This document shows, piece by piece, positions 1 through 35,306 of a stretch of DNA of 35,306 bases; the first letter of the stretch is position 1; each line of letters opens with the position of its first letter. The notes under the pieces are model-generated. The model was given only the letters and a program-made list of their open reading frames with translations. It did not search any database and was not told the origin of the DNA. The translations under genes were made by a program, and so were the position numbers. The stretch is from a virus: IMG/VR virus record IMGVR_UViG_3300027721_000041, positions 1 through 35,306 of that record; one strand, given 5' to 3'.

Positions 1-149
1 AATGATTCTGTTCCTATTAGGTCCAGGAACTTGGCAGCATATAGGGACTTTTGATATTAGAGGAGATGGATTTGTATCTCTTGGGGGTGTAGCTCAGAAG
101 ATTGTAGGAACTACAGCTACAACATGTTCAACTGCAGAGACAACTATGT
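1..149. repeat. Left copy of the contig terminal overlap
   Basis: These 149 bases match 35156-35306 (151 bases) throughout except that two bases present at 35179-35180 are missing after base 23. The repeat lies inside one long gene, and the reading frame is continuous only with the right-hand copy. The simplest reading is an assembly overlap of a circular or circularly permuted genome with a small error at the contig tip. A genuine direct terminal repeat is less likely because it would split a gene. Confidence 0.9.
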
Positions 150-466
150 CTGGCATGACACAAACTTTTACTCCTAAATCCAGGAAAATTAAAATATCTT
201 TTAATGCTCCTATTACTTGTGGAGGTTCTGTCTCAAGAGCTCCTGTAACTCTAAAAATACGAATAAATAAAGGAGGACTAAATTATGATGTCAGAACAGC
301 TTATCATCAAGTTTACGGAACTGAAATATTAAGTATCTCTACAATAGAGAGTGTAACCGCTAATGAGACGATTACAGCCTCAATATTATGGTCGGGAACC
401 ACTTCTATATCTTCTCAACCATCCTTATATGGAAATAGAGTAATGGAAATTCAAGATTTATATTAA
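1..466 (+). CDS. C-terminal end of the giant tail-tip protein (continues from 30329-35306)
   Basis: This is the 3' end of the gene that runs off the right edge of the window. Codons here are in register with that gene from base 26 onward. The apparent ATG at base 2 is an artefact of a 2-base deletion near the contig tip, because the right-hand copy reads ND-SVPIRSAGTWQ through the same place. About 105 codons (150-466) add unique sequence, giving a joined protein of about 1,764 residues. The segment looks beta-rich with many Thr, Ser and Ile, as expected for the tip domain of a fibre or receptor-binding protein. Only two bases separate its stop codon from the next ATG at 469, so the fibre genes downstream probably share its transcript. 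Confidence 0.85.
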   Translation, partial: MILFLLGPGTWQHIGTFDIRGDGFVSLGGVAQKIVGTTATTCSTAETTMSGMTQTFTPKSRKIKISFNAPITCGGSVSRAPVTLKIRINKGGLNYDVRTAYHQVYGTEILSISTIESVTANETITASILWSGTTSISSQPSLYGNRVMEIQDLY

Positions 467-468
467 TT

Positions 469-1647
469 ATGGCATACGATATATCAACATTAGACGCAAG
501 CAACATCTTATCCAACTCCTTTTTATCAGGAGGATATAATGTAGATGTAAGTGGAGGGACAACAATAGCTAAGGGCCTTGTCTATAAAGTAGGAACAGGA
601 GATCCTTCTCTTAATGACAATTCGGCAGAATATTTTTACGGGGATGACGGAGACTTTACATTAGGAATTTATTCTCTGGACCCAAGTGTTCAATATTCAT
701 TTAGAGCATTTCTTCTTTTTGAAGATCCCTCTCTTATAGTCTATGGAGATACTAAGACGGCAATAACCGCTCAGGAGACTGTTTATTATAGTCCTGTATG
801 CACAAATTGTTATTGGTTTAATAGGCTGATAGATGCCTCTGGATTAATTACAAAAATTAGAAAGGATGATAATAATCCTTGGCATTGCGCTGCATTTCCT
901 GAAAGCGAAGGATATAGTATTCCTGAAAATATTAAAACTGGGGACTTCGCCCATGATGTATCTATAGAGGACCAATATTTTGTTAATATCTTTGGAGAGG
1001 ATTACTATCCTATTTTTGCGGCTAATCCAGCTGCTGATATCATTCCTGTTACAAAAATTCTTAATCTCCCTGATTTTGAACAAGCTCCCGATGCTGCTGT
1101 TTGGGTTCCGAATGAAATTGACTTAAGCACTTATTGGGACAATATAGATGAAGGAGTTAAATATATTATGGTTCCCTCTATTAAGGAAGGAACTAATGTA
1201 ACTTTTGATTATCATATTACTGAGACTTCTGGAGGATATAGCTTAATTGATACAATTACTGTAAATGCTACAGGAACTTTAGGAGTTGCAAAAAGCTATG
1301 TTGATGCTTCTCTTGCTAAAAGGGATGTATCAATAGCCTGGTTAAATTCATATAGAGTTGTTCAGGACGTTTCTATTGCAGCAGCAGGAAATTTTAAACC
1401 TTATGTTGATGGATCTTTAGCAACAAGGGACGTATCTATAGCATGGAATACATCTAAAAATATTCAGCAAGATGCTTCCTTAAATAATACATTAGATGCG
1501 TCTCTATTATTTCAATCCATATTAACTCTCGAGACAAAAACTGGAACCTCTGCTGGAGTTCCCGGTCAATGGAGTTACGACGCATCATATTTTTATATCT
1601 GCACTTCAACAAATATTTGGAGAAGAACCTTAATGTCATCTTTCTAA
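469..1647 (+). CDS. Tail fibre protein rich in D-x-S motifs
   Basis: A 392-residue fibre-like protein. Residues about 275-350 carry fibre repeats of the form SYVDASLAKRDVSIAW and PYVDGSLATRDVSIAW, which resemble the YVD-type shaft segments of trimeric phage fibres. The C-terminus ends in a GQWSYDASYFYICTST motif that recurs at the ends of many phage fibre proteins. By hand count there are about 18 D-x-S tripeptides in 392 residues. The gene follows the tail-tip gene by 2 bases, and its stop overlaps the start of the lectin-like gene (TAATG), so the three are almost certainly co-expressed. Receptor binding or adhesion is inferred from architecture and position. I do not recognise a catalytic domain. 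Confidence 0.75.
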   Translation: MAYDISTLDASNILSNSFLSGGYNVDVSGGTTIAKGLVYKVGTGDPSLNDNSAEYFYGDDGDFTLGIYSLDPSVQYSFRAFLLFEDPSLIVYGDTKTAITAQETVYYSPVCTNCYWFNRLIDASGLITKIRKDDNNPWHCAAFPESEGYSIPENIKTGDFAHDVSIEDQYFVNIFGEDYYPIFAANPAADIIPVTKILNLPDFEQAPDAAVWVPNEIDLSTYWDNIDEGVKYIMVPSIKEGTNVTFDYHITETSGGYSLIDTITVNATGTLGVAKSYVDASLAKRDVSIAWLNSYRVVQDVSIAAAGNFKPYVDGSLATRDVSIAWNTSKNIQQDASLNNTLDASLLFQSILTLETKTGTSAGVPGQWSYDASYFYICTSTNIWRRTLMSSF

Positions 1648-2336
1648 TGGATACATATCTTACATATAACGGAGCATATCTTAATTTTAACAATAAAATG
1701 TTAATAGGATATAAATTTGAAGGGGTTGAATTTTTATTTGAAAATAATTTACAGGATACAGGGAATAGACAATTTGCTACTTGGTCTGGAACAGGCCCAA
1801 TTTATTCTGCAGGGAAAGTTAATCAATGTGTAAAATTTTATGCAGGAGATAGCAGAATGACATATGGAAATGATTATTTTATAGAATCCATAGATAAAAA
1901 TTTCTCCTTTAATTTTTGGATAAAGATGGATTCCTCAATTTATCCATCTTATTTTTTACAGGTTCCAGATTCAAGTTCAGACGCCGGTCTTTTAGGGCAG
2001 TTTGTAAATCCTCCTAATCCTGGAATAGGCTTTCTTATAAATAATAGCATTGCCCCATTTATTTATGCGGAGAACTATTTTGACGGAAACTGGCATATGA
2101 TTTCCTTTATAAATGATGCTGACTCATCTACCTATTATACATATTATGATAATGTATTAAATAGTCAGATGTCTTCAACAGCTGTAATTATAACTGATGC
2201 TTCTTTATTAAAAATAGGAAATGTCATTGGAGGACCTAATAGTAATGGCTTTTTCTTGGATCAATTCAGATATTATGCCAGAACAATAACAGCTAATGAT
2301 GTCAGCTCTTTATGGAATGGTGGTAGTGGAATTTAA
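1647..2336 (+). CDS. LamG/concanavalin A-like lectin-fold tail protein
   Basis: A 229-residue protein. The ATG at 1647 overlaps the TAA of the fibre gene, and I prefer it to an in-frame ATG at 1569 that would overlap the fibre by 79 bases. The pattern NFWIKMDSS, then NWHMISFINDADSS, then DQFRYYARTITANDVSSLWN is the signature of a laminin-G/concanavalin A-like jelly roll, with the usual C-terminal 'region-of-interest, Y-x-R-x-ls' strand. Such domains bind glycans, and here it probably decorates a fibre and contacts the host surface. It has a second relative at 22295-23116. It also carries DSS, DAS and DVS motifs like its neighbours. Confidence 0.75.
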   Translation: MDTYLTYNGAYLNFNNKMLIGYKFEGVEFLFENNLQDTGNRQFATWSGTGPIYSAGKVNQCVKFYAGDSRMTYGNDYFIESIDKNFSFNFWIKMDSSIYPSYFLQVPDSSSDAGLLGQFVNPPNPGIGFLINNSIAPFIYAENYFDGNWHMISFINDADSSTYYTYYDNVLNSQMSSTAVIITDASLLKIGNVIGGPNSNGFFLDQFRYYARTITANDVSSLWNGGSGI

Positions 2337-2348
2337 TAAAAGGTCTAA

Positions 2349-2543
2349 ATGGAATTCAATCAATGGTTCAAGTATGGACGGAGACGTATTAATTTACAAG
2401 CACTTAAAGAATATAGACCAGATGAGGGAAATATCATATTCAAATACATAGACGGGACAACAGAAATTCTTTACTTCTTTGAAAAAGAGAAGGAGAGAAA
2501 TGTATTATTAGAAGAATTAGATAGGTTATGCAATATAGAATAA
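2349..2543 (+). CDS. Small conserved-looking hypothetical protein
   Basis: A 64-residue charged protein with a compact alternating pattern (INLQALKEYRP, then IIFKYIDGTTEILYFF, then a helix EKERNVLLEELDRL). It suggests a small beta-hairpin plus helix domain. It has no membrane segment and no recognisable family. It lies 12 bases after the lectin-like gene and overlaps the start of the holin-like gene by 16 bases. That makes it either the last gene of the fibre operon or the first of the lysis/membrane cluster. Function unknown. Confidence 0.6.
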   Translation: MEFNQWFKYGRRRINLQALKEYRPDEGNIIFKYIDGTTEILYFFEKEKERNVLLEELDRLCNIE

Positions 2544-2779
2544 AATTTTGGGACTTAATCAGGAACAGCAACGGTAAGTTATCTGGGTCAGGAACTGCAG
2601 GGTTCTTTATATCCATGTTTGGAATAGTTGCTTTTGTTGCTGGAGTAGTTGCTTGGTTCATGGAGATGCCTAATGTCTTAGAATATTTTGACAAGGTTAT
2701 ATTCTTTACTGGAATAGGAGCAGCTCTATTAGGAGTAAGAAAACTAAAGAAAGAGGAGAAAAATGAAAATGACGTTTAA
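2528..2779 (+). CDS. Putative holin (two transmembrane segments)
   Basis: An 83-residue membrane protein. It has hydrophobic segments at about residues 23-46 (AGFFISMFGIVAFVAGVVAW) and 53-70 (VIFFTGIGAALLGV), with a charged C-terminal tail (KLKKEEKNEN). Small two-helix proteins with a basic/acidic tail next to other membrane genes are typical phage holins, which permeabilise the inner membrane for lysis. The gene overlaps the genes on both sides (16 and 17 bases), indicating a tightly coupled cluster. The assignment rests on size, topology and neighbourhood only; holins have little sequence conservation. Confidence 0.55.
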   Translation: MQYRIKFWDLIRNSNGKLSGSGTAGFFISMFGIVAFVAGVVAWFMEMPNVLEYFDKVIFFTGIGAALLGVRKLKKEEKNENDV

Positions 2780-3341
2780 GGGTGTTTTTAGCGCCATAGC
2801 GGCACTTTTGGTTATCGCCTTATGTTTGGTATCAGGCTACAAGTATCACGCCTATACACATCCTGTTACGACGACTACGGATACGATAATGGTCTATGAT
2901 ACAATCACTCATGTAATTCCTGTAACGGAATATGTTTATAAAGTTGACACAGTCTACTATCCAGAAATTGTGGAGATTCCAGCAGACGTCGACACCGCTC
3001 TAATTCTTCGAGATTACTTTGCCATTTATGCCTATGAAAGATCCTGGAGTGATTCTACGGTTTTTGTCAATTTCTCCGATACACTATCAAGGAATCGAAT
3101 AATTGGTTCATCCCTATTATCTTATAAATTACTCAAACCCCAGACAACTATCATAAATAAAACAGAAATTACAAATTATAGCAGCTATCTTAACATCCAT
3201 GCATCTTCAGACTTTGGAGTTCAGTATCCAGAAATAGGGATATCCTTTGTTGGTAGGAGATATTCGGTAGGGGCAGAATACGCTATACGTCAAGAAGCTT
3301 TCAAACTCTCATTAGGATATAACATTATAAAATTTAAATAA
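2763..3341 (+). CDS. Membrane-anchored periplasmic protein; candidate spanin-like protein
   Basis: A 192-residue protein with an N-terminal anchor or signal segment (about residues 8-26, AIAALLVIALCLVSGYKY). A Thr/Val/Asp-rich periplasmic stretch with repeated 'Y-D-T-I' strands follows. The C-terminal 45 residues look like amphipathic beta strands ending in SLGYNIIKFK, a pattern seen at the ends of outer-membrane beta strands. An inner-membrane anchor plus an outer-membrane-like end would suit a protein spanning the periplasm between a holin and a tail-anchored protein. That makes a non-classical spanin a reasonable inference. There is no lipobox cysteine, so it is not a standard o-spanin or u-spanin. 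Confidence 0.5.
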   Translation: MKMTFKGVFSAIAALLVIALCLVSGYKYHAYTHPVTTTTDTIMVYDTITHVIPVTEYVYKVDTVYYPEIVEIPADVDTALILRDYFAIYAYERSWSDSTVFVNFSDTLSRNRIIGSSLLSYKLLKPQTTIINKTEITNYSSYLNIHASSDFGVQYPEIGISFVGRRYSVGAEYAIRQEAFKLSLGYNIIKFK

Positions 3342-3342
3342 T

Positions 3343-3756
3343 ATGGCACTCTCTCAAGCAGACCGTAATGAAATAAAAGACCTGCTGTTATCCTGTGTAT
3401 CAGGAACACATGCTCGCACAGAAGCAAAATTCGAAATTATAGATACTAAATTAGATACTATTAATGCTCATCTAACAAAGATGAATGGGAAAGTCTCCAG
3501 ACACGAGGACCAGATAAATGAAGCTCTTACGGAGAGGGCTCAGAACAGAGAGCATCAAAAGAACTTTGAGAAGGAGATGACATCTATTCCAAATAGACTT
3601 GAACATATTGAGACCCGTCTGGACCATATGGAAGATACAATTCTTGAGAACAAAGTTACAAAGAAGTTTGTTCTAAAGGCCCTATCAGTATCAGGCATAA
3701 TTATATCAGCTATAGTTGGAGTTGTAAAAGTAGTGGAGTTCTTCCTAACTAATTAG
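3343..3756 (+). CDS. Coiled-coil protein with C-terminal membrane anchor (XhlA-like)
   Basis: A 137-residue protein. The first 105 residues form long amphipathic helices with heptad patterns (IIDTKLDTINAHLTKM, then IETRLDHMEDTILENKV). One hydrophobic helix at about residues 110-134 (VSGIIISAIVGVVKVVEFFL) follows, with almost nothing after it. This is the layout of XhlA-type proteins, which sit in the membrane of PBSX-like phages and cooperate with holins. It is longer than the usual XhlA (about 90 residues). It is the last gene of the rightward block, and its stop codon overlaps the stop of the convergent leftward gene by three bases. Confidence 0.6.
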   Translation: MALSQADRNEIKDLLLSCVSGTHARTEAKFEIIDTKLDTINAHLTKMNGKVSRHEDQINEALTERAQNREHQKNFEKEMTSIPNRLEHIETRLDHMEDTILENKVTKKFVLKALSVSGIIISAIVGVVKVVEFFLTN

Positions 3757-3959
3757 CTCTTCTCATATATCATCAACAGCAGGTTCTTAATCTGCTTTAG
3801 GAGATGAACTTTTTCAGTTCTCTCTTTCTCTCGCACGTCTAATGCTGCGTAAGCTTTTTCCTCAAGGATATATTCCTCTTTAGCTCTATTTGGAGACTCC
3901 TCCTTAGTTGTTGCTTGCTGGACCAATTCTTCGGTCAGCGGTAATTTCTTCTTTGCCAT
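3753..3959 (-). CDS. Small hypothetical protein, last gene of the leftward block
   Basis: A 68-residue, strongly charged, probably helical protein (many Lys and Glu, no hydrophobic core segment). I do not recognise it. It starts two bases after the stop of the upstream gene at 3962-4156, so it belongs to the same leftward operon. Its stop codon (3753-3755) interlocks with the stop of the rightward gene (3754-3756), and there is no intrinsic terminator between them. Transcripts from both blocks would therefore overlap here. Confidence 0.55.
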   Translation of the reverse strand: MAKKKLPLTEELVQQATTKEESPNRAKEEYILEEKAYAALDVREKERTEKVHLLKQIKNLLLMIYEKS

Positions 3960-3961
3960 GA

Positions 3962-4156
3962 TTAGGGTAATTTATGTAAGTCAAATATGTTAGGGTCATT
4001 CTCATCAAAGAGTTCAATATGGTCATCTACAATATCATTACGGACCTCTCTAAGAGCATCCAAGATGGTGTAGATTGGTGGAGGATCATTATCCATCTCA
4101 GGGAAGTAATAATCTATTAGTTCCGTGATTTTAGTTTTAAGGTCATCTTTGTTCAT
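3962..4156 (-). CDS. Small acidic hypothetical protein
   Basis: A 64-residue acidic protein (MNKDDLKTKITELIDYYFPE start, many Asp) with no recognised domain. Acidic, DNA-mimic-like composition is common among small phage early proteins, but nothing here proves such a role. Its ATG overlaps the stop of the upstream gene by one base and the next gene follows after two bases. Translational coupling in the leftward operon is therefore likely. Confidence 0.55.
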   Translation of the reverse strand: MNKDDLKTKITELIDYYFPEMDNDPPPIYTILDALREVRNDIVDDHIELFDENDPNIFDLHKLP

Positions 4157-4500
4157 TAGAATAGGCTTTTTGATTTATGAAATGGTTTCCTGATAAATTC
4201 CCATTTATCATTACTAAATTTAGCTTCCCAATATTCATTGGGTTCTTTGTATGCAGATTGTGAATCTTCATATTCTGGATCATCCAGGGAGCAAGTTCCA
4301 CTTCTTGCCTCTATAGGTTCATATTTAGGATGTCTTCCTATAGCTTCGGTTGCGTCTTCGTTAAAGGTCCAGATAATATCAGGCTGGCCAAAAAGCCCTT
4401 GATAATAATCATTCGCAAAATCAGGCATTATCTGTTGCTTTCTTTTAGCAAGTCCTATAGATAGGACCTCTTTTATATCAGAGCCTCTTTGAAAGTTCAT
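4156..4500 (-). CDS. Hypothetical protein with MNFxRG...KEvLsIG N-terminus
   Basis: A 114-residue protein of unknown function. Its first 16 residues (MNFQRGSDIKEVLSIG) closely match the start of the otherwise unrelated protein at 7906-8217 (MNFERGREPKEALKIG). The rest has Trp/Tyr-rich segments (EYWEAKFSNDKWEFIRKPF) that resemble a small display or binding surface. I recall this type of N-terminus from other short Bacteroidetes phage proteins, which suggests a common targeting or interaction tag. The ATG overlaps the upstream stop (TAATG). Confidence 0.6.
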   Translation of the reverse strand: MNFQRGSDIKEVLSIGLAKRKQQIMPDFANDYYQGLFGQPDIIWTFNEDATEAIGRHPKYEPIEARSGTCSLDDPEYEDSQSAYKEPNEYWEAKFSNDKWEFIRKPFHKSKSLF

Positions 4501-4958
4501 TAGAATAATTCTATTGGTTTATTTCCTTCTGGATCCCAGAAGTGTTTATCTGATATCAGTTCTCCTTTAGTATTTATCCAGAAGTCCTGGTCATATACTG
4601 CAGGAGGTAAGAAGGGATTATCAATGCCAGGAATTTGAAGGATTTTAGAGCAGTCATAGATACGAGCATTCATTTGGATTTCTCCTTTCCTCTTATTCTG
4701 TCCTAAAGGCAGTAAGAGAACTACTATATGCTTATCAGGGTCTTTAGCAGCCTTAAGGATTGCTATAGTCTCTCTTGATATACGAGGGTCATCATATAGC
4801 TTATCTACTATGAAAGCTCTGTAGAAGATACGCTTCTTAAGGATATAGAAATATCCTGTCTCAGGGTCTGTTTTAGGGTCTACGTAAGTATCTCCTAAAA
4901 GTAAGGTAAAGGGTTTAATACTTAATTTAAGTAAGTTCTTTTTCTGATTGTCTGTCAT
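4500..4958 (-). CDS. Hypothetical protein, first gene of the left leftward operon
   Basis: A 152-residue soluble protein with no family I can name. Recognisable elements are hydrophobic strands (IFYRAFIVDKL, HIVVLLLPL) and a C-terminal WINTKGELISDKHFWDPEG motif. It begins a four-gene run (4958 to 3753) in which all neighbours overlap by 1 base or are 2 bases apart, so this is one operon. About 600 bases without a convincing gene lie upstream and should hold its promoter. The ATG is preceded by an A/T-rich leader without a Shine-Dalgarno sequence. Confidence 0.6.
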   Translation of the reverse strand: MTDNQKKNLLKLSIKPFTLLLGDTYVDPKTDPETGYFYILKKRIFYRAFIVDKLYDDPRISRETIAILKAAKDPDKHIVVLLLPLGQNKRKGEIQMNARIYDCSKILQIPGIDNPFLPPAVYDQDFWINTKGELISDKHFWDPEGNKPIELF

Positions 4959-5436
4959 AACGAAATTTATTAGTTATATATTATATATCTTTGTATTTTT
5001 TCAGAAAGTGATTATTTTGGGTCTTTAACAAATATTTAACAATCTTAAGGGTTCTTTAACGTCTATATATTTTCCTTTCATCGTTCACAACACATCTATT
5101 TCCTGGATCTATATCTAAGCTAAGTAAGCTTATAAATATTAATCCAGATTTGGAAACCACTTTAACACCTGCTTATCCTGTTGAAGCTTTCTTTTTCGGA
5201 TGGCTTTACTCTTTCGAGGATCCAGTTTGCCTGTTGACATGTGTAGGTCAGAGCAGGACTATTTGCCATACGGGTGTTCGCATCATCTATTCTCCATATA
5301 TAATCTATCTCTTTTTAGTATCATTAATCTTTAGCATTTCTTCATGATAACTGTATGATTTCTGGTTCTTATGTTGCAGTCTCGAATACATAGCAATATC
5401 ATGATATATTTTCAAATATGATGCTATCTGTAGAAA

Positions 5437-5450
5437 TTTAATATATTAAA
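5437..5450. promoter_or_regulatory. Perfect 14-bp A/T palindrome
   Basis: The sequence TTTAATATATTAAA reads identically on both strands. It lies 30 bases from a second palindrome (ATATCATGATAT, 5396-5407) in the only long gene-free stretch of the genome. A binding site for a dimeric regulator or an unwinding element are both possible. Such A/T palindromes can also arise by chance in an A/T-rich genome. Confidence 0.35.
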
Positions 5451-5458
5451 AGAACATC

Positions 5459-5500
5459 CTGGTTTTTTACTCTCCCGATCCTAAGCAACGGAGAAACCAG
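5459..5500. other. Inverted repeat / structured RNA candidate
   Basis: CTGGTTT (5459-5465) pairs with AAACCAG (5494-5500), and CTCC (5472-5475) pairs with GGAG (5490-5493). A six-base one-sided bulge and a 14-base loop result. No T tract follows on either strand, so this is not an intrinsic terminator. It lies just downstream (minus sense) of a TTGTATTATA motif, so it could be the 5' part of a leftward leader RNA. Confidence 0.4.
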
Positions 5501-5510
5501 ACTTGTCATT

Positions 5511-5520
5511 TATAATACAA
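5511..5520 (-). promoter_or_regulatory. Candidate leftward promoter motif TTGTATTATA
   Basis: On the minus strand the sequence reads TTGTATTATA, matching nine or ten positions of the motif that precedes four rightward operons (TTTGTATTATA). It would direct transcription across the non-coding region towards the operon starting at 4958. The first T of the full motif is replaced by A. Support is sequence similarity only. Confidence 0.35.
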
Positions 5521-5560
5521 TAGTCCTTGTTAGGATTTCCTTAAAATCCCAAAAATTTAG

Positions 5561-6151
5561 TTAATTAAACCATCTTATAATAGGGTCTCCTCTGTATCCT
5601 TTTTCCCATATGAACCAGCTGAAGGCAACTGCCTTAGCTCTATTATAGGAGAAGTCTCCATTTAGGGGACAACCTAATCTGCTTCTTGAGACATAGACAA
5701 TCTTAGGAGGATAGCTCTTGAAGAAGCGTCCTCTTGCCTTTCCCTCAAGGAATTGTAATCTTAGGAACATAGCTACTCTATTTCCATCCCTTATGCTCTT
5801 CAAGGCTTTCTCCACGAAGGCCTGAGCATATTTGTATGGAGGATTAGTTATGATGTCTCCAGCCCAATCTAAATCTGATTGAAGAAAGTCAAAATAGTCT
5901 TCTCCATATCCTCTGTCAATTAGGTCAGATGAATAGACCTCATATCCAGCTCTTTTAAGCTCGTCAGATATATGGCCTTCACCGCATGCTGGTTCCCAAA
6001 TGGGATTAGAGAACTTCTCCATTTCACATAGTAATTTGACCGCTATGGGGTCTGTTGCATAATAGTCATGTTCTTCTCTGTCATCTTTGGAATGAGCTGA
6101 AGAACCAAGCGTCTTAGTTAGCGTAGCGCTATTTCCTGTCCAATCTTTCAT
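5561..6151 (-). CDS. DNA N6-adenine methyltransferase (Dam-like, orphan)
   Basis: A 196-residue SAM-dependent DNA methyltransferase. It has a YYATDP segment (residues 30-35), motif I EPACGEGHIS (53-62), an acidic motif II-type DLID, and the catalytic NPPY (103-106) of N6-adenine/N4-cytosine enzymes. It probably methylates phage DNA to evade host restriction; no restriction enzyme gene is nearby. The start at 6151 is chosen because family homology begins about 25 residues later. The open frame back to 6367 runs through a terminator hairpin. The ATG sits only 17 bases after the terminator's U tract, so transcripts must read through that terminator. No Shine-Dalgarno sequence is visible. Confidence 0.85.
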   Translation of the reverse strand: MKDWTGNSATLTKTLGSSAHSKDDREEHDYYATDPIAVKLLCEMEKFSNPIWEPACGEGHISDELKRAGYEVYSSDLIDRGYGEDYFDFLQSDLDWAGDIITNPPYKYAQAFVEKALKSIRDGNRVAMFLRLQFLEGKARGRFFKSYPPKIVYVSRSRLGCPLNGDFSYNRAKAVAFSWFIWEKGYRGDPIIRWFN

Positions 6152-6168
6152 ACTATATATATCCAAAC

Positions 6169-6207
6169 AAAAAAAGGGAGAATTCGTCCTTGCCAGAGAA
6201 TTCCCCC
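6169..6207 (-). terminator. Intrinsic terminator just upstream of the methyltransferase gene
   Basis: Read on the minus strand, GGG-GAATTC (6206-6198) pairs with GAATTC-(A/T bulge)-CCC (6185-6176) around a 12-base loop, followed immediately by seven T residues (6175-6169). This is a textbook Rho-independent terminator for leftward transcription. Because it lies between two genes of the same direction and only 17 bases before the next ATG, it may act as an attenuator rather than a simple end. Confidence 0.8.
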
Positions 6208-6241
6208 AATAGATAAACCAATAAGTCTTGCCGGCAAGGAC
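6186..6241 (-). promoter_or_regulatory. Alternative pairing that could oppose the terminator (attenuator candidate)
   Basis: In minus-strand RNA, GTCCTTGCC (6241-6233) can pair perfectly, 9 bp, with GGCAAGGAC (6194-6186), which forms most of the terminator loop. The same upstream arm also belongs to a palindrome CTTGCCGGCAAG (6228-6239) that can fold locally. Two mutually exclusive partners for one arm next to a terminator are typical of attenuators or kissing-loop switches. No ligand or protein is suggested by the sequence. Confidence 0.45.
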
Positions 6242-6278
6242 TATATTTATAGTAAGATTGGACGTGAAAGATTTACTT

Positions 6279-6524
6279 CTATAGAGGATATGCTCTATAA
6301 TAATCAAGCATATTCTTACTACGATGAGGCTTCTTCTCCATCCAAAATTTGATGGCCTCTTTCCCATGCCATCTAAGTGTATGACAGCTGTTTGCTTTGG
6401 GGCAACTGTCTCTATAGAATTTTGCTATTTGGGACCTGTGATGATAGTTATCCATCCAGTCTGGGAGGATAGCTCCAACCATACTTCTTAATTGTCCCTG
6501 TTCTGATTGACTTTTAATGTTCAT
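6279..6524 (-). CDS. Hypothetical protein with Cys/His cluster
   Basis: An 81-residue protein. A central CPKANSCHTLRWHGKEA segment (residues 41-57) puts two Cys and two His close together, so a small metal-binding fold is possible. No known family is recognised. It is the last gene before the intrinsic terminator at 6169-6207 and starts 17 bases after the gene at 6542-6874 ends, so it belongs to the right leftward operon. Confidence 0.55.
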   Translation of the reverse strand: MNIKSQSEQGQLRSMVGAILPDWMDNYHHRSQIAKFYRDSCPKANSCHTLRWHGKEAIKFWMEKKPHRSKNMLDYYRAYPL

Positions 6525-6541
6525 GTTACTTTGTTTTAATG

Positions 6542-6874
6542 TTATTTGTATTTAAGTTTAAATGGATTTTTATCAAAAGGCCAAAGGTCCTCAAATTTTA
6601 CATAGTCATAAAACCGTATTAGCCCTCCTAAAGAAACACCGCAGGACTTTTGCCAATTCCAAAATGCTATTTTGTTATAGTGATGCGGGTCATTATAGAA
6701 TATAATATAGGGATGCGCTCTCTCGCTTTTTTTCCTGGATTTTTCAATTCTAAACCCGAGATGGTGAAGTCTACTTCTTGTAATGCTCTCCAGATATCTT
6801 ATTTCAGCTCTGGCCTCAACCCTTCCAATTTGCAATTTATCAAATGGCGACTGGTGTCTTGTAAAACTATTCAT
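6542..6874 (-). CDS. Hypothetical basic protein
   Basis: A 110-residue basic, aromatic-rich protein (SRKKSERAHPYIIFYND, then IRFYDYVKFEDLWPFDKNPF). It has no recognised domain or membrane segment. Basic charge would allow nucleic-acid binding, but no motif demonstrates it. Its ATG overlaps the upstream gene's stop by four bases (ATGA), indicating coupled translation. Confidence 0.55.
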   Translation of the reverse strand: MNSFTRHQSPFDKLQIGRVEARAEIRYLESITRSRLHHLGFRIEKSRKKSERAHPYIIFYNDPHHYNKIAFWNWQKSCGVSLGGLIRFYDYVKFEDLWPFDKNPFKLKYK

Positions 6875-7089
6875 AGCTTTTCTTTTTTATAGGTTTGTAA
6901 TTCCTGATATATCTTATAGAAATATCTTCTTATTTTTTCTCTTGTTTGTCCCTCATTGAAGTTATCAGGAAGTTCGTTTATCCGACACATGTCCTCAAGA
7001 AAGCCGTCTCCACGAAGCTTGACACAACACTGATAAATGATATTGTTGATCATCTCCTTCTCTATCTTTGTGAAATATGGTCTGCTCAT
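6871..7089 (-). CDS. Small hypothetical protein
   Basis: A 72-residue, probably all-helical protein (TKIEKEMINNIIYQCCVKL, then EKIRRYFYKIYQELQTYKK) with no family I recognise. It overlaps both neighbours by four bases with ATGA junctions, a strong sign of a real, translationally coupled gene in the leftward operon. Confidence 0.55.
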   Translation of the reverse strand: MSRPYFTKIEKEMINNIIYQCCVKLRGDGFLEDMCRINELPDNFNEGQTREKIRRYFYKIYQELQTYKKEKL

Positions 7090-7202
7090 TTCTTCTCTTT
7101 TTTAATTCGACATTTATCAAGGAGCAAGGCCTGTTCGGCCTGCTCCTGTATTTTCTTTAGGACCTTTTTATCGGTCGGATATTCTTTCTTATTTGCTCCC
7201 AT
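7086..7202 (-). CDS. 38-residue lysine-rich small protein
   Basis: A short frame of 38 codons starting MGANKKEYPTDKKVLKKI and ending KKEKK, highly basic and helical. It starts two bases after the stop of the SEC-C gene and ends in an ATGA overlap with the next gene. It therefore fills exactly the gap between two coupled genes, which supports it despite its length. Possibly a small nucleic-acid-binding or structural peptide; function unknown. Confidence 0.55.
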   Translation of the reverse strand: MGANKKEYPTDKKVLKKIQEQAEQALLLDKCRIKKEKK

Positions 7203-7204
7203 TA

Positions 7205-7837
7205 TTAGCTAACTATTGAGAAAAATTTTCCAGAACCCATATCATCTGCCACTGTTTTTGTAAGGTCCTCCATTACATAGAAAGGCCCAGTTCCTTCAGA
7301 GGCAAGTAGTAGAAGAGACGTAAGAGCTCTTTCCGTATCAGATAAATCATATTTCTGACCGCTCCAGTCAGTTGTGGAGTTCCTATGGAATGGACTGCCA
7401 AGAAGAAGACTGGAACCAGTTTCCAAATCTGTGACCTGGACTAAATAATCCCCAGGTTTGCCCTTGCGGATTTTAAGTCCGAACTCCTTATCAAAATAGA
7501 AGTCCATCCTGAATTTACGGGACTTCCCATTTTCCCTTCTCCAATAGAGAGGACTTCCGGTCCAGGTGAAATCTGGCTTTCTTATTGTATGAAGAGGAAT
7601 ATTATATGGGCTCATAGCTTCTTTCAGCATATAGTCCCATTCTTTCTTCATTACATTGCGGACGTCATTCAGGTGGTTATTTATATTCTCCTCACCTGTT
7701 ATCATGATGAACCCAGAATTATCAAGCTGCTCCTGGAGTTCTTTTTGCCTATCTTTTTGTTCATCAGATTTAAGGCAGCAGTTCTTGTATTTAAGCCCCG
7801 AACCGCATGGACATTTGTCATTTCTCTGTGCTTTCAT
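7205..7837 (-). CDS. SEC-C zinc-motif protein
   Basis: A 210-residue protein. Its N-terminus NDKCPCGSGLKYKNCC (Cys 9, 11, 20, 21) is the SEC-C zinc-binding motif first described at the C-terminus of SecA and found as an add-on in many proteins. The remaining 180 residues, with Trp- and Phe-rich strands (TWTGSPLYWRRENGK, FRMDFYFDKEFGLKI), are not a family I can name. Zinc binding and a role as an adaptor to a host partner (ribosome or Sec-type) are family-based inference. The gene lies second in the right leftward operon. The 68 bases between it and the gene at 7906 could hold an internal signal. Confidence 0.7.
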   Translation of the reverse strand: MKAQRNDKCPCGSGLKYKNCCLKSDEQKDRQKELQEQLDNSGFIMITGEENINNHLNDVRNVMKKEWDYMLKEAMSPYNIPLHTIRKPDFTWTGSPLYWRRENGKSRKFRMDFYFDKEFGLKIRKGKPGDYLVQVTDLETGSSLLLGSPFHRNSTTDWSGQKYDLSDTERALTSLLLLASEGTGPFYVMEDLTKTVADDMGSGKFFSIVS

Positions 7838-7905
7838 TGTATTTATAATTAAGTTTACCTCTCAAATATACGAAATAGTTTGCAATTACCACGATGTTTT
7901 GGGAG

Positions 7906-8217
7906 TTATTTTACCCTTATCCATTTACTTCTTACCCATTCCTTATAATATCCATAATCCTGTCCATCCCTTTTTATCTCGTCTGCCAGAGCCGTTATCT
8001 TCTTCCAGTATTCCTGAGCATCCGGTCTTTGCATTGCTTCTAATCCATATTTCTTTGTCATACCGCTAATCTTATTAGTAAGATAATTAAATCTTTTAAT
8101 CTTCCTCCAAAGCCAAAAGGGGATTTCATATACTGTATCATTCCAATGAAGTCGGGCCTTAATGGTTGCTCCTATTTTAAGAGCTTCTTTTGGCTCTCTT
8201 CCTCTTTCGAAGTTCAT
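7906..8217 (-). CDS. Hypothetical protein with MNFxRG...KEaLkIG N-terminus; first leftward gene
   Basis: A 103-residue protein sharing its first 16 residues (MNFERGREPKEALKIG) with the product of 4156-4500, while the remainder is different (Trp-rich helices, PFWLWRKIKRFNYL). The shared N-terminus with divergent bodies suggests a modular tag. It is the promoter-proximal gene of the leftward block, so it is probably expressed early after infection. A TATATTTG -7 box lies 23-30 bases upstream of its ATG. Confidence 0.6.
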   Translation of the reverse strand: MNFERGREPKEALKIGATIKARLHWNDTVYEIPFWLWRKIKRFNYLTNKISGMTKKYGLEAMQRPDAQEYWKKITALADEIKRDGQDYGYYKEWVRSKWIRVK

Positions 8218-8239
8218 GTCTTTATGTATTAATTTACAT

Positions 8240-8247
8240 CAAATATA
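8240..8247 (-). promoter_or_regulatory. Leftward promoter, -7 box TATATTTG
   Basis: On the minus strand TATATTTG matches the Bacteroidota housekeeping -7 consensus TAnnTTTG. A TTCG, close to the -33 TTTG, lies 22 bases upstream at 8273-8270, inside the operator-like palindrome. Predicted transcription would start about 15 bases before the ATG of the gene ending at 8217. This is by eye only; an alternative is chance A/T-rich sequence. Confidence 0.5.
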
Positions 8248-8266
8248 TAAATTATTTCCGTATCTA

Positions 8267-8294
8267 TAACGAAATCAAACGTTAATTTTCGTTA
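8267..8294. promoter_or_regulatory. Operator-like palindrome between divergent blocks
   Basis: TAACGAAA (8267-8274) and TTTCGTTA (8287-8294) form perfect 8-bp inverted arms. The centre, AACGTT (8278-8283), is itself palindromic about the same axis, so 22 of 28 bases are symmetric. It overlaps the probable -33 region of the leftward promoter and lies about 55 bases before the rightward motif at 8348. This is a good candidate site for a dimeric regulator balancing the two directions. Confidence 0.55.
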
Positions 8295-8347
8295 AGGAAC
8301 TAAATAAAACTAAATGAGGACATCGCTATAAAATAAAGAACACCTTT

Positions 8348-8358
8348 TTTGTATTATA
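8348..8358 (+). promoter_or_regulatory. Rightward promoter motif TTTGTATTATA (copy 1)
   Basis: TTTGTATTATA, preceded by a T run, lies 23 bases before the first rightward ATG (8371). The same core TTTGTATTA occurs at 17792, 20370 and 29172, each shortly before a plus-strand operon. Position and recurrence argue for a promoter or a shared 5' leader element. It is not a perfect match to the Bacteroidota TAnnTTTG box. Confidence 0.55.
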
Positions 8359-8370
8359 AAGAAAAGGGAT

Positions 8371-8526
8371 ATGGAACTTTTTGATGTAAATGACGATCTC
8401 TTCGAATGGATAGATACGGAATCAAAATATATAGATAAAATTTTAGAGGAATTATATAAATCAGAACTATATGGCGATGTTAGCCTATACTCAACTAAAA
8501 AAGCAATAGATGAAGAACTCGATTAA
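8371..8526 (+). CDS. 51-residue acidic small protein, first rightward gene
   Basis: A 51-codon frame beginning MELFDVNDDLFEWIDTESKY and ending KKAIDEELD, strongly acidic. It follows the TTTGTATTATA motif by a short leader ending in AAAAGGGAT. The AGGGA is one of the few Shine-Dalgarno-like stretches in this window. Its stop is overlapped by the next gene by 17 bases. No family recognised; an early acidic protein that acts on a host factor would be typical, but that is speculation. Confidence 0.55.
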   Translation: MELFDVNDDLFEWIDTESKYIDKILEELYKSELYGDVSLYSTKKAIDEELD

Positions 8527-8764
8527 AGAACCCAAAAGCTACACCAGAATTTTTGGAAAGAGGGAATATGCAATTAACCCAAGGAGATGCCTAATTCTTG
8601 TGGAGGATACATTTCATAACAAATATCCGAAACTTGAATTTGCTACCTCTATAACCCCTTCTGGAGATTGGATTAGGATTTCAGTAGTAGAGAAAAAAAT
8701 AGATATCTTAGATGACAAACTCAGAGAAGAGAGACCTGATTTTGCAGGATATAGCCAAGAATAA
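8510..8764 (+). CDS. Hypothetical protein
   Basis: An 84-residue protein, basic at the N-terminus (KEPKSYTRIFGKREYAI) with alternating strand-like segments (CLILVEDTF, WIRISVVEKK). No recognised family. It overlaps the upstream gene by 17 bases and the sigma-like gene by 53 bases, so these three genes form a compressed early cluster. Confidence 0.5.
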   Translation: MKNSIKEPKSYTRIFGKREYAINPRRCLILVEDTFHNKYPKLEFATSITPSGDWIRISVVEKKIDILDDKLREERPDFAGYSQE

Positions 8765-9317
8765 TAGCGAATTTATTCGTCAGGCTAAAATAAAAATAAA
8801 TAAAAAGATTGCTCCTGACCCGAGTGATCCTCTTGAACTGGTCTCCGATGTTATCTATAGTATAATAATCAGACTGGATAACTCTAAAGACCTAAACAAG
8901 TTCTACAGAATTACAAAAGAGGGAATGCTCTTTAATTATATTACTAAGGGAATAGACAGAAATGCGAGATTTTACAATTCCCCATTTGGAAGAAAGAAAT
9001 TACTAATTGTTAATAGGATAGCTATCCATGACAATGTATCTATAGAGGAAGAAGAAGATGATGAGGAAATAATAGAGAGGGCTAACTACTTAAAGAACCT
9101 ATTTGATGCTAAAGAGGGGAAACAGATTTTTGGAGACCGCTGGAAACTATTTAAAATTCTTATAACTGAATACACTGGAACTCCTGATTGCACTTATCAA
9201 AAATTAGCTGACAAATATAATATTCCATTGGGCAGTGTATCTTGGATGTTTACGATGATGAAGTCTAAAATTAAGGACCGATTAAAAGATGATAAGAAAT
9301 GGCAAAGTCTGAACTAA
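8712..9317 (+). CDS. Sigma-70-like regulator with C-terminal helix-turn-helix
   Basis: A 201-residue protein. Its C-terminal segment TYQKLADKYNIPLGSVSWMF (residues 161-180), followed by a basic helix, matches the helix-turn-helix of sigma region 4: 't-yqeiAeklgip-gtvks'. The N-terminal 100 residues are helical and compatible with a diverged region 2, and an acidic linker (EEEEDDEE, 112-119) joins the two. It probably redirects host RNA polymerase or acts as a DNA-binding regulator. It lies right behind the first rightward promoter motif, suggesting early expression. The start overlaps the preceding gene by 53 bases; the next ATG (9299) overlaps its 3' end by 19. Confidence 0.6.
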   Translation: MTNSEKRDLILQDIAKNNSEFIRQAKIKINKKIAPDPSDPLELVSDVIYSIIIRLDNSKDLNKFYRITKEGMLFNYITKGIDRNARFYNSPFGRKKLLIVNRIAIHDNVSIEEEEDDEEIIERANYLKNLFDAKEGKQIFGDRWKLFKILITEYTGTPDCTYQKLADKYNIPLGSVSWMFTMMKSKIKDRLKDDKKWQSLN

Positions 9318-9802
9318 CTAAGCTAAAGGATAAAGCTCAAAAACTCTTTAATGACTATATCAGGAAGAGAGACCAACTGCCCGATGGATCTTGGAGATGT
9401 ATCTCATGCGGAATATCTATAGATAAGAACGCGCACGCGAGCCATTTCTATCCGGTGAAAGGATTTAGTCATCTCAGATATTGTGAAGAGAATGTCTTTG
9501 TCTCTTGCGCAGGTTGCAATACTTATAAACACGGAAACATACACGGATATATAAAAGAACTCCGAACAAGATATGGAAATACATATTTGGAAATGCTCCA
9601 AACGATTGCATACTTTCCTCCAGCAAAGAAGAGTGAAAAAGAAGAAATTAGAGAATTACTATTAATAATCCACCAATATGAAACTATTAAAAAAACTGGG
9701 AGCTTTCCTCCTACAAGTGATAGTCTTAGCTATCTTGTTAACAAGTATCCTACTATTTATCCTGCCAATTATTCTTATGGCTCTATATTTTATATTAAAT
9801 GA
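9299..9802 (+). CDS. NinG/Rap-like HNH-fold recombination protein
   Basis: A 167-residue protein. Residues 34-80 carry CISC, then ASHFYPVKGFSHLRY, an N (65), C-AGCN (70-74) and KHGN. This is the pattern of the lambda NinG (Rap) family, an HNH-type structure-specific nuclease that acts on recombination intermediates. The N-terminal zinc segment of longer NinG proteins is missing. The conserved part ends near residue 125. The last 42 codons overlap a different frame (9678) encoding a membrane protein, so the C-terminus may be a late extension. A role in phage recombination or replication fork processing is the likely function. Confidence 0.75.
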   Translation: MAKSELTKLKDKAQKLFNDYIRKRDQLPDGSWRCISCGISIDKNAHASHFYPVKGFSHLRYCEENVFVSCAGCNTYKHGNIHGYIKELRTRYGNTYLEMLQTIAYFPPAKKSEKEEIRELLLIIHQYETIKKTGSFPPTSDSLSYLVNKYPTIYPANYSYGSIFYIK

Positions 9803-9884
9803 CCCAAAGACTGGATGGGAAACAGTTAAAGGAATATATCTTGGACTTAAAGCAATATTAAATGATAACACTGGACCCCAATAA
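9678..9884 (+). CDS. Small membrane protein overlapping the NinG-like gene
   Basis: A 68-residue protein. After a basic start (MKLLKKLG) it has one long hydrophobic stretch at residues 8-41 (FLLQVIVLAILLTSILLFIL and on) long enough for one helix or a tight hairpin, then a soluble tail (NDPKTGWETVKGIYLGLKAI). It overlaps the NinG-like gene by 125 bases in another frame and the terminase small subunit by 23 bases. The positive-inside start and plausible tail favour a real gene. A second holin-like or superinfection-related protein is possible; function unknown. Confidence 0.5.
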   Translation: MKLLKKLGAFLLQVIVLAILLTSILLFILPIILMALYFILNDPKTGWETVKGIYLGLKAILNDNTGPQ

Positions 9885-10344
9885 AACTGTTAGACAATTC
9901 TATGAAGAAGTCTTCGAGAAGTATCTAACTTCGGAATATAATGAAAAGCCTATCCATGGAGGTGGAGGACGAACTTACAGAACTCCAAAGGATATGGCAT
10001 TGAAGAGTATTGAGTATTTTGAAGCGAGACACTCTACTGGTCTTCCTCCTACTCTTCAGACCTATCAGGTCTTTATGAAGTTCTTCAGCAAAGAGGCCTT
10101 TTATAGATATAGAGCTGATGTTAAACAATATCAGCCTGATTTCAGCGAGATTGTGAATATTGTTGTAGCAGTATGCGAAGCAGAGATATCTGATGGACTA
10201 TTTGATAAGAACAGAGTTAATGGGGTTAAGTTCCTATTAAGCTGTAATTATCAAGGTTGGGTTCCTGTAGAAAAGACTATAGTTGAAAATCACGAGATAC
10301 AGGTAACCATTGGTTCAACTAAAGGTTCAACTGAAACTGAATAA
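9862..10344 (+). CDS. Terminase small subunit-like protein
   Basis: A 160-residue protein. The middle carries a YFEARHSTGLPPTLQTYQVF motif, then FFSKEAFYRYR, then ICEAEISD-type helices and NGVKFLLSCNYQGW. I associate this order with small terminase subunits of Bacteroidetes phages, which recognise the packaging site and form a ring on DNA. It precedes terL with one sigma factor gene between them. Its upstream overlap with the membrane protein gene suggests coupled translation. The 50 bases after it are A/T-rich. Confidence 0.65.
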   Translation: MITLDPNKTVRQFYEEVFEKYLTSEYNEKPIHGGGGRTYRTPKDMALKSIEYFEARHSTGLPPTLQTYQVFMKFFSKEAFYRYRADVKQYQPDFSEIVNIVVAVCEAEISDGLFDKNRVNGVKFLLSCNYQGWVPVEKTIVENHEIQVTIGSTKGSTETE

Positions 10345-10394
10345 TATTATAGTAATCAAATACTTATATTATTCTATTTGAATAGGAAATCTAA

Positions 10395-11027
10395 ATGAAA
10401 AACGAAAAATTTACCCGGGTCGAGAATGAGCTTCAGGATAAGGCCATGTTATTCCTTAAAGAAAGGGATGAAAGGGTCTTTAATAGCATATACAAAGACC
10501 TACAAGTCTATCTAAGAAGGTTCCTCTACAAGAAGTTTCCTAATTCAACAAAGGAGGATAAGATGTTTGCTATTGATGATACTATCATAGCTGTATGGAA
10601 AAACTTTGGGGACTATGATGAGAGCAAGTCATCTTTTAAAACTTGGACAACAACCATAGCTTTCCGAATGATGCTTGCCAGGCTAAGAGTAAGTTTAAGA
10701 AATAAGAGGGTAATCTCTTTCTCTTCCTTGACCCATGGGTCTGATGGACTTACAGAAGCTAATAATACTATTCAGAACCTAATTCTTGAACAGAAGGAAG
10801 AGGAAGTTCCCATATATAAACTAAAGGACTTTGAAGACGAAATAGGACAGCTCTCTCCAATATATAGAGAGGTCCTCTGGGATAAATATATCCTTAAGAA
10901 ATCCTATAAAGAAATGGAAGAAGAAACAGGAACAACTAAGAACACTCTTAAGACCCGAGCAAGACAGGGACTTATGAAAATAGCAAAAAACTATGGGGTT
11001 AATAAAAGTAGCTATAGAAGATTTTAA
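10395..11027 (+). CDS. ECF-type RNA polymerase sigma factor
   Basis: A 210-residue sigma factor. Region 2 spans about residues 28-105 (VFNSIYKDLQVYLRRFLYKK, then DDTIIAVWKNF, then FKTWTTTIAFRMMLARLR). Region 4 spans about 148-198 (LSPIYREVLWDKYILKKSYK, then EMEEETGTTKNTLKTRARQG). It should direct host core polymerase to phage promoters, most simply the TTTGTATTA sites. It sits between the two terminase genes, an unusual place that ties late transcription to the packaging operon. Its 3' end overlaps terL by 35 bases. Confidence 0.85.
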   Translation: MKNEKFTRVENELQDKAMLFLKERDERVFNSIYKDLQVYLRRFLYKKFPNSTKEDKMFAIDDTIIAVWKNFGDYDESKSSFKTWTTTIAFRMMLARLRVSLRNKRVISFSSLTHGSDGLTEANNTIQNLILEQKEEEVPIYKLKDFEDEIGQLSPIYREVLWDKYILKKSYKEMEEETGTTKNTLKTRARQGLMKIAKNYGVNKSSYRRF

Positions 11028-12321
11028 TCCTAAACAAGAGGAGATTGTCAAGGAGATATTAGGAACTTCCCCGAAAGAGACCAAGTATCATATTATCAGA
11101 GCTGCACGTCAGAGTGGAAAATCTTTTATCCTTGTTCGATTAGCTCCCATCTTTGCTCTAAGTGAAAAGGATCTAACTGTTGCATTTGTCAATGGACTTC
11201 ACAAACAGAACGAGAGGATATATAACGACATGATTAGGATTATTCCTGATGTTCTTATTTCTAAAGCTATAAATTCAGACAAGGGCAGAAGCATTACTTT
11301 TATAAATGGAAGCACAGTCCAGTTCTATACTGCAAGAAACTATGATGCAGTTGTAGGTGGAAGCTTTGATTACTTTATAGGAGACGAGGTTGCTATGTGG
11401 GCAGAGAGAGCTTGGGACTATATCCAACCAACTGTTGCTGCAAAGAAAAAGAGCAAGGTGGTCTTGGCCTCAACTCCAAGAGGAAGAAACCATTTCTATA
11501 GATTAAGTTCTGAAGCTAACACCTCTGACCCATTCAAGATAGAATATAGAATGTCCTATTTGGACAACCCTTTTTATGACTTAAGGGAAATAGAAGATGC
11601 TAAAAAGAATAGCACTGAATTTGTCTTTCGTCAGGAATATCTTGCTGAATTTGTCTTTGGGCGAGGAATGGTCTTTGGAGAGTTCTCCCATCTTCAGAAA
11701 GCGGAAGCATGGAATGACCCTCAATCTAAAAAGAGATACTTCTTTGGAATAGATATAGCAGGAGGTGGAGACGATGACACAGTTCTTACTATAATGGATG
11801 AAGAGGGAATCCCTGTCTATATATATGAAGCACAGGAGACACGCATTCCATCTCAGGCAGCAGAACTTGAAAGAGTTATTAAGAAATATGATGCAGAAGG
11901 ATTTGGAGAATGCAACGGTCTTGGACTTGGACTTGTAGAAGACCTACAGGATAGAGGATGTAAGATATCCAAATTCTGGATGAGCAACGAGAGCAAAGGA
12001 GACATAGTGGAGAACACTTTACGAGATATGGCAAACGGGTTCTGCACTTTCCCAACGGTTGACCTATGTTCTAAACTGGACAACCAGATGAGCACTTACG
12101 AGGTAAGCAGAACTCTAACAGGCAAACTCTCTTACGCCCACGGAAAAGGATTACATGATGATTATGTTGACAGTTATATGATAGCAAACTGGGCAAGATA
12201 TAAATTCTTATTTGGAGGTGGCAATGTTTGGGATCCAACTGAACAGAGGGACAAGAACCCTAATCCCTATCCAACAACAATAGATATGAGAAATTCAGAT
12301 TATTCAGACTTATATGCTTAA
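10993..12321 (+). CDS. terL: Terminase large subunit
   Basis: A 442-residue packaging motor. The ATPase has Walker A AARQSGKS (37-44) and Walker B YFIGDE (127-132) with catalytic Glu132, followed by the coupling motif LASTPRG (158-164). The RNase H-like nuclease has FGIDIAGGGDDDT (251-263, Asp254) and a C-terminal HDDYVDS (388-394) that supplies further metal-binding Asp residues. It pumps DNA into proheads and cuts the concatemer. The length is normal. It overlaps the sigma gene upstream and the putative tail chaperone downstream, which is odd because a portal usually follows; here the portal is 13.5 kb away. Confidence 0.97.
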   Translation: MGLIKVAIEDFNPKQEEIVKEILGTSPKETKYHIIRAARQSGKSFILVRLAPIFALSEKDLTVAFVNGLHKQNERIYNDMIRIIPDVLISKAINSDKGRSITFINGSTVQFYTARNYDAVVGGSFDYFIGDEVAMWAERAWDYIQPTVAAKKKSKVVLASTPRGRNHFYRLSSEANTSDPFKIEYRMSYLDNPFYDLREIEDAKKNSTEFVFRQEYLAEFVFGRGMVFGEFSHLQKAEAWNDPQSKKRYFFGIDIAGGGDDDTVLTIMDEEGIPVYIYEAQETRIPSQAAELERVIKKYDAEGFGECNGLGLGLVEDLQDRGCKISKFWMSNESKGDIVENTLRDMANGFCTFPTVDLCSKLDNQMSTYEVSRTLTGKLSYAHGKGLHDDYVDSYMIANWARYKFLFGGGNVWDPTEQRDKNPNPYPTTIDMRNSDYSDLYA

Positions 12322-13162
12322 CTTAATATACGGAAAGAGAAAGATACGAGTTCCTAACAGACTTGTTGAACTTCCTTTATACAAAGGCATTGAAATCTTT
12401 GACCACTTACAAAAGATAAAAGAACCTGGACTTCCTGACAAGATATCTATTATCTCTCTGGTATCAGGACTTGATGTAGATATCCTAATGGACTTCACTG
12501 AAGAGACTATAGAAGAGATATGGAGAAAGATGGAAATATCCAAAGATAACTTCACCTGCAACTATTTCTCTCTCTTCAGTCTGGATGGACAGCTATATGG
12601 TCTTAAGGATTTCAAGGACCTAACCGTTAGGGAATATGCGGATATAGAGTTCTATCTTTCTGAAGGAGATACACCATTTAGCAATATCCATAAAATCTTA
12701 GGAGTTCTCTTCAGACCCGTAGTCTATAAAAAAAGAACCCTCAAAAATGTATTAAAGAATATAATAATAGGATTATTCTATAGGAATGTTAAGCCTATTG
12801 ACTTAAAGGCCTATAGAATATCAGAATATAACGAGGCGGAAACAGCTGATGAAGAGTTCTTAAAGAGACTGGATTTCAGTTTTGGATATGGAGTTCTTTT
12901 AGCAGTAACGAAATATATTAATTCAATTAAGGAGAACTATCCTATCCTATTCAGAGAAAGGGAAACAGAGGAAGCAGAAGAGGGAGATAATAGATTCTTA
13001 GAGTTCGAAGAAATTTGGGGATTTTATCATCTTCTCCATTCTATAACTTCAGGAGTAATAGAACGAGATATCTGGTTAGGAAAGCCCATAAAAGAATTAA
13101 TGACTTATTTATCATACTTGAAACAAAAGAGTATTTACGACCGAAAGCATGGCAAAGGATGA
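12314..13162 (+). CDS. Putative tail assembly chaperone-type protein
   Basis: A 282-residue soluble protein sitting directly before the tape measure gene, where tail chaperones are normally found. A LKDFKDLTVREYADIEFYLS segment followed by NIHKILGVLFRPV (about residues 97-137) resembles a conserved block I associate with Bacteroidetes phage proteins at this position. It has no membrane helix. No programmed frameshift site was found by eye. The function is inferred mainly from synteny. It overlaps terL by 8 bases and the tape measure by 14. Confidence 0.5.
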   Translation: MLNLIYGKRKIRVPNRLVELPLYKGIEIFDHLQKIKEPGLPDKISIISLVSGLDVDILMDFTEETIEEIWRKMEISKDNFTCNYFSLFSLDGQLYGLKDFKDLTVREYADIEFYLSEGDTPFSNIHKILGVLFRPVVYKKRTLKNVLKNIIIGLFYRNVKPIDLKAYRISEYNEAETADEEFLKRLDFSFGYGVLLAVTKYINSIKENYPILFRERETEEAEEGDNRFLEFEEIWGFYHLLHSITSGVIERDIWLGKPIKELMTYLSYLKQKSIYDRKHGKG

Positions 13163-15212
13163 AGATGTAAATGTTAATCTTAAGACCAAAGGAGCTGACC
13201 AACTTGCAGAAGACCTTAAGAAATCTGAAGAGGCAGCTGCAGGATTGGCAGATGAATTTGGCTTAATGGACACTCAAGCGGGAAGAGTGTTTAAGACTGT
13301 AACCCAAGGAGCTCAAAAGGGAATTGCTGCAATGAAGACCTTAAGAGGAGCAGTTCTTGCAACAGGAATTGGCGCCTTGGCTATTGCAGTCCTTTCCCTT
13401 GTATCATATTTCACTAAGACAGAAGAAGGAGCTCAGAAGCTAAGAAAGGCTATGGCATTCCTTGGAGCTATCTTAGATAAAATTCGTGATGTATTTGTAG
13501 GATTGGGAAAGAGACTTACAGAGGTTAAGTTCTCTTTTGAATCTTTAGGGGATTTACTTAAGAAGGGATTCCAGGCTATTGTTCAGAATATAGTAAACCG
13601 ATTTGTTGCTCTCCTTGATATTGCAAAAGCTATTGGTAAACTATTTAAAGGAGATTTTAAAGAAGGCCTCAAAGACTTAGCTGATGGAACAATTAAGCTG
13701 ACCACAGGTATTGATGATATGTCCGGGAAGCTGGAAAAGGCCCGAGATAAATTTAAGGCATTCACTGCGGAAGTATCTGCAGCAGCAAAGGCAGCAGCAG
13801 ACTTAGCAGACAGGCAGAATAAACTTAAAGTCTCTCAAAGGGACTTCCTTGTTGAACAGGCCAAACTGGAAGTTCAACTATCCGAAGCCCGATTAAAGAC
13901 TAATGATGCTACACTCTCCACAGAGGAAAGAATAAAAGCTCTTAATGAAGCTCAGGCTATCCAGAACGAAATATCCAATGAACAGCTCAGACTTGCTAAA
14001 GAGGCCTATGAAATAAAGAAAGCTCAGAATGCTCTTGCGTCCTCAACTGAAGAGGACTTGGATGAAGAGGCAAATCTATTAGCAAATCTTATTAGAGTAG
14101 AGAAGGAGAGGAACGACAAGAGTAAGGAGTTCAGCGATCAGAGGTCAGCTCTTCAGAAAGCAGAAGCAGATAAAGTAGAAGCAGCAAGACTGAAAAAGGA
14201 AGCTGATGATGCTGAAACGGAAAAAAAGAATGAGGAATTAGCAGCAGCAGAAGTTGAAAGAGCAAGATCAGTCCTTGAAAAAATAACTGCACTTGAAGAG
14301 GAAGCTGCTAAGACCAAACAACAAAGGGAAGATGAGGCTTACTTAGCTGCTATAGAAAACGAAGAGGAGAGAGAAGCTGCCCGAATAGAACTGCAGGCTC
14401 AGAGAAGGGAAGAACAATTAGAACTTGAAGACGAACAGTTCGAAGAGGACTTAGCGAGAGCCCTTGAAAAGAAAGAGATAATGGAATCTGAAGTTCAAGG
14501 TGTTAGAGATGCCTATAATGAACTCAGATTAGAAAAGCAAGCAGATATAGATGCGCAAGAAGTTAAGGCTGAAGAAGAACTTGCTAAGAAGAGGCTGGAG
14601 ATGGAAAAGGTCGTCCAGCAACAAAAGATTGATGGAGCTCTTGCAGCTGCTGGAGCACTTATTGGAGCAAGCAAAGCTATCTTTGGAGATACAAAGGCCT
14701 CAGCTATTGCAGAGACTATTATATCCACTTATCAGTCTGCAACATCAGCATTCAAATCCTTAGCGGGCATTCCTATTGTAGGCCCTGCACTTGGAGCTAT
14801 TGCAGCTGCGGCAGCTGTTGCAGGAGGTATTGCAAACTTAGCGAAGATTAAAGGAAGCAACAAGAAAGAGACTGCACCTCCAAAGGACGTAGTTCTTCCT
14901 AACAAGAACCCATTCCAAGAGGGTGGATATATTACTGGTCTTCCTCATTCTCAAGGCGGAACAACTATTACAGCAGAGAGTGGAGAATATGTCTCATCAA
15001 GGCGAACGATGGCATCTGCATTTGGACCCGTTATAGAAACGTTAAATAAAATGGGAAATAGTGGAATGGCTGGAGGAAGCATGATATCAGAAGAACGTGT
15101 TGCTCAGATTGCTGCAGAAACCGTTAAGGCAGTTCCAGTCTATGTAGTTGAAACAAATATTACCAATAAACAGCGTGAAGTCTCTGTAAGGGAAAGCGCT
15201 TATGTAAAATAG
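13149..15212 (+). CDS. Tail tape measure protein
   Basis: A 687-residue protein. A membrane-like segment lies at about residues 67-88 (AVLATGIGALAIAVLSLVSY), a long Ala/Glu/Lys-rich coiled coil at about 200-500, and a second hydrophobic Ala/Gly block at about 540-570 (IVGPALGAIAAAAAVAGGIA). The C-terminal GGYITGLPHSQGGTTITAES motif is common in tape measures. It sets tail length and probably helps DNA entry. At roughly 0.15 nm per residue it predicts a tail near 100 nm, consistent with a siphovirus. It contains only about two D-x-S tripeptides, unlike the exposed tail proteins. Confidence 0.92.
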   Translation: MAKDEDVNVNLKTKGADQLAEDLKKSEEAAAGLADEFGLMDTQAGRVFKTVTQGAQKGIAAMKTLRGAVLATGIGALAIAVLSLVSYFTKTEEGAQKLRKAMAFLGAILDKIRDVFVGLGKRLTEVKFSFESLGDLLKKGFQAIVQNIVNRFVALLDIAKAIGKLFKGDFKEGLKDLADGTIKLTTGIDDMSGKLEKARDKFKAFTAEVSAAAKAAADLADRQNKLKVSQRDFLVEQAKLEVQLSEARLKTNDATLSTEERIKALNEAQAIQNEISNEQLRLAKEAYEIKKAQNALASSTEEDLDEEANLLANLIRVEKERNDKSKEFSDQRSALQKAEADKVEAARLKKEADDAETEKKNEELAAAEVERARSVLEKITALEEEAAKTKQQREDEAYLAAIENEEEREAARIELQAQRREEQLELEDEQFEEDLARALEKKEIMESEVQGVRDAYNELRLEKQADIDAQEVKAEEELAKKRLEMEKVVQQQKIDGALAAAGALIGASKAIFGDTKASAIAETIISTYQSATSAFKSLAGIPIVGPALGAIAAAAAVAGGIANLAKIKGSNKKETAPPKDVVLPNKNPFQEGGYITGLPHSQGGTTITAESGEYVSSRRTMASAFGPVIETLNKMGNSGMAGGSMISEERVAQIAAETVKAVPVYVVETNITNKQREVSVRESAYVK

Positions 15213-15217
15213 AAATT

Positions 15218-16750
15218 ATGAATATAGAACTTAAATCCCTATTATTTGAATTAGTCTTCGACCCACAGAAGGAAGGCGTATCTGCTATATCCTTGGTCTC
15301 AAGTCCAGCTATCCTAACAAACTTTGTTAAACTCAAAGAGGAAAGCCCAATCGTTAAGATAGTCTTAGCTGATGAAGAAAAGAAGATAGTTCTTGGACCT
15401 GCTCTTATTCCAAATGTAAAAATATTTAGGAGTGGAAGGTCTTTAGGTCTTGACCAGGACGCTTATGTCTATTTCAGAGAGGACACTATTCGTCAACTTG
15501 CTGAAGCATATCTTATGCAGGCTAAGAACAACGAAGTAACTCTGGAGCATGCAGAAAAGACCTATAATGTTAAGATGATTGAGAGCTGGATAGTAGAAGA
15601 CCCTGCTAAGGATAAATCCTCTCTATATGGTTTTGAACTTCCTAAAGGAACCTGGATGACTGCATTTAAGATACAGGATGCTGAACTATGGAAAGAGATT
15701 AAGGCTGGAAATATAAATGGGTTCAGTATTGAAGCAGCTCTGGGTCTTGTTCCCAAAGGAGAGATAAATTTAAGTGAAGAGACTGAAGATGACCGTATGG
15801 TTCTAAGTGAAGAGCTAAGACCATTATTCCTTAATAGACTTGGAGAGGTAGGAACAAGAGAAGAGATGATGGAGACGTTAGGGTTTGTTAAGGTCTCTGA
15901 AGATGGAAAGCTAACTAAAGAAGGAGAAGCTATTGCACTAACTTTTGCTATACAGTCTGACCCTGCAGCTAAGTCTGCTTTGGACGAAGGACTATATGCT
16001 GTAAGATATAAATATGAAGGACCAAGAGACGAAAGGAATAGAGACTTCTGCGCTGATGTAATGGACAAAGACCTTATCTATAGAAAAGAGGATATAGACA
16101 TGATGAGCTTTAGCGGAGACAATCCTATGAGCAAAGTGAACTATTCTATGTTCAGATATAAAGGGAGTTATAATTGTAGGCACAAATGGGTTAAGCAGGT
16201 CTATTTTGCAGCAGATTGGGAAGAGGCTTTGACTGGATTGGAAGTCTATATAGCTGCATTAAATGGTTTCCAAAAATTTATTGATCCAATTTATCAAGAG
16301 AGAAAGGAGAACGAGACAATAATTGATACTAAAGAAATGATTGATGAAAAAATTGAGGAGATTAAAAAAACTCTTGAGAACTTTAAAAAACAAGGACCAT
16401 TTGGAGAAGCAGGACCACAACCTGACCAGAGAGTTCCCGAAACTAAACTACCGGCTAAATATCCAATTCCTGAATTTGAGCCAGAAGCAACCCAAGTAAA
16501 TAAAAAAGTAGGTCTAAGAAAGGAAATAGAATTGGCCGATGTTGATAGAGGAAGATTTGTATCAGACCTAATTTATGATACAATAACTTATTATGCACAA
16601 ATAATGGTGAAGGCCTTAGAAATGAAAGATACGGTTGAAGGAGACGATCAACAAATATTTAAGGATATTTATAGTATGAATGAATTCGCAATTAGGGAAA
16701 CTCAAAGAAAAGTAAAACAACTTGCTCTTGAAGGAGCATTTTCATTATAA
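15218..16750 (+). CDS. Prohead protease (XkdF-like) fused to a MuF-like domain
   Basis: A 510-residue protein of two parts. Residues 1-180 match the XkdF-type serine protease (FDPQKEGVSAISLVSSPAI; NNEVTLEH with His111; MIESWIVEDP; GNINGFSIEA with Ser170), which cleaves scaffold and capsid proteins during head maturation. Residues about 262-330 (RDFC, then RYKGSYNCRHKWV; Cys278, Cys320, His322) match the C-terminal Cys/His block of MuF-type minor head proteins. A long helical tail follows. A single chain joining protease and minor head protein would anchor the protease at the portal vertex. The gene lies between tape measure and scaffold. Confidence 0.8.
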   Translation: MNIELKSLLFELVFDPQKEGVSAISLVSSPAILTNFVKLKEESPIVKIVLADEEKKIVLGPALIPNVKIFRSGRSLGLDQDAYVYFREDTIRQLAEAYLMQAKNNEVTLEHAEKTYNVKMIESWIVEDPAKDKSSLYGFELPKGTWMTAFKIQDAELWKEIKAGNINGFSIEAALGLVPKGEINLSEETEDDRMVLSEELRPLFLNRLGEVGTREEMMETLGFVKVSEDGKLTKEGEAIALTFAIQSDPAAKSALDEGLYAVRYKYEGPRDERNRDFCADVMDKDLIYRKEDIDMMSFSGDNPMSKVNYSMFRYKGSYNCRHKWVKQVYFAADWEEALTGLEVYIAALNGFQKFIDPIYQERKENETIIDTKEMIDEKIEEIKKTLENFKKQGPFGEAGPQPDQRVPETKLPAKYPIPEFEPEATQVNKKVGLRKEIELADVDRGRFVSDLIYDTITYYAQIMVKALEMKDTVEGDDQQIFKDIYSMNEFAIRETQRKVKQLALEGAFSL

Positions 16751-16761
16751 TCAATATAATT

Positions 16762-17286
16762 ATGAAACTATCAGAAGAAATAATACGAGAGGTCTATCTT
16801 GAAGAGATAGATAAAGAAACCCTTGACAAAATTGAGTTCCAATTCTATTACTGGAAAAATTATTTAGAGGAGCTCGATATGACTAAGTATGCTTTTGCTG
16901 ACAAATTAATTGATAAATTAAAACCAGTCATAAAGGCTGGGCTGGATAAAATGTCAGCTAAATTAGTTAATCTATCAAAAGACAAAAACCCCGAAATTCA
17001 TATTGAATTATTTGAAAGGGGAAAGGGACTTAATCTCGGATTTAAAAATTATGTCGGGTTTGCAGATCAGATGATACCAAAAATGCTTAGCTTATTAGCG
17101 GAATCTAATATTAGGTTAAATCCTGTTTATATAGAAACCGCATATGGGGACAATATGTATGCAACTGCATTTTTTGAAAAATTATACAGTGACCCATTGG
17201 CTGAAGAACATAATATGAAAGAAACCGAATTGGGGCAAGAGGTTCAAGAGATTATATGGAGGTATATAGATGGTTATTTTGAATAG
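16762..17286 (+). CDS. Hypothetical head-region protein
   Basis: A 174-residue, mostly helical acidic protein (EIIREVYLEEIDKETLDKIE start) with no family I recognise. It lies between the protease fusion and the HNH insertion, so a head assembly role is inferred from context only. The 3' end overlaps the convergent HNH endonuclease gene by 35 bases. The last residues may therefore have been altered when that gene was inserted. Confidence 0.6.
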   Translation: MKLSEEIIREVYLEEIDKETLDKIEFQFYYWKNYLEELDMTKYAFADKLIDKLKPVIKAGLDKMSAKLVNLSKDKNPEIHIELFERGKGLNLGFKNYVGFADQMIPKMLSLLAESNIRLNPVYIETAYGDNMYATAFFEKLYSDPLAEEHNMKETELGQEVQEIIWRYIDGYFE

Positions 17287-17704
17287 CCCATCTTTTTTTA
17301 GCAGATATACTCATCTTGGTCCTTGTCTCTAAGCTTTTAGGCTTTCCTTTTTGGGATTTGCTTCTATTTATAAATTTCTCCTCCTCCGTTTTATAGATAT
17401 ATTTCTGTCGTCCTTTTTTAGTAAATATCTGGTCCCTTTTAATATTTTTGGGAAACCTTATACGATATGAGCCAGTTCCCTTATCATATCTTCTGTGACA
17501 TAGAATACATAATTGTCTATAATTATTTACATCCGTGTCATAGACATGCCCATTAATATTGGCCCAGTGAAATATATCAGAAGTTCCTGGGCAATATTTG
17601 TTTTCGCAGTGGTTAGCTGGACCATAATATTTTCTTAGATGCTGATGACATCTATCATAATTGTTCTTAAAATCAGAGTCCTGCATTTTTTCTTTTGAAG
17701 TCAT
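17252..17704 (-). CDS. HNH homing endonuclease with NUMOD3 repeats
   Basis: A 150-residue free-standing homing endonuclease. The HNH part has Cys33, Cys38, FHWAN (45-49), NYRQLCILCHRRYDKG (61-76) with paired Cys and His70. The C-terminal basic SKSQKGKPKSLETRTKMSIS segment (115-134) plus AKKRW is the NUMOD3 DNA-binding motif. Such enzymes cut related phage genomes and copy themselves in by repair. It is the only minus-strand gene inside the late rightward block, as expected for a recent insertion. Its own promoter probably lies in 17705-17760. Confidence 0.9.
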   Translation of the reverse strand: MTSKEKMQDSDFKNNYDRCHQHLRKYYGPANHCENKYCPGTSDIFHWANINGHVYDTDVNNYRQLCILCHRRYDKGTGSYRIRFPKNIKRDQIFTKKGRQKYIYKTEEEKFINRSKSQKGKPKSLETRTKMSISAKKRWAIQNNHLYTSI

Positions 17705-17791
17705 ATTGTATTAAAATATATTATATATCATCTTATGTTCTAATCCAATAGAAGTTTTATCCTGATATTTCTTTAACAGGCTTCTAACACT

Positions 17792-17800
17792 TTGTATTAC
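17792..17800 (+). promoter_or_regulatory. Rightward promoter motif TTTGTATTA (copy 2)
   Basis: TTTGTATTA followed by CTATACGAAC lies 35 bases upstream of the ATG at 17827, immediately behind the inserted HNH gene. It is preceded by TAACAC, similar to AACACC before copy 1. This would restart transcription of the scaffold and capsid genes downstream of the HNH gene. Confidence 0.5.
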
Positions 17801-17826
17801 TATACGAACAATTTAAACTATTTATC

Positions 17827-18033
17827 ATGGCTGTAACAGTAAACCTTGTCCCTGACTGGTTTGGAGTAGGTCCACTTGAATCAACAGAAGCTGCAATTAA
17901 TGTTGCTCTTGCTGCTGTAGACGCTTCAATTCAGGCAGTTGTATCAGATCAAATTACAGTTGTTGACACATCTATGTATTTTACACCCGATGGATCTACA
18001 ACTCAGTATTCATGGGCCGTAACAGTTGTTTAA
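17827..18033 (+). CDS. Small virion-type protein (hypothetical)
   Basis: A 68-residue protein beginning MAVTVNLVPDWFGVGPLEST, with VDASIQ, VDTSMY and PDGSTT motifs that share the D-x-S pattern of the exposed virion proteins. It precedes the scaffold and capsid genes and lies directly behind a promoter motif, so strong late expression is likely. A small capsid decoration or connector protein is a guess from place and composition. No family recognised. Confidence 0.55.
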   Translation: MAVTVNLVPDWFGVGPLESTEAAINVALAAVDASIQAVVSDQITVVDTSMYFTPDGSTTQYSWAVTVV

Positions 18034-18058
18034 TTAATCTAATCTTAATTACTAAATT

Positions 18059-18760
18059 ATGGCTGAAAAAGAAGAAAAAGTAACACGTCTCCATAAGATC
18101 TTGGACCGCGTTATCGCTAAATTCTCTGAAGCCCCTGAGTCTACAGAAACTGTATTCGCAGAAAGCACAATGGAAGACGGAACCGTTATTAAGTATGAAA
18201 ATACTGAAGTCGGAACCGCTGTAATGGTTGTTACAGAAGAAGGAGAAGCACCCGCAGCTGATGGGGAATATCCTATATCTGAAACAACTATTCTTGTTGT
18301 TGCTGAAGGTGTAATCGCTGAAGTTAAAGAAACTCCAGTTGAAGAAGCCCCTGCAGAAGAAGAAGTTGTAGAAGCAGAAAAAGGAAAGAACCCTATGAGT
18401 TTCTTTAATCCAGACAGATTTGCAGAATTGGTTGACCTAACGAAAGAAGGGTTTTACACAGTTCAGTTCAGCGTATCTAATGGAAAGGTCGAATGGGGCA
18501 ATCTATTCTCAGAGAGCTTTACAGAATTAAGCATGCAGAAAACAGGTCTCGAAAAAAGTCTTAAAGAAAAGGAAACAGAAATTTCCGAACTAAAGACTAA
18601 ATTCGAATCAGACCTTAAAATCTTAGGTGAAACTATTAAGGCCTCTGGTCTTGTTCAGGCACCTGTTAAAAAGAATGAACCTACCATCTTATCAAAAACT
18701 GACGTCATCTCCCGTAGGTTGGAAGATCAACGTAAAGAAAAATCTATTTACCAAAATTAA
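18059..18760 (+). CDS. Capsid scaffolding protein
   Basis: A 233-residue acidic protein. Residues about 75-110 are a Glu/Ala/Pro-rich low-complexity stretch (EAPAADGEY, PVEEAPAEEEVVEAEKG). The C-terminal 80 residues form a coiled coil (LEKSLKEKETEISELKTKFE) and end in a basic tail (SRRLEDQRKEKSIYQN). This is the usual design of phage scaffolds, whose basic C-terminus binds the capsid protein during prohead assembly. It lies 11 bases upstream of the major capsid gene. The protease at 15218 would be expected to degrade it. Confidence 0.8.
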   Translation: MAEKEEKVTRLHKILDRVIAKFSEAPESTETVFAESTMEDGTVIKYENTEVGTAVMVVTEEGEAPAADGEYPISETTILVVAEGVIAEVKETPVEEAPAEEEVVEAEKGKNPMSFFNPDRFAELVDLTKEGFYTVQFSVSNGKVEWGNLFSESFTELSMQKTGLEKSLKEKETEISELKTKFESDLKILGETIKASGLVQAPVKKNEPTILSKTDVISRRLEDQRKEKSIYQN

Positions 18761-18771
18761 TTTAACCCGAA

Positions 18772-19713
18772 ATGGCAACAAACTTTAACGTATCGGCTTT
18801 AGCAGACTTCACAGCTGCTAACCCACAAAAAGCTCTCGAGTTAATGATCTTGACTGGTAAAGGACTTAAGGATTATTTTGATATTGAAACCGGTGTCAAG
18901 TATCGCACCAAGATTCCCTACATCACCAATGTAGACCTGGACATCTCTACAGGCGCAATCGCTGGTTACAATACTGGATCCGGAAGCACCACTATCACAG
19001 AGGTCGTTCTTGAAGACGCTCAATTGAAAATCTTCGAAACCTACACCAAAGAAGCTCTCAACAAAACTATGATGGCTTTCCTTGGAACAAGAGGCACTGA
19101 TCCTGCAGAACTTCCTGCAGAGGAAATGATTCTCGCTCTCAAACAGAAGAAACTATTCTATGATGTAGAATATCTTCTATGGCAGGATGCATCTGCTAAA
19201 ATTCCTAACGGTGGAGTTCTAAAGCAGATAACCGATGCTTCAACCTATACAGCATTAGGTCTTGCAGATACAGCTTTCACAAGCATGGCTGATGCTTCTA
19301 TTCTTCAGTGGGTAAATGCAGTTGCTACCAAGCAGCAGGCTTCTTTCCCTGAATACACAATGGAAGAAACTATCCTTGCAATGTCTCCATCTAACTTAGC
19401 TGCTTACGGTAGAGCACTCTACAATCTTAACGGAACCATCACAATGGAAACCGTTGGAGCAGACGGAAAAGGAATGCAAGAGATTTATATCCCTGGCACA
19501 ATGATTAAGGCAGTTGCAATGGTTGGACTAAATGGTTCTAACGAACTTGTTTGGACAAACCCAACTAACATCATAGAGGTCGTTGACCTTGTAGATGAGA
19601 CTGACTTCCTATCATTCCAATACAACCCTTACGCAAGATGGCATGAGCTTGCAGCTCAGTTCAAACTTGGTGTAAAAGTTGCAGATGTAACGAAGGTCAT
19701 CAAGACTAACTAA
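18772..19713 (+). CDS. Major capsid protein
   Basis: A 313-residue protein directly after the scaffold. It has an N-terminal helix (LADFTAANPQKALELMILTG), a beta-rich middle and an HK97-like ending (VVDLVDETDFLSFQYNPYAR, then ELAAQFKLGVKVADVTKVI) common in Bacteroidetes phage capsid proteins. Codons here are visibly richer in C-ending forms (atc, acc, ttc) than in neighbouring genes, consistent with very high expression. A strong intrinsic terminator follows 8 bases after the stop. No Shine-Dalgarno sequence is present; the leader is ATTAATTTAACCCGAA. Four D-x-S tripeptides occur, a mild excess. Confidence 0.85.
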   Translation: MATNFNVSALADFTAANPQKALELMILTGKGLKDYFDIETGVKYRTKIPYITNVDLDISTGAIAGYNTGSGSTTITEVVLEDAQLKIFETYTKEALNKTMMAFLGTRGTDPAELPAEEMILALKQKKLFYDVEYLLWQDASAKIPNGGVLKQITDASTYTALGLADTAFTSMADASILQWVNAVATKQQASFPEYTMEETILAMSPSNLAAYGRALYNLNGTITMETVGADGKGMQEIYIPGTMIKAVAMVGLNGSNELVWTNPTNIIEVVDLVDETDFLSFQYNPYARWHELAAQFKLGVKVADVTKVIKTN

Positions 19714-19720
19714 TCCAGAG

Positions 19721-19753
19721 AGGCCTAAGCCTGGTCTTAGGCCTTTCTTTTTT
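19721..19753 (+). terminator. Intrinsic terminator after the capsid gene
   Basis: A perfect 9-bp stem (AGGCCTAAG, 19721-19729, with CTTAGGCCT, 19736-19744) around a CCTGGT loop is followed by a T-rich tract. Only 24 bases separate the tract from the next ATG (19778), too few for a full promoter. The next gene is therefore likely fed by read-through. Confidence 0.9.
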
Positions 19754-19777
19754 ATTAACCAAAAAAACTAAAACAAA

Positions 19778-20299
19778 ATGGGAGTATTACAAACCATTCC
19801 AAGAGATTCCGTAAAAGGATTTAATGGGCTATGCTATGTTCTTTTGGCTAATTATGGAGATGTTACCATCTCTATCGATGCATCTAACAATACAACTTTT
19901 ACTGACGGTGATGTCTCAGTTGGAAATGCTTTCGTTAAATTCGAAATGACCAAAGAGACTTCTAATTATACTGTTACTGGAACTGGAACTCCTACAGCAG
20001 GATCTTATTCTTATAACCATGTTCTTACCCTTGTATTTGCAAGGAATGAAGCTCTCAAGGTTAATCAAGTTAAGATTATGGCTGACAAGGAACTTATTGC
20101 AGTTGCAGTCGACAGAAATGGAGAAGCATGGTGTTTAGGAAACGATTCCTGCTCAGCTCTCGACCTCACTTCAAGCGTTGGAACATCTGGCACAGCAGGA
20201 GCAGACCTTGCAGGTCAAACTCTTACTCTCGCCGGTAATTTCTCCGGTCCAGAAAGTTATGTTAATGCAGCACAATTAGCCGCAATTACACCTGCTTAA
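19778..20299 (+). CDS. Probable major tail tube protein
   Basis: A 173-residue beta-rich protein (alternating strands such as GDVTISIDASNNTTFTDGDV, LTLVFARNEALKVNQVKIMA) following the capsid gene. The size and fold pattern suit a siphovirus tail tube subunit, although a capsid decoration protein is possible. The leader is A-rich (CCAAAAAAACTAAAACAAA) with no Shine-Dalgarno sequence, a strong initiation context in Bacteroidota. It is bracketed by terminators on both sides, so its mRNA may be a separate or read-through unit of high abundance. Confidence 0.55.
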   Translation: MGVLQTIPRDSVKGFNGLCYVLLANYGDVTISIDASNNTTFTDGDVSVGNAFVKFEMTKETSNYTVTGTGTPTAGSYSYNHVLTLVFARNEALKVNQVKIMADKELIAVAVDRNGEAWCLGNDSCSALDLTSSVGTSGTAGADLAGQTLTLAGNFSGPESYVNAAQLAAITPA

Positions 20300-20320
20300 A
20301 AAGCGGGCACTTATCTTAAA

Positions 20321-20351
20321 GAGGAGCAGCATTTTGTTGCTCCTTTTTTTT
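20321..20351 (+). terminator. Intrinsic terminator after the tail tube gene
   Basis: AGGAGCA (20322-20328) pairs with TGCTCCT (20338-20344) around GCATTTTGT, followed by eight T residues. It ends the capsid/tail-tube transcript before the fibre operon. A promoter motif begins 19 bases after the T tract. Confidence 0.9.
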
Positions 20352-20369
20352 GAAAAAAGAAACAGGTTT

Positions 20370-20380
20370 TTTGTATTATA
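20370..20380 (+). promoter_or_regulatory. Rightward promoter motif TTTGTATTATA (copy 3)
   Basis: TTTGTATTATA identical to copy 1 over 11 bases, preceded by AACAGGTT. It lies 78 bases before the fibre gene ATG (20448) and just behind an intrinsic terminator, an arrangement that strongly suggests a new transcription start. Confidence 0.6.
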
Positions 20381-20447
20381 GATAAAGACCGAACGAGTTT
20401 ACGTCAGTTCCTAAATCTTTTTAACGAGATTCTAATATAAAACTATT

Positions 20448-22298
20448 ATGATAAATTTATATCAGGCAAGGACCAACACCATCACTATTTATGACCTATA
20501 TTCTAAGGTCACGATTCCTGATGCATCACTTCACTACCTCTTTAATTTTAGGGACTTCTATAATAGTGATGTAAATGCTGTTCTTATAGACAGGTCTTCC
20601 TATCCAGATAGATATAGCACTTTTTATTTCACAGATGGGTCAGATGGCACACTCAGAGCCTCAGGTGAATATAACATATATGAAAGCCCGATAGATAGCA
20701 GCACAATCGATGCTTCTATTATGAACCTCCTGGAAAATGGGCAATACACCTTTGTTAAGGAAACGGATTCTGATGTCTATTATGACCCATCTCTTTTTGA
20801 CTATAAAGGATACGATGTTGTATTCGATCCTCTCTTCAGCACGGGAACAGGTTCTGTTACCTCTTTCCCTCATGATGATTTGACTGATAGAAATTCCAAG
20901 AGTAATCACCCTTGGGCATTGGCAGAAGCTTCCTTAGGATCTCAGTTCTACTGGCAAGATGGTTCTTTATATGTAACTGATACTTCTGGTGGAGGTGGTG
21001 GAGACTATGATGCTTCAATAGCTGACCTATGGAGCTATAATGCAATTCAGGATGCTTCTATATTAGCCCTTGAAGCTTCTATAGGAACCAGCATGGACTA
21101 TCCTTATGTTGATGGAAGCTTAGCTGCACGAGACGCTTCAATAGATGCTCTATTCTTATTAGCAGAAACTCAAGACCCAAGCATTCCTTATTTATATGAT
21201 TATACTCTGGACCTTTCAACAAGGATTGATAATATAGGTCCAGGAACTCAAGATGCTTCAATAGCTGACCTATATAATATAACCGAAGACCTCTCAACAA
21301 GAATAGATGGAATACCTACAGATGTCTATACTATATCTCAGGTGGATTCCAGCTTTGCTCTAAAGACAGAAATCCCTACAGACTTCTACAGTCAGGCTTA
21401 TGTGGATGGAAGCTTAAATGCTAAGCAAGATATTATTCCTGATGGAACTTTCGTTAAGGAAGCTTCTTTAGGAGCTCAGTTCTACTGGCAAGATGGTTCA
21501 CTATTCGTTACAGATGTATCTGGAGTTACTCCGGACGTGACGAAAAGTTATGTTGATGGGAGCTTAGGACTTCGTGATACTTCAATAGCTTATCTTGATG
21601 TCTATGTAACAGATTTAAGCACTTATGTCTATACACATACTCACTCCCAGGACGCTTCTATTGCAGACCTTTATCAGGAGATAGCAGATATTCCTCAGGA
21701 CCCAAGCATCTCTGACCTATATGATACTAAGGCTGATAAAACAGAAATCCCTACAGACTTCTATAGTCAGGCTTATGTTGACGGGTCTTTAGCAACAAGA
21801 GATAGTTCCATAGCAACAAATACTTCAGCTATTTCTATAAATTCTACTTCTATATCTGATGTCTCTACAAGGACCTATATTTTGGAACAGATAGATGCTT
21901 CAGCAAGAATATATCAAAATACTTTAGACATAGCAGAAGTAAGTTCGAATATTCCTACAGACTTCTATAGTCAGGCTTATGTTGATGGAAGCTTAAATGC
22001 TAAGCAGGACTTAATTCCTGACGGGACTTTCCTTAAGGAGGCTTCAATAGGTTCAGGACTTGAATGGAATGCTGGGGCTTTGGACGTATCTATTGATATG
22101 GTTACATCTTTAGTTGAACTAACCGATGTAAGTATTTCATCTATAGCAACTAATGATATTCTTCAATATGACCCATCAGGTTCTTCACCTAATAAATGGA
22201 GAAACCAACCTCCAGCTGATGCAACCCAATGGTTCTATACTAAAGACGAGATAGATTCTATGCTACTACAAATAATAGGAGGAACATACGGTTCATGA
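20448..22298 (+). CDS. Large tail fibre protein with repeated D-x-S shaft modules
   Basis: A 616-residue fibre. Repeated modules include TDFYSQAYVDGSLNAKQD (three near-identical copies), SLGSQFYWQDGSLYV / SLGAQFYWQDGSLFV (two), and many QDASIADLY / RDTSIAYLD units. By hand count there are about 33 D-x-S tripeptides. The repeating YVDGSL shaft resembles trimeric fibre segments, and a GGGGGD hinge lies near residue 185. The C-terminus contains a Trp-rich segment (NKWRNQPPADATQWFYTKDE). It probably forms a side fibre and binds the host surface. The stop overlaps the lectin gene start (ATGA). Its shaft units also resemble those of the fibre at 469-1647. Confidence 0.8.
   Translation: MINLYQARTNTITIYDLYSKVTIPDASLHYLFNFRDFYNSDVNAVLIDRSSYPDRYSTFYFTDGSDGTLRASGEYNIYESPIDSSTIDASIMNLLENGQYTFVKETDSDVYYDPSLFDYKGYDVVFDPLFSTGTGSVTSFPHDDLTDRNSKSNHPWALAEASLGSQFYWQDGSLYVTDTSGGGGGDYDASIADLWSYNAIQDASILALEASIGTSMDYPYVDGSLAARDASIDALFLLAETQDPSIPYLYDYTLDLSTRIDNIGPGTQDASIADLYNITEDLSTRIDGIPTDVYTISQVDSSFALKTEIPTDFYSQAYVDGSLNAKQDIIPDGTFVKEASLGAQFYWQDGSLFVTDVSGVTPDVTKSYVDGSLGLRDTSIAYLDVYVTDLSTYVYTHTHSQDASIADLYQEIADIPQDPSISDLYDTKADKTEIPTDFYSQAYVDGSLATRDSSIATNTSAISINSTSISDVSTRTYILEQIDASARIYQNTLDIAEVSSNIPTDFYSQAYVDGSLNAKQDLIPDGTFLKEASIGSGLEWNAGALDVSIDMVTSLVELTDVSISSIATNDILQYDPSGSSPNKWRNQPPADATQWFYTKDEIDSMLLQIIGGTYGS
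21366..22060 (+). repeat. Three DNA-level copies of a fibre shaft module
   Basis: Near-identical DNA segments of about 50-100 bases start at about 21366, 21741 and 21951 and encode the same TDFYSQAYVDGSL unit. The first and third also share NAKQD-IPDGTF and KEAS downstream. A related pair encoding FYWQDGSL lies near 20940 and 21478. Such repeats allow recombination to shorten or lengthen the fibre. Confidence 0.8.
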
Positions 22299-23116
22299 AC
22301 GAGATTCTAAAATATGATGCAAGCATACTAAAGTATGAGACAGAAATCCTAACCTATTTAGGAGATAATGGGATTCCTGTTACAGGACTTTTAGGCTATT
22401 ATAAATTTGATGAACTCTTTGGAGCAACCTCAGCAGAAGATTCTTGGGACGATAACGATTTAGTAAGTGTCTATGGCCAACAAGCAAGCAATGGAAAGAA
22501 TATACGATGTTATTATCCAAGAGCAGGAATAGGTTCAGGCCTTCCTACTATAGCATATTCAGCTGACCCATCTGTTTATAATTTTGGGCTATCCGATGCA
22601 TGGACTATTAGCACCTGGATAAAGAGAGTTCAGAAAGGAGCTCTTGATGATAACTTCTTAATGGGAAAATGCGAAACCTCTTATATTGAAGGTGATGATA
22701 AATATGGGATTACATTAGGATGGTATGTCTTTCTTGACCTTAACAAACCTGCTGTAGTAATTATAAATTCAACAGGAGCTATAGTTGCTGTAAAAGAAAT
22801 AGATACAGTTCCTCTTTCAGCCTGGACACATTTAGTATTTACCTATAGTGGTTCAGGTTCTTCAAGCGGACTAAATATCTATCTTAATGCAGATGATTCG
22901 AGTGTCTCTAAATATGATGAACCATTGGCCCCAACAGGAGATACAAGGTCAGATAAGGTTTTTACTATAGGCTTTACAGATATAACAGATAACTATCCTG
23001 CAGAAACAAATCCCCTTAATGCCTATATTGACGAGACTGCAATATATAATAGGGTCATATCAGGAGCAGAAGTAGCTTTTATATACAATAATGGAATTGG
23101 ACGATTTTTAAAATAA
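22295..23116 (+). CDS. LamG/concanavalin A-like lectin-fold protein
   Basis: A 273-residue protein. A short N-terminal segment of repeats (KYDASILKYETEIL) links it to the fibre. A jelly-roll domain from about residue 30 follows, with WTISTWIKRV, then AWTHLVFTYSGSG, GLNIYLNADDSSV, and the final IDETAIYNRVISGAEVAFIY strand. This is the typical Laminin_G_3 layout. Glycan binding on the host surface is the expected role. It is a relative of the protein at 1647-2336, each sitting just after a D-x-S fibre gene, so fibre plus lectin pairs are duplicated. Start codon overlaps the fibre stop (ATGA). Confidence 0.8.
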   Translation: MNEILKYDASILKYETEILTYLGDNGIPVTGLLGYYKFDELFGATSAEDSWDDNDLVSVYGQQASNGKNIRCYYPRAGIGSGLPTIAYSADPSVYNFGLSDAWTISTWIKRVQKGALDDNFLMGKCETSYIEGDDKYGITLGWYVFLDLNKPAVVIINSTGAIVAVKEIDTVPLSAWTHLVFTYSGSGSSSGLNIYLNADDSSVSKYDEPLAPTGDTRSDKVFTIGFTDITDNYPAETNPLNAYIDETAIYNRVISGAEVAFIYNNGIGRFLK

Positions 23117-23124
23117 TAAGGGAT

Positions 23125-24462
23125 ATGCCTAATCAGATAATATTAAAATATGGAACTTCAGATCCTTCAGGATTGATACTTCTTGCAGAACCTGCAGTAG
23201 ACGTCTCTACAAAGATACTCTATGTTGGAACAGACGCTTCAGGAGCTGTCATGAGTATTTCTAATGATGAACTTCAAGTTCTTGCAGCTGATACAGGAGA
23301 TGGTCTTGTATGGAATCCTGAAACAGGACTTCTTGATGTAAGTGTAGCAACAGTTACATCTCTGGAAGCACTAACTGATGTAAGTGTTGTTGAAGTAAGT
23401 ATTGGTGATGTCTTAGCATATTCAGAAGCTGGATGGACGAATACAGGAATATCTACAGGGGAACTTATAGATGTTCAGGATGGAAGCCTATTGGATATTC
23501 AAGACGCTGTATTAGTGGATATTGATGCAAGTTTAGCAGCTAAAGTAGATTCAGTTGTTTATGTAGGGAATAGCTATTTTAAGATCCTTAATAACGAAAC
23601 CGATGGAGCATCTATTAGATATTATGATGACATGGGTCCTGAAGAAATTAGATGGAGTTTTACTGGAGGTGGAAATGCGGGAATAATTATAGATTCCTCA
23701 AATAATGGAAAGGTCTTAGAAATGTTTGCTGGGTCAGCAATACAGGCCTATCAAAGAATACAATATAATGAGGATAAATCAGGATCCTATGATGAAAGAA
23801 CACTTATAGATAAAGGATATGCAGATGGAGCTTATCTCCAAAAATCTTCTTCCGATGGTCTAACAGTTGTAGATGGTTCTATAGTCTTTGGAGACTATGC
23901 TAACGGAAACTACCTTGAAATATATTCTGATGGAACTATCAGGGCTCATGGGGCTGCAACAGGATACGATGACTTATTCGTTCCTCTCGTTCAGGGAAAA
24001 CAGGGTTCAACGTCATTACCTAATTTCGATTATGATGAGGTTGCTTATATGTTCCCACAAAATGATCCTGATGAAATACTATATTTCCAGGTTCAACTTC
24101 CTCACAGATGGAAAGAAGGTAGCAGACTATATCCTCACGTTCACTATAGACAAGCAGATGCTTCAACAGCTCCAACTTACAAATTGGACTATAAAATAGC
24201 AAGCATAGGAGGTTCCTTTAATAATGCTTGGCAGACCTATACAATGGACACTTCAGTAGCTGCATGGATAGATTCTTCGACACATCAGCTTAACAGAGGA
24301 GATGGAGGAGTGGATGCTTCAACATATACAAAATCAGCAATAATTCTATGTAAACTATATAGAGATGATAATACTGTAACAGGAGACGTTCCGACCTACC
24401 AATTTGACATACATTTTGAGGTTGATGGGCTTGGAAGCGAAACTGAATTTACTAAAATATAA
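23125..24462 (+). CDS. Tail fibre / receptor-binding protein
   Basis: A 445-residue protein. The N-terminus MPNQIILKYGTSDPSGLILL followed by AVDVSTKILYVGTDASG is a module seen at the start of many fibre proteins of aquatic and gut phages. The middle is shaft-like with DVSV, DGSL and DASL units. The C-terminal 165 residues (LYFQVQLPHRWKEGSRLYPH, then VHYRQADAS) match a recurring receptor-binding-type domain with a characteristic LPHxWKEGSxLxPHVH motif. The paired His could bind metal, but I cannot show it. It lies 8 bases after the lectin gene in the fibre operon. Confidence 0.75.
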   Translation: MPNQIILKYGTSDPSGLILLAEPAVDVSTKILYVGTDASGAVMSISNDELQVLAADTGDGLVWNPETGLLDVSVATVTSLEALTDVSVVEVSIGDVLAYSEAGWTNTGISTGELIDVQDGSLLDIQDAVLVDIDASLAAKVDSVVYVGNSYFKILNNETDGASIRYYDDMGPEEIRWSFTGGGNAGIIIDSSNNGKVLEMFAGSAIQAYQRIQYNEDKSGSYDERTLIDKGYADGAYLQKSSSDGLTVVDGSIVFGDYANGNYLEIYSDGTIRAHGAATGYDDLFVPLVQGKQGSTSLPNFDYDEVAYMFPQNDPDEILYFQVQLPHRWKEGSRLYPHVHYRQADASTAPTYKLDYKIASIGGSFNNAWQTYTMDTSVAAWIDSSTHQLNRGDGGVDASTYTKSAIILCKLYRDDNTVTGDVPTYQFDIHFEVDGLGSETEFTKI

Positions 24463-24475
24463 ATAATTTGATAAA

Positions 24476-25804
24476 ATGAGCAGCATAATTAAAGTAGGAA
24501 ACCAAATCGTTGTAGTTGATAATAAGCTACTTAGCGTTGATGTTAGCACATCCCCAACTCCAACTCCATCAACAGAACCAGTTCAAGGAGACTTTAAAGT
24601 AGGAGGACATACTATAACTTTGGCTACAGGAGGCAATGCTTCATATGCACAAATAGCATTTCCTTCAGAAAGCAAAGTAGCTATTCCATTTAGAGCGACG
24701 AGGGATTCAAGCACTTATTTCTATTCCCTAACTGATTTAGATGGCAATTTTGTTGCTGAGCCTGAAATGCCAGCAGCAGGCACAGTAATTTCAGATTGGG
24801 TTTGGGTCTCAGAAAATGATCCTATAATTGCTTATAACGTTTTTGCAGCGAGCGGAAATATTTCAAGATCTTCAATTCCTTGGACAGGATCCTTTGGGAC
24901 CTCATCGGGATATAACTATATGCCTACGAGCATTGCATATGATTCGACAAATGATAGAATATACGTTGGAGGCTATTTCCATACCTATGGAGGCTTAGCA
25001 GCAAGAAGACTTGTCTGTATTGATGGAACAGATGGAAGCACTTATGCAGCCTTTGATACAACTTCTGGCTTTACAGCAGCTACCAGCTCTTATGTCACTG
25101 GACTATTTATTATAAGTGACCTCGGTGGGACTGGAGAAAACCTTATTGCTATAGGAAGAAGTTTAACAACATATGGAGGACTAACTATTCCATCTAATAT
25201 CTGCGCTATTACTACAGCTGATGGCTCTCTTAATGGAACATTTAGCACTGCTATTGGAACAGGAACAGGAGCATCTTCTGATACAATCTATTGCGGATAT
25301 CAGGATGTGACTGGTAAAAATCTATACTTAGCTATGAGCACTACTTCTTTCGGAGGTAGTCAGTTCAATAAAATATGCAGAATAAATACGGAAATAGGGG
25401 TTCTTGATACAGACTGGGTTCCAGCTAATGACGGCTCTGTATTTGTAGTGTCAACGCAATCTCAGATCATTCAGGACCCGTGGACAGCTGGAAATATAAT
25501 TGTTGTAGGAACCACTTGGGATAATTCATTTACTATATCAAAAGCTGATGGAACTGCAACTTCTCTTTCAGCTGCTTATGATCAGCAAGGAGGACTTATA
25601 GGAGACCATTTTAAAAGCGCATCATCTCTATATAGATTTAAACCAAGCGCTGATGCGACTAAAATATATGTAGCAGGGAACTTCTATTCAACAGATGATT
25701 ATCACTATTATAATCAGAGAGCAAGATTAAGCATTGACGCTCAGAACTCTATAATAGAGAATGATTCTAACGTTGCAGATAGTAGCATATTGCTTCCATC
25801 ATAA
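24476..25804 (+). CDS. Fibre-associated beta-propeller-like protein (delta-60-type repeats)
   Basis: A 442-residue protein. A Pro/Thr linker (TSPTPTPSTEP, about residues 25-36) separates a short N-terminal anchor from the body. The body repeats RIYVGGYFHTYGGLAARRLV / NLIAIGRSLTTYGG / KIYVAGNFYST, the look of delta-60 (DUF5122) repeats that build beta-propellers ('v-GG-F-ty-g---ri-rln-dGs-d--f'). Propellers often mediate binding to surface polymers. D-x-S motifs are again frequent (DVST, DSST, DGST, DSSI). Last gene of the fibre cluster; the portal gene follows after 35 bases with no terminator seen. Confidence 0.65.
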   Translation: MSSIIKVGNQIVVVDNKLLSVDVSTSPTPTPSTEPVQGDFKVGGHTITLATGGNASYAQIAFPSESKVAIPFRATRDSSTYFYSLTDLDGNFVAEPEMPAAGTVISDWVWVSENDPIIAYNVFAASGNISRSSIPWTGSFGTSSGYNYMPTSIAYDSTNDRIYVGGYFHTYGGLAARRLVCIDGTDGSTYAAFDTTSGFTAATSSYVTGLFIISDLGGTGENLIAIGRSLTTYGGLTIPSNICAITTADGSLNGTFSTAIGTGTGASSDTIYCGYQDVTGKNLYLAMSTTSFGGSQFNKICRINTEIGVLDTDWVPANDGSVFVVSTQSQIIQDPWTAGNIIVVGTTWDNSFTISKADGTATSLSAAYDQQGGLIGDHFKSASSLYRFKPSADATKIYVAGNFYSTDDYHYYNQRARLSIDAQNSIIENDSNVADSSILLPS

Positions 25805-25839
25805 TGATGACTAATTAATTGACAATAATATAAAAAACT

Positions 25840-27213
25840 ATGGAAGAGCAAAAACCAATCATAGCATATACGAATTTTGAATTTGCTGAACTCAACCCTA
25901 AAGAGAGCGCACCTGTCTTTACAGAGGTTAGGGGCAAAGACTGGATTCCTTATCTCTCTTCAGATGGTAATTCCCAATATCCAGAAAAGCTTATAGAGCT
26001 ATTTACTAATAGCGCTCTTCATGGAGCTATCCTGAGGTCTAAGATAGACCAAGTATCAGGAAATGGATTTATATGGGATGCTTCAGAAGGCTCAGATGAG
26101 ATGGACACTTTCATGTCTGCAGTAAATGACCAGGAAGATGCTAACGAGGTCCTATGGAAATTAAGTAATGACCTAAATCTATTTGGAGGTGTAGCTCTTC
26201 TTATAAACTGGTCTAAGGACTGGACTAAGATAGTCTCTATAGAACATATAGATTTCTCCAAAGTCAGATGCTCAACAGTAGATGACAATGGAAAAATTTC
26301 AGGATATTACTATTCATGGGACTGGTCAAAACAGAGAAATGATAGGGTCTTTATTCCCGCCTTCAACGAGGCAACTGCATCAGAAAATAAGCAGGCCTAT
26401 GAAGATGCTGTAAAGAAGGGAAATAGCGAAGAACTTCAGAAGATATTCTTACAGCCAACAACACAGATATTCTATTACAAACCCTATATCAGTGGATATT
26501 TCTATTATCCTCTTCCAAGTTATGTAGGATGTATCAACTCTATTGAGACTGATATTATGTCTGACCAATATGGAACTTCAGCATTTAAGAATGGTCTTAA
26601 TACTGATGTGATGGTTACTTTCTTCAATATCAGAACTCCTGAAGCTAAGAACGAAGAGGCAAGAAAATTCCTTAAGATGCACACAGGAGCAGCTCAGGCT
26701 AAGAAACCTCTTATTGCTTTTGCTGATGATGCAACTCAGGCTCCTAAGGTAGATAATATAGGTGGTTCAAAAGAGGACAAACTCTTTATGACTATCAACG
26801 AGAACACTATGCAGAAAATTCTTTCAGGACATAGAGTTACAGACCCAGTTCTTGTAGGGATTAAAACTCCAGGAGAATTAGGAAATAGTGATTTAGGACT
26901 TGCAATAGATTTCTGGAACAAGACCGTTATAAATCCTATGCAGCAGACTGTTACAAAGATATGGAACAAGTTTATGGATATAAATGAATTTCCAAGTGTA
27001 GATATTGCTCCTTTCATATTTACAGATGAAGTAGTAGAACCAGAAGAAGAGACTGATGTTGCTGATACAGATGCTGATGCAGGAGCTCCTGTAGAAATGG
27101 ACCGTATGAAAAAGGGAGTAGGAAGAGATGGAATTATAAGGAAATATCATACTGTCTCAACCCGCAAGAATATCAGCAAGAAGCTTAAAGAAAAGAAACT
27201 TAAAACCGAATAA
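25840..27213 (+). CDS. Portal protein
   Basis: A 457-residue portal. The N-terminal ALHGAILRSKIDQVSGNGF segment (about residues 58-76), the LFGGVALLINW strand, the SIEHIDFSKVR block and the later SDQYGTSAFKNG and ISGHRVTDP-like (LSGHRVTDPVLVG) segments match portal proteins of Bacteroidetes siphoviruses. It forms the dodecameric ring at the head vertex through which DNA passes. The C-terminal tail is basic (KNISKKLKEKKLKTE) after an acidic stretch. It lies after the fibre cluster, far from terL and the capsid gene, an unusual order. The next gene begins two bases after its stop. Confidence 0.88.
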   Translation: MEEQKPIIAYTNFEFAELNPKESAPVFTEVRGKDWIPYLSSDGNSQYPEKLIELFTNSALHGAILRSKIDQVSGNGFIWDASEGSDEMDTFMSAVNDQEDANEVLWKLSNDLNLFGGVALLINWSKDWTKIVSIEHIDFSKVRCSTVDDNGKISGYYYSWDWSKQRNDRVFIPAFNEATASENKQAYEDAVKKGNSEELQKIFLQPTTQIFYYKPYISGYFYYPLPSYVGCINSIETDIMSDQYGTSAFKNGLNTDVMVTFFNIRTPEAKNEEARKFLKMHTGAAQAKKPLIAFADDATQAPKVDNIGGSKEDKLFMTINENTMQKILSGHRVTDPVLVGIKTPGELGNSDLGLAIDFWNKTVINPMQQTVTKIWNKFMDINEFPSVDIAPFIFTDEVVEPEEETDVADTDADAGAPVEMDRMKKGVGRDGIIRKYHTVSTRKNISKKLKEKKLKTE

Positions 27214-27215
27214 CC

Positions 27216-27752
27216 ATGAGCGTATTATTAATGGATATAGCAAAATTTAAAGAGAAGTCTTTTGTTGACACAAATGTCGACGACAAAACGATTAAGCTCT
27301 CTATGGAATTAGCTCAGGACCAAATATTAGAACCAGTTTTAGGCTCCAAGCTCTTTAATAAAATTACTGAAGGAGTTGCAGATGGGAACTTAGAAATATC
27401 CTATCAGAATTTGGTAGTAAAATATCTTTGGCCTATTCTTGTTCAGGCAACAGAAATTATAGTTCAGAAGAAAATTCTTTATAGGATTACTAATGACAGT
27501 ATTGTAAAGAGCTCTAATGCTAATTCTACTGCTATAGATATATCTGAACTTAGAGACTTAATCAGGGACAACGAGGTATTCCTTAATCAGTATGTTCAGA
27601 AGCTTCAATTATATCTTAATGTAAATGGAGCATCATTTCCTGAATACACTCAGGCGGATGCAGATGACTTTCCTGCTGAAGGAGGAACTTCTGCTATCTC
27701 ATTTTACTATGATGGACCAGATATTTATGTTCAAGGACCAAGTTCAAGATGA
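27216..27752 (+). CDS. Head-tail connector (adaptor) protein
   Basis: A 178-residue protein. The helical pattern FVDTNVDDKTIKLSMELAQD, then QILEPVLGSKLFNKI, then YLWPILVQATEIIVQKKILY is that of head-completion/adaptor proteins (gp6-like; in Bacteroidetes phages a DUF6712-type family). It sits directly after the portal where adaptors belong. The C-terminus is Gly/Asp/Pro-rich (FYYDGPDIYVQGPSSR). The endolysin gene starts inside its stop region with a 4-base overlap. Confidence 0.7.
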   Translation: MSVLLMDIAKFKEKSFVDTNVDDKTIKLSMELAQDQILEPVLGSKLFNKITEGVADGNLEISYQNLVVKYLWPILVQATEIIVQKKILYRITNDSIVKSSNANSTAIDISELRDLIRDNEVFLNQYVQKLQLYLNVNGASFPEYTQADADDFPAEGGTSAISFYYDGPDIYVQGPSSR

Positions 27753-28195
27753 AGATATCAGAGCACATAACATACAAAGAGGCAACTATGACCCAGACGA
27801 GGTTGCCTAACGATCCTACAGAAGAGATATTAGCAGTGATGAGATTTACTGCTGAAATGGTCTTTGAACCTGTAAGAGAATATTTTGGAAAACCTATTGC
27901 TATATCTTCTTTTTATAGAAGCCCTGCAGTAAATAAAAAAATAGGTGGAGCTAAATCTTCTCAGCACCTTCTTGGAGAGGCAATAGATATAGATGCTCAA
28001 ATTTTAGGCATTGTTACAAACAAACAGGTCTTCGATTATATAAAAGAATATTTAGAATTTGACCAGCTGATATGGGAAGCAGGAGATGATAATGAACCAG
28101 CATGGGTTCACGTATCCTATACAGAGAGATATCCTCTCAGAAATCAAATTCTTAAAATGAAAAACGGAAAATACGAGATATGGAACGCTCATTAA
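27749..28195 (+). CDS. Peptidase M15-family endolysin (L-alanoyl-D-glutamate or DD-peptidase type)
   Basis: A 148-residue peptidoglycan peptidase. The zinc site is clear: SSQHLLGEAIDID (His73 and Asp80 of SxHxxGxAxD) and AWVHVSY (His121). FYRSPAVNKKIGGAKSSQHL is the usual M15_3 core. Its N-terminus MKISEHITYKEAT is a hallmark of this family in Bacteroidetes phages. It should cut peptide stems of the cell wall at lysis. Unusually it lies among neck and tail genes, not beside the holin-like genes at 2528-3756. No signal peptide, so release through a holin is expected. Confidence 0.9.
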   Translation: MKISEHITYKEATMTQTRLPNDPTEEILAVMRFTAEMVFEPVREYFGKPIAISSFYRSPAVNKKIGGAKSSQHLLGEAIDIDAQILGIVTNKQVFDYIKEYLEFDQLIWEAGDDNEPAWVHVSYTERYPLRNQILKMKNGKYEIWNAH

Positions 28196-28626
28196 GTAAA
28201 ATTATAAATACTTTCAGGACTTGGGCAGGAACCCACAGTCAGATAGCAACTTTCGAGAGCAAACCTCTTACTGAATTTGTTGCTAAGGATCAGAGACTAT
28301 ATCCTCTTATGTGGCTGGACTATTCAGCTATAGCTCCATCAGCAGGTTATGGAGTGTGGACCGTATCTATTCCTATCTATTTCTTTGACAGAGTAGAAAG
28401 GGACTATTCCAATATAGATACTGTTATGAGTAGCATGTTGCTTCTTGTAGACGACTTCCTAACGGAATTTAACGATAACCACTGCAATATTGGTTTTGAC
28501 ATAGACTATAATGCAGGAGTGTCTCCTTGGATGTTAGAATTTGAAGACATAGTATGCGGATGGCAAGTTAATGCTTCTATCAGAACAGGCTTCTCCAGAG
28601 ACGAGAACAAAATTCCCAAAGGGTAA
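28180..28626 (+). CDS. Tail-completion/terminator-like protein
   Basis: A 148-residue protein (FRTWAGTHSQIATF, then YGVWTVSIPIYFFDRVERDY, then IDTVMSSMLLLVDDFLTEF) with mixed alpha/beta pattern similar to the small neck and tail terminator proteins found between adaptor and gp10-like genes. It lies exactly in that slot. No catalytic motif. Its ATG overlaps the endolysin end by 16 bases, and the next gene overlaps its stop by one base (TAATG). Confidence 0.55.
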   Translation: MERSLSKIINTFRTWAGTHSQIATFESKPLTEFVAKDQRLYPLMWLDYSAIAPSAGYGVWTVSIPIYFFDRVERDYSNIDTVMSSMLLLVDDFLTEFNDNHCNIGFDIDYNAGVSPWMLEFEDIVCGWQVNASIRTGFSRDENKIPKG

Positions 28627-29147
28627 TGGATAAGGGATTAGTAAATGTAAAAGAGGTATTAGAGAAGTATGGAGCTGATACAGTTATGAGAATGGCTCAA
28701 GCTCTTAAAGGAACTGCTCTGGCTAAAAAGATATTCTATAAAGTAGAAGATAAAAAAGAAGGACCTCAATTAACTATATCCTTTCCAGCATACGGAGAAT
28801 ATGTTGACCAAGGAAGATATCCTTGGGGTAGAGGTTCAATTTATGATCCAAGAAATAAATGGAATAGATTTCCTGGAAAAATGCCCTGGAAAGAAATAGA
28901 AGATTGGGCTAAAGCTAAAGGAATAGGACAATTCAGAGATTCCAAAGGCAGATTTGTATCATCTAAAACAAGGACCTTTCTTCTCAGCAGGTCTATAGCT
29001 GCTAAAGGGATAAAACCCAGACCTTTCATATATCTATTCTATAAAGAACTTAATGACCTGTATTCAGATATTGGTTCAGCTGCTGCAGCGGACGTTGCAC
29101 TAAACCTCCAAAAGGTTTTTGATGACGCCGGCATTGGGGAGAAATAG
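28626..29147 (+). CDS. HK97 gp10-like head-tail/tail-completion protein
   Basis: A 173-residue protein. FPAYGEYVDQGRYPWGRGS followed by MPWKEIEDWAKAKG and FRDSKGRFVSSKTRTFLLSR and AAKGIKPRPFIY is the recognisable signature of the HK97 gp10-like family (neck/minor tail proteins that join the tail to the head). It ends the portal operon: an intrinsic terminator follows immediately, overlapping the next promoter motif. It is probably co-translated with the upstream gene. Confidence 0.75.
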   Translation: MDKGLVNVKEVLEKYGADTVMRMAQALKGTALAKKIFYKVEDKKEGPQLTISFPAYGEYVDQGRYPWGRGSIYDPRNKWNRFPGKMPWKEIEDWAKAKGIGQFRDSKGRFVSSKTRTFLLSRSIAAKGIKPRPFIYLFYKELNDLYSDIGSAAAADVALNLQKVFDDAGIGEK

Positions 29148-29174
29148 GAGATTAAAAAAAGGTCTCCTTTTTTT
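29146..29174 (+). terminator. Intrinsic terminator after the gp10-like gene
   Basis: AGGAGA (29146-29151) pairs with TCTCCT (29163-29168) around an A-rich 11-base loop, followed by a run of T residues to 29174. The stem partly overlaps the stop codon TAG. Its T tract runs straight into the TTTGTATTA motif at 29172. Confidence 0.8.
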
Positions 29175-29180
29175 GTATTA
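29172..29180 (+). promoter_or_regulatory. Rightward promoter motif TTTGTATTA (copy 4)
   Basis: TTTGTATTA followed by AATATAAAC lies 28 bases before the ATG at 29200 and overlaps the 3' end of a terminator T tract. The copy diverges from copies 1 and 3 after the ninth base. Confidence 0.5.
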
Positions 29181-29199
29181 AATATAAACACTAACTATC

Positions 29200-30327
29200 A
29201 TGGCAATAGCAATTCTGTCTGCTCCTGATTATATCCAGCCGGTTTATTCTGTTCAGGAATGGCAATTATATGATGCAAGTAATTACGCCCAAGCAGGTTT
29301 TTATTATCAGCTTACTGTAACTATAGGGGCAGAAACCAGAACACTTCAGGTAAAGAAGGACGAGAACAATAAAGCAACTTTTGATGTTCAGGCAATTCTG
29401 CAACCTTTCCTTGTAGCAACTTTTGCAGCTGAAGATTCTTCTATGGTTCATAGCTTCCCAGATATAGTTCTTGACTATTCTGTTGTGGCAAAGAGTGTAT
29501 GGGATGCTGGAGATAGCACTTCAAGCTCTGTAGCTAAGAAGGCCTTTTATGGTGTAGACCAATTCAATAGAACTTGGGACGCTTCACTATATGAGTTCAG
29601 GACAGATTCATCAGGCCTATTCCTAACCTCTAATCATACTGAAAGAGATATTCACTATGGAGACGTGGTTCATCTTAACATGCTATATGGAAAGAGTAAT
29701 GGAATAGATAGTTCTTTTAATGGACTTGCAATAACGAGATATCAAGCTTCGGGAGACACCAGCACTTTTATATATGACTGGACGGTTGGACCTGCAGATG
29801 TAAGCATATTGTCTATAAATTTAGATCCTGCTATAATTAACGATGAGGCCTCAACTAATTTTATTGATGGAAGCACTCTCTATTTCACTGTAGCAGAAAA
29901 GACAGGACTAAGCGAGACTATCAGGATTAATATTCTTCTCCTTAAAGAAAAATACGATAGATATTACAGGATACAATATATAGACAGTCTTGGAAACACA
30001 GAGGCCTATAATTTTGACCTTGTTCCCGAGAATGATATAGCTATTTCTAAAACGGAATATATAGCTAATAGGCAATATAAAGCTTTTGGAACTAAAGTAG
30101 AAAATACTTATCTTGTAAGAACGGACTGGATGTGTGAAGATAAATCAGCAGCTCTAAAAGACCTTTGGTATTCCCCCAAAGCCTCTCTTGTCGAAACTGA
30201 CTTGACACAAAATGATATAATACTTTTGGAGACAGGGAAAAAGATTGCAAATAGACACAATGTTCCACAAATCAGCTATGACCTCAAATGGAAATATGCT
30301 GACGAATTTATAGTTCAATTCCAGTAG
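29200..30327 (+). CDS. Tail/baseplate protein
   Basis: A 375-residue beta-rich protein immediately before the tail-tip gene. Short D-x-S motifs are numerous (DASN, DSSM, DASL, DSSG, DSSF, DTST, DVSI, DGST). Repeated strand patterns (YYRIQYIDSLGNTEAYNF; KKIANRHNVPQISYDLKWKY) resemble baseplate or distal-tail proteins that precede the hub in Bacteroidetes siphoviruses. Position argues for a distal tail or baseplate ring component. No enzyme motif. It starts the last rightward operon behind terminator and promoter motif, and the next ATG follows after one base. Confidence 0.6.
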   Translation: MAIAILSAPDYIQPVYSVQEWQLYDASNYAQAGFYYQLTVTIGAETRTLQVKKDENNKATFDVQAILQPFLVATFAAEDSSMVHSFPDIVLDYSVVAKSVWDAGDSTSSSVAKKAFYGVDQFNRTWDASLYEFRTDSSGLFLTSNHTERDIHYGDVVHLNMLYGKSNGIDSSFNGLAITRYQASGDTSTFIYDWTVGPADVSILSINLDPAIINDEASTNFIDGSTLYFTVAEKTGLSETIRINILLLKEKYDRYYRIQYIDSLGNTEAYNFDLVPENDIAISKTEYIANRQYKAFGTKVENTYLVRTDWMCEDKSAALKDLWYSPKASLVETDLTQNDIILLETGKKIANRHNVPQISYDLKWKYADEFIVQFQ

Positions 30328-30328
30328 A

Positions 30329-33300
30329 ATGAAGAATGTATTTTTAAGAGTAGGTGATGACCGAAAGGTTGTTGACAGCAAAGAGGTATCAGTTCAAAGT
30401 CTTAACTTTCTTCTAAAAGATATAAAGAATTTTGGGAAGAGGAATGCGTCATTCACTAAGCCTATTTCGGTTCTGCATACTCTCAATACGGATAGGATAT
30501 TCAAAGCCCTGTTTAATATAAATTCGACAGGAGGATATGATGTCTCTAAGAAGGTCTATGCAGAGATTATGGAGGATGGAGTTCTTATAATGAAAGGCTC
30601 TCTCCAGATTGATGAAATAACCGAAAGCACTTACGAAGTAACTATCTCCACCAACACTCTATCTCTATATGGGGTTCTTGGGGACAAACTTGTTTTTGGA
30701 AACCAGGATTCAGATAATGATATAACTTTTGGCTCTACGGCCTATGCTCACAACTGGACCAGAAATAATGTTAGGTCTTGGATGAAGTCTGATATAGATG
30801 CTTCTAAAAATGGAGAAGGCTATATCTATGCTTACGTTGCTTGGGACCAGAAATTCAAATGGCCTACTTATACTCTTTCTGACTATCAGCTGAACAGACA
30901 TGGATTCATGGATGACTATCCTGTCTTTCCTCACTTAGCTGTCAAACAGGTATTCGATAAAATTTTTACTGATAATGGATATTCCTATGAGATGACTTCA
31001 GAAATGGAGGATGTCTTAAAGGAAATGTATTTTGTATTCAATACAGACTGGTTGGAGTTCACTTCTGACAGCAGCCTCTATGCAAAATACTACTTAGGAA
31101 ACCCAACAGCCTATTCCTATCCTTCAACTACTGTTATGCTTACGGGAGCAAGCTATACAAGTTGGATATCTTCAGAGGTTCAGCCTATCTATTCTATAAA
31201 AGGATGGACTTTCCAAGACAGCTATCTTCCAGGGACTGCGAATGATGTTACAGGCGGACATGATGATATATTCAAATATCCTTCAACTAAGAATGTAGGA
31301 ACTACTGCACTATATGATTACACCGGTCAGAGATTTCCTCTTCCTCATGCAGGGACTTTCATTATTGATGTCTCCATGTATTTCTTTAATACAAGCGTTC
31401 TCACAGCTGGAACTACTCAGTGGTCTTTAACTACATGGAACCCAACTGACGGAGGAAAAGAGCAGGCAATAGCCGATGAAATAACTATAGGAACTGGATC
31501 AGGATCATATTATAATGGTTCTGTTACTGTATCGGTTACAGAGAAATCATGGTTCTATATTCATAGGAATCCAGATTCTTTGGCGTCTATAAATCTTATA
31601 TTTGGCCCTTGGAGTTTCATTAAGATTTCAGAGGTGAACAGTCTTATAGGACCTGCTAAATCTATAGACTTAGATGACTTATTACCAAGGAGTTATAAAC
31701 AGTCTGCGCTTCTTGATGATGTGTTACGAATGTTTAATGCGTTTATAACTGTAGACGAAATTAACGAGAACAAGTTACATATCAAGACGTTTGAAGATTT
31801 CTACTCAACAGGAGAATATAGGGATTGGACAGAAAAGATTTCTGAACCAAAACACAGACCTGTAAAGAATGTCTTTCCAAAAAGAACTTCTTTCAAACTT
31901 ATTGACGATAGCGATATCTATACTGCAGACTATAAAGCTAAGTTCCCAGATGGAATTTATACTCACTATACAGCTAACGATTCCGAATTTAGTAATGAGG
32001 AGAATGATGTAACTCTAAATATATCTCCTACAATTCTTGCAACAATTCCAGCAAGTAAAAGAGGGTCAGGATATTTTGGAGGTCCTATATACAATCCTCC
32101 TGCAGACGGTCTTCCTGTAGCAACTATAACTGATGACAAACAGTTTAAGACTGCATGGAAACCCCGAATAGCATTTATCAACACTATAGACGTATCCTCT
32201 TATCCTTATGGTTCAGAATGGGAAACGTTAGATTGTTCTGTAAATAAAATTCACACTCTATCCCCAAGAAGGAAATATGATGTTGATGGCAGCATCAATA
32301 TATTCCTTGGATGGGACAGCGAGAACACTTATCTTAATGTTCCAGAGGAGACTAACGAGACCCTCTATAACAGATATTACAAAGAGGATATAGAAGGGAA
32401 CTTACAGAATGATTCCCGATTCCTAACATGCAAAGCTAACCTAACTGCTAACGATATTCTTATTGGAAATTTCGATGACAAGATATATATCGAGCATTGG
32501 AAGATAGGAAATGGATGGTATTATATTAATGCAATAAAGAATTATACTCCAGGAGGAGGACTTTGTGATTTGGAACTTATTAAGGTTCCTGAATTTGATG
32601 CTTCTTATGGGTCCAAGATAAATACTAACGTTGTCTATAGAACTGTATTTGGAGAATCAACAACTTCCTCTTCAGGTGGCGGAGGTTCTTCAACTGGCGG
32701 AGGAAGCGGAACAGCAAGCACTCTTCAGGAAGTAACAGAACTTGGGAATATAACAAACCAGGGAATTGTATTTGAAAATATATCAACTGCAGCTTCTCAG
32801 GTTGAAGTAAATGTGGATGCTAATGACAATCTAACTATAGATGGCGGATTAGAAGTAAATGAAAATATTAACGTTACAAAAGACGTATCTATTGGAGACG
32901 ACTTATTTGTAAATGATGATGTAAAGGTTGGTGGAGATGTATCTATAAATGGAAAGATTGATATACAAGGAAATATATCAGGCGCATCTAATTTATACAT
33001 AGGTGGAGATGCTACAATAAATGATGACTTAACTGTAAGAGATGATGCAGGATTTTTAGGAGATGTATCTATATTTGGAACAGAAAAAAATGATAGCCAA
33101 TATGCTCTTACAACTCCATTTATATCAGGCTTCACCGGAACTGGTTATCAGCTAATAAAAGAGCCTGAAGGAACCTATAGGCTGGAATTAGATAATCTTA
33201 TGGTAAGAGGATCTATGACAGTTTATGAATTAATCTTACACAAGATTAGAGCTCTAAATGGAAACTTATGGATATCTTCTTCTGTTGAAGCTGTTTGGCC

Positions 33301-35306
33301 TGGAGAAGCAAGCACATATATTCCAGCTGGACTATATCTGGATGCTTCGAGATATCATTTCTATTTCTATGTTGATGAAAATGTCAATACTCTTTTACCT
33401 GATGATGCTATCAGGTCCCAGCAATTCTTAGGAAATAATATCCATCAATATGACTGGTGGGTCTATGACTCTTCAGGGACTCAGATATGGGTCTATGACG
33501 AGGATTACGAGAGAAATGATGGAGAAGGTCCTCTTGGTGGAACTGCTACTCCAAATATGGGTCTTGTCAATATATCAGCAACAACTCTTGTAGATGCAAA
33601 TGATATTCCATATAGAGGATACGACTTTCAATTAACAGATATTACAGAGAGCTTTAGAAGCAACTGGTTTACTATTAGAGGAACTGGATATCTATCAGTA
33701 GGCTGGGATATAGATCAGTCAGGAGCAGGAACTGCTATTAATGTTGCTGTTTATAATGGAGATGCAAGTCTCATATCTGTAGGAACTTATTCATATACTC
33801 TATCAACAACAAGAGTTGATGCCTCTATTCTTATAGGAAATGGATATTTAGGAAATGACCCTTCCTGCTATTTATTATTTAAGTCTGCTATTCCTTCAAG
33901 CGCAGTAGCTGACGGATTCTATATAGATACAGTCAAAGACTGGACAATGGACGCTTCACTTGATGTAACGGGATTTACATTTGTAAGACGAGGAAATCCT
34001 ACAGACGAGAGCAGACAAGGAGCTCTGTATCTGACGGCCGATGATTCTAATGCTCCATTTATGGAGGTTCTTGATGGAATGACCGCGCATGACATACAGC
34101 CTGAAAATAGGAAAGTAAGATTAGGAAAACTTAATGGACTAACTTGGAGAGACAACTCTATAGGAGGATATGGACTTTGGTCAGATTCGATATATTTGAC
34201 TGGGGGAGTGAATGCAGAATTTGGGCAGATAGGAAACTTCGAGATAGATAATGGACAGCTAATAGGAACAGGAACAGCTGGAGACAAGATTATATTAGAC
34301 CCGGATACTCCAAGCATAGTTCTTACAGATGCTTCAAATAGTGTTGTTGCAGAAATGACAAACCAACCTATAATGTTGGTCTCCAGCATTATAAATAATA
34401 CGGAGATAGATTATGATAGGGCTTTTGCAAGCACATATACTCTTGTGTCAAACCAATGGAGCGACAGCTATTATTATTCAGGCACTAAGAATTGGAACCC
34501 GACAATATATATAAAAAATCATCAGACAACAGGAAACACCTATCTTGATGCAAGCACATCAGAAAGAGCTAACTCCTATGACATTAGAGTTAGTCCAGGA
34601 GAATATGTTGTTGACATGCTCGCTAACGTTTATGTCTCTGTAGTAGTCCCGGAATCATCTACTGGAAATCCAGGAGACGAGCCTTCATATTATGTTCCTG
34701 AAGAATATGTAGAGGTAGAAAGACACTTCTATACTTTGGCAGGAGATTGGACAGCTGATGTATCAACATATTTCTATTCAGGTTCAGATGTATCTCTTGG
34801 GTCAACTACAAAAGTTTTAGGAGGCTCATATACAGGAGATTATTCTAACTGGTCAGTTGTAACAAGTCAAAAAGTAACAGCAGTTGATTCATCTCTATAT
34901 ATAAAATTTGTTCCTAATATATCTAATAAATTATATGTAAATGATTTAGTAGAATATTGGTATTCTACATATGATTATTACTATGGATGGACATGGATAT
35001 TAGCTTATTCATATACAAGGGCTATAGATGCTTCAGTAAATATAGGAGTTGGAATTGAGGAATTATTCCTTGATGGGAAATTTCAAAAGACCCAAATTGG
35101 AGCAGGAGGACTTCTTACTTATTGGGACAGCGATAAATATTTCTCTGTAAACCAAAATGATTCTGTTCCTATTAGGTCAGCAGGAACTTGGCAGCATATA
35201 GGGACTTTTGATATTAGAGGAGATGGATTTGTATCTCTTGGGGGTGTAGCTCAGAAGATTGTAGGAACTACAGCTACAACATGTTCAACTGCAGAGACAA
35301 CTATGT
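30329..35306 (+). CDS. Giant tail-tip / central fibre protein (runs off the window, continues at 150-466)
   Basis: An open frame of 1,659 codons without a stop in the window; joined across the circle it gives about 1,764 residues. The N-terminal third (MKNVFLRVGDDRKVVDSKEV; KQVFDKIFTDNGYSYEMTSE) resembles tail hub proteins. After a Gly/Ser linker (SSSGGGGSSTGGGSGTAS near residue 780) comes a beta-helix-like stretch of repeats (KVGGDVSINGKIDIQGNISG). Then follow MVRGSMTVYELILHKIRALN and YGLWSDSIYLTGG segments known from phage tail-tip and structural proteins. It should form the central tip that contacts the receptor and opens the membrane. Dense D-x-S motifs (DVSI, DASL, DSSL, DASV) mark the C-terminal two thirds. 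Confidence 0.85.
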   Translation, partial: MKNVFLRVGDDRKVVDSKEVSVQSLNFLLKDIKNFGKRNASFTKPISVLHTLNTDRIFKALFNINSTGGYDVSKKVYAEIMEDGVLIMKGSLQIDEITESTYEVTISTNTLSLYGVLGDKLVFGNQDSDNDITFGSTAYAHNWTRNNVRSWMKSDIDASKNGEGYIYAYVAWDQKFKWPTYTLSDYQLNRHGFMDDYPVFPHLAVKQVFDKIFTDNGYSYEMTSEMEDVLKEMYFVFNTDWLEFTSDSSLYAKYYLGNPTAYSYPSTTVMLTGASYTSWISSEVQPIYSIKGWTFQDSYLPGTANDVTGGHDDIFKYPSTKNVGTTALYDYTGQRFPLPHAGTFIIDVSMYFFNTSVLTAGTTQWSLTTWNPTDGGKEQAIADEITIGTGSGSYYNGSVTVSVTEKSWFYIHRNPDSLASINLIFGPWSFIKISEVNSLIGPAKSIDLDDLLPRSYKQSALLDDVLRMFNAFITVDEINENKLHIKTFEDFYSTGEYRDWTEKISEPKHRPVKNVFPKRTSFKLIDDSDIYTADYKAKFPDGIYTHYTANDSEFSNEENDVTLNISPTILATIPASKRGSGYFGGPIYNPPADGLPVATITDDKQFKTAWKPRIAFINTIDVSSYPYGSEWETLDCSVNKIHTLSPRRKYDVDGSINIFLGWDSENTYLNVPEETNETLYNRYYKEDIEGNLQNDSRFLTCKANLTANDILIGNFDDKIYIEHWKIGNGWYYINAIKNYTPGGGLCDLELIKVPEFDASYGSKINTNVVYRTVFGESTTSSSGGGGSSTGGGSGTASTLQEVTELGNITNQGIVFENISTAASQVEVNVDANDNLTIDGGLEVNENINVTKDVSIGDDLFVNDDVKVGGDVSINGKIDIQGNISGASNLYIGGDATINDDLTVRDDAGFLGDVSIFGTEKNDSQYALTTPFISGFTGTGYQLIKEPEGTYRLELDNLMVRGSMTVYELILHKIRALNGNLWISSSVEAVWPGEASTYIPAGLYLDASRYHFYFYVDENVNTLLPDDAIRSQQFLGNNIHQYDWWVYDSSGTQIWVYDEDYERNDGEGPLGGTATPNMGLVNISATTLVDANDIPYRGYDFQLTDITESFRSNWFTIRGTGYLSVGWDIDQSGAGTAINVAVYNGDASLISVGTYSYTLSTTRVDASILIGNGYLGNDPSCYLLFKSAIPSSAVADGFYIDTVKDWTMDASLDVTGFTFVRRGNPTDESRQGALYLTADDSNAPFMEVLDGMTAHDIQPENRKVRLGKLNGLTWRDNSIGGYGLWSDSIYLTGGVNAEFGQIGNFEIDNGQLIGTGTAGDKIILDPDTPSIVLTDASNSVVAEMTNQPIMLVSSIINNTEIDYDRAFASTYTLVSNQWSDSYYYSGTKNWNPTIYIKNHQTTGNTYLDASTSERANSYDIRVSPGEYVVDMLANVYVSVVVPESSTGNPGDEPSYYVPEEYVEVERHFYTLAGDWTADVSTYFYSGSDVSLGSTTKVLGGSYTGDYSNWSVVTSQKVTAVDSSLYIKFVPNISNKLYVNDLVEYWYSTYDYYYGWTWILAYSYTRAIDASVNIGVGIEELFLDGKFQKTQIGAGGLLTYWDSDKYFSVNQNDSVPIRSAGTWQHIGTFDIRGDGFVSLGGVAQKIVGTTATTCSTAETTM
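35156..35306. repeat. Right copy of the contig terminal overlap
   Basis: These 151 bases match the left end of the window (1-149) apart from AG at 35179-35180, which the left end lacks. The right copy keeps the long tail-tip frame open, so it is the correct version. Collapsing the two gives a circle of about 35,157 bp. The overlap length is close to a common sequencing read length, which supports an assembly origin. Confidence 0.9.

Follow-up and report, generated by a model that had tools for sequence, protein, structure and literature searches.

D-[small]-S on the virion proteins of a 35-kb phage and of unrelated metagenomic phages: a serine-specific motif and possible modification sequon

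Results

The window, by which we mean the whole analysed stretch of 35,306 nucleotides (IMG/VR record IMGVR_UViG_3300027721_000041), carries a set of fibre-like, lectin, propeller-like, tail-tip and capsid genes whose products are rich in the tripeptide D-x-S (Table 1). The product of the 20448 gene matched no Pfam family, the C-terminus of the 469 gene product matches a tail-protein PHROG, and the last ORF, which spans the genome ends, encodes a protein homologous to Bacteroides phage tail fibres at residues ~925–1064. The probable major capsid protein (MCP) matched no database family. AlphaFold confidence was low (pLDDT 31 for the MCP and 51 for a tail-protein model), and the latter model had no match in PDB below 1e-3. 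A search by MCP, fibre and tail proteins revealed no close relatives of the window, and the terminase large subunit (TerL) reached only 29%.

Table 1. Motif carriers and internal controls in the window ([small] = A, V, G, T, S, P or C; expected numbers in brackets)
Protein	Position	Strand	D-x-S	D-[small]-S	Remarks
392-aa fibre-like protein	469..1647	+	18	15 (1.5)	
229-aa LamG-like lectin protein	1647..2336	+		5 (0.6)	PF13385
Terminase large subunit	10993..12321	+	1 (2.2)		control
Tape measure	13149..15212	+	2 (1.9)	0	control
68-aa protein	17827..18033	+		3 (0.3)	head region
Probable MCP	18772..19713	+	4	3 (0.3)	assigned by position and G018 homologue
173-aa protein	19778..20299	+		2 (0.4)	after MCP; alone not significant
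616-aa fibre-like protein	20448..22298	+	33	29 (4.1)	densest carrier
273-aa LamG/ConA-like lectin protein	22295..23116	+	4 (2.0)	3 (0.8)	PF13385, E 4.6e-16
445-aa fibre-like protein	23125..24462	+	14	13 (1.8)	
442-aa propeller-like protein	24476..25804	+	7 (3.7)	6 (2.0)	DUF5122 match just below cut-off
Portal	25840..27213	+	3 (2.3)	1 (0.9)	control
375-aa protein	29200..30327	+	10	8 (1.0)	directly upstream of tail-fibre gene
Tail-tip/fibre protein, at least 1659 aa	30329..35305	+	29	23 (5.2)	

An earlier note on this DNA had reported the D-x-S excess, and its counts for the 20448 and 469 genes, as well as for the controls (TerL, tape measure, and a sigma-like and a 282-aa protein with one site each), proved exact. 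Shuffling gives on average 9.3 sites for the 20448 gene (maximum 18 in 1000 shuffles) and 3.3 for the 469 gene (maximum 9 in 1000). When the 11 motif-rich ORFs for virion or virion-like proteins are pooled, 129 sites are observed versus 40.9 in composition-matched shuffles, the highest of 5000 shuffles reaching 62. The resulting z of 14.7 exceeds that of all other residue pairs at spacings 1–7, the runner-up having z of 4.9. The rest of the 35-kb genome shows no D-x-S excess. The confinement to surface proteins claimed previously is supported, but not its restriction to the tail proteins of 20448–25804, since the motif is also carried by 469–2336, 29200–35305 and the putative MCP.

The motif is narrower than was proposed at first, namely D-[A/V/G/T/S/P/C]-S with x limited to small residues (110 observed versus 18 expected in the rich ORFs of the phage). 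With bulky or charged x the excess disappears, and D-x-T is not enriched in these ORFs. The same specificity is found across 54 rich ORFs, where D-[AVGTSPC]-S occurs 1093 times against 141 expected (7.8x), compared with 74/128 (observed/expected, here and below) for D-[bulky/charged]-S, 99/126 (0.79x) for the Thr version, 13/5 for the Cys version D-[small]-C and 106/55 for the Glu version E-[small]-S. Proline at x is enriched about 10-fold (D-P-S, 93/9), and none of the other residue pairs compared approaches D-x-S. N-[small]-S is in excess as well in some members (20/4.4, 40/11.5 and 29/7.8); N-[small]-T stays close to expectation in most phages checked.

A trivial source of such counts could be a repeat tract in DNA, codon bias or mere richness in Asp and Ser, which are indeed somewhat abundant in the motif-rich proteins. 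We consider this origin practically negligible, because the excess persists against composition-matched shuffles and the codons are neutral: codon choice for the motif Ser shows no clear departure from that for Ser outside the motif (p 0.05), AGY and TCN being used as elsewhere, the same is true of Asp (p 0.63), and 252 distinct 9-mers are found among 1260 motif sites of the window and related phages. A DNA motif or codon bias is ruled out by these counts. Since the Ser codons in the motif match those elsewhere, selection acts on the peptide, as the earlier note had supposed.

It is also conceivable that the motif is a by-product of fibre-shaft repeats or of modules exchanged among these phages, as the contigs have fibre modules in common and the motif is densest in coil-type fibres (65/17 in the window). 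However, the non-coil virion proteins of the window are enriched as well (64/24, P ~1.7e-11), which upholds the earlier statement about enrichment outside the coiled shafts, although its lectin and propeller examples are weak when taken singly (Table 1). In addition, 126 of the 129 sites in the 11 rich ORFs have distinct contexts, the use of AGY and TCN speaks against copied repeats, and MCP and tail-tube proteins are enriched in near relatives. The repeats explain only a part of the excess; as its general source they are very improbable and, in our opinion, largely refuted. Simple coil periodicity is rejected as the source, since the heptad DASIA-x-LDASI occurs hardly at all (in one contig, without excess).

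The same signature was revealed in about 20 metagenomic phage contigs from at least three unrelated lineages. Several unrelated motif-rich phages, the Prevotella Lak megaphages among them, probably infect Bacteroidota; in the outer virion proteins of this and the other rich phages the excess over chance is six- to eight-fold. The motif lies on major capsid and tail-tube proteins but not on portals or tape measures; near relatives have 50/24 in the MCP, 45/19 in the tail tube and 15/28 in the portal, and in TerL it is no commoner than in distant relatives. The published Prevotella Lak megaphages MK250016 and MK250020 have 30 and 35 sites versus about 7 expected. In their sampled region the motif occurs in three large proteins (e.g., 12 versus 2.0 expected) and Thr is not used, as in the other rich phages; unlike them, Lak x is mostly S or T, and the density is lower (2.7x over the sampled region, 4.7–5.0x within the rich proteins).

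The cultured Bacteroidota phages examined have observed/expected ratios near 1, and no motif excess was detected in the Bacteroides, crAss-like, Flavobacteriia and Salinibacter phages examined; most contigs with a homologous tail module are also near 1. The comparison with homologues suggested in the earlier note demonstrates that motif-poor phages possess homologous proteins without the motif. For example, in most rich phages one homologous tail protein has 10–14 sites where about 4 are expected, and in motif-poor ones it has 2–6 where 4–5 are expected. Pairs of this protein at 50–55% identity have 8 of 10–11 sites in common, and at ~30% identity few sites are common but the density is kept.

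Cloacimonadota were considered as hosts and rejected: in the one MAG of this group containing a motif-rich contig, 20 of the remaining contigs show no excess (82/73), and 98 other sampled Cloacimonadota genomes yielded no convincing relative. A Dehalococcoidia match (L029) was due to chance.

Discussion

Among the meanings listed in the earlier note, a modification sequon is the best supported, because the motif is Ser-specific, restricted at x, present on unrelated proteins of unrelated phages and absent from homologues elsewhere. We suggest, at about even chances, that D-[small]-S represents a virion-surface sequon for a trans-acting Ser-modifying enzyme, which would be present in some Bacteroidota hosts or made by the phages. 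The enzyme, probably encoded by the host but perhaps an unrecognised phage protein, would read D-[small]-S in trans and modify its Ser residue, most plausibly by O-glycosylation. In such hosts, phages may have repeatedly accumulated sites on exposed capsid, tail-tube, fibre, lectin and tip proteins, and with so many sites gained the virion would end up with a dense coat of modified Ser. The variable D/N at position –2 resembles an enzyme with a varying preference at this position. It should be mentioned that the D/N-x-S pattern is also compatible with an Asx-turn, which counts against the sequon.

The motif may instead be structural, D/N-[small]-S being an Asx-turn or helix cap which these phages favour on strands and coils, with Ser remaining unmodified. 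D or N at –2 suits this geometry, the coil-type context D-x-S-[I/L] is the strongest sub-class (602/53), and in a weak structural model most sites fall in turns or strand ends. Nevertheless, we regard a turn as unlikely, if a serious contender: Thr normally fits turns, yet its versions are depleted or near chance; the motif is missing from other phages' homologues with the same architecture; and the motif occurs on unrelated proteins of one genome, following the phage lineage rather than the fold. Calcium-binding Asp-rich repeats of the DxDxDG type, another suggestion of the earlier note, are contradicted by the scarcity of D-x-D (149/271) and D-x-N (143/228) in the rich ORFs.

Alternatively, a host surface protein, glycan or matrix may bind exposed D-x-S non-covalently, so that adhesion selects for density. 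The virion-wide density and the constant number of sites at moving positions suit selection for avidity. This seems improbable, still more so than the turn: sites on capsid and tail tube have no obvious use in receptor binding, and the exclusion of Thr and bulky x demands a very selective receptor.

Returning to the sequon, the closest known analogue is the general O-glycosylation sequon of Bacteroidota, D-(S/T)-(L/I/V/T/A/S/M) (PMC12871550). There too a Ser motif depends on Asp and has small or hydrophobic residues next to it, the phylum is the same, and E is rarely tolerated for D. However, Asp is at –1 there and at –2 in the phages; both Ser and Thr are used there, whereas the phage motif excludes Thr (7.8x versus 0.79x); and the substrates there are exported host proteins instead of virion parts. 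Moreover, D[ST][AILMTV] is depleted in the rich ORFs (130 observed versus 244 expected), and therefore the phage motif is not that sequon. For the phage motif, the relation between the two drawn in the earlier note is refuted; the interpretation given in that note as a whole is partly supported.

Virion proteins are synthesized in the cytoplasm. Since the substrates of the known Bacteroidota system are noncytoplasmic (PMC12871550), a cytoplasmic enzyme must be postulated. Perhaps some Bacteroidota have a yet unknown Ser-specific protein modification in the cytoplasm whose sequon is [D/N]-[small]-S, and unrelated phages of these hosts, from 35 kb up to the 540-kb Lak phages, have convergently covered their virions with its sites; this fuller scenario is tentative and somewhat doubtful.

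N-linked sequons (N-x-S/T and D/E-x-N-x-S/T) are also triplets with fixed positions 1 and 3, and some members of our set use N-[small]-S. Their acceptor is Asn, Pro is barred at x and Thr is used, in contrast to the Asp-dominated, Pro-enriched and Thr-free phage motif. In mycobacteriophages, according to the passage of PMC12619734 citing Freeman et al. 2023, glycosylation likewise targets the subunits of the capsid and tail tube, which are the most abundant proteins on the surface. The glycans described there are at subunit C-termini, whereas the phage motif sites are internal, many per protein, with a sharp sequon; another difference is that no glycosyltransferase was recognised among the scanned window proteins.

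Sharp bacterial O-modification sequons are rare, and the D-S/T-x of Bacteroidota is described as the sole known exception to motif-free O-glycosylation (PMC12871550). If our proposal is true, the phage motif would be a second such sequon, limited to Ser and recognisable in phage genomes without further data, and would point to an undiscovered enzyme; as a sequence barcode it could mark the phages that infect particular Bacteroidota, and virion-wide coating would appear common in some uncultivated phages. If the motif is structural instead, a lineage-specific turn on unrelated virion proteins still needs an explanation.

As for the enzyme itself, a search of multi-contig clusters for one common to the lineages found only a GIY-YIG homing endonuclease-like cluster crossing them. 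Among the other phage contigs, glycosyltransferases are present in G017, G008 and G019; the cassette of such genes in one large member is in line with the sequon.

D-x-S excess and its carriers

Our recount reproduced exactly the D-x-S counts of the earlier note, and shuffles of the same composition upheld the excess (33 seen vs 9.3 shuffled in the 616-aa protein; 18 vs 3.3 in the 392-aa protein). Pooling of 11 virion or virion-like window ORFs, selected partly for carrying D-x-S, gave 129 sites vs 40.9 expected (maximum in 5000 shuffles, 62), and D-x-S topped all residue pairs at spacings 1–7 (z 14.7, runner-up 4.9). Because of this selection, comparisons with other contigs, anchors and homologues represent cleaner tests. 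The remaining window ORFs, pooled, showed no excess (21 vs 23 expected). The motif is not confined to 20448–25804, since genes 469, 1647, 29200 and 30329 (named by start position) and the probable capsid protein 18772 are also carriers.

The motif occurs in three or more structural gene sets that are unrelated to one another: those of the window and contig G018, of lineage II (G003, G005-7, G009-11, G016, L082-84) and of lineage III (G001, G002, G004, G014, G017). Apart from one homing-endonuclease-like gene, no widely shared non-structural genes were found across lineages, although gene absence is weak evidence because the contigs are mostly fragments. The suggestion that D-x-S extends beyond coiled shafts holds for the non-coil virion proteins of the window (64 vs 24 expected). 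For phages of lineage II lying near the terminase anchor, capsid proteins (PHROG 617) showed 50/24 (observed/expected) and tail-tube proteins (PHROG 1407) 45/19. Lineage II portals are poor in D-x-S (15 vs 28 expected) despite enrichment in other head proteins. Tape measures have no excess. TerL at the terminase-anchor loci is raised in near (60/45) and distant (247/166) relatives alike, and thus has no lineage-specific excess.

Motif definition

The x position was profiled over 54 enriched ORFs drawn from related contigs and the window itself. The residues A, V, G, T, S, P and C ("small") occupy it at 87% of sites, against 44% in the background, and charged or aromatic residues, amides and Met at 6%, against a 40% background. 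D-[small]-S reached 1093/141, as compared to 74/128 for D-[bulky]-S and 99/126 for D-[small]-T; in the window it reached 110/18 (z 21, next best 4.6). I and L are preferred after Ser, and with other residues the excess is still 658/269. Codons of the motif Ser and Asp are like those used elsewhere, which places selection at the peptide level, as proposed earlier.

Four contigs combine the D-[small]-S excess with one of N-[small]-S: G018 (20/4.4), G004 (40/11.5), G005 (29/7.8) and G017 (41/17). These counts come from virion-like ORFs selected for their D-[small]-S sites, a choice that puts no direct bias on N counts. In these contigs N-[small]-T is at chance level or weakly raised (0.85–1.9) and N-[bulky]-S is under chance. 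The window, unlike G018, its nearest relative, shows no N-[small]-S enrichment.

Distribution among phages

A degenerate form of YVDGSLA-x-RD-x-SI retrieved 20 stretches in 19 viral contigs, with whole-contig D-x-S ratios up to 3.0 and weak ones in G010, G012 and G016. Since this pattern itself includes D-x-S, other anchors were added. Among 80 loci of a tail-module anchor selected independently of the motif, the three closest (L082–L084) alone stood out and most others were at ~1; under the refined D-[small]-S motif, L100/L101 reached 2.5–2.8. For 80 terminase-anchor loci, the closest 18 gave 366/267 and the distant 62 gave 1093/1053. No comparable excess was found in B40-8, BF503P1, crAss001, phi38:1, P12024S, cr10_1, Salinibacter phages, a lemur-gut phage, Tenacibaculum pT24, Chryseobacterium MA9V-2 or Flavobacterium MaF61.

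The homologue comparison suggested earlier used one ~650-aa tail protein occurring in phages with and without the excess. Rich phages have mostly 10–14 sites vs ~4 expected (7–8 in G010 and G016, whose ratios are weak), while poor phages have 2–6 vs 4–5 expected. Homologues at 50–55% identity have 8 of 10–11 sites in common; at ~30% common sites are few and density is unchanged, which argues that site number is selected more strongly than site position.

A baseplate-like protein with 44% identity to its lineage III counterpart led to the Lak megaphages, CRISPR-linked to Prevotella (PMC8346664). Three large proteins per phage, translated with TAG=Q, contain 30/6.5 sites in Lak-A1 (L267; 3000-shuffle maximum 17) and 35/7.0 in Lak-B1 (L268; maximum 18). 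D-x-S is the top residue pair here too, x is mostly S or T, and the motif is seen in full only with TAG as Gln.

The motif-rich phage contig L070 (MWCN01000127.1), which has a Fib_succ_major domain, belongs by binning to a Cloacimonetes MAG. This assignment may be mistaken, since the motif is not in excess in those contigs of the MAG that were sampled.

Possible mechanism and host

Restriction to Ser, restricted x, occurrence in unrelated proteins, absence from homologues elsewhere and correlation with phage lineage suggest that something acting in trans would read the motif. Judged from sequence, a modifying enzyme would be the best account of this pattern, the main rival being an unmodified Asx-turn. 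Glycosylation of the motif Ser is our hypothesis for such an enzyme. The canonical Bacteroidota D-S/T-x sequon is excluded (130 observed vs 244 expected). As that system works on noncytoplasmic proteins (PMC12871550), the modifying enzyme would have to be cytoplasmic. No glycosyltransferase was recognised among the window proteins scanned; GT2 genes occur in the contigs G008 and G019, and G017 has a sugar-gene cassette (Table). No such Asp-X-Ser phage motif was found in the open-access literature searched.

Tail homology to Bacteroides phages, A/T-rich gene starts with few Shine-Dalgarno-like sequences (judged by eye) and the kinship of lineage III to Lak and Tenacibaculum phages point to a host within Bacteroidota.

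Other features

Because tail gene 30329 crosses the end repeat of the window, the genome is probably circular and the record nearly complete.

Table. Coordinates of features in the window and in contig G017 (IMGVR_UViG_3300050015_000917).
Feature	Location	Strand	Remarks
126-base repeat of the two ends	window 24-149 = 35181-35306		
SEC-C motif protein	window 7205-7837		
HNH-endonuclease-like ORF	window 17252-17704	minus	Cys/His pattern; within plus-strand structural block; possible homing endonuclease
Glycosyltransferase cassette	G017 ~68485-76699		GT25, GT10 fucosyltransferase, other sugar genes, methyltransferases
Motif-rich ORF	G017 76744-77364		adjoins the cassette; 7 D-x-S vs 1.2
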